Source: Mesostigma viride (Eukaryota; Streptophyta; Mesostigmatophyceae; Mesostigmatales; Mesostigmataceae). From it: a stretch of DNA of 64,000 bases. The stretch covers positions 62,001-126,000 of the forward strand of contig RPFO01000041.1 in assembly GCA_009746045.1 (NCBI GenBank). Reading direction: 5' to 3'. This document shows, piece by piece, positions 1 through 64,000 of the stretch. The notes beneath the pieces are model-generated. The model saw only the letters and a list, made by a program, of their open reading frames with translations. It was not told the origin of the DNA and ran no database searches. The position numbers and the translations under genes were made by a program. Numbering within the stretch: position 1 is the stretch's first letter; every line of letters starts with the position of its first letter.

Positions 1-86
1 TCTGGTTCGGTTTCAGACACCCGAGATAAGTCGCCTTCTCCTCGTTCTCCTTATTTGACTACTCAAGACCTACCAGGTGCGTTAAC

Positions 87-491
87 ATGAGCCAGCGACG
101 TCCTTTTCCTGCTCCTTCTCATTCGACTAGTAATAATAGTTTAGCGAAGTATTACGTTGTTATTACCCCTCAATGGGCATCTATTTTCTTATCGTGGGCC
201 GATGCTAGGAAGTTCGTTCAGTCACGTGCTTATAACGTCTCCAAATATAAGAAGTTTATGTCCTTTGAAGAAGCTCAGACCTACCTCTTAAAGCATAGTG
301 AATCAGATTTGGGTCTCCATTCTCGTCCTTCTCCTCATGCTCGTCCTGCAGTAGATAGTCTTGTTTTTGTTACACCACCTCCATCTCCTCCTTCGTCTCC
401 CCCTAAACGGGCTGCATCCTCATCTAGCTTAGATACGCCTCTCACCTTAGAGTTCGGTTCCCTATCCATTACTGTTGCTAAAAAGGATTGA
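87..491 (+). CDS. Leader ORF with RNase H1-type hybrid-binding domain
   Basis: This intact 134-aa ORF precedes gag. Residues about 21-70 match the small hybrid-binding domain found at the N-terminus of eukaryotic RNase H1 and in caulimovirus P6 (Cauli_VI family). Visible hallmarks are KYYVV at the start of the fold, an aromatic/Trp position (SWADARKFV), the KYKKF segment, then SFEEAQTYL leading into a short helix. In RNase H1 this domain binds RNA/DNA hybrids. The rest is a Ser/Pro-rich tail with no further domain. The natural inference is a role with hybrids during reverse transcription. The ORF ends 124 nt before the gag start and is in the same frame as the N-terminal part of gag, so readthrough is conceivable. 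The start is the first ATG of the frame after an in-frame leader; an upstream start outside the window cannot be excluded. Confidence 0.75.
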   Translation: MSQRRPFPAPSHSTSNNSLAKYYVVITPQWASIFLSWADARKFVQSRAYNVSKYKKFMSFEEAQTYLLKHSESDLGLHSRPSPHARPAVDSLVFVTPPPSPPSSPPKRAASSSSLDTPLTLEFGSLSITVAKKD

Positions 492-614
492 TTTAAATTG
501 TTTCCTTCTTTTAGGACATTAAAAGCTTTTCTTTTCTTTCCTTGCCTTAAATTAGGCCTTGTCCTTTATCCTTGTTGCTTTCAGTTAGATTCCTAATCAT
601 TTACTTAATTAAAA

Positions 615-2347
615 ATGGATCCAGTGGGTGGTAACATGTCGCCTATACCTACCAACACTCCTACTATGAGTAATAATAATAATAATACTAACAACCATAA
701 CAACAATCGTGGTAACCGACGGGACTCACTTGAAACGGTGCACCATCTCACTCCTCAAGGTAATCTTCGTACCTCACCTCCTTCTCCTGTTACTGGTGGT
801 CGCCGTCGTCCCTCACTTACCCCTCCTACCTATGAACAACGTATGCAAGTCAGATTTAGTGATGACCCTTCCCTTACCTTGAACCAGGCCCCTGCCCCTC
901 CTGCAACCTTGGCTCAACCCCCAGCAGGTCCTCACTAACTAACAATGTTGCTAGGCCTCCTTCCCACCCTGTGCCTTCCATGCCTGCTTTTAACACGGGT
1001 CGTACCTCTGCCCCTGTCGGCCCTTCTGGGCGCCCTAGTGCAGTTCCCTTTTACCCACCTGCTTCCTGGTCCTACCCTGAGACGGCCTATGAGGCAGCCC
1101 AGGTCCCTACCCGTGTGGCTGATTTAGAAGTTAATAGTGATTTCAGCACCATGCCTCTAGATGACAGAAATTATGATCATTTTGCCTACTCCTCTCTTCG
1201 TGAGCAATATACTGTACCCTTCTCCTATGGGCACCAGCCTGAAACGGTGGCCCCTTCTAGACCCCTACCCAAGACTTTTCCTCTTCCTTCCTTCTATCCC
1301 GCTTATGTAGCAGTGGAAGATAGTGGCCCTATGGGAAAAACTGACTCTTCTAATCCCCCTAAGCCCCCTGCTCTTCCCCTCTTTGCTAACCTTCCCAAGC
1401 TGGATGTCAAGTCTACCCCTCAACAGTTTTTCACCTTTATTATGTTGCTTACCCAGAACACAGAGTCGTGGCAGAATCATAATAGATGGCGTCTCTCTGA
1501 TGCTGTATTAGTTCCTCACTATCTTACAACCTGCATTACTCCTGAGCTTGCTAACCTCATTCAGTGTGAGTCTTTGGCCTCTCATGCCTACCCTAACTCT
1601 GTAGCAGAATTGTTTAAGCGTTTAGAGAACCATTTAGTCCCTCCTGATTCAGATTGGCAGGATAGATTAGCCTTTGGTACCTTGCAGCAGGGTACTAAAT
1701 CATTTAAGGAGTATATGAAAGAGTTTGATGCTCAGATGGTACGAATTAGGGATTTGTCGGGTGCAGAAGTACGTGCTCGCTTCCTCCAAGGCCTCAGTAG
1801 ACCTTTATTACGTGAAGTCAAGCGCCAGTTCTCTGCCTACCGTTTTACTGATCTGCCCCTCAAGCATGTGCGCCAGCATCTCTTGCGAGTAGCAGATTTC
1901 TTCACCACTCCTTCTCTCCCTACCCGTTCCCGTATTAATAATATTATCCTTACCCCTGAGGAGGAGAACTCCTATGTAGAAGAATTAGATATCTGCGTTG
2001 CTGATCTTTCAGCTCTTGATGTCTCTCATATCACATGCTATCATTGTAAGGAAGTAGGTCATCTTAAACGTGAGTGCCCCAAGTTCCTTTCGGGTGCTCC
2101 CCCTCATCCCGACGCTCGCCCTCCTCGTACCCCTCAGCGTGCTCCTATTCGTCCCACTTCAGGACGCATTCCCTCAGCTACCCCTAGTAGGCTGAATGCT
2201 GTGCAGACAGGACCCCCAGGGTTCCCCTATGATAATCAGGCTCCCGCACCCTCTTCGCTCCCTCGTGACCCTCCAGCAGTGGCTTTTTCGCCAGGGTCTT
2301 CTTCGGGGTTAGTTCCTATGGATTTGGGGGGGGAGGGGGAACAGTAG
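615..2347 (+). CDS. Gag polyprotein with CCHC zinc knuckle, frameshifted
   Basis: The N-terminal part (615-938) is Asn- and Pro-rich and begins MDPVGGNM. The frame then changes and continues from about 971 to 2347 for 458 codons. The second part has a capsid-like helical region of retrotransposon gag type (motifs near LFKRLENHLVP and FLQGLSRPLLREV) and one zinc knuckle, CYHCKEVGHLKREC (CX2CX4HX4C), at about residues 356-369, followed by a Pro-rich tail. Gag forms the virus-like particle and the knuckle binds the RNA. The shift near 930-970 may be a mutation or a programmed event; copy 2 lacks this region, so it cannot decide. The 3' end overlaps a G-rich polypurine run. Confidence 0.85.
2326..2339 (+). 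promoter_or_regulatory. Internal polypurine run at the end of gag
   Basis: A G-rich run (gggggggg followed by aggggga) closely resembles the element's own 3' polypurine tract. It sits at the gag stop codon. It could prime extra plus-strand synthesis, but could also be compositional. Confidence 0.35.
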
Positions 2348-2540
2348 GCCTGTCAGCCGGGGGTAACCTGGACAGGTCCTTAGATAGTACCCCAGATAAA
2401 AATTTTTGCCTGCCTGTTTTTATAACCTCTGTAGGAGCTGAATCTTCCCTACCACTACGTGTGCGTCCTCTTATGTTCTTGAATGGTGGTTTAACCGTTC
2501 CCCATACTGTTGTAGACCCTTTCTTGCATGCTGATGAACT

Positions 2541-5500
2541 TTGAATGTCTCTGTGTTGGTAGATAGCGGTGCGGCTAGCTCCTTTGTGAGCGAGGCCCTA
2601 GTTAGGCGTTTAGGACTAGTCCCTACCCCTCACACCAAACCTGTCACTGTTCATTATGCTGATGGTCGCACCAGTCATTCCCCGGGTACGGTGTCCCTTC
2701 CCCTGGTCATACAAGGACGTACTGTCAACCTGACGGCCACTATAGGCCCTATCACTACCGCTGATGTATTACTAGGATTAGATTGGCACCAGGATAATAA
2801 GATTACTATTAATTATGATACCATGGTCATTTGGTTTCCAGATAGCTCTTACTGGGTACCGGAACGTCATTATAGATTGGAAAATTTATCCTTGGTAGAT
2901 ATTACTCCTCCTACACCTGTTGATCCTCCTGTAAGACCTATACCTGAAGTATTAATGTCCAATGATGAGTTGCGTTCTGAATTAAAGGAATATGGATATT
3001 TATTATGTATGTTCCTTCAGTTAGAAGTACAGGAGATACCTATCACTAATAATAGTGTGGATATAGATATAAACACAGTGGATACAATAGGAGTGGGATT
3101 TACTGAAAATGAAATAGTAAGATACATGGCTGTGATAGATTCCTCAAAAGTTTTTGAAGAAAAGACTCCTTCTTATCCTCCTCCTCGTTCTGTTTTACAC
3201 CGTGTAGTTATCAAGGACGGTGCAGTTCCTACGCACTCTCCGATGTATAGAATGGGCCCTACCGAGTTAAAGGAACTAAAACAGATTTTAGTGTCACTAT
3301 TAGAAGCAGGATTGATAGAGCCTAGTAACTCTCCCTACTCAGCTGGTGTCCTGTTAGTTCCTAAGCCAAATGGCAAGTTTCGCCTAGTTACTGATTATAG
3401 GAAGTTGAATGATATTACTGTGAAGTCTAAATACCCTCTACCTCGTATTGATGATATATTTAATAAGGTTAAAGGTTCCACTTGTTTCACAGTACTGGAT
3501 TGTGCGGATGGTTTTTGGCAGTTGCGGATAGCTCCTGAGGATTGCCATAAAACCGCCTTTGCTACCCCTTTTGGTCATTACCAGTTTAGAGTAGCGGCTA
3601 TGGGACTCTGTAACTCGCCTGCCTCTTTTCAAATGTTAATGAATGAAGTGCTTAGACCTGTTATGGGAAATTCTCACCTTCCTCAGGTGTCCTCTGATTT
3701 AAAGGATCCTTCCTTCTCCTCTGTTTCTTTATCTGAGCATGACCGTTCTTGTGCTCAAGCTTACTTAGATGATATTCTTATTTACTCTCCTGATTTTGAA
3801 ACGCACCTACGTGATTTAAAGAAAGTATTAGAAATAATGGCTGAAAATTCTTTGTGGGCGCGCCGTGCTAAAGTTCGTTCGGGTAGGAGTGTCCCATTTT
3901 TAGGGCACGTTCTGTCAGATGCCGGGGTCGCTACCGACCCGGATAAAACTAAGTCAATTCAGGAATGGCCTACTCCTACCGACGTTAAAGGTGTACGTAG
4001 TTTTCTAGGAATTGCTTCTTACTATAGGCGTTTTATCCCGCGTTTCGCAACTATAGCAGCCCCTATTAATCATTTATTAAAGAAGGATATCCCCTTTGTT
4101 TGGAGTAGTGAATGTCAGTCGGCTTTTCAGTGTCTAAAATCCCTACTCCTTTCCCCTCCTGTACTCATCCTACCGGATACTACTAAACCCTTTGTGGTAG
4201 CTACAGATGCTAGTAAGGTAGCTATAGGGGGCGTCCTTCTCCAGGATCAGGGTCAGGGCTTACAGCCAATTGAGTATATCTCTAGGACAATGCTCCCTGC
4301 GGAGCGTAACTATCCCGTACACCAGCAGGAACTCTTAGCGGTGGTGTATTGTTGCCACGCGTGGCAGCACTTTCTTAAAGGTGCTCAATTTGATGTCTGC
4401 CTGAATGAACCCTGTGAGCTAGATCCTTATAGGTTAGTTATCCAAACGGATCACCGTCCCCTTACCCATCTTCTCTCCCAACCCAACCTTACCCCTCGGC
4501 AAGCGCGCTGGATGGAATTTTTAGCACAGTTTTCCCCTTTTAAACTTCAGTATGTTAAGGGTGTAGATAACATAGTACCAGATGCACTCTCTCGTCGTGC
4601 AGATTACTCCTTTTTCGAGGACCTTGATGTTCTCAATACTACTCTAGTTCCTACTACTATGGGTGTAACCCCTTATGGTGAACTACCTGATGATGAATCC
4701 TATGCCTACCTCTTTCATACAGCTGTTCGCATGCCTGATCTCCTTTCTCACGTAGGACTCTCTCTCCCGTGTGAGGCCCTTCCCGTGGCCTCGGTGGGGG
4801 GGGAGGGGAAAAATAAAATTTCTATACCGCTTAGCCATATAGCGACTAGGTCAGGAAAGTCTTATGAAAACATAGTCCCTCTAGGACCTCCCCTTCTCTT
4901 TGGCAAGGCGGTAGGAGATCTCTTTAAACCTGTTCTGGATACCTCTGTAGCGATGCCTACCTCTGATCTTGAACGTCTTATTAGTAGATTTACGGCCACT
5001 GAGCCGGAAGCATTAGCTGCCATTGCTGCACATCCCCAACAATTAGGCAAGCACCCTTGTAAATTTGTAGGTGGGTTTTTATATGTGCAGATAGCAGATT
5101 CTCCCCCTCAATGGCGCCTGTATGTCCCTCCTATCTGTCGCTCCTCCTTGCTCTTTGAGTTGCATGACTTAGCTGCTCATCAGGGTGGTAAACGGGTACG
5201 GGACCTAGTAGCCCGCTCTTATTACTGGCCTTCCCTTTATAAGGATGTAGATGAGTATGTTAGAACTTGTCAATCTTGCCAGGAGATGAAACCCAATAAC
5301 GTAGGACAGATAGCAGAACCTAGGACCTTGCCTGACCCCATCATGCCGTGGGATTCTATCATGATGGATTTTGTAGGACCTTTTAGAAAGAATGATAGGG
5401 GCAATGCCCAGATCCTTGTGTTCATAGATCGTTTTACTCGTATGTGCCATCTCGTGCCGTGTCCTTTAGAACTCACAGCACGTGATTGCGCACGCCTATA

Positions 5501-6478
5501 CCTCAATAATGTATACAGATATCATGGTTTGAGTAGGCAGTTTATTAGTGATAAGGATAAGTTATTTACCTCAGATTTTTGGCAGCAGTTTTTCGCTGCC
5601 ATCGGTACCAAGGTTACCTACGGTACTGCCTACCACTCCTCCTCCTCTCATTTAGTAGAGCGTCTTAATAGGGTAGTGGAAGAAGCGCTTAGGCACTATG
5701 TTAATGGCTCGGGAAGTGATTGGGAGGATTATTTATGTTTGGTAGAGTTCTCCCTCAACAATTGTCCCCAAGCTGCGCATGGATATACGCCCTTCTTCCT
5801 AGATACTGGTAGACAGCCTCTTACCCTACCTCTCTCTTAGCTAGTCCTCTACGGGACAAGGATGATGTGTCCCGAGATACTGTAGAAGGTGTACAGTCCT
5901 TACTAGATAGAATGAAAACTGCTCATGACCACGCGATCTCAGGGTACCAAAAAGCTCAGTCTAAGTACCTTGCTAGGTTGCGTGCCTCCTTAGATAGAAG
6001 AGCACCTGAGATAGAAATAGGAGATCTAGTATTAGTAGAAGGCCCCCGTGTTGGCCGTTTTGCTCATAAGTTTGAAGCAGAACTTAAGGTCAAACTTAGG
6101 CCCGCCTTCTTAGGACCCTTCCATGTGTTGTCTAGAGTAGGAAATTTCTTATATAAAGTCGATATCCCTACCTCTTGGCAGACACATTCAAACACCTTCC
6201 ATAGAAGCCAGCTGAAACTGTACCACCCTAGTACGTTCGCTGGTAGAGAGCTAGCGCCTGCCCCTTTAGAGCATAACCCTGACACTGGGGAAGTAGAAGA
6301 CGAAGTAGAAAGCATCGTGGCCCATAGAGATATCAAAAAGGGCCGCGGTACCCAGCGTCAGTATAAAGTGAAGTGGATGTATGCTCGTAGTGAAGTAGAT
6401 AAGGTCTGGTATACGGAGAGTGAGCTAGATGGGTGTAGTCGCCTGCTGCAGGAATATAAAACCCTGCACAAGCTCTAG
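2541..6478 (+). CDS. Pol polyprotein: protease, RT, RNase H, integrase, chromodomain (one frameshift)
   Basis: The first reading frame (2541-5840, 1,099 codons) holds an aspartyl protease (DSGAASSF, about residue 8), the reverse transcriptase with YLDD at residues 408-411, an RNase H (ATDAS near residue 555), and an integrase with a zinc-binding H-H-C-C region (about residues 875-912) and D, D, E catalytic positions near residues 941, 1003 and 1039. The frame breaks near 5,826 by one missing C; copy 2 reads acccct where this copy reads accct. The second frame (5867-6478) carries the integrase C-terminal GPY/F-like region and a chromodomain of about 55 residues ending before the stop. Chromodomains direct integration to particular chromatin. 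The break separates catalytic core from chromodomain, so this copy should be inactive. Confidence 0.93.
4796..4810 (+). promoter_or_regulatory. Candidate central polypurine tract in pol
   Basis: This run (gggggggg then aggggaa) lies between RNase H and integrase and has the same G-then-AGG layout as the 3' tract at 9,230-9,240. Central polypurine tracts in this part of pol are known in lentiviruses and some LTR retrotransposons. The functional assignment here is inference. Confidence 0.4.
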
Positions 6479-6554
6479 TTGTAGACCTTCTCCTCTCTTA
6501 TGTTATGTCTGCTGTCGACGGGTGGTTGGTTGTCCCCTCCCCTCCGCAGCCGTC

Positions 6555-8871
6555 ATGTCAGAGCCTACCCCTCCGGCTGAGAGCCCGCTGCCGTCCCCGC
6601 CCCTACCGGACCCTGAGCTGTACTTCGAGGCCCTTCCGGGCCGCTGGGTGTCACGGTCCAGTTTTCCGGGTGGCATCGTGCAGCCGGCCCTCCAGGCCCA
6701 ACATGCGGTTTAGTCAGGGCTGCTCTCTTCGGGGTCACGTGGTACGGTCCTCCCCTGATGAACCGCACCAGCTTGTTTTGCACGGGTTCGACGATGCCGG
6801 GCACTGTTGTTAGGATGTGGCTCCAGCTGTCCAGCCTTGGGACAGATAGCTGCGGTTCTCCAGTGCCCCGGGTGTTTTCCTACCTTTCTACCCCTGTGGG
6901 CCGCTCCTGCCTACGGGATGTGTTCCCCTGGCTTCCGGCCGAGGGTGATGCGGAAGTAGATGAGAACCCCTGCGACCTTCTACGGGCAGTAGAGTTCATG
7001 GAGATAGCAGACCAGACAGCGGGCGTAGGATTGGGCGACCCTACTCCTACGGACGCGCCAGTAGAGGCACAGTACACTCCTGAGTATTCGGCCTCCCCTG
7101 CGGCGTCCTCCTCTTCAGTGTCGGCGCCTTCCCCTGTCCCGTCTTCACCGAGGTCGGTCCTGCGCGCATCGGTGGAGCCTACCCCTTTGGGCTCTGGTCG
7201 TGAGCCTGATCCTCTTTCGGCGACAGTTTCTGCGATGCAGGCGCAGATCCAGTCCCTGACGGCGGCCTTCGGGGCCTTCATGGCGGCCCAGGCGCACGCT
7301 CCAGCCACGCCAGGTGGGGTGTCTGCTGCAGCTGTGCCCCCTTCCCCTTCGGTCGCCTCGACGTCTACGGGTCCGTCTGTGCCGCGCGAGCCCTCGGCGG
7401 CTGCGGTTCCTCTGTTGCTGCGGCTCCTACGCCTTCGGCTACCTCTGCGCCTGCTACTGACGTACCTGCGCCTCGGCGCGAGTCCGCCGTCCCAGCGGCC
7501 GCGCCCGTCGCCGCGCGTCCGAGCCGCCCACCACGTCAGCGCCGCCCTCGCGGGGTTTCTTCAGCGACCCGGGCGGTCTTCCCAGGCTTTGGGAGGGCGG
7601 TCCTCCGCAGAGGATCCCGGTGCCTGACTGGAGCTTAGACGGTAACCAGTCGTATGCCGGATTGCCTGTCCCCACGGGCCCTATTTTCAACATGTGGCCT
7701 GGTGGTGCTCCGCCCCCAGAGACCGGCGCGCCAGCTGCGGAGGCGGGTCCGTCGCGACCCCCTGCGGCATCGGGTCCGACGCGGCCCCCTGTTGTACCGG
7801 CGCCGTCTGCGTCTGTGCCGGTTCCTACCCCTTCGTCGGCCCCTGTCCCTTCGGCCCCGCGGTCTTTGGCTGCGGTTGTTCGGTCCAGTGGCTCTGACCC
7901 CGCGCCACCCGCGCTGCCGATTCCCTTCGGGAGTTGTCAGAGGGCGATCGGGATCGGGCCCCTTCTGTGGTGCATGCGACTCCGGAGTCGCGCGACACGC
8001 CTGTCTTTGGGTACGGTATGTCTGCGCTCGCCTGCCGCCAGTGTGACCTGCCGCGCGCCTCCGCCGAGCTTGCCATTTCGCCCATGTCCTACGGGTTCTC
8101 CCAGGTGTGTCGGGCGCCGCGGGACCGTGGCCTACCAGTTGAGACTGATCGGCCTCCTTTCGATATGGTTATTTTAGCTGATCCGGTGTTCCAGGGTGAG
8201 ATCCTGGTTCGGCGCGTCCTGTATCGCTGGGCTAGGCGCCACAATGACTTGGACACCTACGGCGGGTTCCAGTGGGCTTACCCTCCGCCTCTGGGCATTA
8301 TGGCCTCAGATGCCCTTACGGTAGAGTTTCCTGCGGTGCCGGGTGCCACGTACAGCACGGTCCTTCAGCCCATCCTAGAGTGGGATGCCCGTCGTCCAGC
8401 GCCCATCCCGGGCCAGGGTTTGGACTCTCGGGTCATCCTCCTCCCCGGGCTAGCGACTACCTCGAGACGTTCGGGTCGCGACAGTGTGCCCGTCGGTGGC
8501 GCTCCCGTGAGATTCGGCATATCCGGTTGTGGCCGTCCAACGTGGAGCCCCTGGTAGATCTGTTTTTCCCGACGGGTATGCGCCCTCGGATCCGGTACCA
8601 TCGCCTGCTCCTGCGGGCTCTCTGCCTGATCGCGGTAGAGCCTTTCCTACGCCTCTTTGCCTGTGGTTTCCTGGACTGGGCCCGGGGCCAGGTCGTTCTT
8701 ACGCAGCATAGGTATTACTGGGCCTTCCTGGGTCTTTTTCCTGACGGCGTGTGGGCCGATGTTTTCCTCACTGTAGATAGGCACGACAATGCTGAGGATG
8801 TGTCTCACTACCAGGCGTACCTGGATGTCCTGCTGGCCTCCCGTGGTACTTACCAGACGGATGGCCATTAG
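6555..8871 (+). pseudogene. Extra ORF (ORF3) downstream of integrase, copy 1, degenerate
   Basis: It begins with an ATG 77 nt after the pol stop and is the counterpart of the single-frame ORF at 17,982-20,315. Pieces in several frames match it: the N-terminus with PELYFEALPGRWVSRS, a central stretch with STPVGRSCLRDVFPWLPAEG, and a C-terminus ending RGTYQTDGH. At least three breaks interrupt it, in the N-terminal region (near 6,712 and 6,812) and in the central Pro/Ala/Ser-rich part. The predicted protein has no membrane segment or known enzyme motif that I can see, so it is not an obvious envelope gene. The GC-rich codon choice differs from the AT-leaning gag and pol. Confidence 0.7.
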
Positions 8872-9228
8872 ATAGAGGGCCTTAGGCCCGACCTGAGGGT
8901 GTTGTCCCTCCGGTATATAGAGTCGCCCTCACGTTCTGGCCAGTTGACTGGTCGTTCTTGGTCCTTGGTACTGATTTGTTTACTCTGTGTGTCCTGCCCA
9001 GTGCCGTTCCCCCCGGCAAGGACTTTGTTCCAGGCAGTTAGGGGAACCTACCACCAGGCTTGGTGCTGGCTAACCCTACACCTCCCGGCGTGGTGGTGGA
9101 GACCGAGTTAATACGTTGGTGCCTTGTATCTTGGATGGTCTGCCGATTGTGTTGGTGTGTGCTGGGTGCATTAGGTTTCCTACCCCTTGTTTTCCTCCCT
9201 GTGCGTAGGGAGAGGGCTCCCTACCTTT

Positions 9229-9240
9229 GTGGGGGGGAGG
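9229..9240 (+). promoter_or_regulatory. 3' polypurine tract of gypsy copy 1
   Basis: A gggggggagg run lies directly against the first base of the LTR at 9,241, as expected for the plus-strand primer. The same tract stands directly before the LTR of copy 2. Confidence 0.88.
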
Positions 9241-9783
9241 TGTTACGTCGCGTAACAATTCGTTGTAGTTACGGACGTAAATTAGGTCTTTTGCCTCGGT
9301 TGTCCCTAGGTTTACGTGTAGCTCCTACCGGGACACTATTGTCCTCGTAACAGTACTGTGGTACATTGGGTGTCTTTGGGCGCCGCGCCGCGTACTTTAC
9401 TAGTGGTCCTGATCCTTTGGTAGAATGTAGTGGACCAGCGTGCACCTGTAGGCGAGGGCCATGTCGGCCCGAGCATGTTGGACCGTTGGTGACCATTTAT
9501 GCACGTTCTACCCCTCGTGTGTGCACTCGGCGTGTGTTAAATGAATTAACACATATAGGCTTGGGTCACGGCAGTGTAGTTGTGTTTCCTTCCTCTATTC
9601 CTGGAGTAAACGGGTTGTGTAAATGGCTTATGGCGTATTATAGTAACACTTACGTTAACGCATTGAGATCTGGATCGTCTCGTTCGTCTTTCGCTAGGGG
9701 TTTAACTAGAGGCGGCTTGACTAGTTTAGGTAGCATCAGGCCAGGTAGAGGTAGAGGTAGTGGTAGATACCCGAGGCGTAACA
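9241..9783 (+). repeat. 3' LTR of gypsy copy 1 (543 bp)
   Basis: It starts TGTTACG and ends CGTAACA, a perfect 7-bp terminal inverted repeat. It follows a polypurine tract and aligns along its length with the LTR at 20,681-21,233. An accidental reading frame crosses it and continues into the copia-type fragment downstream. The base after the LTR starts GAGAC, which would be the target site if the insertion was into the copia element. Confidence 0.92.
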
Positions 9784-12533
9784 GAGACCAGGTGATCTTC
9801 CACAAAGAAAATGCTCCTGGTAAACGCGGTTATTGGCAGGGTCCAGGGACCATAACCTCAGTTGACCAGGAGATGAAAACTGCTGATGTGGTCTGGAATG
9901 GTACCACTTATCATCTGGCTTGGAATAGATTGAAGAGAGATCCAATGAACGTTCAAGAAAATCCCCTGGTAAATATGGCCCCTGGAGAGGCACTTGGATC
10001 TCCCAATCTTTCCTGTCCACCTTTGGCCAGTGAACAGGCTGGACTCCAACTACCAGAAAGGGCGGCCTCCCATCAACTGGAGCCTACTACTCAGCAAGCT
10101 CAGCCTAAGACATTGACTGGGATATCACAGGATGATATGGATGAAGCTGACTTGTTGGATAATAGGGTGTCTGATCAGCACCGGAAGCTCCGGCCGTTGG
10201 AACATGGGCTTGAGACCCCTGGGCAGGTGGATAACATATTTCAGTCTGAACAGCCAAAGCTTGGATTCAATTACCCTGGTAATAAGCCATTGCCCTTGGA
10301 GACTGATGGGAAAATACCAGCCCAAGGAAGACAAGCTGAGGAGGGGTTGTCCAGGTTGAACACTCAGCTCGGCAAGAGAGGCAATCCTCAAGAGCTTCGG
10401 GATATTGTAAAGAAGCTCAAGCCCTCACTAAAGATTGCCAAAATAACTTCTCTTCTAGAGAAGGGCATGGACCTTGATGGCTTTGATGTGGATACCAAAG
10501 CAGAGGTCTCTGTCACCTCGCCCTTTAATGCTTTGCTGGATAAGTATTCCCTTGAACCCAGTCCATGGACTACTGTCCAAGACTTTGCGGGTAACACTGA
10601 TCATCAAGTTCTTGGGAATATCACTATCCCATTCTTGGGTGAGTCTTTGACACTTTGTGTTGTTGATGGCTATAAGGGGCCCACTCTCATTGGCCAGCCA
10701 TTCTTGGTGACTCCCGGTGTTACCATTGTTGATGGCCCCAATAACACAAAGAGTCTCCTAAAAACCCATTGTGACCCAATTCCTCTGGAATCATTCAGAT
10801 GTTCCTTGCCTCTTGAAATGTTCCAGAAGGCAAATTGGAAGACCGCCTGTGTCGGTTCAATAATAAAAGGAGCAGAATGGGGAAGGGATATGCCCCCAGC
10901 TTCTGAGCTGGTAGAACCTGCCCAGCTCAGTGTGACTTCTCTTGGTCTCACAAAAAGGTCATTTGCTGCTCATAGCCCCATGTCCTTTGATGATGTAGAC
11001 CTGGATTGTCACACTTTTGCTGGCCTTGAGGCCTGGCGACTAGCATTGGTGCGTGCGCTCCAGGAGTGGCAAACGCTGGATGTTTTTGAAGGCATTTCAG
11101 AACCTCCACCCAATGCTCAAATGCTTCAGTTGCGTTTTGTATGCAAGATGAAGAGCAAGCTTAATGAGCCTCCCATACCAAACGCACGTCCAGTCGTAAC
11201 CCAGTTCCATGGTACTACAGACTTTGATAAGGAGGAGCTGTACACTCCTGGCCTGTCACATCCTGTTCTCAGGCTTATTCTTAGTCTGTACCTTGGTGCT
11301 TTGGACTATGGCTTGGATTATGGAGCAGAAATTGATGACTTCACCAGGGCCTTTTTGCATGGTGATCCTCAGGTGGCCAGAGCCACTTGGCAAGCTCAAA
11401 GACCCTGTTGTGTTAAGACCCCAGCATGCTGGATAGCTGAAGTAGGTCATCCCTACATGCAGCCTAAAGTGGGCTGGGAAGGACTGGTCAGCAGTCCAGT
11501 CATCTGGTATGAAACCATTTCTCCTGCCATCCAGGAGAGATGTCAGATGCAACAATCTCATCTTGCTTATTGTCTCTTTGTGGGGCAATCCAAGGGACAA
11601 CCCACCTGGGCTACCTTACATGGAGATGACATGCAACGCATTGGTCCCAAGGGATGGTTGAATGAGACCTATAAAAGGCTCAATGACAAGTCCCCTATTG
11701 GTACCAGAGCATGGTTTACTAAAAACAGCCAGGTACCTTATTGTGGCATTGGCTGTACCCTTTTCCAAGATGACAAAGGATGGCATCTTAAGCTGCAATC
11801 GGCGAAGGGGTATAAAGAAAAGCTGATAACTCAGTTGCCCAAGAGAGTAACTGAGGAGAATGCCCCTACGGTTAAAGGTCAACTAGGTTGGCTGGCTGCC
11901 ACAACTAACCCTGACCTGGCAGTACAGAGTAGGATGCCAGACTCTGTTGTTGTAGGAGAAGGAAGGAGGCGCCTGGAGAGCTGCCTCAATGAATCTCCTG
12001 ACTTGCTGTTGTCCGGTGTAGACTAGCATGGGCGTATCATCATAGACGCCTACACAGATGCTAGCCAAGAGTCTAGATCTGCCAACAAGATTGGTGCCAG
12101 AGCCGGATGCCTGATCACCATCAGGAATGAAGGCAAACAGCCCTCGTTGGTGTACTGGTCCAGTAACCTTCAGAGGAGGCGGTTTGCTGGCATTGACACC
12201 GCTGAGTGCAGGGCATATGCCATGTGCATTCGCGATGCCATATACATAAGAGAGCTACTCTTATGGTGTTTGAGTCAGATAAGACCTCAACCTGTGATTG
12301 ATGTCAGGGTTTATTGTGATAATAAGCCCGTGGTCTCTTTTATCAAGAATGAGAGGGCCACTACTACTGACTTGGACTACCTTGTGGCAAAGGAGTTGTC
12401 CAGCCACTGTATGACCATACTACATCTGCCAGGACATTCAAATCCTGCTGATGCTATGACCAAGCTTCCACGACTGGCCCTTAATGGGTACCAGTTGCTG
12501 CGGTCCATGATGGCTGGGAAACCCTTGTCATGA
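9784..12533 (+). pseudogene. Copia-type pol fragment: integrase tail, protease-like region, RT, RNase H
   Basis: The reading frame is open from the LTR boundary to 12,026 (stop TAG), then continues in the same frame to 12,533. The first about 55 residues resemble an integrase C-terminal region (KRGYWQGPGTI). RT of the copia class (RVT_2) is shown by RFVCKMKSK, ARPVVTQF, EIDDFTRAFLHGD and a DD pair in HGDDM in place of the usual YVDD. RNase H follows with DAYTDAS, TAECRA and CDNKP. Between integrase and RT lies a stretch with LIGQPFL that resembles the second half of an aspartyl protease, an unexpected place. The upstream part of this element was presumably cut off by insertion of the gypsy element. 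Confidence 0.82.
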
Positions 12534-13290
12534 GGAGTAATCTGGGAGCCTGAGCCTACTAATGCTCCTCCTGTAGGTTTTTATCCCCCTGGAGGTTTTG
12601 TCCTCTCTGGAGAAGAGGTTTTCCTTCAGATTTGGGTTTTCCCTACAGCAGGTTACACCAACCATGCAATGATGAGATGCAAACTCCATAAGACCCAAGT
12701 GAGTCCCCATTGCCCTCACATGTGAAAGTGAACTGGCCAGGTGCGGCCGAACATCAATGAATACATCTAAGCCTCATCACTTTCACAAGGGAAAGAATGG
12801 CTGGAGTTGGTTGGAGACCCATCTAGGGTCCACATGGGTCCTCAGAGATAGGGGATCTTGTACAGATTACTACAATATACTTTATTGTAGTATTGGGCCA
12901 ATGGCTGTACTTCACTAGTACTCGCCAATGGGATAACGCCACGCAGAATGTGTGGGCGTCTCCCAGGCCTCCACATCACCGGCTGGTCTAAGGCCGGTGT
13001 AGTCGTGTCAAGAGGACTGAGCCGACTATCGGCCAATTATGTATGCGCATCTGCCTTGGTACCTCCTAGAAGATTCTAGAAGTATCTAACACGCGGCATG
13101 CACTGAACTACATGGAATGCATGCATGTCCACGTAGGATATTCAGCAAGACTGATGAGGGTGCCAAGCGCAACAGGTTCTTATGCGCAACGAAGACGAAT
13201 TATGCAACAACGACAATAACGTATGAGAACAATAAACACAACGTTCATTTCATGCTTTCTGATTTACATCGCATTCCATTTATTTGCAAC
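12534..13290 (+). other. 3' noncoding part of the copia-type element, possible LTR
   Basis: No coding sequence is visible. A purine-rich run (aagggaaagaa, about 12,788-12,798) is followed by TGG, and an AATAAA lies at about 13,229, so an LTR from about 12,799 to about 13,288 ending in CA is possible. The ends are not proven because there is no second LTR. The region stops where homology to gypsy copy 2 starts. Confidence 0.35.
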
Positions 13291-14043
13291 TTTAGCTGCT
13301 ATTGCCTCCCATCCCCAACAGCTAGGCAAATACCCCTGTAAATTTGTAGGTGGGTTTTTATATGTGCAGATAACAGATTCTCCCCCTCAATGGCGCCTTT
13401 ATGTCCCTCCTATCTGTCGCTCCTCCTTGCTTTTTGAGTTGCATGATTTAGCTGCTCACCATGCAGGGCGGTAAACGGGTACGGGATCTAGTAACCCGTT
13501 CTTACTACTGGCCTTCCTTTTAAAGGAACTTACTGGCCTTACGTTTAAAGGATGTAGATGAGTATGTTAGGACCTGCCAATCTTGTCAGGAAATGAAACC
13601 TAACAATGTAGGGCAGATAGCCGAGCCTAGGACCCTTCCTGACCCCATCATGCCGTGGGATTCCCTTATGCCAGGTTGTGAAATACGTGCGTATTGTCAA
13701 AATAAATACGGCTATACGCGTTTTTTTGGCCCCGACGTATTCTACGCGTATTTGGTCCCGAATACGTGATTTGGACTTAGAAATTTTCGAGGTTCGAGCC
13801 GGGGCAGTGCTTGGCGCGAGGCCAGCCGGAACGTGGCGCGGCGCGTACCTCCCCCAAGATCTTCTACTACTGTATGCAAACTAGGCTCGATTACTACGAA
13901 CTGGGCTTTTCGTCAGTCCTGAGTCCAGTCACTACGGTAATGACTTGGCAGTTGGCAAGCTAACTGAAATTTCCATACACGGAGAGAGTGCCAGCACGAT
14001 GAAAATGCCAGCTGTGTTGGGAACGTAGCCTGTTTGATTAATA

Positions 14044-14679
14044 TTGCATGGCGGTGTGCCATCGGATTTTGTGCTAGTTGTCAAACGTGTTTTTGCAGCC
14101 ATGCCAGACAAAGGTCCAGAGCATAAATTTGTAGCAAAAAAGACTGTCACTGTTAAGGATGCTCTGGGGAATACGTTTTCGCAGGTCAAGTTTAGCTGCT
14201 CATTTTGCGGCCACAATTTTACCAGTGGCGATGGCAAGCAGATCAGTGCGACCAGGATGCGCGCACATTTTGCGGGCATCGCAGGGCAGGGCATAGAGGC
14301 CTGCCCTGACGCAAAGATTGGGAAACGGAAGCTAGAATTCCAGGAGTTGTGGGCCAAGAAGGCCGGGCTGAAGGCGAAGAAGCAGCAGCACCTGAGCTTC
14401 AGGGCAGTGGCGGAGAGCGGCCAGGGCCTTGCTTCGGGGTCGGCCATTGCAGGTGATCCTCGCCAGCAAACAATGACGAGGTTTGTGAACCCCTGCAACG
14501 AAGAGGAGTGCCAGCTCCTGGTGGCCAACTTCTTTGTTGAGAATGCAATTTCCTTTCACGCGGCTCAGAGCCGGTCTTTCAAGGCAATGATTTCCGGCCT
14601 GAGTCAGTACAAAGGGCTGATCACTGCTGTTAATCAGCCGGCCGTCCTAAATTTAGGACTTGGTCCTAAAAAGTCCTAA
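14044..14679 (+). pseudogene. hAT transposase N-terminal fragment with BED zinc finger
   Basis: The 211-codon frame carries a BED-type zinc finger: CSFCGHNF, then TRMRAHFAGIAGQG and a final Cys-Pro (CPDA). A linker of Lys/Gln-rich sequence follows, then a region resembling the DUF659 part of hAT transposases (ECQLLVANFFVENAISFHAA and FKAMISGLSQYKG). BED fingers bind DNA at the element ends. The catalytic RNase H-like domain and the hATC dimerisation region are not found downstream. The frame ends inside a palindromic repeat that appears to be a later insertion. The start could be 14,044 or the internal Met at about 14,101. Confidence 0.8.
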
Positions 14680-16384
14680 GGTCACTATAACCGAGGTACC
14701 GGGCAGGGGGGGTCACTATATGGTCCATACCCCTAGTGGACCGTGACCTCCAAGATGTACTCTACCCGTGATACCGGTACATCGTACCCGGATTCCGTAC
14801 CGGGTACCGGGTAGATGCGCGGGAATGTACGTACCTCGACCAAAAATACAGAGATTTTGGGCCAAAAAAGTGGGTGCGGGAATGATGTGCGGCGGATATG
14901 GCGACCTGACAAATATGGGCGGCATTTTCACGTGAGCTTATCGTTTTGGGCGCCCAGTAGCAAGAACGAAAGCTTGGTACTTATGCTTAAAGGGTCTGAA
15001 TTTGGTTACGAAATTATTTGCGTTTGCATGTGTAGCACGGCTGCTCAACATGAGTAGGTCACAGATCGCCTGCGCCCGGACGGTCGATTTTGAGCACAAA
15101 CATGTCAGTGCGTGAGGAAACGTTGCCCGCACCAGGCCAGGCAGTTTTTGCGCTTGATTTTAATCGTAGTATAGAGTTTGGAAACGGTATATCTGACAAG
15201 GGAGCGCCCGGGCCTGGGTGTTCTTGCCCGAAGTTTACTGTCGACCATTTTACAGAACGTCAAGGCTGGGTAGCGAGCGCACGTGACAGGACTTGTCTTT
15301 CGATATCTCTTGGGCCTAGAACAATGCTCCGGCGTGTCTTACGTTACTTTCGAACCATTTTGTAAGTTTGGCTGCGTTCTTGTGCCGGTAAGCTGGCTGG
15401 CTGCGGATATCCGCGATTCTTAATGCATCCACCTGGATGTGGCGACGTAACAAGCAGGTGTGTGCCGGGTTCTCTCCGTGGTTAGGTGTAAGGGGTAGCG
15501 TAGTCGTAGCAGTAAGTGTCAGCCGGCTATGCCTGAAAGACAGGGCAGTTTCTGTGCATGTACATGGCTTACGTAGTTGGTTTACGGCATGTACCTTCTA
15601 TCGTCGCAATCTTCCTTGTTCGCTGCTGCTAAGTTACGCATGCTTCCCAGCTATGTTACGGTTGCGTTCATTATCTGCCATGGGCCCATTGCTTGCAGTT
15701 GTTCTATCTGTTCTTGTGCTGCTTATATGTGATGCTTTTACAGCTCTCCCCCCCCCTAGAATGCATGCAAAGTGTGGCATGTTGGATAGTGCCCTTTAAC
15801 AACTTCATCTGGCTGCTATCCTGTGTAAGTTGCCATACAAATGTGGTGTCCTCTCCTTCCTGGGTGGTGGCCAGCATGCCCGTGACATTAAACAAGCTAT
15901 GGTATATGCTTAGAGAGAGTTTGCCGTAAGGGGTGGGTCATGTTCAAGCCAGGCAACCTCAGCAACCATACAACCTTATATTGCATGATCTGCCCCATCT
16001 GTGACACCGTTAGGCACGCGTATATATACGTGCAGCCACAGCACGGTACGGCCTTGTTATACGCTGCCCCACCTCCCCAAGGCCGCGTAGGGTCCCGTGG
16101 GGCCCTGAGGATTGGTAAGAAGCTAATGGGACTGTGTGGGTGGCGTGGTGATGGGTGATATACATGGTGGTCCTAAAAAGTCCTAGTTTCAATTTTGGGC
16201 CATTTTTTTCGTTCGAGGTCTGCCATGGGGCAGGGCCAGTTTTGGTACTAAACGTCGTTATTTGAACCTAGGTCTTTGATAGAAATTTAAAAACTATATT
16301 ATTTCTCAGTGGCACAAATGCCAGGGTCAAATATTACTGTTTACATGATTAAATACGCATTCCCCAGCGTCCTAAATTTAGGAC
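14644..16384. repeat. Paired palindromic repeats inside the hAT element
   Basis: The 16-bp perfect palindrome GTCCTAAATTTAGGAC occurs at 14,644-14,659 and 16,369-16,384. A second shared word, ggtcctaaaaagtccta, occurs at 14,662-14,679 and 16,169-16,185. The first pair starts exactly where transposase coding is lost, so the DNA between them may be a nested insertion. No coding sequence is recognised between them. Confidence 0.55.
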
Positions 16385-17981
16385 TTTTTGCAGGCTTTTG
16401 GACACTGCTCCCAGTCGGTGGCTGCTGGCAGGCAAACTTCTTCAGAAGCAAAAGACAAGGCAATTAGTTATTCATTCATGGCCCATTTTGATATAGGATG
16501 ATCAGATTTGATAGCTCGTTGTCTCATTCATGCATGGTAATGGTTGTCAGTGTTCTGACTTGACTGCACCTTGCCATGAGTGGTAAACATATTGCATAAC
16601 TATACCCTAAAGCCTCAAACCCAAAAGGCTCTTTCATAACCATGCTCTAAAGGCCGAATTGCACACTGTCGTATTTTGCCGTATTCAAGCCGACGTATTC
16701 TGCCGGGGTCTACGTATATACCCGTATTTTGGAGGCCGACGTATTTGACGTACCGACGTATTTCACAACCTGGCCCTTATGATGGATTTTGTAGGACCTT
16801 TTAGAAAGAATGATAAGGGTAATGCTCCGATCCTTGTGTTTGTAGATCGCTTTACGCGTATGTGCCATCTCGTGCCTTGTCCCTTGGAACTCACCGCACG
16901 CGATTGTGCACGCCTATACCTCAATAATGTTTATAGATACCATGGGTTGAGTAGGCAGTTTATTTCTGACAAAGATAAGTTATTTACTTCTGATTTTTGG
17001 CAGCAGTTCTTCGCTGCTATCGGTACCAACTTAGGTCACCTTCGGTACTGCCTACCACTCCTCCTCTTCTCATTTCGTAGAACGTCTGAATAGGGTAGTG
17101 GAAGAAGCTCTGCGGCACTATGTGAATGGTTCTGGGTGTGATTGGGAGGATTATCTATGTCTGGTAGAGTTTTCCCTTAACAATTGCCCTCAGGCTGCGC
17201 ATGGTTATACGCCTTTCTTCCTAGATACAGGTAGACAACCTCTTACCCCTACCTCTCTCTTAGCCAGTCCTTTAAGGGACAAGGATGATGTGTCCCGGGA
17301 TACCGTAGAAGGTGTGCAGGCGTTATATTAGATAAGATGAAGAATGCCCACGACAACGCTATTGCAGGGTACCATAGGGCGCAGGCCAAGTACCTTGCTA
17401 GGTTGCGGGCCTCATTAGATAGAAGAGCACCTGAGATAGAAATAGGAGATTTAGTTTTAGTAGAAGGCCCTCGTGTTGGCCGATTCGCTCACAAGTTCGA
17501 GGCTGAACTTAAAGTGAAACTCAGGCCCGCCTTCTTAGGACCCTTCCGTGTGTTGTCTAGAGTAGGTAATTTCTTGTATGAGATAGATATCCCTACCTCA
17601 ATTGGCAAACCCATTCGCGCACCTTTCATAGAAGCCAGCTGAAGCTTTATCACCAAAGCACGTTCGCTGGTAGACAATTAGCCCCTGCCCCTTTAGAGCA
17701 TAATCCTGATACTGGTGAGGTAGAAGACGAGGTAGAGAGTATCGTGGCCCATAGAGACATTAGAAGAGGCCGTGGTACTCAACGCCGGTATAAGGTTAAG
17801 TGGATGTATGCTCGTAGCGAGGTAGATAAAGTCTGGTATACGGAGAGTGAGTTAGATGGGTGTAGTCGCCTTTTGCAGGACTATAAAACCCTGCACAAGC
17901 TCTAGTTGTAGACCTTCTCCTCTCTTATGTGGTGTCTGCTGTCGACGGGTGGTTGGTTGTCCCCTCCCCTCCGCAGCCGTC

Positions 17982-20315
17982 ATGACGGAACCTACCCCTC
18001 CGATGGAGAGCCTGCCGCCTACCCCTGATCCGGAGCTATACTATGAGGCCCTTCCGGGCCGGTGGGTCTCCAGATCCATCTTCCCTGGTGGCCCAATCCA
18101 TCCTCCCCTGCAGGCGAGTCATGCTGCTTTGGTCCGGGCCGCCCTCTTCGGGGTATCCTGGTTCGGGGCAGACCCCCATGAACCGCAGCAGTTGGTTGTT
18201 AATGGTTTCGATGACGCTGGACACTGTCTGCTCGATGAGTGTGGGTCCCGGTGCCCTGCCTTTGGGCAGATAGATGCAATCCTTCAGTGTCCTAGGATTT
18301 TCTCATACCTGTCTACCCCTGTGGGCCGCTCCTGCCTCCGGGATGTCTTCCCTTGGCTTCCGGCCGAGGGCGATGCCGTGCTAGATGACCACCCATGTGA
18401 CCTCCTGCGGGCGGTCGAGTTCATGGAGATTGCGGACTAGTCGGCGGGGGTGTTAGCACATGGCGATCCTTCCCCTGTGGATGCACCGGTAGAGTCGCAG
18501 TACACGCCGGAGTATTCGGCCTCAGTCGCAGCTTCCTCCTCCTCCGTGTCGGCGCCTTCTCCTGTTCCGTCATCACCGCGGTCGACCAGGCGTGTGTCGG
18601 TGGAGCCGACGCCCACCCCTCCGGGCATGGATCGAGAGCCTGACCACCTTGCGGCTACTGTGTCTGCAATGCAGGCCCAGATCCAGTCCTTAGCCTCGGC
18701 ATTCGGGGCCTTCATGGCGTCCCAGTCGCCTGCCTCAGTCGCGCCAGGTGTGGCGTCTGTTGCTGCTGTGCCACCTACCCCTCTTGCTGCCTCGGTGACT
18801 ACGGCTTCGCCTGCGCCCCAGTGCGAGCCCGCGGTCGCGGTGGTTTCGTCTGCTGTTGCGACTTCTACGCCTCCTGCTGCCTCCGCGCCCGTGACCGCCG
18901 TACCTGCGCCTTCGCGCGAGTCTTCTGCCCCTGCGGTCGCGCCCGCCGTCGCTGCTTCCGAGCCTCCACAAGCTCCGTCGCAGCCATCGCGGGGCTTCTT
19001 TGGCGATACGAGTGGGCTTCCCAGGCTCTGGGAGGGTGGTCCCCCGCAGCGGGTTCCAGTGCCAGACTGGAGCCTGGATGGTAGCCAGTTTTATGGCAAG
19101 GTGCCTGTCCCCACGGGCCCCATTTTCAACATGTGGCCTGAGGGTGCGCCTCCAGCGGAGACCGGGGCGCCACCTTCGGTGGCAGGTCCGTCGCGGCCTC
19201 CTTCGGCAGCGGGTCCGTCGCGGCCTCCTGTGGCGCCGGCGCCCTCTGCCCCTGTGCAGGATCCTACCCCTGTTGCGGTTCCGGCCCCTTCAGCTCCGCG
19301 CTCGTTGGCTGCGGTTGTTAGGGCCAGCGGCCTTGATCATCGCGCCATCCGCACTTCTGACTCCCTACGGGAGTTGTCTCAGGGCGACCGGGATCGGGCC
19401 CCCTCTGTGGTGCATGCTACGCCGGAGTCGCGAGATTCGCCAGTTCCAGGGTACGGTATGTCTGCGATCGCCTGCCGACAGTGTGACCTGCCGCGCGTCG
19501 CTGCCGAGCTGGCTATTTCGCCCATGTCCTATGGGTTCTCCCAGGTGTGCCGGGCGCTGCGTGACCGTAGCCTACCTGTTGATACCGATCGGCCTCCGTG
19601 TGACATGGTTGTTTTAGCAGATCCTGTGTTCCAGGGTGAGATCCTGGTTCGGCGAGTCCTGTCCCGTTGGGCGAGGCGTCACAACGACTTGGACACCTAC
19701 GGTGGTTACCAGTGGGCTTACCCTCCGCCTCTGGGCATTATGGCCTCAGATGCCCTTACGGTCGAGTATCCTGCGGTGCCTGGTGCTACGTATGGCGCGG
19801 TTCTCCTGCAGCCCCTCCTTGAGTGGGATGCCCGCCGTCCCGCGCCCCTCCCGGGCCAGGGCCTGGACTCCCGTGGCCATCCTCCCCCTCGGGCTAGCGA
19901 CTATCTAGAGACGTTCGGGTCGCGACAGTGCGCTCGTCGGTGGCGCTCACGTGAGATTCGGCACATCAGGTTGTGGCCGGCTAACGTGGAGCTTCTGCTA
20001 GATCTGTTCTTCCCGACGGGCCTGCGTCACCGGATCCGGTACCATCGCCTACTCCTTCAGGCTCTCTGCTTGATCGCGGTAGAGCCTTTCCTACGCCTCT
20101 TTGCCTGTGGCTTCTTGGACTGGGCCCGTGGCCAGGTGGTCCTTACGCAGCATAGGTAGTATTGGGCCTTTCAGGGCCTTTTTCCTGATGGCGTGTGGGC
20201 CGATGTTTTCCTCACTGTAGATAGGCATGATAATGCGGACGACGTGGCCCACTACCATGCGTATCTGGATGTTCTGCTGGCCTCACGTGGCACTTACCAG
20301 ACTGATGGCAACTAG
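17982..20315 (+). CDS. Extra ORF (ORF3) of gypsy copy 2: 777 codons, two in-frame stops
   Basis: One frame runs 2.3 kb from an ATG 77 nt after the pol stop to TAG at 20,313. It is interrupted only by TAG at 18,438 (copy 1 has CAG) and TAG at 20,157 (copy 1 has TAT), both single-base changes. The protein starts with a charged N-terminal region (ELYYEALPGRWVSRS). It has a short helical, coiled-coil-like stretch (SAMQAQIQSLASAFGAF), a long Pro/Ala/Ser/Val-rich linker, and a conserved C-terminal part with RHIRLWPANVELLLDLFFP and LFACGFLDWARGQVVLTQ. Differences from copy 1 in the conserved C-terminus are mostly at third codon positions, which suggests past selection on the protein. I recognise no family, signal peptide or clear membrane segment. 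Confidence 0.75.
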
Positions 20316-20668
20316 ATAGAGGGCCTTAGGCGACCTGAGGGTGTTGTCCCTCCGGTATATAGAGTCGCCCTCATACTCTGGCCAGTTGATAGGTCGTTCC
20401 TGGTCCTTGGTGCTGACTTTGTTTACTCTGTGTGTCCTGCCCAGTGCCGTCCCTCCCGGCAAGGCCTCTGTGCCAGGCAGTTAGGGGATCCTCCCACCAG
20501 GCTTGGTGCTGGTTAACCCTACACCACTCGGGGTGGAACCGAGTTAACTTGTTGGTGCTTTGTATCTTGGATGGCTTGTCGATTGTGTTGGTGTGTGCTG
20601 GGTGCGTTAGGTTATTCCTACCCCTTTGGTTTCCTCCCTGTGCGTAGGGAGAGGGCTCCCTACCTTTG

Positions 20669-20680
20669 TGGGGGGGGAGG
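20669..20680 (+). promoter_or_regulatory. 3' polypurine tract of gypsy copy 2
   Basis: The G-rich run ends ggagg directly before the LTR at 20,681, as in copy 1. Confidence 0.85.
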
Positions 20681-21233
20681 TGTTACGTCGCGTAACAATT
20701 CGTTGTAGTTACGGACGTAAATTAGGTCTTTTGCCTCGGTCGTTCCTAGGTTTACGTGCAGTTTGTACTGGGACATTGTTGTCCTCGTAACAGTACTGTG
20801 GTGCATTGGATGCTTTTGGGCGTCGCGCCGCGTACTTTATTAGTGGTCCTGATCCTTCGGGTAGAATGTAGTGGACCAGCGTGCATCTGTACATTTGTAG
20901 GCGAGGGCCAGGTCGGCCCGAGCATGCTGGACCGTTGGTGATCATTTATGCACATTCTACCCCTCGTGTTGGCACTCGGCGTGTGTTAAATGAATTGCCA
21001 CATATTAGCTTGGGTCATGGCAGTGTAGTTGTGTTTCCTTCCTCTATTCCTGGAGTAAACGGGTTTGTGTAAATGGCTTATGGCGTATTATAGTAGCACA
21101 TACGTAAATGCATTGAGATCTGGATCGTCTCGTTCGTCTTTCGCTAGGGGTTTAACTAGAGGTGGCCTTACTAGTTTAGGTAGCGTTAGGCCGGGTAGAG
21201 GTAGAGGTGGCGGTAGAGGTTTAGGACGTAACA
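20681..21233 (+). repeat. 3' LTR of gypsy copy 2 (553 bp)
   Basis: It has the same 7-bp inverted ends (TGTTACG, CGTAACA) as the LTR at 9,241 and is alignable with it throughout, with scattered substitutions and small indels. The non-element flank begins ccctagcccc. Confidence 0.9.
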
Positions 21234-23658
21234 CCCTAGCCCCCCACACGTGGCCGTGCCAAGCCCAATTTTAATTGGCTTAAAGCCACACCTTGGCCGA
21301 GTAAACTGTAGTTGTCATAGTTCGAAAAGCCACAAGTGGCCTAGCGCCACTAGTAACGAAAACCTTAAAAAAAACACTGATCCGAGCTTTACGTCGCCAA
21401 AATATCTCTGTTGGATATGACCAGCGTGGGATTCCAACTAAACTGAACTGACCTGAACTGAACTGGGCAAGACATCTGCAGACTGCATGACAGTATAGCG
21501 CGGCGCGGCGTGAGGACGGATGCCGACACAGTTCTTTGTGTAGGCATCCGTAGGCCCGTACAAAGCTGGCATCCGGGGCATGGCAAGATGGGACGCCACG
21601 TGGCATGATGCGGCATACCGCGCCTGCTGTACAATATGGGGGCCCGAAATCTAGGGCTGGCGGCTGCATAAAAATTCGGCCCCTGGAATCTCCCCTATAG
21701 GGGCCGAAAAGATGGGGGCTACAGTGTGGCTAGAATTGGTGCCGGTAGCTGCACGGGCCCCTAGTATGGAAATAGGGGCCAGACATTCTCGACCGGCGGC
21801 TGCAGGATCCGGGCAGCACTATCCGGCCCCTATTTAGCTTGGCTCAATGTCACCCCTCCTGTGACGATATGAAAAATGTCAGGCGTTTGGCGGTTACGAA
21901 AATTGGTGTTGAAACGGTGACGACATGGCATGTCGTACCTCGTCGTGCTGACGAGTGTCCTTTTCCTTAAGTCGTGCTCTCTGTGCTGAGAGATTCCTTA
22001 ACCCCTCATTGGTGCTGCAAAATGCTAAATTTGCAAACCACCCCACAGCCAACCTACCAACATCCAAGGGCTGTCCTTGGGGGTCAAGCATGTCCATGAG
22101 TTGCCCTTCGGGGTGAGCTATCACAACCTAACATATCTGCAGGGTAGGCCATAGAAAACTACCGCCAAAGTTAGGGGGGTCGAGACGCGCGTTTTCATTT
22201 TTGGTAGAATGTGCATTTTGAATTATGTTATAAGACCTAGGCACCTACCACTTCAGGGATGATAAACAATTAGTTGCTGAACAGTTTGAGCCATTGGGGT
22301 CATCATTTGGGCGGGTATACCAGCAGTTACACCCAGTACAGCCCATAGGGGTACCGTTGGTAAAAAGCAACCAAGGGGGTTGGGGTGGGCATAATACCTA
22401 CCAATACCTACTAATATGGCCCCCAACCATGCCATACAATACATTTCCCTTCCACAATGATGGGGAAACATAACTGCATCATCACACTGCCCTTACATGG
22501 CACCTATGTGCAGGTGCCACCTTGTCCATGCACGTGGTACGGATACCCTACCCAAGGCATACATTATAGGAGGCAGCCACCAACAAACTAGTGACGTTGA
22601 GCCTATTTCAGCCTGCCCTAGCAAGGATAAACTAGGCCTAAGCTGCTATAGCTTGCCAGGTGATGGCCAGCACACCTGGTGGCACATGCTGTCAATGGGA
22701 AGCTTTTACTCACCAGTTACGTGCTTGATGATGCCACAGAGACCAGCCAACTGCCTCACAATCATGCAATATGTGTATGGGAAATGTATAACAAACATAT
22801 ATGGAGGTATTCAAACCCATACAGCATCGAAAACTTATCACCATCACACTGTGGCAGGTCAACTGACTGAGGGAAGCATCTAAGAAGGGTGTTTTAGAAA
22901 GGGGCCAGGCCAGGGTCAAGAAAGAGCATGAATAATGCAAAAAGAATGTGCTACACAAGCTAGAACGTATATATAAACGTCAAACATCGATAGGAAAACG
23001 ATGCTGAAGCTTTAACAGGCATGGATGGCGTTACCTTGGCCCAGGCGGTGGCCGCAAAATGGCGCATTTCGGCACACCAAAGTTGTGCAGCATGGTCGCT
23101 AGATTCGGCGATTTCTTGCCACCCTTGCACGTTTACGACTACTATGTATCATAATAAGTACAAATAAACCAATATATCCTTTAAAATACGCCGTAAAGTT
23201 ATTGCTGTCAACGTTTCTATCCTCCGGCCTGATCGCAGTTTTTTCCAGCAAGAACGCTGCCGACACCTATCAAATGGCATTCCCGCGAACCAAAAATTGG
23301 CCTGTGTGATCTTTAGGACGTATAAAATCAATTTCCTAAGTTTGGCCAGAAAATTCGAACGCAAACGTAAATTCCATGCGTGGGCGCAAGCCGCCATGGC
23401 CAGGTCGTCGTTTTCCGGAATGCACGTTTTACGTGAAAAAGTACCCTGACCCCTTGTACTTTGACCGGCCAGAACACCTCTATAACTTTGTCAGAAGTAT
23501 GCGAACCCTAGTACAATGCTGTGAGGAAAATTATAAACGTTCGATCTTCTCAGCTAAACGTTTCCCAATTCTCAATATTTTTCGCGCAATTTGGTCCCCC
23601 GCGGAGCAGCCGATGCATCGGCTGCAAGTCGATTTTTGGCGGAAAATCGGCTGCAAGA
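21234..23658. other. Noncoding stretch without recognised gene
   Basis: No ORF resembles a known protein. Positions about 21,600-21,840 contain G/C-rich words (ggggcc and ggcccc) in both orientations that could fold. About 22,250-22,900 has only short accidental frames. No repeat seen here recurs elsewhere in the window. Confidence 0.5.
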
Positions 23659-23930
23659 CGGTATTTCTTATTCCGGGGCCCAATGGCCGGCGCCGCGCCA
23701 GACTCGCCCGCCTTTGGGCTTTGGGCGTCTTGGAATTGGGCTTTGGGCGTCTTGGAAGTTGGCTTTGGGCGTTTGCGCTTTTGGATTTCTACACTACACT
23801 GGTACTACGTAAAAAAGCACAGACTGGTGCAGCGTAACATCCATACAACGTAAAATTACCGCCGCACATGAGGCCGGCAGCAATAAACTGGCAGCCAGCA
23901 AGAACCGGACAATGGCGTCGGTTGCTGGTA
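23659..23930 (+). repeat. Dispersed repeat, copy a (about 270 bp)
   Basis: It begins cggtatttcttattccgggg and includes three near copies of ggctttgggcgtcttgga. It is repeated in inverted orientation at 30,160-30,420 with high similarity over the first about 200 bp and weaker similarity after. No coding function is recognised. Confidence 0.75.
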
Positions 23931-24399
23931 TTTCACTTACACTTCACAGACTGCTTTGGAGTTTTGAGCATTTCCAGGCTAACCGAACTTAACATATTAC
24001 CACATACAGCCTAGGAGGCTCCGGCGTAGTTCTTAAGCAGGAGCGTCCCGGCCGTTTCCAATGGCGCATGATGCATTCAAGCACCATGTGGCTTTTATCT
24101 CGACATTATTGCTCATCGTGTCTACATCTTTCGGCGTGCGGGCTAGCACTGACACGAGTGCGCAAGGCGGTTCTGATCGTGGGACTTCAATCAAGATCTT
24201 ACGTAAGCTAATTTTTGTACACAAGCGAGGTTCCGAATGATCCAAGGGACCCGGCCCCTCATTATTCGGCCGCGGGTTCTTCTTATGCATGATGCTGCTG
24301 TGGATTGTCCGTGCCGGTAGTCTCTGTTCTACAGTAATGACGCGAATCCGCGTTGTGCTTGATCATGTAGTCAGCCCTTCGTGTTCATTACCTGTAAAC
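23931..24399. other. Noncoding stretch
   Basis: I see no gene, repeat family or RNA here. Confidence 0.4.
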
Positions 24400-24970
24400 G
24401 TGGCAACTTGCACAGCGATGGAGTGTAGGGTAGAGGGTTGTAGACCCGCCCTGCGCACGCCTGTGAGGGTGCTCCGGTATGTAGTGTGCATCCTTTGTGT
24501 GTGTTATCATTAGTTGGCCTACTCACTACCAAGTGGGAGTGTAATTGTTCGTGGTGGGAGTCCTGCCTTGGATGCCGTCCGCCCCGGCAAGCCCGTCCTC
24601 CAGGCAGTCAGGGGAACCACCATTGGGGGGAGGTGGCTCAATTGATGGAGGTGGTAAGCCCCTGCACCGATTGGCTAGTCGGTCGAATCCCACCAGATGA
24701 TGTAACTCTCACTGCGTAATGGGGAGCTAATTGGTGGTGGCATAGTCATGGGATGCGTAGGTCTACTTCATGATTACCCGCTATCTTACTTTGTTTTTAT
24801 CGTGGTCCTCTCTACTGCTGCAAGGGGCTCCCTACCTGTTGGGGGCGGGGGGGGCAGGTTATCATTTGTTAGTTATATACGCCGTCTCTCAGTGGTGTTA
24901 CGTCCGTTCGATATGGACTTGCCTACAGAGGGTGGTACTGACGTGTTGATCGGGAGTTCCGGTTGAGCCT
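24400..24970 (+). mobile_element. Divergent gypsy-family 3' end (third copy, degraded)
   Basis: The words ccccggcaag, ccaggcagtcaggggaacc and ggggctccctacctgttggggg follow the same order as in the segment just before the 3' LTR of copies 1 and 2. A G-rich tract at 24,838-24,857 occupies the polypurine position. What follows (ttatcatttgttag) differs from the TGTTACG LTR start, so this is a related but distinct family or a decayed copy. No ORF survives. Confidence 0.55.
24637..24703 (+). other. tRNA-like A and B box pair (possible SINE remnant)
   Basis: TGGCTCAATTGATGG resembles a tRNA A box and GGTCGAATCCC resembles a B box, about 50 bp apart. A full cloverleaf cannot be drawn convincingly; the T arm does not pair well. 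I do not call a tRNA gene. Confidence 0.2.
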
Positions 24971-25580
24971 GTGATACATTATTTTTCAATTTGCGTTTCA
25001 ATTTGCGGTGGTTGATCAAGCATGACTATATGGTTGTCTCCTTGATATGCTGTATAGTTTTCGGAAGACACCGACGCACGGCTGACACGCATGGTTGACA
25101 CTATACGTACCAACTTGATTATTTGGGTGGTTATGCCCTTTCATACGGCTTCACGTTGCATGGCTTTACATTTCCCTTCCTTATTTAAGTGAATGACATG
25201 GGGAGACATGCTTTAGGACTTGGTGCACTTTGCCTGAGCAAGGTGTGACAATTAATTCACCGCTATAAATGTGAATGGACCTGTGAATGGACCAAGTTCG
25301 TCGAAACGGGGAAATAACGTTACTTGATACTAGATTTAGGGAGGTCCTGTGTTCGTAACTTGCTGGTAGCTACTGTGGTTTCTCATTTTCGGTGTTGTCC
25401 GTGGAATCTCATATTTGGGCAGCTAGCCCCATGCACGTTGAGCGCTTACTGACAACAATACAAGATTTAGACGCGTAGGGGGGCAAGAATCAATTGTGCG
25501 TCGGCACGGTAGCTTGCATCATTCACGATTTGTGCGTTTTAATCGAAGGGCATCTACTTAGTTCGGCAGAGCAACGGGGG
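24971..25580. other. Noncoding stretch
   Basis: No gene is recognised. It contains one copy of the short dispersed word tggttgtctccttga at about 25,030. Confidence 0.4.
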
Positions 25581-25581
25581 T

Positions 25582-25700
25582 TGTTTAGTTAGTAGTTAGT
25601 TAGTACTTACTTAGTTAAAATAGTTAGTCAGTTAGTGAGCTAGTGAGCTAGTTAGAACTTGATAGGTAGGTCAGGTAGGTAGGTAATTAATTAATTAACT
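25582..25700. repeat. GTTA/GTAG-rich microsatellite tract
   Basis: Irregular repeats of gtta, gagctagt and gtag run into an AT-rich taattaattaa tract that borders the inverted-repeat element. Confidence 0.7.
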
Positions 25701-25872
25701 AATTAGACTCGTGCTCCCGTTGGGGAGTCACGGAGCCCGAACTGCCTTTCATCCCTTTGTTTGCACAACAGGAAGGAAGGTCATAGACCCCCTTTCTCCT
25801 TCATGCTAGAGGCATGCCACAGCTGCGTGACTCCCAAACGGGAGCACGAGTCTAATTAATTAATTAATTAAT
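25684..25872. mobile_element. Miniature inverted-repeat element (about 190 bp)
   Basis: The arm at 25,702-25,732 (attagactcgtgctcccgtt, then ggggagtcacg) is complementary at 30 of 31 positions to 25,826-25,856. Both arms are bordered outside by taattaatta tracts that extend the pairing. The loop of 93 bp is noncoding. The 13-bp word atgccacagctgc occurs both just inside (25,813) and just outside (25,871) the right arm. A relative of one arm is present at about 59,975-60,008. Confidence 0.75.
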
Positions 25873-26078
25873 GCCACAGCTGCAATCGGACACGCTAAAC
25901 GATCCTGCAAGATATGTGGGTGCAATGAGACCCATGTGAGCTTATCATAACAAGGAGCGTGGGCAAGTAATGTGAGCATAGCCAAGACGTAGCATCATTA
26001 GATGTACAAGGGAATATTTAATAGCTATCTTGATGTGCGTGGAGGAATAACGGCGAACATGAAATGAAGGAACAAGTA
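25873..26078. other. Short spacer before minisatellites
   Basis: Nothing recognised. Confidence 0.4.
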
Positions 26079-26229
26079 CCCCACAACCAGGAACGTGCAT
26101 CCCACAACCAGGAACGAGTATCCCACAACCAGGAACGTGTTTCCCACCACCAGGAACAAGTATCACATAACCAGGAACGACTATCCCACAACTAGGAACG
26201 TGTATCCCACAACCAGGAACAAGTATCCT
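26079..26229. repeat. Minisatellite A, first block (21-bp unit)
   Basis: The unit is close to ccacaaccaggaacgtgtatc, repeated about seven times with variation at the last positions. The same family in the same orientation closes the repeat block at 29,269-29,692. Confidence 0.9.
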
Positions 26230-27990
26230 CTGCCGGCAGTGCCACCCCATGCAAGACCCCACAAGCCATCCTTGCGTCAAGGGGACATGCAGTCATCACA
26301 AGGAGCGGTAACTGCCGGCAGTGCCACGCCATGCAAGACCCTACAAGCCGTCCTTGCATAAAGGGGACATGCAGTCATCACAAGGAGTGGTAACTGCCGG
26401 CAGTGCCACCCCATGCAAGAAGACACAAGCCGGGGACATGCAGTCATCACAAGGAGTGGTAACTGCCGGCAGTGCCACGCCATGCAAGACCCCACAAGCC
26501 ATCCTTGCGTCAAGGGGACATGCAGTCATCACAAGGAGCGGTAACTGCCGGCAGTTCCACGCCATGCAAGACCCCACAAGCCATCCTTGCGTCAAGGGGA
26601 CATGCAGTCATCACAAGGAGCGGTAACTGCCGGCAGTTCCACGCCATGCAAGACCCTACAAGCCGTCCTTGCATAAAGGGGACATGCAGTCATCACAAGG
26701 AGTGGTAACTGCCGGCAGTGCCACCCCGGCCATGCAAGACCCCACAAGCCATCCTTGGGTCAAGGGGACATGCAGTCATCACAAGGAGTGGTAACTGCCG
26801 GCAGTTCCACGCCATGCAAGACCCCACAAGCCATCCTTGCGTCAAGGGGACATGCAGTCATCACAAGGAGTGGTAACTGCCGGCAGTGCCACCCCATGCA
26901 AGACCCCACAAGCCATCCTTGCATAAAGGGGACAAGCAGTCATCACAAGGAGTGGTAACTGCCGGCATTGCCACCCCATGCAAGAACCCATGCACAAGCC
27001 ATCCTTGGGTCAAGGGGACATGCAGTCATCACAAGGAGCGGTAACTGCCGGCAGTTCCACGCCATGCAAGACCCCACAAGCCGTCCTTGCATAAAGGTGA
27101 CATGCAGTCATCACAAGGAGTGGTAACTGCCGGCAGTGCCACGCCATGCAAGACCCCACAAGCCATCCTTGCGTCAAGGGGACATGCAGTCATCACAAGG
27201 AGTGGTAACTGCCGGCAGTGCCACCCCATGCAAGACCCCACAAGCCATCCTTGCATAAAGGGGACATGCAGTCATCACAAGGAGTGGTAACTGCCGGCAG
27301 TGCCACCCCATGCAAGAAGACACAAGCCGGGGACTGTCATGCAGTCATCACAAGGAGTGGTAACTGCCGGCAGTGCCACGCCATGCAAGACCCCACAAGC
27401 CATCCTTGCGTCAAGGGGACATGCAGTCATCACAAGGAGCGGTAACTGCCGGCAGTGCCACCCCATGCAAGACCCCACAAGCCATCCTTGCATAAAGGGG
27501 ACATGCAGTCATCACAAGGAGTGGTAACTGCCGGCAGTGCCACCCCATGCAAGAAGACACAAGCCGGGGACATGCAGTCATCACAAGGAGTGGTAACTGC
27601 CGGCAGTGCCACGCCATGCAAGACCCCACAAGCCATCCTTGCGTCAAGGGGACATGCAGTCATCACAAGGAGCGGTAACTGCCGGCAGTTCCACGCCATG
27701 CAAGACCCTACAAGCCGTCCTTGCATAAAGGGGACATGCAGTCATCACAAGGAGTGGTAACTGCCGGCAGTGCCACGCCATGCAAGACCCCACAAGCCAT
27801 CCTTGCATAAAGGGGACATGCAGTCATCACAAGGAGTGGTAACTGCCGGCAGTGCCACCCCATGCAAGAACACACAAGCCGGGGACATGCAGTCATCAAG
27901 GAGTGGTAACTGCCGGCAGTGCTACCCCATGCAAGAACCCACAAGCCAGCCATGCAATCATCACAGGGAGTGGTAACTGCCGGCAGTGCG
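26230..27990. repeat. Minisatellite B: about 23 units of roughly 80 bp
   Basis: Each unit carries the perfect palindrome CTGCCGGCAG, then ccatgcaagac, caagccatccttgc, ggggacatgcagtcatcac and aaggagtggta. Unit length varies between about 65 and 90 bp because a shorter variant (aagaagacacaagccgggg) alternates with the full unit. Long open frames through it in several phases are by-products of the periodicity, not genes. Confidence 0.95.
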
Positions 27991-27995
27991 CGGCC

Positions 27996-28216
27996 CTAAC
28001 GTTAATTCCCACACCCCCTCTGCTAACGTTAGTTTCCACACCCCTCTTCTAACGTTAGTTTCCACACCCCTCTGCTAACGTTAGTGCCCACCCCCTCGGC
28101 TAACGTTAATTCCCACACACCCTCTGTTAACGTAAGGTCCCACACCCGTCTGCTAACGTAAGTACGTGCCCCTCCCCCCTCTACTATCGTTAATTCCCTC
28201 CCCCCTTTACTAACGG
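27996..28216. repeat. Minisatellite C, first block (about 25-bp unit)
   Basis: The core is the palindrome CTAACGTTAG followed by a C-rich spacer such as tttccacacccctctg. Some units carry ctaacgtaag instead. Confidence 0.9.
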
Positions 28217-28284
28217 CCCCGGGCAGCCTCCTGGTTTGTCTGTAATATGGAGGCAGATGGTACGCAAGGATAGATGGCAAGTAG

Positions 28285-28500
28285 TGATGAAGGATCTACC
28301 ACCCCCAAGCCTGTGGGGGCTCCGCGTGTGACCAAGTATGGCATTCATAGCGATTCGGGCCGCGGTGCCCACACCCCTGTAACTAGGACCTAGATAGCTT
28401 ACACCATCCATTCCATCCCATGTTCCCCTCCCACTGAGGACTTATGCTCACGTGACGCAGTCACGTGTCTATTAATTAATAAATTAATTTACTAACGTTA
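28285..28500 (+). repeat. Dispersed repeat with CACGTGAC palindrome, copy 1
   Basis: It matches 59,260-59,520 in inverted orientation, through the words ctccgcgtgtgac, gcatagcgat, cctgtaactaggacctag, ccatcccat and gaggac, and ends in the palindrome cacgtgacgcagtcacgtg (28,449-28,467) and an AT-rich tail. No coding function is seen. Confidence 0.75.
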
Positions 28501-28567
28501 GTCCACAGCCCCCTCTGCTAACGTAAGTGCCCTCCCCCCCTGTTATCGTTAATGCCCACCCCCCTTA
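28491..28567. repeat. Minisatellite C, second block
   Basis: Three units of the ctaacgttag / C-rich type sit between two dispersed repeats. Confidence 0.8.
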
Positions 28568-28569
28568 AA

Positions 28570-28830
28570 AAATTAAATTAAATTAAATTATAACATGCCT
28601 CCGTGGGGAGATCATGTAGCACATATTCCGTGATGGATGGGGTGGAGGAAGCCGCCTGATCGAACTATCCTAACTCTAAGCTATCTAGAAAATACTAACT
28701 ACACTACTCATCAAAACGCCTCCTCCGCTTGGGGGGAGGGGGCTTGCCCACAGGGTCGGGCGTGTGCGCCTTGACAATCTTCTTCCGCCGTGTCTTGTCC
28801 TGCATGGCAGTCCAAGACGGGAGAGTCCCA
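28570..28830 (-). mobile_element. Conserved coding-tail repeat, copy 1 (5'-truncated element)
   Basis: Read on the minus strand it encodes a basic C-terminal tail (KIVKAHTPDPVGKPPPPKRR), a stop at 28,704-28,706, then about 130 bp of 3' noncoding DNA ending in a tandem taaat-type tail. The same layout recurs at 37,075-37,440 and 60,365-60,625. A shared 3' end, different 5' ends and a microsatellite-like tail suggest 5'-truncated non-LTR retrotransposon copies; the family is not identified. Confidence 0.6.
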
Positions 28831-28837
28831 CCCCCCT

Positions 28838-29262
28838 TCACTAACGTTATTCCCCAGCCCCCTCTGCTAACGTTAGTGCCCGCACCCCTTTACAAACTTT
28901 AGTGCTCGTGCCCCTCTGCTAACGTTAGTGCCCGTGCTCCTTTATTAACGTTAGTGCCCCCCCCCTCCCCCCCCTCTGCTAACGTTAGTGCCCGTGCCCC
29001 TTCACTAACGTTATTCCCCAGCCCCCTCTGCTAACGTAAGTGCCCGCGCCCCTTTACAAACTTTAGTGCTCGTGCCCCTCTGCTAACGTTAGTGCCCGTG
29101 CTCCTTTACTAACGTTAGTGCCCAGCCCCCTCTGCTAACGTTAGTGCCCGTGCCCCTTCACTAACGTTAGCGCCCGTGCCCCTTCACTAACGTTAGTGCC
29201 CGTGCCCCTCTGCTAACGTTATTCCCCAGCCCCCTCTGCTATCGCTAATGCCCGTGCCCCTT
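28838..29262. repeat. Minisatellite C, third block
   Basis: About 17 units of the form ctaacgttagtgcccgtgcccct, with variants ctaacgttattccccagccc and caaactttagtgctcgtg. The variants recur in the same order, indicating duplication of multi-unit segments. Confidence 0.9.
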
Positions 29263-29268
29263 TATATT

Positions 29269-29692
29269 TGGACCAGGAACACATCCCACAACTAGGCTCG
29301 ACTATCCCACAACCAGGAACCCATCCCACAACCAGGAACGAGTATCCCACAACTGAACTAGGAACGTGTATCCCACAACCAAGAACAAGTATCCTACAAC
29401 CAGGAACGTGCATCCCACAACCAGGAACGTGCATCCCACAACCAGGAACGACTATCCCACAACTAGGAACGTGTATCCCACAACCAGGAACAAGTATCCT
29501 ACAACCAGGAACGTGTTTCCCACAACCAGGAACATGTATCCCACAACCACGAACGAATTTCCCACCACCAGGAACAAGTATCCCACAACCAGGAACACAT
29601 CCCACAACCAGGAAAGTGCATCCCACAACCAGGAACAAGTATCCCAAAACAAGGAACACATCCCACAACCAGGAACGTGTATCCCACAACTA
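29269..29692. repeat. Minisatellite A, second block (21-bp unit)
   Basis: About 20 units close to ccacaaccaggaacgtgtatc. Several multi-unit strings match the order of units in the first block, so one block was probably copied from the other. Confidence 0.9.
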
Positions 29693-29699
29693 GTCGCGC

Positions 29700-30159
29700 A
29701 GTCGGTCTGAATGACTGGCATTATAACGAGCGTCATATTCGTCTCCGGCTTGGCAGTGCCGTCATCCTGCATACAAAAAGCACATTGGAGCCAGCACTTT
29801 CCCGCGGGTTGTAGCCGATATTCCTCCATGCAGCGATATTCACCAATGCGCTATCAATAAACAAGTCGACACCATCCGGGTATGTAAAAAAAGCACGCTG
29901 CTGGCCACGACGGTCACGGCGATGATGAACGACAATAACAAGAACGCCTAATAGCAGGCGTCATACAAACTAGAACAGACTGGAACAACTACTTACCCGG
30001 TCGTCTGTGATCTTGACACAGAGCCTGGTTTACAAGGAAGCGAGGGAAACCGGCCACTATGAGCACCCCTACTTAACCCACATAATGAAGGTTAGGAATC
30101 CTCCCCATCATGCTAACCGTAGACTCGGTGAAACGCCCCATGCTACAAATACGATAGCC
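29700..30159. other. Noncoding stretch
   Basis: No gene or repeat recognised. Confidence 0.4.
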
Positions 30160-30420
30160 CAGCAACGACTACTTGCGGCCATCACCTTGTCCAGTTCTGG
30201 CTGGCTGTGCGGCGGTAATTTTACCAAGTTTAAAAATGTTACGCCGCACCAGTCTGTGCTTTTTTACGTAGTACCAGTGTAGTGTAGAAATCTGCCAAAA
30301 GAGCAAACGCCCAAAGCCAACTTCCAAGACGCCCAAAGCCAAATTCCAAGACGCCCAAAGCCCAAAGGCGGGCGAGTCTGGCGCGGCGCCGGCCATTGGG
30401 CCCCGGAATAAGAAATACCG
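30160..30420 (-). repeat. Dispersed repeat, copy b (inverted relative to 23,659)
   Basis: The reverse complement starts cggtatttcttattccgggg, as in copy a, and has the same ggctttgggcgtcttgga triplet. Similarity weakens after the ggtaaaattaccgccgcaca word. Confidence 0.75.
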
Positions 30421-30477
30421 CTGCAAGACCAATGAGTTACAGTTAACGTAAAGGATTTACGTTAGATGGATAGAGAT

Positions 30478-31474
30478 TGTTACGCTCTTTCCAACGGCAC
30501 CATGAACGCCTCATTTGGTTACGGGACGTAAAAGTTATGACGTTCCTAGGCTGTGCCGACAGTGACCGGCGCGCCAATGTGGGCGCGTACGGACACAGGA
30601 TGTACAAGTGTCACTTTGATAGTCCGCAGGACGTTGACAGGACTGTACAGGACTTGATGGTCAATTGATAGGTAAGCGTCACTGCTGTAGCGCGCCAGGA
30701 CCTATGAGACAATTGACTGATGCTGAGTAATGTACGGATAGGTCCACAGGACTAATCGTATGGACAATTGATGGATCTGCGCGCCAAAGGCGTGCCAGAG
30801 TCTGTGTAATCAATTGATTGACAGTTCAGCTGTGACACTGCAGCTGAATACTTGGACGCGTCCCTAGCAAGCTATATATGAGTGACTTGTTAGCTCTAGG
30901 ACGCTAGCTCTTGCGTGCACGCTATCTTGGCACTGCGACCCTGTCGTCTGTGCTACGTGCAGTCTTGGAATTGACGTGACTTACGTCTGTGTTTCCTTAT
31001 TCAATAAAGGCAACTTTCCTGCAAGAGCCATGGCGTCCCTCGGGGTAAACCTCTCATACAACTCGTATTACAATCTCAGTTTTTCGAAAAATGCCGAACT
31101 CGCTCGAGTTTCGGACACCGAGGGATTCTGAAATTGTCGGAAGTCCAGACGACATCATTGCGGAAGCGCCGGCAGGCCCTTCCAACGCTCCACCTTGTGA
31201 TCGGCCGGTTATTTATCCGGCCTGGAAGCGTGTCGTCGACCAAGCGGTTGCTTCCAGCACGGAACTCCGCGAGCAGCAGCAGGCATTGCTGGCAAATTTG
31301 CGACTTCCACCTGCGCCCCCGCAACCAACCATCGTCCCCGCGGGTTTCGCGACCGTCTCGACTCCATTCGAGCTCTACTCGCGGACTTTGAAGTCCATAC
31401 CCGGGCGGGGCTGCAAGCGCCCAGCGCAGTGGCCGAGGTCTCAGAGGAGATCGACAACGCAGTCTCGTCGTTGA
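30478..31474 (+). mobile_element. Possible solitary LTR with a gag-like ORF
   Basis: The stretch opens with TGTTACG, as the gypsy LTRs do, has a TATA-like ctatatatga at about 30,870 and an AATAAA at about 31,013, then a 127-codon frame (31,091-31,474) with an acidic N-terminus and a helical segment (ASSTELREQQQALLANLRLP). This order suits U3-R-U5 followed by the start of gag. There is no second LTR, no zinc knuckle and no pol, so the assignment is weak. Confidence 0.3.
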
Positions 31475-32980
31475 CCGGCTACCAGCGGAATTTGGCGAAT
31501 TGGTTGTCGGTTCGTTCGGGCATTATCCCGACCGTTACGACCAACCTGTTTCAGGATCTCGCCATTTTACAATTGCTTTCCCGAGGCTTCAGGACGCGCG
31601 AGCGGCAGTTGCTGCTTAACCCATGGTCGGCCGATGCCATCCAAATGGATGGTACCCGACGTAACGTAACTGTAACGCGTAAATCCGTGACCTCCGACGT
31701 AAGTGACGTAACGTAAATGTTGCCGATGGACGGGGGCAGACCCGACACGAATGAAAATGCTAAGGTTGGCCAGGTAATTCCACCATAGCCCAGTAAATAC
31801 CTCGTGCATTTTATTGGTGGTCACGTGACATTTGCTAACATTTCTTACCGTTGAGCGCGCGCATAGCGAGATATGGCCGTCAACGCGCCATTTTGGTGGA
31901 AATTTCGGGTTCCGCTGCTTGAAATGGGTCAGATGATGACCCCTGAACGACGATGCATTATTTTGGTACGTCAAGAATGATCAGATTCAAGGAATTGGGA
32001 AAATACGCAGTGGTTATTACCTGTGTCTTGGTCGTCACCATCAGACGAGACGTCCCCTTTGGTATCGCCGGTTTCTTTTTGGTTTCTTGGTAGCTTCCGT
32101 CTGCCTGGGCCTTCCAATGTTTTGCGAAAGTCCGCGGCACCATTTGCTGGGAATGTGGACGCGTTAGACGTCATCTTTGCATAGATAAACAACATGGTAA
32201 CGATGACGGAAGGATGGATAGAGCAGCTGTGGCCGCCTCTGCCACTAGCATTAGTATCCGTGACGTATGAGCATGTCGGCCAGCGGAACCCGGCCAGGTC
32301 ATAATCAAGGCAGGTACGGCAATGCGTTTTCGTGTTGTTTGTATGGAAACTCGTACGTTCATGCATGTCTTATGGTGGATGCATTAGTGGTAATTGCAAC
32401 AGCCTTCCATGCCTGCTCAAGGAGGGGTGTTAGCCATTATGTTGTACAATGTGTGGCATTTCTTTGGGGGATACCGTTCAGTGAGTGCAAGGTGGCGTCA
32501 TATTTGTATTCCAGCATGTTTGGCAGTCTATTGTGGTCAATTATATTGCTTCATTGTATGGCATGGCATAGTTGGCTGTTTGCGCGCGCGTAAGCCACAC
32601 ATGTACACGCGTGCATTATACATGTCAAACGGGGTATCCGGGTGGTTTGACCAAAGGAAAGGACCATTGGACTATCCAACTAAATTGTCCAATGTTGGTA
32701 TTGAGGTTTCTGACCCCCCCCTGAGAAAAATGGGGGGGTATACTTTTTCTTGCACGGAAACGATCGTCTTTTGGCCAACTTTGGCTGAAGCTATCATCCA
32801 AATGCCTTGATAAACCAGTGATATTATTGCATATTCTGAAAGCCCTTGAAGTGTAGATGTTCCTAGCACCTGGGTTGAGGGTGTTTGGAGTTGTGGTCTA
32901 GGAGTTATGATTTTTTTCATTTTTGGGGGTCAAAAAAGCAAAAAAAGTTGTGGCCGACTATGGGTTAACCTGGTCGCGTT
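31475..32980. other. Noncoding stretch
   Basis: No gene recognised. Near 31,660-31,715 the words gacgtaacgtaac and gtaacgcgtaa repeat irregularly. T- and A-rich runs at 32,905-32,950 may belong to the 3' end of the adjacent LINE. Confidence 0.4.
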
Positions 32981-32984
32981 CTTA

Positions 32985-35960
32985 TCAGCTCTGCGTCTTG
33001 CCAGGTCTTGGGCATAAGCAGGGTGACTCAGGCTCTGAGTCAGATGAGGATGGAAGGCAGCATGGTGATGCTGGACAACCTGACAGCACAGTCCTCAGTA
33101 CCTGATCTGTGCGGGCCAGGTGCCCGGCTAGGCCCAGGCGCCTGTGCCTAATAATGTGGGAAACATAGGGCAAATCAGTGTACAAATCCTCATTACTAAT
33201 GTGCAAACCAAAGGGGAGGTTAAGGGCCTTGCGCAGCATCTTGGTGACGGCGCCGTCGAGTCGTTGCTCCAGCTCCTGCGTCAGTGCCCACGTCTCGGCG
33301 CCGTAGGTCAGGATCGTCAGAATGACGACCTTGAAGAGGTCACGCTTGACGATCCGGGGTAGGGCGGGGTTGCTCCACCAGCGGCGGTGGTCATGGAGGT
33401 GCGCCCACGCCATATATGCCGATCCGTGTCGTCATGTCGTCCTCGCAGTCGGGAAGCCAACTGCCGAGCAGCTTGAAGCGGCCTGAAGGAGGGTAGTTGA
33501 CCTCGGCATCGTCTAAGAGGCGGAGTGTGGGTGGGGGCCCTGCCATGCCGAGGGCCAGGGCCTCCGTTTTGGGGCTGATTTCTAGACCAACCGCCCGCGA
33601 GCCTCGAGCGCCAGGCAGTCCAGCCAAAGTTGGGCAGACTCCGGCTTCTCGATGAGCGTGATGTCGTCGGCATAAATGAGGTCAGCTAGTAAATTCTGCT
33701 TGTTAGTCGGCCCCCCTTCCCCAAGCTCGTTCGTGATCGCTAGGCCAGGGGCACGGCCTGCAATGCTAGCAAAGTGAGCACGTGCCTGGCGCATAACATA
33801 ATCCACTACAATAATAAACAGGTACGGCGACAGGACGCAACCCTGCCAGACGCCGGTCTGCAGTGGGCATGGCGGGGTAATGCCGTGTTGAGTGCGCACC
33901 GAAGTGGTCGACCCCTCATACAGCGTGCGGATGACGGTAATCAGGGGAGTGGGGACGCGAGCGCGAGCAAGTACAGCCCATCGAGCGTCCCAGAGGACAG
34001 AATCAAAAGCCTTGATGAAGTCGACGAAGATCAGGATGGCGGGAAACTCACCAGGTTGCAGGAGAGCAATTTCCTCGAAGAGGCGACGCGCGACGAAGAT
34101 GGCCATGACGGTGTTGCGCCCAGGACGGAAGCCCATTTGACTTTCCCCAAGGTGACAGTCGAGAGCAGAACGAAGGCGGTTGAGGATCATGCGCATGAAC
34201 AACTTGAGTGCGGCGCTCTGGATGCAGACTCCTCTGTAGTTGGCGGGGTCGTCAGGGGAACCTTTGTTTTTGTACAGCATAATACGGTAGCTGTGCTGCC
34301 ACTCAGGAATCGGCGGCGCGTCGGCAAGCAGGATCCGGTTGCAGACGTCAAGCAGGAACCCCGTGAGCGCCGTCAGCTTAATCACCGGGGCTAGCTGGGA
34401 GCTGGTCAGGTCCAACGGCGGCATCGAAGTGGAGTTGCTTGGCGGCGGTGCTCAGCTCGAGCTCGGTGAACGGCGGGAGCTGGTTGGGGTCGGCCAGGGG
34501 TTCCGTCAGGGCTGGGTACGTGTATAGTCCTGCTCAGCGGCGGGCGGCGTGGGCGGCGCAGGGACGTCCGCAGGCGCTACTGCCAGGCGTGCGGCCGCCA
34601 GAGGGCCAAGCGGCGGAGGCGGCGGGGGGGCGCCGAGCAGCCGGGACTGGGAGGAATACCACTGGTCGAGCTGCTGCTGCGGTGAGCCATAGAGCGTCCG
34701 CGGCGCCGGCTGCGCGCCGCCGGCGGGCCGTTGGGCGTGACGCAGGCGGGTCCAGGCGTACTTGCCGTGCTGGTCCTTGAGGTGGGCGAAGTACTCGCGG
34801 ACATGAAGGTCCTCCTGCTCCTTGGTCGCCTGCCGGATGGCCGAGTGGTAATCGGCTTTGAGAGGCGGGCGTAGCGGGCGGGGTCGCTGTTGTCGCGCAG
34901 GGCTTGCCGGGCCTGGATGACGGCGGGGAGCCGGTGCAGGCTGGTGAAGCGGGGCGGGCGGCGGGGGGGCAGCAGGGCCCCGGCCGCGGGCAGCTTGTCA
35001 GCGAGGTGCCGAAGGGCCGATGCCGGGCCGGCAGCGAACAGCTGGGCGTGGCTGGCCGGGATGTCCAGCGCGTCGACGAACGCCTCTGCCGCGCGCTTGT
35101 GGGCGCGTTTTTCAGGGAAGTCCTCCAGAGCGTCGTCAGATTTCTCAAGCAACTGAAGTGTGCGCAAATCAGGTGGTGCCACGTGCTTACGAAAGGGCGA
35201 GGGGAATCGCAGGCGGATGCGGGCGGTGACGATGCGATGATCGGAGCGCACCAGGGGGATCACATGCGAGCGAGCAGCTAGTACAGATCCTTGATGACGC
35301 TTGCGCATTACAACATAGTCAATGCAGCGTTCAGTGCCAGTTGGCGAGGTGTGTGTGACCAAAGCATCTGGACTATGTGGAAAGCGGGTGTTGGCAGTGA
35401 CCAAATCGCATGTCGTAAGCAAATCAGCAAAAAGTTCAGTGTTGGCATTGGAGACCGTACAGTCGTTGGGGGCGTGCTGACATCCGCCAGTACCCGGTGG
35501 TAGCGTGGCGTTGGCGTCCAGCAGCAGAGCGAGGTAGTTGCGACCAGGGATGCCGTTCGCCAGGTTCTCCAGCGCTGCAAAGAAGTCCTTGCGGTCTTAT
35601 TCTGGGTGGCCGGAAGTGGGGTGCGTAACTAACGCCCACCGTCAGGGCGTAGGTCGAGTGGCCCTCCATCGAATGAAAAGTGGCCACAAGGAGCCGAGCG
35701 TTGACCAGCTGGGGTTCGCCCATGTGGCGTACGGCGAGCGGGGAGCAAAGGAGACCGACGCCCCCGTTCCCGGTGCCGTCGCCGCCTCCGCAGTAGAACC
35801 GCCAGCCGTCGATGTCGTCAGCAGCAAGGGCAGTTGATCCGCGGGCCGATGCAGTGCGCCTGTGTTCTTGGATTCCCAGGATGGCGATATTATTGGCGAT
35901 GCAGAAACCAATAAGATTGGAGACTCGATGGCACTGACAGTCGTCACTGCGCAGGCAGTG
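32985..35960 (-). mobile_element. LINE-type non-LTR retrotransposon, degenerate
   Basis: Read on the minus strand the order is endonuclease, RT, C-terminal region. The APE-type endonuclease is shown by GIQEHR (near 35,870), LLLDANATLPP (near 35,510) and the closing RSDHRIV motif (near 35,240). RT follows at 34,424-33,582. The C-terminal region (33,413-32,985) has the YGAETWALT motif common in LINE proteins. At least three frame changes separate these parts. No poly(A) with target duplication could be fixed. Confidence 0.88.
33582..34424 (-). pseudogene. LINE reverse transcriptase domain fragment
   Basis: The 280-codon frame includes the RT blocks of non-LTR elements: RIMLYKNKGSPDDPANYRG, ESQMGFRPGRNT, FVDFIKAFDSV (first catalytic Asp), GVWQGCVLSPYLF and IYADDITLIE (YADD active site). 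The thumb and C-terminal parts continue in another frame toward 32,985. Upstream, a frame change separates it from the endonuclease linker. Confidence 0.88.
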
Positions 35961-36029
35961 ACAGCGGTCAGCGTCAATTCATTCCATAACGCGTGCAATA
36001 CTGAAAGAAAGAGGCACGTGTAATGCAAG

Positions 36030-37012
36030 GCTTGGATAGGTTGAGTGATCTATGAGCTTACATGCAGGCAAAGATGACAGTGGAATGCATGCTAGCAAAT
36101 GGTGGGAAGATGCTAACAAAACATGATTATACACCATGATTATGGGCACCTAGCTGATCTTCTTGCACAATCAACGCAGTATAAACCATCAACATCCAAT
36201 CCTCACAATATATGCACGGCTTGACGACGTATACAGCACCTAAATACTACACAACTGCAACCTGCTATGGCTGACATGCAAGCAACGTCGAGTAGGATGG
36301 CGGTCTTAGAGAGGCTGGGCAGAGTTCGGTAGAAATAAGTGGAAAACTGGCAGAAACTAGGTAGAAACACAATATACTTACGCCTGCAAGCACTATTGAG
36401 CCGGTGGCAGAGGCCATTTCCAGGAAAATACAGCACACCGTAGCAATAGCCACGGTCACGCCTTACGCTATTTGCAGGCACCATCATGCCCGGAGCTACC
36501 CAATAAAAGTCTGCACAAATCTCGGTTTAGCCGAGAGTCCGGGCATTCGGAATGAATAAACATGTGTTAAGAAGTCTAAACACCATGGAAATACCAAGCA
36601 TGGTGCCGCAGCAGACCCGAGTCATGCCGTAATAATATTTATGCCGGTTTCCGGGGTTTTCGCATGAAAGTTGGGTGAGAAACTGGAAAAAACTACGTTT
36701 CCTTTGCCCCAGTACCTCAACAACTCGTCAAAACCTAATTATCAACCTTATAACGCATCATCATGGTCGTGCCACCCAACAGCCACTGAAATTCGCGCGA
36801 AAACTGGCGAGATCTACCTGCCGCCATTGCCGTCGTCTTCACCTTCGTCCCGCGAAAATGCGTGATTTCAGTGGTACATATTTGTTTGCAGCTGTCACAA
36901 AAAAAAAAAAAAAAACAGGATTTTTTCTTGAGTTCTATGAGATGTTTCTGACCTGTGTTGAAAGTTTCAGACCAAAAATCGCATGTTTAATAGGTTTGCC
37001 ACGTGTCAGATT
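36030..37012. other. Noncoding stretch
   Basis: No gene is recognised. A 16-bp A run lies at about 36,899-36,915. Confidence 0.4.
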
Positions 37013-37062
37013 ACAACGCGATACATCGCGTTCTAACCCTACAACGCGATGTATCGCGTTGT
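37013..37062. repeat. Hairpin-forming direct/inverted repeat (acaacgcgat)
   Basis: acaacgcgat and atcgcgttgt face each other across two bases at 37,041-37,062, and a second, slightly imperfect version precedes it at 37,013-37,032. It abuts the tail of the coding-tail repeat. Confidence 0.65.
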
Positions 37063-37069
37063 AAAAAAA

Positions 37070-37440
37070 CACGGGTTAAATTAAATTATAACATGCCTCC
37101 GTTGGGGGGTCATGTAGCACATATTCCATGTTGGGTGGGTGGAGGGGGGAGAAGCCGCGTAATCGAACTAACCTAACTCTAAGCTATCTAGTCTAGAAAA
37201 TCCTAACTACGCTAGTCAGCAAAACGCCCCTTCCTCTTTGGGGGGGGTGGCTTGCCCACAAGGGCTGGCGTGTGAGCCTGGACAACCTTCTGCCACCGCT
37301 TCTTGTTCTGCATGGCAGTCAAAAGAAGGGAGAGGGAGTGGATGCGGTGTTCAAACTGGGCTGCGACCACTAGGTCGGCCAGCAACATCTGGGTGTAGTC
37401 CATGGCAGGCTTACCTGGCTGGCTTATATAGTGGTTTACT
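37070..37440 (-). mobile_element. Conserved coding-tail repeat, copy 2
   Basis: The minus-strand frame (37,403-37,212) ends with MQNKKRWQKVVQAHTPALVG then a Pro/Lys/Arg-rich end and a stop. The 3' noncoding part and the taaat-type tail match copies 1 and 3. It keeps more 5' sequence than copy 1. Confidence 0.6.
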
Positions 37441-38031
37441 TACAAGTACAAAATGCCACCTGCCAGGCAGTAACATGCCGCAGGAAGCTTAGTTAGCCAT
37501 GACCCAAATGGGGTCATATACTAGTGCAACATAGCTTGATTGTTGTCTAATAATGCTGACAAATTACTGACGACAGTCCTGGCTGCTAACGACAAATGCA
37601 ATAAGTCAAGAAACATCGTTATTGCCTCTACAACGGAGAGCTGTTTTCATTCCCAACAACCCACCAGACATGCTTTCCAATCTGATGACTGCCCGGAATG
37701 TCGTGGTGAGTTGCCCTTACCCTTCACCACCAATTCCTCCACCCATATACTAGTAGCCATGTTCAGCTGCTAAGGCAACGAGGACACAACAACGCGCGGG
37801 CATGCCCTCCTTTTCCGGCGACCGTATATACAGACAGCCAATCCCGAAGCTGGTTGTCTCCTTGATACAGACAGCCAATCCCGAATCCAACCGCTGTCGT
37901 GAAGATTGCTGTTTTCATAGGCTGTACCCTCCCACATGCTATCGCAAGGATGACATGTCGGGCTACGATAACGATGATGTCGCGTTCCATGATGATGATG
38001 ACAATGACGATGATGATGATGTCGCAGCGTG
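37441..38031. other. Downstream flank of VPS26
   Basis: No gene is visible. The word acagacagccaatcccgaa is duplicated at about 37,829 and 37,867 around tggttgtctccttga. The 3' UTR of VPS26 must start here, but its end could not be fixed. Confidence 0.45.
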
Positions 38032-41000
38032 CTATGATGATGCTGATGTGGCAGGCGTCGAGGATGGCAGCGGTGGTGCTGAAGCCAGCAGTGCCGCCGA
38101 TGATGATGAGGATGCCAGTGGCGCCACCGCGGCCGTTGTCCCTGGCCGCTCGCGGTACATGGAGATCTCCTGCTGCTTGAAGTAGCGGCGGTCCTCCTCG
38201 TCGACGAGCACAAGGTTTAGGTAGTACTTGACAGAGAACTTGTTGTTCACGTTCTTGTACGTGGGGCTCAGCTCGTACGGCGCCAGGAACATGCGGATCG
38301 GGATGGAGTCGCCTGCGTGAGCCATACAGACGATGATAAGTTTCAAAAGGAGATCGCAGCCACGGAGGGTACGGTATATAAGGTATTGAACAGGAGCACG
38401 CAGATCGGGGATGGAGTCGCCTGCGCTATTCAATGGATACATGAGGGTGATAAACGAGTATTGGTATGGAGTCGCCTGGGCTATTCAAAAAATGCACGAG
38501 GGTGATATACTAGGGGCTCACAGGAGACCCTGGCAAGGCAAGTTGGCGCTATCAGATAGTCATTGTGAGAAAGAACATGCAAATTGATATGGAGTTGTGT
38601 GTGACATTAATCATGGCAACTTGTAGGGTTGATAGCCAGGGGTGACATGGCACGCTTAGGCTAGCAGAAAAAAGGCCACATAAGGAACAAAAGATCAGGG
38701 TTGAGTCCCCTGCGAAGTGCGCGTGAGGACTGTGCCAGGGTGAGAATAGATCGAATTAAGAGGCACACAGGAAAACCACACAGAAAAACCTGGACCGCCG
38801 GAAACAGTGAGCCGCTCAAGGTACAAACTTCACCCAACAACGTACAGCTCCTGGTCTTCCATCCGCAACTGCTTTACTCCTGGTAAAATGCTATGCCCCA
38901 AGAACCAACAACGTACAGCTCCTGGTCTTCCTTCCGCAACTGCTCTACTCCTGGTAAAATGTTATGCCCCAAGAACCAACAACGTACAGCTCCTGGTCTT
39001 CCTTCCGCAACTGCTCTACTCCTGGTAAAATGCTATGCCCCAAGAACCAACAACGTACAGCTCCTGGTCTTCCATCCGCAACTGCTTTACTCCTGGTAAA
39101 ATGCTATGCCCCAAGAACCAACAACGTACAGCTCCTGGTCTTCCTTCCGCAACTGCTCTACTCCTGGTAAAATGCTATGCCCCAAGAACCAACAACGTAC
39201 AGCTCCTGGTCTTCCATCCGCAACTGCTTTACTCCTGGTAAAATGTTATGCCCCAAGAACCAACAACGTACAGCTCCTGGTCTTCCTTCCGCAACTGCTT
39301 TACTCCTGGTAAAATGCTATGCCCCAAGAACCAACAACGTACAGCTCCTGGTCTTCCTTCCGCTACTGCTCTAATCCTGGTAAAATGTTGTGCCCCAAGA
39401 ACACACGACGTACAGCTCCTGATCTTCCTTCCGCTACTGCTCTACTCCTGCTCTAAAAGATTACGCCCCCAAGAACACACAACGGACATGACATCCAACC
39501 CAGGCATCCGTCCGACACCTAGGTCCAGGCCAATCGACCCCCTGCCCTCGCCAAGCCTACACGCCGCGTCCATGGTGTACATGATGATGATTGTTTATCA
39601 ACGCCACATACATGATAAGCATTTCTATCATCGCGCATTTCTATCATATCATGCGCATAAGATAGCGAACATTGACATGCACAAGCGGACATGAGCAACC
39701 ACAGCCACACGTAGGATCCGTGACAAGGGTGTACATGGTGATAAGTTGTTCATCATCGCGCCCAAGCGGACATGAGCAACCACAGCCACACGTAGGATCC
39801 GTGACAAGGGTGCACATGGTGATAAGTTGTTCATCATCGCGCACAAGCGGACATGAGCAACCACAGCCACACGTAGGATCCGTGACAAGGGTGTACATGG
39901 TGATAAGTTGTTTATCATCGCGCCCAAGCGGACATGAGCAACCACAGCCACACGTAGGATCCGTGACAAGGGTGTACATGGTGATAAGTTGTTCATCATC
40001 GCGCACAAGCGGACATGAGCAACCACAGCCACACGTAGGATCCGTGACAAGGGTGTACATGGTGATAAGTTGTTCATCATCGCGCCCAAGCGGACATGAG
40101 CAACCACAGCCACACGTAGGATCCGTGACAAGGGTGTACATGGTGATAAGTTGTTCATCATCGCGCACAAGCGGACATGAGCAACCACAGCCACACGTAG
40201 GATCCGTGACAAGGGTGCACATGGTGATAAGTTGTTCATCATCGCGCCCAAGCGGACATGAGCAACCACAGCCACACGTAGGATGCGTGACAAGGGTGTA
40301 CATGGTGATAAGTTGTTTATCATCGCGCACAAGCGGACATGAGCAACCAGAGCCATGTAGGATCAGCGGCAAGGGGTGGGCCATCCACCCACCGCGCACG
40401 GGCGCCCCGTCCATGATCTTGAACTTTGCGATCGTCTCGTTTTCGTTGAATGTGTTGGCGCCTGCGAGGGGGCGATGGAAGGTGGCGGCGTAGTGTGATG
40501 CCGCAAGTATGTGACGGGGATGAGCAAACCATTTATTTATTACAATCAACAGGTCAGTGTATTATGTACCAGCAGTACATACGTATTCATCTAAAAAAGT
40601 GTTTCTGGGTATGAGGCTGGGGAGATAAACGAAGCAAAAAATGAGAACAACCTAGGAGGGATATCTTCCACCCTATGTCCGCACCTTAGCTGCTGGAATA
40701 CATAGTGGTGCAGGTGCACTTTGTGCACCCAGAGCAGGTGTAGTTTACACCCTACCCTTGCAGGAAGTAGCCCAGAATGTATTGAAAGCCATAGGCCCCT
40801 TCTAAGGGATATGTGCTACATCTACCCCCAACGGACATATGTTCCAACTTTTAATCTAGGAGGGATAGCTACACATCTACATCTATAGCCTACCCATCTA
40901 CAGGCAGGCAGGCAATATCTCGCCTGGGAGCCCTCGTACGTGTGTGCCGCCTGAGCCAAAACGTGGTAGCATCTACGCTACACATGCGACCACGCACTGG

Positions 41001-43850
41001 CTACGTGATATGCAAACGGATGAGGTACTAGCGCACGATACCCAGGTGCATGGCCGCTCGCAAATATATTACTGTAGTAGAGTTTACTATAATGTGTTTC
41101 ACCTGGCCTGCAGGATTTTTCCCCGCTGCATCAGCATTCTCGCATACCAAGGAGACAACCAGCCCAGGCCAGAAATCGGGGGATACTACTTCGTCTGTAC
41201 AAGCATGCCCACTCGAATTCTGCATGGCCCTGCACTTCACCCAGACAACTCCCTCTTCCTCACGACTAGCCCACACAAGACAACATACCACAAAAGACTA
41301 GCATACCTCAAGACTAGCACATACCACGCCCTCGCTTGACCCGGACAACTCCCTTCTCATCAACGCTAGATACCCTAGCGAACAGTAGATCCATGAACGG
41401 CTCATTGACCCCTCACCTGACCCAGACGACTCCCTCCTCCGAATCTCCAGCTCCATGTGCTTGATCTTGATGCGCACGAGCAGGAAGTAGATCTTGCCGA
41501 TCACCACGTCCTTGAGGTGGTACCTGACCGTGCGGCAACAAGGGGGTGGGGGTTGGGTGTGGGGGGGAAGGGGTGCAAACAGCCGGGTACCGTAAGAAGC
41601 GGTAGAAGGTAAATGACAGAAACTCCTTTGAACTTAGCTCTAAACAAAAGAAGTAAATACTAGTACACAGTAAGGATTTAAAAAGGCACTGCAGTTATAG
41701 AAAAGGCACTGTAGTTATAGAAAGGCACTGTACTCCAATAGTAGCAGTATACCGCTATCGCTATATATAGTAGCATAGCTTATAGAGTAGCAGTATACCG
41801 CTATCGCTAGATAAAGTAGCATAGCTTATAGAGTAGCAGTATACCACTAGCGCTATATATAGTAGCATAGCTTATGTAGTAGCAGTATACCACTATCGCT
41901 ATATATAGTAGCACAGCTTATGTAGTAGCAGTATATCACTATCGCTATACATAGTAGCATAGCTTATGTAGTAGCAGTATACCGCTATCGCTATATATAG
42001 TAGCATAGCTTACAGAGTAGCAGTATACCACTATCGCTATATATAGTAGCACAGCTCATGTAGTAGCAGTATACCAAGTAGCATAGCTTATGTAGTAGCA
42101 GTATACCACTATCGCTATATATACTAGCATAGCTTATAGAGCAGCAGTACACCACTATCGCTATATATAGTAGCATAGCTTACGTAGTAGCAGTATAGCA
42201 CTATCGCTATATATAGTAGCATAGATTATGTAGTAGCAGTATACCACTATCGCTATATATAATAGCATAGCTTATGTAGTAGCAGTATACCACTATCGCT
42301 ATAGAAGGTACACAGATGCGGTGCGTTGAGTAGCAATATGACCATGGTGGGTGTCGGCCGACACACTGGAGACCAGCGCAAGCCTGGCTGTATGATCATG
42401 GGCTGTGCAACAGGCATCGAGGGAAATAATGGCATTCAGGTACGATCACTGAACATGTTCTGCCTGAGCTTGTCGTCGGCAAAAAAGGGCAGTCAAGGAG
42501 CAGCGGCAGCAAACATCATCAAAGGCAGGCCGATGCACAAGAGAACACTTTGGAAGAAAGGCAACTTGGAAAAGGCAGCTTGACACAGCGACAGCTTGAC
42601 ATAGCGACAAGGCAATTCAGCAACAAGGTTATACAGAAAAGGAACAGTACGACATACGGGCAGAAGGTTAGAAAAGCGCAAGAAGGTGGCGACTCACATG
42701 GACTTGGCACATAAACACACACGGGTGCAGGAGGGTGACTCACATGGACTTGGCATACTCAAACTCGATGTGGAGGCAGTCCTCGATGCCCACTTCCATC
42801 TGTAACGAGGCAGGGATCCCCCAACACAAACCGCAGGCTCAAGGATTGATAGGTGAGCCCATGGCAACAACCTCCATCGGTCACAAAACACAGGGACGAA
42901 AAAACGAACCGACCGGACAGAGACAGGTCCAACCATTGCTACCTCGTCCAAGAGTCATCTGACACAGCGCACGGACCAAGGAAAGCCCGCCCGCCGTAGT
43001 GCAGACTACGCGAGGGGCCAGAAAACAAGCCCGTCGTTGCGATACCTCGCCCAAGGCAAAGTAAGCAAACCTTTACCTGGTGCTTCTCAACTGTCCAGGC
43101 GTCCAGACAGTGCCAATCATCCGCGCAGAGCCGATGTGCGCTACACGCCATGTCCATGCAACCATGGGCATGAGTATGGTTTAACACACTTGGCTTCCTA
43201 ACGCGACCTCCCTGAACCTGCATGCATACATCGACAACCCTTGCTCGTCTGAAAATCCCTTCTTGGCCTCCTATGCCACCTATCGGTATACAAAGCCCTC
43301 CCTCACCTTCCTCCTATGCCACCTATCGGTACTAAAACCCTCACCTTGACCTTCGTGCCCTCCTCTGCTACCAATCGGTACTACAACCCCCCAACCCTCC
43401 CTTCCCTTCACCTTGATCTTCTTGTTCTCCTACGCTACCACTTGGTTCTACCCCCCCCCCCCCCCCCTCACCTTGATCTTCTTGTTCTCCTCCGGATCGA
43501 CGGTCGTGTACCCTTGCACCCACAGCGGCAGGTCCTTGACGATGTTGGACGCGTAGTGGCGCTGGATGGTCACGCGGACGACGTACCTGCGGGCAAAGAC
43601 GGCATCCACACAAAAAGGTATACGGTAGACGTGTACAAGGTAAACTGTGTGCACGTGCCGGTAAACGGTGTGTGGAAGGGGGAGGCATGGACATGGCGGT
43701 GTTGCGTGTGTGTGCGTACGTGTATGTGTGTGGGGGGGGAGTAAGACAGGGGCCAAGAAAGTAGAGAACGACGAACAAACAAACAAACAAACAAACAAAC
43801 AAACAAACAAACAAACAAACAAACAAACAAACAAACAAACAAACAAACAA

Positions 43851-43925
<75 letters not shown>

Positions 43926-46025
43926 TCCCACATTAATCTATTGAGCAGCCGCCAGACATGGCCACCCCTTGAAGCAAGGGGCCACAAGCCCATCCTGGCC
44001 TATTAACTATCCTGGCCTATTTTACTTGCTGCCCGCCACAACCGGCAGCATGTCCCCCTCACGACGACGCAGATGCAGGAACGACGCACTTGCGCAGAAG
44101 AGCGCACGCACAGACGCGCTGTGCCAACGGGTTGATGCAACGCCCGACTGGCAAGCACAAGTGCACGGTGCTGGCCACGCTCCCAATGTCTGTCTAGATC
44201 GTCATCCGTCCCCTAGTGCACGGGTTGCGTGCCACCCCTCCACGCTGTACAGGGGAGCACAGGTGAATGACAACCCTCCACGATCAGCACAGGGCGCGGT
44301 CATAGGGGCCTTTAATCGGTAATCACGACAAAGTGGTCGTGGGATAACAAGGGGACGGGTGCGCGGGCATGCAGCTACGAAAACGAGAAGGTCCATGGAT
44401 AGAGGCATGTGGGTGTGGGTGGTGGGGTGTATGGTGGGGGCTTGCAGCTGCGCGGGAACAGGGGGGTGGGAACACCTACGTATTAGGGGGGTATATGATC
44501 TTTTGTAGGGGGGGATGTCATGATTGGTGGGTGTATGGTGGCGGGTTGAAGCTGCGCGGGAACAGGGGGGTGGGAACACGCACGTACGTATATCATGATT
44601 GGCCAGCGTTACAAGGGGGCGGGTGATGGAGTACGCGTACATAGACGGCAGGTTAGACTGCAGGTTGCATGTGTTGCTATTGTTGCATATGTTTGTTGTA
44701 CACATCACAAAATGAACGAACGGGACTGTTTGTTACTGCTCGGACAGCTATGCGGCCGCATGGTGACGTGTGCGGGCATACGTGGGCAGAGGAACGCCAC
44801 AAGTTGACTCGCTGCAGCTGGCCCGCCTCAAACCCACGCGGCGCCCCCTTGGTCAGGCCCACTTCTCAAAAGAATCCTGGGCAAAAGCTAGTGACGGGGG
44901 TCAGCAACGGTGTTTGCGTACCTGAGCCGCATGTGGCGCCCCTCGTAGGACTCGTAGGGCATCTCCACCGAGCTGAACTCAAACGGGTACTTGACGACAT
45001 TGGAGATCTCGCCAGGTGGCGCCAGCTCGCGCGCTGCGGACAGCCAGGGGGGCAGGGATAAGGAAAAGGATGAAATCAGCAAATGGATTTGGGTTGAGCA
45101 AACAACTCAACAAGGAAGAAATGTGGCTCTATTCAGTTTATTGGGCTATCAGAGACACAGGGCCCAACTGATCGCACGTATGGCCCTACTGAAAGGGGGT
45201 AACTGGGTTACAAGGGGGCCATAGCTGCTGAAACAACAAACACAACAATGCCCAGGTCTGTCCTCAGACTGTCGCTCAAATGAGATCGCTTACAAGTGGA
45301 GAAGCACATGGGTATGTGCACCGCAAGGCGAACGGGCTGGCTTTAATGACAGTATGTTGTGGAAAGAGCGATGCTGCCATCTGCATGCCAGACCCACCCT
45401 ATTGATGAGTGTGCTGTAACCCGCCCCCAACCATCGTTCCCCATCCCCCCCTCATTCTTCCCGCCTTCTCCTTGCGACAACGTGCGGCTTGGTGACATCA
45501 AGATAATCCTTGGATAAGACAAAGACATTCCTAAAGAGAGCCTCCGTCGGATTTATTAACTTGCTATTGAGGTATAGATGGTGCCAGGGTATAGACGGCA
45601 TAGCGCTTATGAACTGCACGGCCACACCCACGACCGGGAAAGTCAGTCCACGCGCATAGAACGAAGAGGAGGCAGCCCAGACGTCCCGAAACCTTCCTAA
45701 GGCGAAAGAGTAGGCGTTGCAGGGAGTGACTTGCTAGCAGGGCGGGGTACTCACCCAGGGAAACGAAGTCATAGAAATGACCCCTGTCAAAATACAATTC
45801 GATTTGCCCCAAGAGCTCGACTTTTACACCCACGTGGTCAACCCTCTTTCCCACCACCGGCTCAATTCGGACCTCCCCTGAAACGGAGTCCCCGGACTCG
45901 AACAACGGTGCTGTTTCCACAGCCCCATTGGGCTTTTTAATAGTGGATAACGGCCGTGTGTTGCCATCCGATAGATTGATAGCTATCGTGCACTGACTTC
46001 CAAAAGCATTAGAAAGGAAATTCAT
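38032..46025 (-). CDS. VPS26: Vacuolar protein sorting-associated protein 26 (retromer subunit), seven exons
   Basis: Exons in coding order: 46025-45755, 45033-44922, 43586-43472, 42799-42744, 41523-41417, 40461-40393, 38312-38032. All six introns are GT-AG and the 1,011 coding bases give 336 aa. VPS26 is the arrestin-fold subunit of retromer; with VPS35 and VPS29 it recycles receptors from endosomes to the trans-Golgi. Family hallmarks: VKVELLGQIELYFDRG (exon 1), YPFEFSSVEMPYESYEG (exon 2), MEVGIEDCLHIEFEYAKSM (exon 4), GKIYFLLVRIKIKHMELEI (exon 5), AKFKIMDGAPVRG (exon 6) and FSVKYYLNLVLVDEEDRRYF (exon 7). The RRRES sequence after MELEI is plant-like. Length fits the family (about 300-330) with an added Ser/Ala/Pro tail. 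The ATG at 46,025 starts MNFLSNAF, as expected. Introns are rich in tandem repeats. Confidence 0.97.
38400..38490 (-). repeat. Two decoy copies of the VPS26 exon 7 acceptor
   Basis: On the plus strand ggatggagtcgcctgcg (38,408-38,424) and ggagtcgcctgggctattc (38,468-38,486) repeat the real junction at about 38,303-38,318. Each contains a cag followed by gcgactccat on the minus strand, so each could act as a 3' splice site. Using the one at 38,420 would add exactly 36 codons in frame with no stop. Confidence 0.7.
38838..39470. repeat. 71-bp minisatellite in VPS26 intron 6 (nine units)
   Basis: Units begin aacgtacagctcctggtctt at steps of 71 bp from 38,838; the last two are more divergent. The variants catccgcaactgcttta and cttccgcaactgctcta recur along the array, which suggests duplication of several units at once. 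Confidence 0.93.
39680..40362. repeat. 81-bp minisatellite in VPS26 intron 6 with a 162-bp higher-order period
   Basis: Nine units contain gcggacatgagcaaccacag and cacgtaggatccgtgacaag. Neighbouring units alternate strictly between gcgcccaagcgg and gcgcacaagcgg. The unit length is a multiple of three, so long frames are open on both strands, but no protein is implied. The array ends about 30 bp from the exon 6 donor. Confidence 0.93.
41229..41358 (-). repeat. Copies of the VPS26 exon 5 donor region in intron 5
   Basis: cacccagacaactccctcttc (about 41,237) and gacccggacaactcccttctc (about 41,338) resemble the exon 5 end and donor at 41,417-41,438 (gacccagacgactccctcctc). Spacing is roughly 80-100 bp. 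Confidence 0.6.
41736..42305. repeat. About 45-bp minisatellite in VPS26 intron 4
   Basis: Twelve to thirteen units contain gtagcagtataccactatcg, then ctatatatagtagcatagct and a tta-rich end. One unit near 42,070 is shortened. Confidence 0.92.
42689..42755 (-). repeat. Duplicated VPS26 exon 4 donor
   Basis: gactcacatggacttggca occurs at the true exon 4 end (42,737-42,755) and again at 42,689-42,707 in intron 4. Each copy has a full gtgagt donor on the minus strand. Confidence 0.8.
43255..43445 (-). repeat. Tandem copies of the VPS26 exon 3 donor region in intron 3
   Basis: The exon 3 end and donor read on the plus strand ctcaccttgatcttcttgtt. A near-exact copy with ten more matching bases lies at 43,409-43,434. 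More decayed copies (ctcaccttgaccttcgtgcc, ctcaccttcctcctatgcca) lie at about 43,340 and 43,302, separated by a shared tatcggtact word. An 18-base C run at 43,451 separates the array from the true donor. Confidence 0.8.
43768..43922. repeat. Adjacent (CAAA)n and (GA)n microsatellites in VPS26 intron 2
   Basis: About 20 copies of caaa (to about 43,851) are followed by about 34 copies of ga. The long frames across them on both strands are artefacts. Confidence 0.97.
44415..44605. repeat. Duplicated about 120-bp segment in VPS26 intron 2
   Basis: gctgcgcgggaacaggggggtgggaacac-type sequence with a preceding gggtgtatggtgg occurs twice, at about 44,424 and 44,537. Confidence 0.75.
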
Positions 46026-49000
46026 GGTTATCTAAGAAAAGTGTGACCTTCGCTCAGCTAAGCGCACCAACACGACCCTGCTCTGGATTCCCTCCCGCAT
46101 AGCACCCTTAGAATGTTAGTAAAGCCATGGGATCTGAGTAAACCCAGGTAAACCCAGATTCGCGAAGCTGATACCTAAACAAGACGGTAATGGCAAATCG
46201 TGTGCACTCCTCTGCTTTCTCGCAGTGCAAAAGAAATATGTTGCCGACTCTTCGCCACGGTCACAGCTCCCAGGTCACCATGTCTGATTCGAGGGGTAAT
46301 TTGACTAATTTCACGTTCGCCTCGGTTGCATGGCAAAAGTTTCCGAGTTGTTTTCACCAGATCGTGTGGAAAACTACTCCTTGTGGCGCATCCCCGATTC
46401 CCGAGATACAGAAGTATTCAGGAAAAAACATATAAAAGTATTTTCACAGGTTTCTACTACAGGCATGATTGTGTCCTATGAGCATGGAACGAATGGGCGT
46501 AGCCCATGGAACTCCCAAAATGTTTGCGGCAAGCGAAGAAACTTGCAACGCAGTGCTAGCATGTTAGGCAGCAGAAAAATGTAACGAGATTTTGCCAGGC
46601 CCCCTCGAGGCCTCGACCCCGCAATCTGTCACGTCGCGCGTCTGGCGTCCATCACGTTATCCATCGCCAGTGAATTCGCATGGAGATTCCCAACATGTTG
46701 TCGCCTTTGAGCAATATTACGGCAACCCCGTATGGAATTTTCACATGCATCAATGCACGTCGTAATATCGTATTGAACCCAGGCACTGTCTCAATTTCGT
46801 TTATTCTGTTAACTAGGTGGCATTCATCAGACCCAGCCGACTGGTAGTTTTTCATTTGGTTGTCATGGATTGCGCACTTTGTACATAAGCGAAAGGCCGG
46901 TTCATGATGCAGCAGCTGCCACGGTGAGCGGTTAACTTACAATCAGACGGAAACTTGTTCACATGGGCTAGGATGGTGTGTGGTCGGGAGGGAAACGTGG
47001 GCGGAATGCGGGGCAGCCAAAACCCATGTCCTCCGATATCTCTGTCGTGGGGCTTGCTGAGAGCGGCTATGTACTGCGGGCGATACTCGAAAGATTAAGA
47101 AATGGTAGTCTTGAAGAATAGGACTTTAGTTGGGCGATATGCGTTTAGCCCAAGCTTGTGTTACCAGGGACTGCGCGGGTAGCAAAGTCCACGTAACTGC
47201 AATCGAGGCAATGAAGCACCACGGTTAGTCTAGTGTAATTTCGACGGCCACCACACACGTTTTACTACCATCGGTATACTATTATTACCTTATCATTATC
47301 ATTTTATTGCTATCATCTTATTATTGTTATGAAGATAACAATTGAATATGAAGATAACAATAAGGTATTTTTATTATCTTCATAGTAAGAATAATCCCTT
47401 ATTACGGATATAATAATAAGGTGTTATTATCTTGATGGCATAGGCGAAGATAATGATACCTTCGTGGCATTCTTTTATTCCAGGACGTGCCAGCCCAGCT
47501 GGCAATTGTCTGGCCGCGACGGTGACGATGTCCTTCAGTCCTTGTTCTTTACGTTCCAATAGGGTTCCAGCTATAATGCTTGAGTTGCGATGACTGCCAC
47601 ATCGACTGCACAAGTTTGGGGCATGGGACGGCTTATGCTGTGCAGGGCCTGGGGGGAAAGGGGGGTTAGCCCCCCCCAACACCCAACACCCAATTGTACA
47701 CTCGCTCGGGGATAGTTCTAAACAACCAGTTGAGGTCCCTCCGGTTGTGCAATACTTGCAGGAGATTACTCATGGTAAGAAAAGATTCAGCACATGTTGT
47801 CAAGGTTCTGGAGCATAACAGAACATTCCACAACGTCAGCAAGGGCTGAGCATGGATGCGGCGTGCCAGCACCTTGTGGGCGTGGAATGCGTGCATGCAT
47901 CTGCATGCACGCATATCCAGCAAGCTCTGCGTGCATCATGACACAAACGAATCAATGCGCAGTGCTCACATGACAAGTTGACATTTTCATACGAGCTCAC
48001 ACTGTTTCTGGAGGTATGCGTGCAGTGTTTACACCTGGTGCAGCGTCAATGGCTGTAAGTGCGCATTCAGTTGTGCATATCTAACTTGCCCACCATGCAG
48101 CAACCAGTATCATCTAGCCTGCGTTATATATAAATGAGACAACCAGATATATCTAGCCGCATTCAAGCTTGGCATGCGTAGCCATGCATGAAAAAGCAAG
48201 CTAAACTATATAGACACTGACACCGGTCTGTAACCTGTTTGGGCATGGCTGCACCATGTACTGTCCGCCGGCCCTGCGTTGGATTTGGATGTGAACGTAT
48301 CTGGCAGCTCATGCTGCATCGCGCTGCCCGGCGCGCCATGCATGACTGCCGCAAGTATAATGTGTGTGCACTCCAACATCACCCACGTTGAACACAAACT
48401 TGCAAGCCTGTGCTATACTTGCGCCAGGGTATGATGACATCGTTGCACATGTAGATGGATGGTCAATTGCACTGTAGTTGTAGTAAAGCAATTGCATCAT
48501 GGCAGTAAAGCAGTTTCAATGCCCATGATTATCGAATACATGGATGTGCATGCATTGAAAGACTGGCAGGCATTTCAATCAGACAATTCCAGAGTCATAG
48601 CTTGATCATTGCACTGCTGATACCAGCTAATATGATATGCAATGTTGAATACGGAATACACTATTTACAGCGCTATCAGCACATCTACAGCATGGTCATT
48701 CTTGGTGGCAGCTGTATCTCGTGCATGTGTCAACTCAGGCTTGTCTCCTAGTACCGCATCAAGGTGCGGTTGTCTCCCACAGTACTTTGAGGGTGACAAG
48801 CCATTCATTAGTGACTGCGCATTCACAAGATAGCTCGGTCTGTACAGCAGCTGCCGCTGCACCTTGGTCAGGTCAAAACACTCTTTTGTGCGCCTGCTAT
48901 CTTCCTGAGATGTACCTGCGCAGCCGCCATGTTGAGATCCTTCAACCAAATATGGCAATAATTGCCATCTCTGCAGATGGTACATGGTCACAGCTGGTGG

Positions 49001-49319
49001 GAGTGATGGCTCAAAGGGATTCCCCTCCGTATAGTACATGATCCGGCCCTGCACTACTTGGCTGTTGCGCTCATTGTCTCCCACAAGTCCATGCGTCCAT
49101 ACAAGCCATCAGGTCACCATGTAAGTGACCTGACCAAGGATATCCTGCCAAGCAGCCCCCCAATGAAGTCTTACATATAATCTTACGTAGCGGTGTACCC
49201 GGTCAGACAACCCACATGCTGTCAGCAGCTGCTGACATGTCAGCAGGATTGTCATGTCACATGTTGGCTCAGACTATTACGCCCATCTCATCGATGTAAT
49301 GCTGTTGGATGGCCCCACC
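46026..49319. other. Intergenic region between VPS26 start and hydrolase end
   Basis: The left part must hold the VPS26 promoter and the right part the hydrolase 3' UTR. A TGTAA (minus strand, 49,175-49,171) about 145 nt after the hydrolase stop could be the poly(A) signal used by many chlorophytes. Positions 47,270-47,420 are AT-rich with repeated aagataacaa and tattatta words. A hairpin, gcgtgcatgca and its complement across two bases, is at 47,889-47,912. I find no further gene. Confidence 0.5.
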
Positions 49320-52300
49320 TCATAGGTGTGAATGGGGCTGGACGGCTGGAGCCAGCTTATGTACAGCGAGTTGGGCCGTGGTGGCGCCTGGCTGGCTCGC
49401 CTGCTGCAGCCTCTTCGTCAGGAAGCCTCTCACGATCTTCATGTTCTCTTCATCTGCAGCAGGAGAAGTCCAACAAATTCCCCCGCAACACCACCAACAT
49501 GCCCAACATGTAAACATGCCCCCACAGCAAACCCCATAGACACAACCCGTTTCCAATCACGAGCAGGATTAGTAGGGAACCTACCTGAAGCAAACGCACG
49601 GGATTGATAGGGCACCTACGTGAAGCAAACGCACGGGATTGATAGGGCAACTACCTGAAGCAAACGCACGGGATTGATAGGGCAACTACCTGAAGTAAAC
49701 GGTCCCTTTGAAACTGCTGCCTGTAGCTATCGTCATGGTGTACTGGCATACAGTAATTTTTGGAAGGTCACTGTAAGGTAGTTTGTAGTGAGCTACAGCG
49801 AATGGCAGGATCTACGGGTGTACTCCAGCCAGCACTGGCGGCCTAGCACTGGGACCACCCAGACAGAAAGCGGCCGGATGACCGCTGATCATCTGATCAT
49901 CCATCATGCATCAATGGCATTTGGTAGCTACCAATACGATATAACTGGCTGGCATTGTGTAGCAGCAGCATTTTGGAATCAACACATTTTGTCTCAACAC
50001 GACACCAACTAACTGGCATTTTGTAGCTGTGGACGTTTCCCAGGCCCTTCCAGTCTCAACGTCTTTGCCAATGATTTCATTCATGAAAACAAATCCATTA
50101 CTTCATGATGAGCTCATGGTCATAGCATTTCAGATATGGTTGTCTCCTTGCTATGGCAGCCGCATGCACATTCACATGATGCCTTGACGGCACTGACGGC
50201 ACTGACGGCAGGCTCCGCCCGCACCTCAGGGAAGGGAGGTGATGCGCTACCAACGGAACCTCCTACCAACAGATCTGTTTAGGGGCATAGGATAGGGGCG
50301 AAGGGTGGACGCCTACACAAAGGTTTCTTATGCCCCATCCTGGCAGAACTTACAACAGTCACAGTTTATGAGCCCAGCTTAGTGTAGACTGTGGAGTCTC
50401 TCACTAAGGCCCTTTCCTGGAAAGGCATAAATAACTGCGCGCTGGGACGCAGAGGGAGCCCTAACCGTATTTCCGCAGGCTCGTAGCACTGGCTCAAACA
50501 GGCTCCTAGCTGTTCATTAACTCACAGCTGTTCATTGACTCACTAGATAGCATGCCCGCGGTGCAAATGAATCCAAGGGCTGCTCACACTGGCATCAGGC
50601 ATTTACAGTGCCGCTTCACGACGCCCAACACGATCCCGCATCGTGATTCACCCAGCGACTTGTGATACAGTACCACATTTATGTGTGCTACAGTGCCATG
50701 TTGCTTTGGAAGTGGGGAGAGTGCAGGTGGGCGGCGGGGAGATGAGGCATGCCCAACGCTCAGGACAGCGGGACTGCGTCATGACATTGACTATGACCTG
50801 ACGAGGACCAAACAACAGCAAACCAACATATGCCCGACCATGGCTAGTTTCTTAGGCGCGTGGAACGGTGAGGCTGAGGAGGCGTGCCTACATGACCCAA
50901 TGCTCGCAACCTACATTGGATCCAATAATAGCAAAAGCCACATAGGATCCTCAGGACAGACACACACACATTGATCAGAAAACATGCAAAAGTTAAAACG
51001 GTTGACGTATACCACTATACCAATATACCTCATCATCTGCATACAGTGACTCAAAAAAATAAAACCATGAGTAGTATGAAATGCATCATCACGGCTTGCC
51101 ACAAAGTGGGAAATAAAGTAGTATCACCGGTCGTGGGGTACCCAGTGACTTGAATGCAGTGACCTGGATACAGTGACTTGGATACAGTGACTTGGATGCA
51201 GTGACCTGAATACAGTGACTTGAACACAGTGACTTGAACACAGCGACTTGAACACTGTGACTTGCCTAGCCGCGGGATTGTGTGCGCCTGCTTGTGGTGG
51301 ACGAGCACCGCACCAGGGAAGTGGCGGGCCAGTTTCTGGTTCTCGCGTAGCAGGAAGTCCTTCTCGCCTGCGGCCGCCAGGTCATGAAGACCGAAAAATA
51401 CAGTATATATAGCAGTATAACAGTACAGTTAAGAATACAGTTACCGATAGCAACACGTCACACTAGAAGCGGGATGGAACAAGAAGCTAGTATGGATAGC
51501 CACACGTCACAATAGTATAGATAGCCACACGTCACACTAGTCGATGGAACAAGGAGCTTTATTTAGCAAAGAGAACGAAGGGCCACTATGAGGGCCTACG
51601 CTGGAGTGAGAGTGGATGAGAAGCAGCCTCAGCATTCTATCAAATACTATTACAATATTCTTATAATATATTCTTCTGTGATCTGCAGATGGCCGGTTTG
51701 CAATTGTCAAGAGGGCAAATTAAGACCGTGGGCAAGGCAAATGATCTCCCCGGCAACGAAATTACCAGCAAAAGGGAAAACCACATCCCACAGCCCACAC
51801 TTTCTTGGCTACTTGAACTACATTACTAAGTAACCTTCTTGCCATCTGCACCCACGCCCAGAAGACATGCCGAGCCATTGCTAGCTTTGAAAGACATAAC
51901 TTTAATAACCGCAGTGGTAGGCAAGGTGGAGCATGTCCCCCTGCCATGCGACCCATGGATCCACAAGCCAAGTCATTGATACACCAACTCTCTTAGCTGG
52001 CACCTATCCAGAAAGTGCAGCAGTGGCATGTCCCCCGGCCACGCGTCCTATGATTTCGCTCGTCATTGATAAGGCAACTCTTATCATAGATAGCATATAC
52101 CCAGGAGTGGAGTGAAAGCACGTCCCACAGCCGGGCGTCCTATCCTTTCGGTTGTCCTTGATAAGGCAACTCTTATAGATGGCACGTACCCAGGAAATGA
52201 ATTGACGGCATGTCCCACAGCCACGCGTACTTCTCCTTGTCGAAAATCTCTGTCATCGACGAGTCAAAGATGCGCAGGCCCGACACGATCATGCAGAAAC

Positions 52301-55300
52301 GGAGGGGGGGGACGTCCGTCATGATGTCTCCCTGCAGGGGGAAGCCAGGAGGGGGGGGGGGACGTCCAAATAAGATGCATGTCCACACTTTCGTTAGAAA
52401 CCAGCAACGTAACCCAAAAAGAGAAGCCCGCCCAATCAGGCTTCCTCCAACAACCGGAAGGGCAGTCCTGGATACCGCTCTCCCAGTTTCAGTAGTAGTG
52501 TTCGGGGTCTGGGCAGCCTCCTTTAAACATGGTAAAATATAGAGAGGGGAAGCCCCATTTTCTCCCACTGGTCTAGAATCCATCAGAATCAATCAGCCTC
52601 ACTCAAATAGGGAGGGGGACGTAACCCCTTATCTCCCACTGGTCTCAGGACTTCCGCTGGTTTCTTTGGGTTCGGGTGACCGCTCATAATTAGTAGAAGT
52701 AGCAGCATGTTTGTTCTGCTGTCCCCGCTGGCAATCTTAACATAGTTGCGAGATTGTGTAGATTACTAACCTCCAGGAACACCTACGTCGATTTTTGGAA
52801 GGCCTGGCCAGTTCCTTACGCGAAATCAGTATAGCGGGCGTAAGCCAAGGGGACAGTGTTGAATTGGGAAGCGTTACAGCCATTCCTGAGGCTAGGCTCG
52901 ATGCCGGCCTCAAAACACAGTCAGTGCTCACGCTTCAAGTCCGATGACTATTGGTTTTGTGCATTCCTAACCTGTCACATGGTGCTAACACGATACTGAC
53001 AAAGTAGGGACGGAAAACCGACACAAGGTGGACGCAATACTGACACAATACTGAGGCAAAACCGACACAAGTTGGACGCAATACTGACACAATACTGATG
53101 CAATACTAACACAATACTGACACCAAACCGACACAGACTGACGATAGTACACCGATAGTACGGTCTGATGCCACCCGGCATACCTCCACCCACCACCCGA
53201 CTGCAATAGCTCCTATCATGCCCTACTGCAATAGCTCCTATCGAGCCCGACTGCAATAGCCCCTATCACGCCCGACAGCCATAGCTCCTATCATGCCCGA
53301 GTGCAATAGCTCCTATCATGCCCTACGCAATAGCTCCTATCATGCCCTACTGCAATACCTCCTGACATGCCCTAGTCACGCCTGCTAACTGTTTACGCCT
53401 GCGTGCAGTGTGTCGGAAAGCACACCTTGCGTTGCAGAAGGCACACCAGGGCCGCCAGCGCCGCACCCTGCGCACACAAAAACAAGCAGATGCATGTACT
53501 GAGGTATTGATCATGATCGAACAGATAGAAATTGTGACGGATCACAAGGGCAGCACAGCAAGACTCAGTGACGTAGGCTGTTTGCTGCCCAGGCATCCAA
53601 AAACAATGAAACAGAACCAGAGAAATCACACACCCCCAGTCGCTTCACCTACGTAACCAACCAACCCAAGCCACCTGGAAGGCAGGAACTTGAAATCCCA
53701 ACACAACATGCACTCCAAAACCACAAAATGACTCCTGCTTTGGCAGACGAAATGGCCGAAAGAGCTGCGCACCTGTGAGAATCCCAGGACGCCATCAAAG
53801 GGCCCGTGCAGCCGCGCGTAGTCGTTGATGTACGTCAGCGTCTCCTTGAGCCCTTTGTAGTGGGTGGTCTCGTTCTCAAACGCTTCCTGTTTCATGGGTC
53901 AACGCATGCGTAGTGGGCGGTTGATCTACGTCAGCGTCTCCTTGAGCCCTTTGTAGTGGGAGGTCTCGTTCTCAAACGCTTCCTGTTTCATGGGTCAAGG
54001 CATGCGTAGTGGGTGGTTGATGCACGTCAGCGTCTCCTTGAGCAGTGGGTGGTCTCGTTCTCAAACACTTCCTGTTTCATGGGTCAACGCATGCGTAGTG
54101 GGCCGTTGATCTACGTCAGCGTCTCCTTGAGCCCTTTGAAGTGGGAGGTCTTGTTCTCAATCGCTTCCTGTTTCATGGGTCAACGCATGCGTAGTGGGTG
54201 GTTGATGTACGTCAGCATCTCCTTGAGCCCTTTGTAGTGGGAGGTCTCGTTCTCAAACGCTTCCTGTTTCATGGGTCAAGGCATGCGTAGTGGGTTGGCC
54301 AAGGCATGTCAAGGACAGTAGGGGCCAAGCGAGGTCTTGGGGGGGAGGATGAGCACGTGTGGCCTGCGAGATTACTAGGTTATGCACGATTGGCAATTGG
54401 GGGCAAGCCAGGCCTTGGGGGGAGGATGGGCACGTGTGCCATGCGAGAATACTAGCTTAGGAATTATTGGCATTGAAGGCAAGCCAGGCCTTGGGGGAGG
54501 ATGGGCACGTGTGCAATACGAGATTACTAATTTAGGCATTGGTAGCGCAGTACTAGAGCAGCACTACTTTGTTAGGACTTGTTTTGTTAGGAGTTATTAC
54601 TAGGTTAAGCGTTGGTAGCGCAGTACTAGAGCAGCACTACTTTGTTAGGGTTTGTTTTGTTATGATTTATTTACCAGGAAGACTTCCCACTGCATTGCCC
54701 ACACACGTTCGTGCCGATCGGTGTATACTCTTTAGACCACACGCTGGGGTGCCGGTCACTATAGCTCCCTTCGTCCAATTCCCAATGCTGTTGGTGAACG
54801 TAGCTGTCAGGATTCAAGAGACCACATTGCTGGTCACTGCAGCTCCCCTCGTCCAACACAATGCTGTCGGTCACACTCGCTCACACTGTACGATACACCA
54901 CCTTGCCGGTCACTATAGCCCACCTTGTCCACGTTGTACCACTCATAATACGGCGGGTCGAATGTGCGAGCCACCTCGGGCTCTGGCGGCGCCTCCGCAG
55001 GGAATGGGCCGTCCAGGCATACCTGCGGTGGCATCAGGGAAGGCCAGTCGATTGCAGACCCATTCGAGGGTAGGCCCATGCAAGGGTACATAGGCATGGG
55101 CGCTGGTGGAGAGTACGGGCCCCCTATTCTAAAAGGGCGTGCGTGTTCAATAGAGAAACTCAACTTTTCAAAAAATGATAGCCATGTGTGACAGCACAGC
55201 AAATGTAATCGCACCCTCAAAGCTCTGCAACGGTTGGATGCACACACACAAGGAAGATAGCACTGTAAATTTCCGGGAAGCACGTAGCCAAGCCAACATC

Positions 55301-55890
55301 GTATAGTCCCCCGCGGCCCTGCCACGGCGAGAAAGTGGGGTTGATAAACGACCATGATAACATGAAAGCTGAATGCAATTGGGAGTCCCAGATACCAGCT
55401 GTGGTTGGAACCATGGCGCAGCTGTGGTTGGAACCATGGCGTGCTGACACAAAAAACAGGCTTAGTAGTTGCTAAATATGCTGACAGGACCAGACGATGT
55501 GAATCAGCCCTTCGCCGTCCTTGCAGTCAAGCAGCCTGAGGCAAGCATCCTTAGTTGATAATGCACAAATGGTGCCGCAAGTAATAATTCGGTAAATCCA
55601 GTAGCCAGCTGAATCCAGTAGCTAGCTGACACATTTCCAAACAGCCAGCGCGCGCTACGTGTCGACTACTGAAAACTGTGCATCAGCAAGCCTAGCTGGT
55701 AGAAAGCAGACACGCAGTTGCAAGGGCGCAAGGACACAGCAAGTCTCGGGTGCGTTCATCGCGCGCAGGGCCTTACCACTTCCAAAATGTCGTCAAGCTG
55801 GTGCCATTTGGCGAAGTACAATTGCAACCGCATGGCGGCCGCGCTTGTCCTGAAACCATGAAAAGCCATTACACGCAGCTTTCGTGCCAT
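49320..55890 (-). CDS. FSH/OVCA2-type serine hydrolase, seven exons
   Basis: Exons in coding order: 55890-55777, 55022-54924, 53886-53773, 53467-53426, 52331-52190, 51367-51266, 49453-49320; 747 bases, 248 aa. It is an alpha/beta hydrolase of the FSH1/OVCA2 family (esterases of uncertain natural substrate). The N-terminus MARKLRVMAFHGFRTS is the first strand and oxyanion loop; DPPYYEWYNVDK is plant-like; GPFDGVLGFSQ plus GAALAAL from the next exon forms the nucleophile elbow GFSQGA (Ser). The acidic residue is in FLGEKD, and the His in HTIPRL. The final exon adds EENMKIVRGFL. Introns 1-5 are GT-AG. Intron 6 has a GC donor (ctag, then gcaagt) and is supported by the protein continuing HTIPRLDEEN. 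An in-frame ATG 16 codons upstream exists; the chosen start matches the family. Confidence 0.95.
49565..49702. repeat. 37-bp tandem repeat in hydrolase intron 6
   Basis: Four units contain gaagcaaacgcacgggattg and atagggcaactacct; the first and last are less exact. On the minus strand each carries ttcaggtag. Confidence 0.9.
51150..51262 (-). repeat. Repeats derived from the hydrolase exon 6 GC donor
   Basis: On the minus strand the donor gcaagtcacagtgtt is followed by about nine 12-13-bp units of the type caagtcactgtgtt or caggtcactgcatt. The donor core is thus the unit of the array. Confidence 0.8.
51930..52170 (-). repeat. Tandem copies of the hydrolase exon 5 donor region in intron 5
   Basis: The true junction on the plus strand reads ggcacgtacccaggaaatga then gcatgtcccacagccacgcg. 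Copies at about 52,085 (atacccaggagtgg, cacgtcccacagccgggcgt), 52,002 (acctatccagaaagtg, catgtcccccggccacgcgt) and 51,930 (catgtccccctgccatgcg) repeat it at steps of about 80-100 bp. The intron part gataaggcaactcttat is repeated with it. Confidence 0.85.
52985..53130. repeat. Short tandem repeats in hydrolase intron 4
   Basis: Words of the form caatactgacacaatactga and accgacacaagttggacg recur irregularly. Confidence 0.8.
53200..53375. repeat. 22-bp minisatellite in hydrolase intron 4
   Basis: About eight units of tgcaatagctcctatcatgc(cc) with small changes. Confidence 0.88.
53887..54300 (-). repeat. Tandem copies of the hydrolase exon 3 acceptor and exon start
   Basis: Four extra copies lie directly upstream (in gene sense) of exon 3. 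Each repeats gcttcctgtttcatgggtca (at about 53,983, 54,068, 54,164 and 54,264) together with about 60 bases of exon 3 coding sequence and the intron word gcatgcgtagtggg. Unit length is 85-101 bp. Each copy keeps the cag acceptor; two of the four carry a TAG where exon 3 has TAC. Confidence 0.93.
54320..54660. repeat. Two further tandem duplications in hydrolase intron 2
   Basis: A roughly 60-bp unit (gcaagccaggccttgggggg, aggatgggcacgtgtg) occurs three times at 54,325-54,530, and a roughly 65-bp unit (ttggtagcgcagtactagag) twice at 54,540-54,660. Confidence 0.85.
54745..54910 (-). repeat. Copies of the hydrolase exon 2 donor region in intron 2
   Basis: The true donor region reads on the plus strand gccggtcactatagcccacc then ttgtcc. 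Copies gccggtcactatagctccct (about 54,751) and gctggtcactgcagctcccc (about 54,829) are followed by tcgtccaa, and a partial one (gtcggtcacac) lies near 54,867. Confidence 0.82.
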
Positions 55891-56463
55891 GCTGGGCTTA
55901 AATCCAACTACGCCTCTTGGTGCAAAGCTTTCAATCACGCCTTTCGGTGCAAAGCTTTGCTTTACAAGGACTGCACCCGGGAAACACGCCTGCGTTGCTC
56001 GAGTGGTCTCTGTATTATGTTCCTAGACCAGCGTTAAATTACAGCCGAGACATATCAGAGTGGCCTGTCCTCGTGCGTCTCAAGACTCTCCTTGGCCCGC
56101 CACGTCAGCGGTCTGCACGTGACATCGCCTGGCCGAGGACAGCAGTTTTGTCTCGTGACCATGCGATGGGCAGCAACGGCCTTTTGATGGCTTCGCGAGT
56201 ACAGTACTTTATAATACCTGGCACGGCTTCGCAGCCTTCGCCGCAGCTCCCACTGCCTAACTAACGAAACGCAGCCTGGGTATCTAAAGTCCCGAACGCT
56301 GTCCGAGGTTGACAGCCGAATCGGTGACTGCCGCAAGAAGATTAGAGAAGTCACCCTGAAGCCACTGTGAAGTCACTGAAGTGTGAACACTGATCGAACA
56401 CAAACCCAGACCTGCACAACGTGAACACTGAACACAAACCTTTTACAACGTGCCTAGTGACAG
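55891..56463. other. Upstream flank of the hydrolase gene
   Basis: No gene is visible. It should contain the hydrolase promoter. The word ggtgcaaagctttc is imperfectly duplicated near 55,918-55,955. Confidence 0.4.
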
Positions 56464-56472
56464 CATCAGATA

Positions 56473-57798
56473 TGGAAGCCACTATTTGCAGCAACATCCG
56501 AAAGGTGACACAAGTGCGGGATGCCGCAGGTGCGGGTGACACCGAGGTACCCGCACTTGTCCGGACGCGCCGCGCTGGGCCAGAGGGCGGATTTGGCGCG
56601 AGAAGCAGGGCATACCACAAAACCGCTGTCGCGCGCAAATCGAGACTTAGCCATTTCAAGGAAGCACTGCGCCCGATGCAGGCCTGACGCAATGCTCTTT
56701 ACTCCAAATTGCACGGAAGACTCCATTATTTCGCATAACACCATGGAATTTTCAATCGTAGCAAGGTCGCTTTTACCTCGCCCGACGCCCTTCCGACGGG
56801 CCAAATCTGGACGACGAGTATGAGAGTGGAAGTGTTCTTTATAATCGTCAGAGGAATGGTGCGGAAAGCAGGGCATGCCATAACTGCGCTGTCGCGCGCA
56901 AATCGAGACTTCGCCACTTCACGTTGCATGGTCGATCAAAGTTTATATTGTGTCTTTCATGAAGGCCGGTGGCGGGCTGCATTTACGCAAGGGGAGCTAA
57001 GTTATGTCCTCGAAAAGTCGCGTTGGCCCGGGCCTTTGCCGGGGCCCAACCTCCCACCAGGAGATTGGTTGGAGTGCTTCTTATGAATCGTGTAGTGGCT
57101 CAGGCTGGTGGGATGATACAACGACGGGCCAATCGTGATAAAAATAGTGGCTTCCGTTTGGTAGAGCTGTCGTTAAGTAAGAGTCAAGAGCTCTGACAGG
57201 TAACAGCTGTTAAACCCAACGCGAGAGCAGACAGAGCAGCGGCCAACCCCGGCAGCCATTGCGGGGGAGTTATTCCGGGAAGTGAAGGGGCCGGCATGGA
57301 CATTTATCTGAGTGTAGACTGATTTTCAATATCTTGTTGTTTCAATAATTGTACACGTAAGCGTTGATTTCAATCCAATGGCAGGCATATTGGCATGGAT
57401 TTTTTCCTGAGTCTTACCGTGTTTGCCGTGCATGAATGTTCCAAGGCAGTCAATCTAATGACGGCATTACTATCGAATGTTCCTTGGCATCGTTGTTTCT
57501 GCCAATGGAGTGTCACTTAGAAGATTGATATTGCCTTGTAATGTTGCCAGGCGGACCAAAATCCAGGCGAGTTGCCTGCGACTGTGCTCGCCATCACCTT
57601 TCAACAGCCGTAACATGCAACTGGCGAACGGGGTTGCTGTTCTTTTTTCTTCTTTCCTGCAAGCTGTCTTGGTTCTTCTGCGTTGTCCATTGTAGGTCGA
57701 TGAATGTAGGAGTGTGCATAAAAGCGGCCGTGCTTTGGGTCAGGTCCCGACGTTGCATTGTCGAGCGAGAGCCCATCAAGCAGGCGTGCTTGTTGGTT
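56473..57798 (+). repeat. Left arm of the long inverted repeat
   Basis: The arm runs from ggaagccact to gcttgttggtt. Differences from the right arm are few: isolated substitutions plus a length difference in the T-rich run near 57,320. Confidence 0.9.
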
Positions 57799-58439
57799 AT
57801 GGTTCTGTGCTTGTCTTGGTGTTATTATTGTTCGCTGCTGGGCAGTCATGGCGGTAATGCCCGTTATGGCTCTCATGGCTGTCCTTGCTATCATGACTGT
57901 CACGACTCTCATGGCTGTCCAAAGTCATGACTGCCATTGCTGTCGCCGCCGCAATTGCATGGATTCAATGCTGTACTAGGTGGCTTGCTTACTTGTGCGC
58001 CTGTTTGCATATCTAGGTTATACGCATAGCTGTATTGCTTGCATTGGTGGCTGTCTGTACTTGTTTGCCTTGCAGGCGCAACTCGCAAGTTATTGACGGA
58101 ACATGGGCTTCTATTGAGAGATCACAGAGCACTCAAGTGCTGTGCGCAATTATAGGGCCATTTTTTTTAGCAGGTAACCACCTTTCACCGTTAGCGGGCC
58201 GCACTCGCAATCAGCCTCAGCTCCGCAACTAAGGACTGGCAGATTGGGGATGTGAAATTATCACTGTGGTTAGTTCTTGCTATGCTTGCTGCATGTTTGC
58301 TGGCTTGCGTTGGCACGTTGGTGGCTTGCTGGCTTTCTGGCAGGCATCATTGCAGGTCTTGTGTTGCTTATGTGAATAGACGAGTCTGGGCTACACTCGG
58401 TTAGCAAGTGTTGTTATCTGCTTCCATTTCCTTGGCCAG

Positions 58440-58548
58440 AGCAGAGCTGATGGTGTTGCGCGCCAACATCTGGCCTGAGGACCAGAATGGCATTTTCAAT
58501 TCAACTGGTGCTGCCTATCTCAATCCTGAACCGGCCGGCTGCATCAGG
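58440..58548 (+). other. Weak exon candidate
   Basis: A pyrimidine-rich tract ending ccttggccag precedes 109 bases that are open in one frame (AELMVLRANIWPEDQNGIF and onward) and are followed by gtgtga. The peptide composition looks protein-like, but I recognise no family and the donor is poor. A second candidate, 58,076-58,173, has a similar layout. Confidence 0.2.
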
Positions 58549-59039
58549 GTGTGACCCATGTGGTTCGTTTAAATTCTTGGAATGACGCCATGTGTATGTG
58601 GTTTTCTCGCACTACCTCTGTAAACAACTTGTCTTGCACACCCCAACGCCACACTTCTGTTTTATTGTTGTAGATAAATATTTCAACACTGCGAGATGCC
58701 ATCTGCTTATGTCATGGAGAAGGCCCGCTGATTGCCTGATTACCCACCCCGGTACAGGTAGGAATTAACTGCGCATGCATTGTAGTTGCCCTTGTGTAGC
58801 GTGCCCATTGTACGCGTCATAGCTGCACACATGCCCACGCATTTTACACATAATGTAAATGTAATGCGTCCAGGCATAGTTGTCTCACTTCACATAATGT
58901 CCACCTTTGAAGGTTGTGCGAGTTGCTTCTTGAAAATGTCAGCACATTTAAAAGTGTTTTGGTGTAGCAGCGGAGGGCTGAGGTATACTTGCTGTGCAGG
59001 ACTGGCCAGCACATTGGAGGACAATGGGTGACTAGAACC

Positions 59040-59110
59040 ATTATTGATTTCTTTCCGGGCGTGTTATTAATTAATTAATAATTAATAGACACGTGACTGC
59101 GTCACGTGTT
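59040..59110 (-). repeat. CACGTGAC palindrome repeat, copy 2 (fragment)
   Basis: The 21-bp near-palindrome acacgtgactgcgtcacgtg(t) lies at 59,089-59,109 next to an attaattaattaata tract, matching in reverse the end of the repeat at 28,285-28,500. Confidence 0.7.
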
Positions 59111-59175
59111 ATTATATACTACGTCCTATCATATGCGTTGAATTCTCTCATGCATCACCATGAAAACGAGGCTCC

Positions 59176-59235
59176 ATTGAAATGAAATGAAATTATAACA
59201 TGACTCCGTTGGGAGATCACGAGGCTCCATGAATG
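59176..59235 (-). repeat. Fragment of the coding-tail repeat 3' end
   Basis: gaaatgaaatgaaattataa followed by catgactccgttgggagatca matches the extreme 3' end and tail of the repeats at 28,570, 37,070 and 60,365. Confidence 0.6.
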
Positions 59236-59259
59236 GATTTGATCCTAATGAGAGCAATT

Positions 59260-59520
59260 AATTAATTAATTTACACGTAACTGTGTCACGTGTGCAGACG
59301 TCCTCAGGGAAATGAATATGGGATGGGGTGGATTAATTAATAGACACGTGGGTGGATGGATGTAGCTATCAAGGAGACAACCAGCGCAGGCCAGAAATCG
59401 GGAGAATCCGGACCATGGTAGCTATGTCTAGTTCCTAGTTACAGGGTTGCGGGCACCACATCCCGAAGATCGCTATGCATGCCAAACTTAGTCACACGCG
59501 GAGGCACCACCGACTGGGGG
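59260..59520 (-). repeat. CACGTGAC palindrome repeat, copy 3
   Basis: It is inverted relative to 28,285-28,500 and more complete. The shared words include gaggac, gggatgggg, ctagttcctagttacagggt and gtcacacgcgga. It also contains tcaaggagacaaccagc followed by caggccagaaatcggg, a string shared with 41,146-41,182 in VPS26 intron 5. Confidence 0.7.
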
Positions 59521-59816
59521 GTGGTGGCGCCATTAACAAGCAATACGAGCCAGCCGGTGGGCCGGCCAGCAATCAAACGCAACGACGCAAGCCTGGGGGC
59601 AAGGAAAGTCAGTCGTGGACATTAGAGAATATGGCTGGCTAACGTTCATCGAGCTAGACCTAGACGTTTGAGCTAAAAACCAACCAGGTACGAGACACCT
59701 TACGTGGCCGCCCTCTGCAGGGCTGCGCCCCGCTCAGCCGAGCCGGCACCTCCTCACGTGGGCCGGGCCCAGCCAGGTTAGAGGCCGTAAGGCCCGCACC
59801 TTCAAAGAGCAGCTCG

Positions 59817-60273
59817 TAGAGGACAAGGGGGGCCTAGGCCTCTCCGTGATTTGGAAAAAGATGGGGCCCCAGGTCATATCGAGGATCGACAACAATCCCC
59901 CTGCAGTGGGGAAGCAGCATGTTTGTAAACGCGGGAAGCATGCTAGACAAGACCCCTAGGGTCGCAGGCACCATGATTAATTACACTCTTGCTCCCGTTG
60001 GGGAGTCATTAACCCTGATGGATGGATGGATGGATGGATGGATGGGTACACGCAATTCTACCGGTCTAAGCTATCTACAAAACAATCCTACTCTATATCT
60101 ATGGTGCCCGCGACCCTAGGGGTCGTGTCTAGCATGCATGCTTCCCACGTGTGCAAATGCGCGGCTTCCCCACTGGAGCGGGGTTGTTGTCCTCTATGAC
60201 CTGAGCCCACTTGGCCTTGTCCATCATCTTTTTCCAAATCACCGAGAGGCCTAGGCCCCCGATGTCCTCTACA
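59817..60273. repeat. Fold-back structure of two inverted coding-tail arms
   Basis: The left arm (59,817-59,974) and right arm (60,101-60,273) are similar inverted copies with a 126-bp loop. Left on plus and right on minus both encode GGLGLSVIWKKM; the right continues MDKAKWAQVIEDNNPAPVGK and ends at a stop. The loop holds a relative of the 25.7-kb miniature element arm (about 59,975-60,008) and seven ggat units. Confidence 0.75.
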
Positions 60274-60364
60274 ATGGAAATAAATACCCTATTCAACACG
60301 AGGAATCACCCTCGATGGAGGTACCATCAATAGGTCATGTCAGTCGTTACGTCAGTCAGGCCAT

Positions 60365-60625
60365 TAAATTAAAATTAAAATTAAATTATAACATGCCTCC
60401 GTGGGGAGATCATGTAGCACATGTTCCATGATGGGGGTGGAGGTGGAGGAAGCCGAGTAAGCGAACTAACCTAATTCTAAGCTATCTAGCTAGTCTATAA
60501 AATCCTAACTACACTACCCAGCAAAACGCCCCCTCCTCTTGGGGGGAGGTGGCTTGCCCACAGGGGCTGGCGTGTGAGCCTGGACAATCTTCTGCCACCG
60601 CTTCTTGTTCTGCATCTTGTACCAC
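60365..60625 (-). mobile_element. Conserved coding-tail repeat, copy 3
   Basis: The minus strand encodes YKMQNKKRWQKIVQAHTPAP then a VGKP and Lys/Arg-rich end, stop at 60,524-60,526, followed by the same 3' noncoding DNA and aaattaaattaaa-type tail as the copies at 28.6 and 37.1 kb. Confidence 0.62.
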
Positions 60626-61152
60626 TGCCAACCAATGCCTTCAAAAACGACAGGCATGATGAATCCTGTCGAGCAAGCATAAGAAGAGAACTGACAATAC
60701 TACTGATATTCTACCCCAGCTGCTGGCAAGACCTCTGAATAAACCGCAACATAAAAATCTTACCAATGTCATACCGTGATACCGTCCTTCTGACCACTCG
60801 CTTGACATCGATACACACTGACCACCGCCAGCGCCAATCATCACGCCGGGGCCCTGCAGACTGCAGTCAAAATGCAAGAAGGTGGGAAAAGAAGCGCGGC
60901 TGGTGATAGCACCACATATCCTGCCCCAACCAGCAAGTGTGAATAAGCAATGAAGGGGTTCCTAGACCTGGGGAACGGTCACTGACACGCCAGGCGGGAT
61001 AGACATGGAGAGGTTGTGCATTCCAGCACTTGAGGGAAACGGAGAATGGCTGCCCAAGGGTAAAGACCAGTTAGCATCATGGCAACAGACGTGATCACAG
61101 TCTCACTGAAAAGATGCTTGAAAAAAGACAAGTTTATAATTGAAATAATCAC

Positions 61153-62478
61153 AACCAACAAGCACTCCTGCTTGATGGGCTCTCGCTCGACAATGCAACG
61201 TCGGGACCTGACCCAAAGCACGGCCGCTTTTATGCACACTCCTACATTCATCGACCTACAATGGACAACGCAGAAGAACCAAGACAGCTTGCAGGAAAGA
61301 AGAAAAAAGAACAGCAACCCCGTTCGCCAGTTGCATGTTACGGCTGTTGAAAGGTGATGGCGAGCACAGTCGCAGGCAACTCGCCTGGATTTTGGTCCGC
61401 CTGGCAACATTACAAGGCAATATCAATCTTCTAAGTGACACTCCATTGGCAGAAGCAACGATGCCAAGGAACATTCGATAGTAATGCCGTCATTAGATTG
61501 ACTGCCTTGGAACATTCATGCACGGCAAACACGGTAAGACTCAGGAAAAAATCCATGCCAATATGCCTGCCATTGGATTGAAATCAACGCTTACGTGTAC
61601 AATTATTGAAACAACAAGATATTGAAACATCAGTCTACACTCAGATAAATGTCCATGCCGGCCCCTTCACTTCCCGGAATAACTCCCCCGCAATGGCTGC
61701 CGGGGTTGGCCGCTGCTCTGTCTGCTCTCGCGTTGGGTTTAACAGCTGTTACCTGTCAGAGCTCTTGACTCTTACTTAACGACAGCTCTACCAAACGGAA
61801 GCCACTATTTTTATCACGATTGGCCCGTCGTTGTATCATCCCACCAGCCTGAGCCACTGCACGGTTCATAAGAAGCACTCCAACCAATCTCCTGGTGGGA
61901 GGTTGGGCCCCGGCAAAGGCCCCGGCCAATGCGACTTTTCGAGGACATAACTTAGCTCCCCTTGCGTAAATGCAGCCCGCCACCGGCCTTCATGAAAGAC
62001 ACAATATAAACTTTGATCGACCATGCAACGTGAAGTGGCGAAGTCTCGATTTGCGCGCGACAGCGCAGTTATGGCCTGCCCTGCTTTCCGCACCATTCCT
62101 CTGACGATGATAAAGAACACTTCCACTCTCATACTCGTCGTCCAGATTTGGCCCGTCGGAAGGGCGTCGGGCGAGGTAAAAGCGACCTTGCTACGATTGA
62201 AAATTCCATGGTGTTATGCGAAATAATGGAGTCTTCCGTGCAATTTGGAGTAAAGAGCATTGCGTCAGGCCTGCATCGGGCGCAGTGCTTCCTTGAAATG
62301 GCTAAGTCTCGATTTGCGCGCGACAGCGGTTTTGTGGTATGCCCTGCTTCTCGCGCCAAATCCGCTCTCTGGCCCAGCGCGGCGCGTCCGGACAAGTGCG
62401 GGTACCTCGGTGTCACCCGCACCTGCGGCATCCCGCACTTGTGTCACCTTTCGGATGTTGCTGCAATTAGTGGCTTCC
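61153..62478 (-). repeat. Right arm of the long inverted repeat
   Basis: This is the reverse complement of 56,473-57,798. On the outer side it continues gtgct before the 11-bp direct repeat. Confidence 0.9.
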
Positions 62479-62494
62479 GTGCTCATCAGATATG

Positions 62495-63640
62495 CTTTTG
62501 CAGTCGCATTTTGCAGCACAGTTGGCATTCTTTTGGCAAGGCCCGATGTGACGAGTGCAGCAAGCCAAAACAGTGTTTTCACAAGCAGACTGCCATGGAA
62601 ATTGCTGCAACATGTATTGTAATGGTTCGAGGTGACGTCGTCCATTAATTGAAGCTACGCCGCTTTTACAGGGTCGCGAGAGATATTCGGCAAGAGCCTG
62701 CCAAGGAGAGATATAACGCTCCATAGTCCATGGGGAATTAACGAACATGACGAGCATTTATGGTGCCTGTCTGTGGCTAGTGGTTCATTGGGGACGCAGA
62801 TTGGAAGGGCACCTCTTTTGCATTTTGTAGGAACCGGGGTATGACGCATCCGGCCTGGTGACTGCACCCAGCTCCGGTCAGGGAATTTTCATGTGGCTGG
62901 AAAGCCGGTCTTTATGAAGCCCCCTTTCGTTACCTGAATGGCTACCTCAGGTGATTACTGATAGTCGATTGTGGACTTGAGTCTGTATACTAGCATGTTT
63001 CGTTCCGCCCAGGAGGCATTCACTTTCTAATAAGCCTTCAGATTAATTCGTATTTCTCGTGCAAAATTGGGCTCATCAATTGCTAGAGTTGAATTGCACC
63101 CGTCCGTGGAAGAGTTACGAAAACAATGAAACCAAGGGAATAGCGTCTGCCCCATGAGCTTATCACGAAACGTCTGTTAGGTAATCATCCGGTGGCCGAA
63201 CATCTCGCATCATCAACTCCTTAAGCTTGGATGAACACGCTTGTTTGAGAAAGCGACCGAGGAGGCATGCTAGTCTGAATAGACATGGACCCTCGAGAGA
63301 TGCTTGTGGGGCTCGTTGGCCACAACAGGTTCATATATCTATTTTTTCGTTGGCTTATAGAATGTCTTGAAGGACTGCCCTGGACGGCCAAGTTGAGAGC
63401 TATGTACGTGGGGTGCAGGCTTTTATCCTGGCCTGTAATATATTTTAGGTGGAAGGAATAGGTCCTGGCCTCTGATATTGAAAATAGGTTTTATAAATAG
63501 GTTCTGGCCTCTGGCATAAATAATAGGTGGAAGGAAGAGGACGAAGCAGATGCCAAAATGCAGGGGGCATGGGTCTTAGGGGTGAGTCCCCCTCTCCGAC
63601 CGTTGCCATGCATAACATCGCCCTGTCGGCTTCATGCCCC
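62495..63640. other. Noncoding stretch
   Basis: No gene recognised. Near 63,440-63,540 the words ataggtcctggcctctg and ataggttctggcctctgg form a short tandem repeat. Confidence 0.4.
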
Positions 63641-63644
63641 GTCT

Positions 63645-63755
63645 GGCTCTCTCTTTCTGTGGTCATCCTTTCTGTGGTCATCCTTTCTGTGCTCCTCCTT
63701 TCTGTGGTCCTCCTTGCTGTAGTCTTCCTTACTGTGGTCTTCCTTTCTGTTTGCC
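63645..63755. repeat. 15-bp tandem repeat (ctttctgtggtcatc)
   Basis: About seven units with changes at the gtc/ctc/ctt positions. Confidence 0.9.
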
Positions 63756-63825
63756 ATGATGGCCAATGGCATGGCTGCGTCGTGACGTGTGCTGGAACGT
63801 ATCCACTGGTGTTTCCGACTGCCAG

Positions 63826-63923
63826 GGGGCTCCTGTGAGGAGCATGACGAGCGGCTCCGCCGGTTCGTGGAGGACTGGGTAACGCACGTGGCAGAACGGC
63901 AGGAGGCCTGCTCCCTCAACGAG
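63826..63923 (+). other. Weak exon candidate at the right end
   Basis: A 98-bp stretch bounded by ccgactgccag and gtgagg is open in the frame CEEHDERLRRFVEDWVTHVA and onward, a charged, probably helical peptide with GC-rich codons like the two confirmed genes. I recognise no family, and no partner exon is visible before the window ends. Confidence 0.3.
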
Positions 63924-64000
63924 GTGAGGGTGGCTTGTCCCCGTCAGTGCGGCTTGTCCCCGTTTCAACCGGTTCCTCCTTCCCTGAACACACACTAGGA

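Follow-up and report, generated by a model that had tools for sequence, protein, structure and literature searches.

Introns of the streptophyte alga Mesostigma viride carry decaying local copies of their own splice junctions, with an excess at donors

Introduction

Are the introns of Mesostigma viride lengthened by copies of their own splice junctions, and is there anything about the junction itself that attracts such copying? These questions are raised by a window of 64,000 nucleotides (GCA_009746045.1, contig RPFO01000041.1, positions 62,001 to 126,000 of the forward strand), the whole stretch of DNA analysed. An original prediction, made from the letters of this window, held that in eight of twelve introns of two genes a repeat copies the adjoining exon end and splice site, that each repeat was born locally, that the pattern resembles a model of intron growth or gain by tandem duplication, and that a local mechanism at junctions would be of note if it acted across a genome.

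Results and discussion

Gene models and outside sample

Two genes were modelled, encoding VPS26 (match to VPS26A chain 6vac_B by phmmer, E 9.3e-106) and an FSH1-type serine hydrolase (PF03959, E 7.9e-35).

38032..46025, minus strand: VPS26 gene, coding part, 7 exons and 6 introns
45034-45754, 43587-44921, 42800-43471, 41524-42743, 40462-41416, 38313-40392, minus strand: VPS26 introns
49320..55890, minus strand: hydrolase gene, coding part, 7 exons and 6 introns
55023-55776, 53887-54923, 53468-53772, 52332-53425, 51368-52189, 49454-51265, minus strand: hydrolase introns

The reading frames join cleanly across the exons of both genes, and at the protein level 10 of the 12 introns agree with database proteins of Mesostigma (P0003, used for the VPS26 model, and P0121). 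In the same protein-level comparison the database proteins skip the copies lying in VPS26 introns 2-6 and hydrolase introns 1-5. The last hydrolase intron (49454-51265) has a GC donor.

Outside the window, 68 introns were sampled from chaperonin, kinesin, adaptin and SNF2 genes. The rows used were 53 of 58 matches for chaperonin and 105 of 129 for kinesin (matches with a single exon were left out, as were near-identical copies located on further contigs and any match that was isolated or broken), 22 of 30 for adaptin and 27 of 64 for SNF2; the proteasome family yielded almost no introns and was unused, and loci L001-L008, L047 and L048 enter no count. Introns were required to have a margin of 3 or more and a length off by at most 1 residue, which 41 of 52 intron pairs passed for chaperonin and kinesin together, 13 of 15 for adaptin and 14 of 16 for SNF2. 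The main statistic, picked on the window, used 30-base windows with 21 identical bases and a null in which each array is collapsed; runs were also made at further sizes and thresholds. When the filter was set the junction list existed and the duplication test was still to come, and both filter and main statistic were fixed before SNF2.

Junction copies in the window

43259..43494, minus strand: VPS26 exon 3 donor (43471/43472) and copies in intron 3
42690..42755, minus strand: VPS26 exon 4 donor (42743/42744) and a single copy
41225..41440, minus strand: VPS26 exon 5 donor (41416/41417) and 2 copies in intron 5 (41225-41259, 41329-41358)
38283..38478, minus strand: VPS26 exon 7 acceptor (38312/38313) and 2 copies upstream in intron 6 (38391-38425, 38460-38478)
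54750..54931, minus strand: hydrolase exon 2 donor (54923/54924) and 2 copies (54788-54855, 54750-54777)
53824..54295, minus strand: hydrolase exon 3 acceptor (53886/53887), repeated in a 96-bp minisatellite
51972..52238, minus strand: hydrolase exon 5 donor (52189/52190) and 2 copies (52038-52147, 51972-52049)
51143..51264, minus strand: 14-bp array in hydrolase intron 6, starting at intron base 2

Junction-spanning copies were found at seven of the eight junctions originally listed, namely the donors of VPS26 exons 3, 4 and 5 and of hydrolase exons 2 and 5, and the acceptors of VPS26 exon 7 and hydrolase exon 3. The exception is the hydrolase exon 6 donor (51265), where the 14-bp array repeats zero exon bases and is therefore an intron repeat and no junction copy. 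The count of eight introns does not hold either, as the eight listed junctions fall in 7 introns and a true junction copy is present in 6 of the 12. As similarity, all seven are beyond chance: two window sizes were used, and at each junction the dinucleotide-shuffle rate is 0.0000 (to four decimals) with one or both of them and never above 0.0067.

The copies are varied in form. The nearest copy of the VPS26 exon 3 donor lies 60 nt downstream and retains 25 of 30 exon bases, while that of the exon 4 donor, 46 nt downstream, has 19 identical bases spanning the junction and was seen in two comparisons other than BLAST, which did not pick it up. At the hydrolase exon 2 donor the copies are mainly intron sequence and hold 8 exon bases; the 96-bp minisatellite at hydrolase exon 3 consists of ~5 units, each including the acceptor together with almost 60 nt of exon, with a deletion in one unit. 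By sums of the hits, exon-derived sequence makes up ~1/4 of hydrolase intron 2 and ~1/10 of hydrolase intron 5; in the remaining introns it reaches a few per cent at most.

Locality, orientation and decay

Introners are repeats connected with introns in which one sequence is common to many introns. Such an element, or another dispersed one, is rejected for the window, where comparing the 12 introns with each other, dust on, gave 0 matches at E<1e-4; the units thus differ between introns, as had been proposed. Local birth of each repeat was likewise borne out, with introns of other genes matching at 0.1-0.3%: when centred on the junction the control gave 0.2% for donors and 0.3% for acceptors (54 introns, 1620 comparisons each), and in SNF2 1 of 840 (14 introns), with intron-side acceptor windows matching other genes' introns in 1-3%.

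The pattern recurs beyond the two genes, junction duplication being present in 4 of 4 gene families sampled. With at least 21 of 30 identical bases, own-intron copies exist at 17 donors and 7 acceptors of the 68 outside introns, and at 22 donors and 9 acceptors of the 80 introns that include the window; a copy is shown for 30 junctions of 54 outside introns. In about 1/3 of examined introns, then, the intron's own exon edge and splice site recur as additional copies in decay. Among 66 introns tested in four windows, direct copies were found in at least one window at 37 junctions (23 donors and 14 acceptors), and inverted junction copies at none.

The copies decay neutrally, like dead sequence. 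In 36 copies the exon part differs at 29, 30 and 49 sites at codon positions 1, 2 and 3. Third positions take a share of 0.45 (P 0.010 when compared with one third), equal to a hand-made estimate for a conserved exon whose copy is dead. With coding constraint absent, use of the copies as alternative exons was rejected. It might be argued that selection keeps them as spare or alternative splice sites, as 19 of the 23 donor copies retain GT and 9 of the 13 acceptor copies AG, and of the 20 donor copies that could be scored 10 equal or surpass the real site. Against this, real donors are higher on average (8.9 vs 7.0, P 0.006), ascertainment favours copies retaining intact splice signals, the exon part is unconstrained (in-frame stop in 4 of 36) and the offsets show no multiple-of-three bias (9, 16, 11), so that we regard such selection as quite improbable.

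Donor excess over expectation

Duplication at junctions may be compared with that at other positions of the same introns in two ways, and the answer depends on how arrays are counted. When all random intron positions are used, the window gives 7 junctions vs 6.35 expected (P 0.45, 12 introns), and with 40-base windows duplication is, if anything, lower at junctions than in random stretches of intron. Outside, the first 41 introns give 14 vs 12.7 and all 68 give 24 vs 21.3, donors and acceptors together. The junction total is ordinary in this comparison because arrays fill these introns, and the comparison that the original prediction had itself named as its refutation, with random positions in the same introns, shows no excess for junctions as a whole. 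This raw test counts each array unit but the junction once; it is kept as a result, and after simulation was judged too lenient on arrays. When each array is counted once, 7 are observed in the window vs 2.5 expected (P 0.005, ranging from 0.003 to 0.08 over the sizes and thresholds tried).

The excess resides in the donors: the starts of introns are marked by copies more often than simple models predict. Even against the raw null, the 68 outside introns have 17 donors vs 10.66 (P 0.0185), and a separate estimate of the donor excess over this null is 1.7 (interval 1.09-2.44). Against the collapsed null, the first three outside families have 13 of 54 vs 2.54, a ratio of 5.1 (interval 3.4-7.0, bootstrap over gene regions), and SNF2 replicates this with 4 of 14 vs 0.97 (P 0.010). 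Adding back the 13 filtered-out pairs gives, for the 67 introns of the first three families, 16 copied donors and 7 copied acceptors vs 3.20 per side, and in the 16 pairs of unfiltered SNF2 5 donors are copied and 1 acceptor vs 1.04. Acceptors show little excess (7 vs 3.51, P 0.055, 68 outside introns). A mechanism or bias acting at junctions is therefore supported with reservations and for donors only, at ~5 times the array-collapsed expectation; when the donor (centre -5) is paired with its neighbours between +20 and +60 in the intron, the difference is weak (P 0.02 to 0.33).

That there is no junction effect at all, uniform local duplication filling introns with minisatellites and covering junctions like anywhere else, agrees with the raw totals in the window and outside and with acceptors near the collapsed expectation. 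However, simulated uniform duplication gives a junction count of 0.81-0.83 of the collapsed and 0.36-0.38 of the raw expectation, whereas the real data stand at ~1.1 of raw in both window and outside, and the donor excess exceeds even the raw null; this explanation is unlikely.

A subtler possibility is that duplication strikes uniformly, and that a copy of a conserved exon edge can be recognised for longer than one of fast-changing intron sequence: exon sequence hardly diverges, and therefore an exon-anchored copy diverges more slowly. Acceptor copies fit this, their similarity being mostly limited to the exon side (of 12 tested, just 3 have homology in the intron part), with none of at least 25/30 identity outside the window (0 of 54). 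Donor copies do not, since 15 of 21 tested are similar on the intron side (P 0.05 or less) and the excess persists among near-identical copies outside the window (at least 25/30 identity, 6 of 54 vs 1.19, P 0.0008; at least 27/30, 4 of 54 vs 0.90, P 0.010). In the 12 window introns young donor copies show no excess at these two thresholds (1 vs 0.72 and 0 vs 0.55). Neutral simulations gave junction/collapsed ratios of 0.63-1.25 without a peak, both with conserved exons and in a second set that added indels and silent exon changes, the raw repeat level of this second set (0.04-0.08) being below the 0.157 of real introns. We consider differential persistence rather unlikely as the source of the donor excess. 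A G-rich (R-loop) cause was rejected, duplicated intron windows being not G-richer (0.246 vs 0.270).

Intron gain and known systems

The Rogers model of tandem genomic duplication, in which the two copies of an AGGT-containing exon segment provide both splice sites (as outlined in a review, PMC3443670), shares with Mesostigma viride a local tandem duplication involving splice signals, and junction copies are present, most with GT or AG. Its signature, an intron 3' end resembling the upstream exon end and a 5' end resembling the downstream exon start, is absent: when the donor context of each intron is set against its acceptor context, 11 of the 12 introns show no more likeness than chance gives (P>0.05), the likeness in VPS26 intron 2 (P 0.013 uncorrected) being lost on correction. 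Exon-derived sequence is moreover minor in each intron, at most ~1/4. Intron gain by this route is thus very improbable here; of the growth or gain originally suggested, lengthening is what the data support.

The closest known kind is that of the mirages of amphioxus, described in PMC3087553 for Adh3 and the globin genes BflGb6 and BflGb9 as minisatellite-like repeats across 5' and 3' exon-intron boundaries, with units of ~10-160 bp peculiar to each gene, many of them bearing AG/GT signals, and with regular splicing reported. Mesostigma viride is alike in its boundary-spanning units (7 window junctions), in the involvement of both boundaries (22 donors and 9 acceptors in 80 introns) and in units unrelated between genes. 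It differs in being a streptophyte alga with several gene families affected (17 donors among the 68 outside introns), in the measured donor excess, and in that many copies are short, old and spaced, whereas those of amphioxus form regular arrays; our side of the comparison comes from one assembly's sequence and database proteins.

In the potato RdRp gene, as described in PMC4974935, a tandem duplication across an intron-exon boundary created a new intron. As in Mesostigma viride the boundary-crossing duplicate brings splice signals along, but there the copy is used, while here the inner copies are probably spliced out. Tandem repeats at the exon-intron boundary of human segmental-duplication genes are said in PMC2812944 to form novel introns; these too are minisatellites altering gene structure, but the expansions described are in recent paralogs and half in coding sequence, unlike the copying of a gene's own junction within its intron. 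Among the literature matches listed, nothing of the kind concerned algae or Mesostigma.

Proposed mechanism

We think it probable that neutral duplication spanning the junctions lengthens these introns, with a bias towards donors. Short stretches of DNA across the exon-intron boundary would duplicate locally in direct orientation, presumably by tandem duplication or slippage. The copy attached to the exon body would remain the working splice site, and coding frames and database proteins suggest that this outer copy is the one used in splicing. The remaining copies would end up within the intron, to be spliced out, lengthen it and decay unconstrained, some expanding further into minisatellites; duplications crossing the junction would be tolerated because the spliced message is unchanged, and the copies are presumably harmless. 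The donor (5') junction is hit, or its copies are retained, ~5 times more often than the intron interior.

Head-to-tail arrangement is clear in some cases (53824-54295; L022, L043), and many others lie apart, the similar stretch being shorter than the offset; 3 of the 12 acceptor copies shown are C-rich and of low complexity. Spaced copies, together with acceptor homology that is mostly exon-only, mean that simple tandem duplication does not fit all. A stronger version of the idea, in which local direct duplication has a mutational hot spot at the 5' splice junction, a boundary-tied process repeatedly copies exon tail and donor some 40-250 nt into the intron, and introns grow from their 5' ends genome-wide, is a possibility to which we lean somewhat less than even.

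Junction duplications have been proposed as raw material for new splice sites and introns, and the known examples found in the literature are scattered. With copies at ~1/4 of examined donors, and if the sampled genes are representative of the genome as we expect, their rate, tolerance and fate become measurable in Mesostigma viride. Gene predictors should be warned of decoy copies close to the true splice sites in this alga, for which junction duplication is one route to long introns.

Gene models and introns

Two genes of the window were modelled, and when spliced at the assigned sites their exons give clean reading frames.

VPS26 gene: minus strand, 7 exons (phmmer E 9.3e-106 against VPS26A chain 6vac_B)
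FSH1-type serine hydrolase gene: minus strand, 7 exons (PF03959, E 7.9e-35)

Protein searches returned the database models P0003 (jgi/Mesvir1/19749), with 100% identity across 66% of VPS26, and P0121 (jgi/Mesvir1/19750), with 98% identity across 84% of the hydrolase. The assigned junctions match these proteins in 10 of the 12 introns; agreement is lacking for the other two because P0003 starts within exon 2 and P0121 continues past the hydrolase exon 6 donor, a GC site. In P0121 the read-through of this donor translates a 14-bp array as C-terminus (window 51140-51270); relatives go on like exon 7 here (PRLDEE...), unlike P0121, whose model is probably wrong at this donor. GC donors were also seen in a SNF2 intron (L056, CAG/GCAAGC) and a kinesin intron (L024, AAG/GCGGGG, margin only 3.0).

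The 12 introns have a mean length of 1067 bp, in an assembly of 439.9 Mb. For comparison, the published genome of strain NIES-296 measures 441.8 Mb, with introns averaging 1141.87 bp and repeats making up 30.1% of intron space (PMC6947507).

Junction copies in the window

The original prediction named eight junctions, in eight of the twelve introns, as copied by intronic repeats duplicating the adjoining exon end and splice site. Seven of them do have junction-spanning copies, the true figure being six of twelve introns; the hydrolase exon 6 donor was ruled out, as its 14-bp array begins at intron base 2. The clearest case is the hydrolase exon 3 acceptor, where about 40 bases of each unit come from the intron and nearly 60 from the exon.

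53824-54295, minus strand gene: hydrolase exon 3 acceptor array, about five 96-bp units

Three copies of this array are 90-95% alike in register and one is interrupted by a deletion. The smallest junction copies (19-35 bp) lie at VPS26 exons 4, 5 and 7. That the units are unrelated between introns was borne out: comparing the 12 introns with one another gave no match at E<1e-4, thus each repeat family arose locally. Of 40-base intron windows, 32.6% have a duplicate no more than 2 kb away, compared to 12.9% in the intergenic rest of the window and 0.05% in a shuffled control.

Other repeats were also observed. VPS26 intron 6 carries two minisatellites, 71 bp x 8.7 and 81 bp x 8.4 (38834-39450 and 39679-40355); the latter, whose unit is 27 codons long, stays open over 237-305 residues in more than one reading frame, a matter of arithmetic and not of coding. 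In VPS26 intron 2 an AACA microsatellite adjoins an AG microsatellite (43774-43923), and 39 bp of intron 5 (41145-41183) are 92% like extragenic 59367-59405, in the same orientation. Near-equal translated frames in opposite orientation at 56739-57927 and 60982-62213 are perhaps mobile-element ends or an inverted duplication. Frames at 1-12600, 16700-20200 and 32900-36050 are retroelement-like by eye (Ty3-like, copia-like, LINE-like).

Random positions and simulated introns

The comparison by which the original prediction was to be refuted, with random positions in the same introns, revealed no excess in the window: 7 junctions were observed versus 6.35 expected from random centres in the same 12 introns (raw null, P 0.45), and in the 40-base setting a mean rank of 0.59 (KS P 0.03) even put junctions below intron windows drawn at random. 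When each repeat array was counted once (collapsed null), the expectation was 2.52 (P 0.005; other settings P 0.003-0.08).

To decide between the two nulls, uniform local tandem duplication was simulated with exons fixed and junction-spanning events tolerated. Junction counts were 0.81-0.83 times the collapsed expectation and 0.36-0.38 times the raw one. Seven junctions were reached in 0/60 sets at window-like repeat density, and in 0.08 of 60 sets at higher density. Longer runs, in which indels, deletions and silent changes of exons also occurred, put the ratio of junction to collapsed counts at 0.63-1.25, without a junction peak, at repeat densities below those of real introns. By these simulations the collapsed null is the fitting one.

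Junction copies in other genes

Since the window had been picked for its pattern, genes beyond it were needed, and chaperonins, kinesins, adaptins and SNF2 ATPases were taken from a genome search. Introns were called between adjacent exon matches with adjoining profile positions, linked by the best in-frame splice pair (margin at least 3, length off by at most one residue). On VPS26 both adjacent pairs were called correctly; of two pairs skipping an exon, one was unanswered and one wrong, and a later adjacency limit bars such pairs. Some kinesin and chaperonin matches score identically on two contigs each (C622/C2 and C1641/C887 of the searched genome), perhaps unmerged haplotypes.

Copies were scored as at least 21 identities in 30-base windows. 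The 41 chaperonin and kinesin introns showed copies at 10 donors and 4 acceptors, a sum of 14 for which the raw expectation is 12.72 and the collapsed one 4.44 (P<0.001); with adaptins (54 introns) there were 13 donors and 6 acceptors versus 2.54 per side (collapsed). For the 14 SNF2 introns, with filter and main statistic set beforehand, 4 donors (P 0.010) and 1 acceptor (P 0.65) were found versus 0.97 expected. Over all 68 outside introns, the 17 donors exceed both the collapsed (3.51, P below 1e-5) and the raw expectation (10.66, P 0.0185), and the 7 acceptors give P 0.055 and P 0.94, respectively. Bootstrapping over 30 gene regions gave a ratio of 5.1 (3.4-7.0) for donors and 2.3 (0.75-4.6) for acceptors. 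Either kind of copy occurs in 20/68 outside introns, or 26/80 including the window.

Introns of other genes were matched by junction-centred windows of the 54 introns in 0.2% (donors) and 0.3% (acceptors) of 1620 comparisons each, a rate that goes up to 1-3% at the pyrimidine-rich intron side of acceptors; for the SNF2 introns the figure is 1/840.

Form and age of the copies

Among 66 introns, direct-orientation copies in at least one of four near-junction windows were found at 23 donors and 14 acceptors, and inverted ones at none. The copies are found 38-248 nt downstream of donors, with one at 637 nt, and 23-968 nt upstream of acceptors. On average, donor similarity fades within about 20 nt on both sides, while acceptor similarity covers about 25 nt of exon and only some 5 nt of intron. 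When aligned with gaps, 15/21 tested donor copies and 3/12 tested acceptor copies proved homologous on the intron side (P 0.05 or less). Paired with intron positions 20-60 nt deeper, the donor signal was only weakly significant (P 0.02-0.33). Introns with a donor copy average 1051 bp (n=23) versus 758 bp without (n=43).

The exon part of 36 copies shows 29, 30 and 49 differences at first, second and third codon positions, respectively, a pattern by which the copies look dead and the exon conserved. GT is retained in 19/23 donor copies and AG in 9/13 acceptor copies, figures that ascertainment favours. Near-identical donor copies number 6/54 versus 1.19 (at least 25 of 30) and 4/54 versus 0.90 (at least 27 of 30) in outside introns, where acceptors have 0/54; the window's 12 introns show no such donor excess (1 versus 0.72 and 0 versus 0.55) and one acceptor at each threshold.

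Origin of the junction copies

The nearest known kind are the mirages of amphioxus genes, and the paper on them gives an intron-gain model from boundary-spanning repeats (PMC3087553); an intron gained through a boundary-crossing duplication is described for a potato gene (PMC4974935). Comparison of the window's 12 introns left intron gain by duplicated junctions, a model which the original prediction had invoked, unsupported. A search of the open-access literature found no report of junction copies in Mesostigma or algae. What is new is the taxon itself, how often unrelated genes carry such copies, the control against introns of other genes, and the excess at donors.

A G-rich cause of the donor excess was tested and found without support. 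In simulations, tolerance of junction-crossing duplications alone predicts no such excess. The donor excess may reflect a mutational hot spot, or in part a longer life of exon-anchored copies that the simulations would underrate.

We think that the junction copies are local duplications spanning junctions. The outer copy of a duplicated junction would stay in use, the inner copies thereafter being intron; selection would remove exon-internal duplications and tolerate junction-crossing ones, so that exon sequence would get into introns only along with a splice site.
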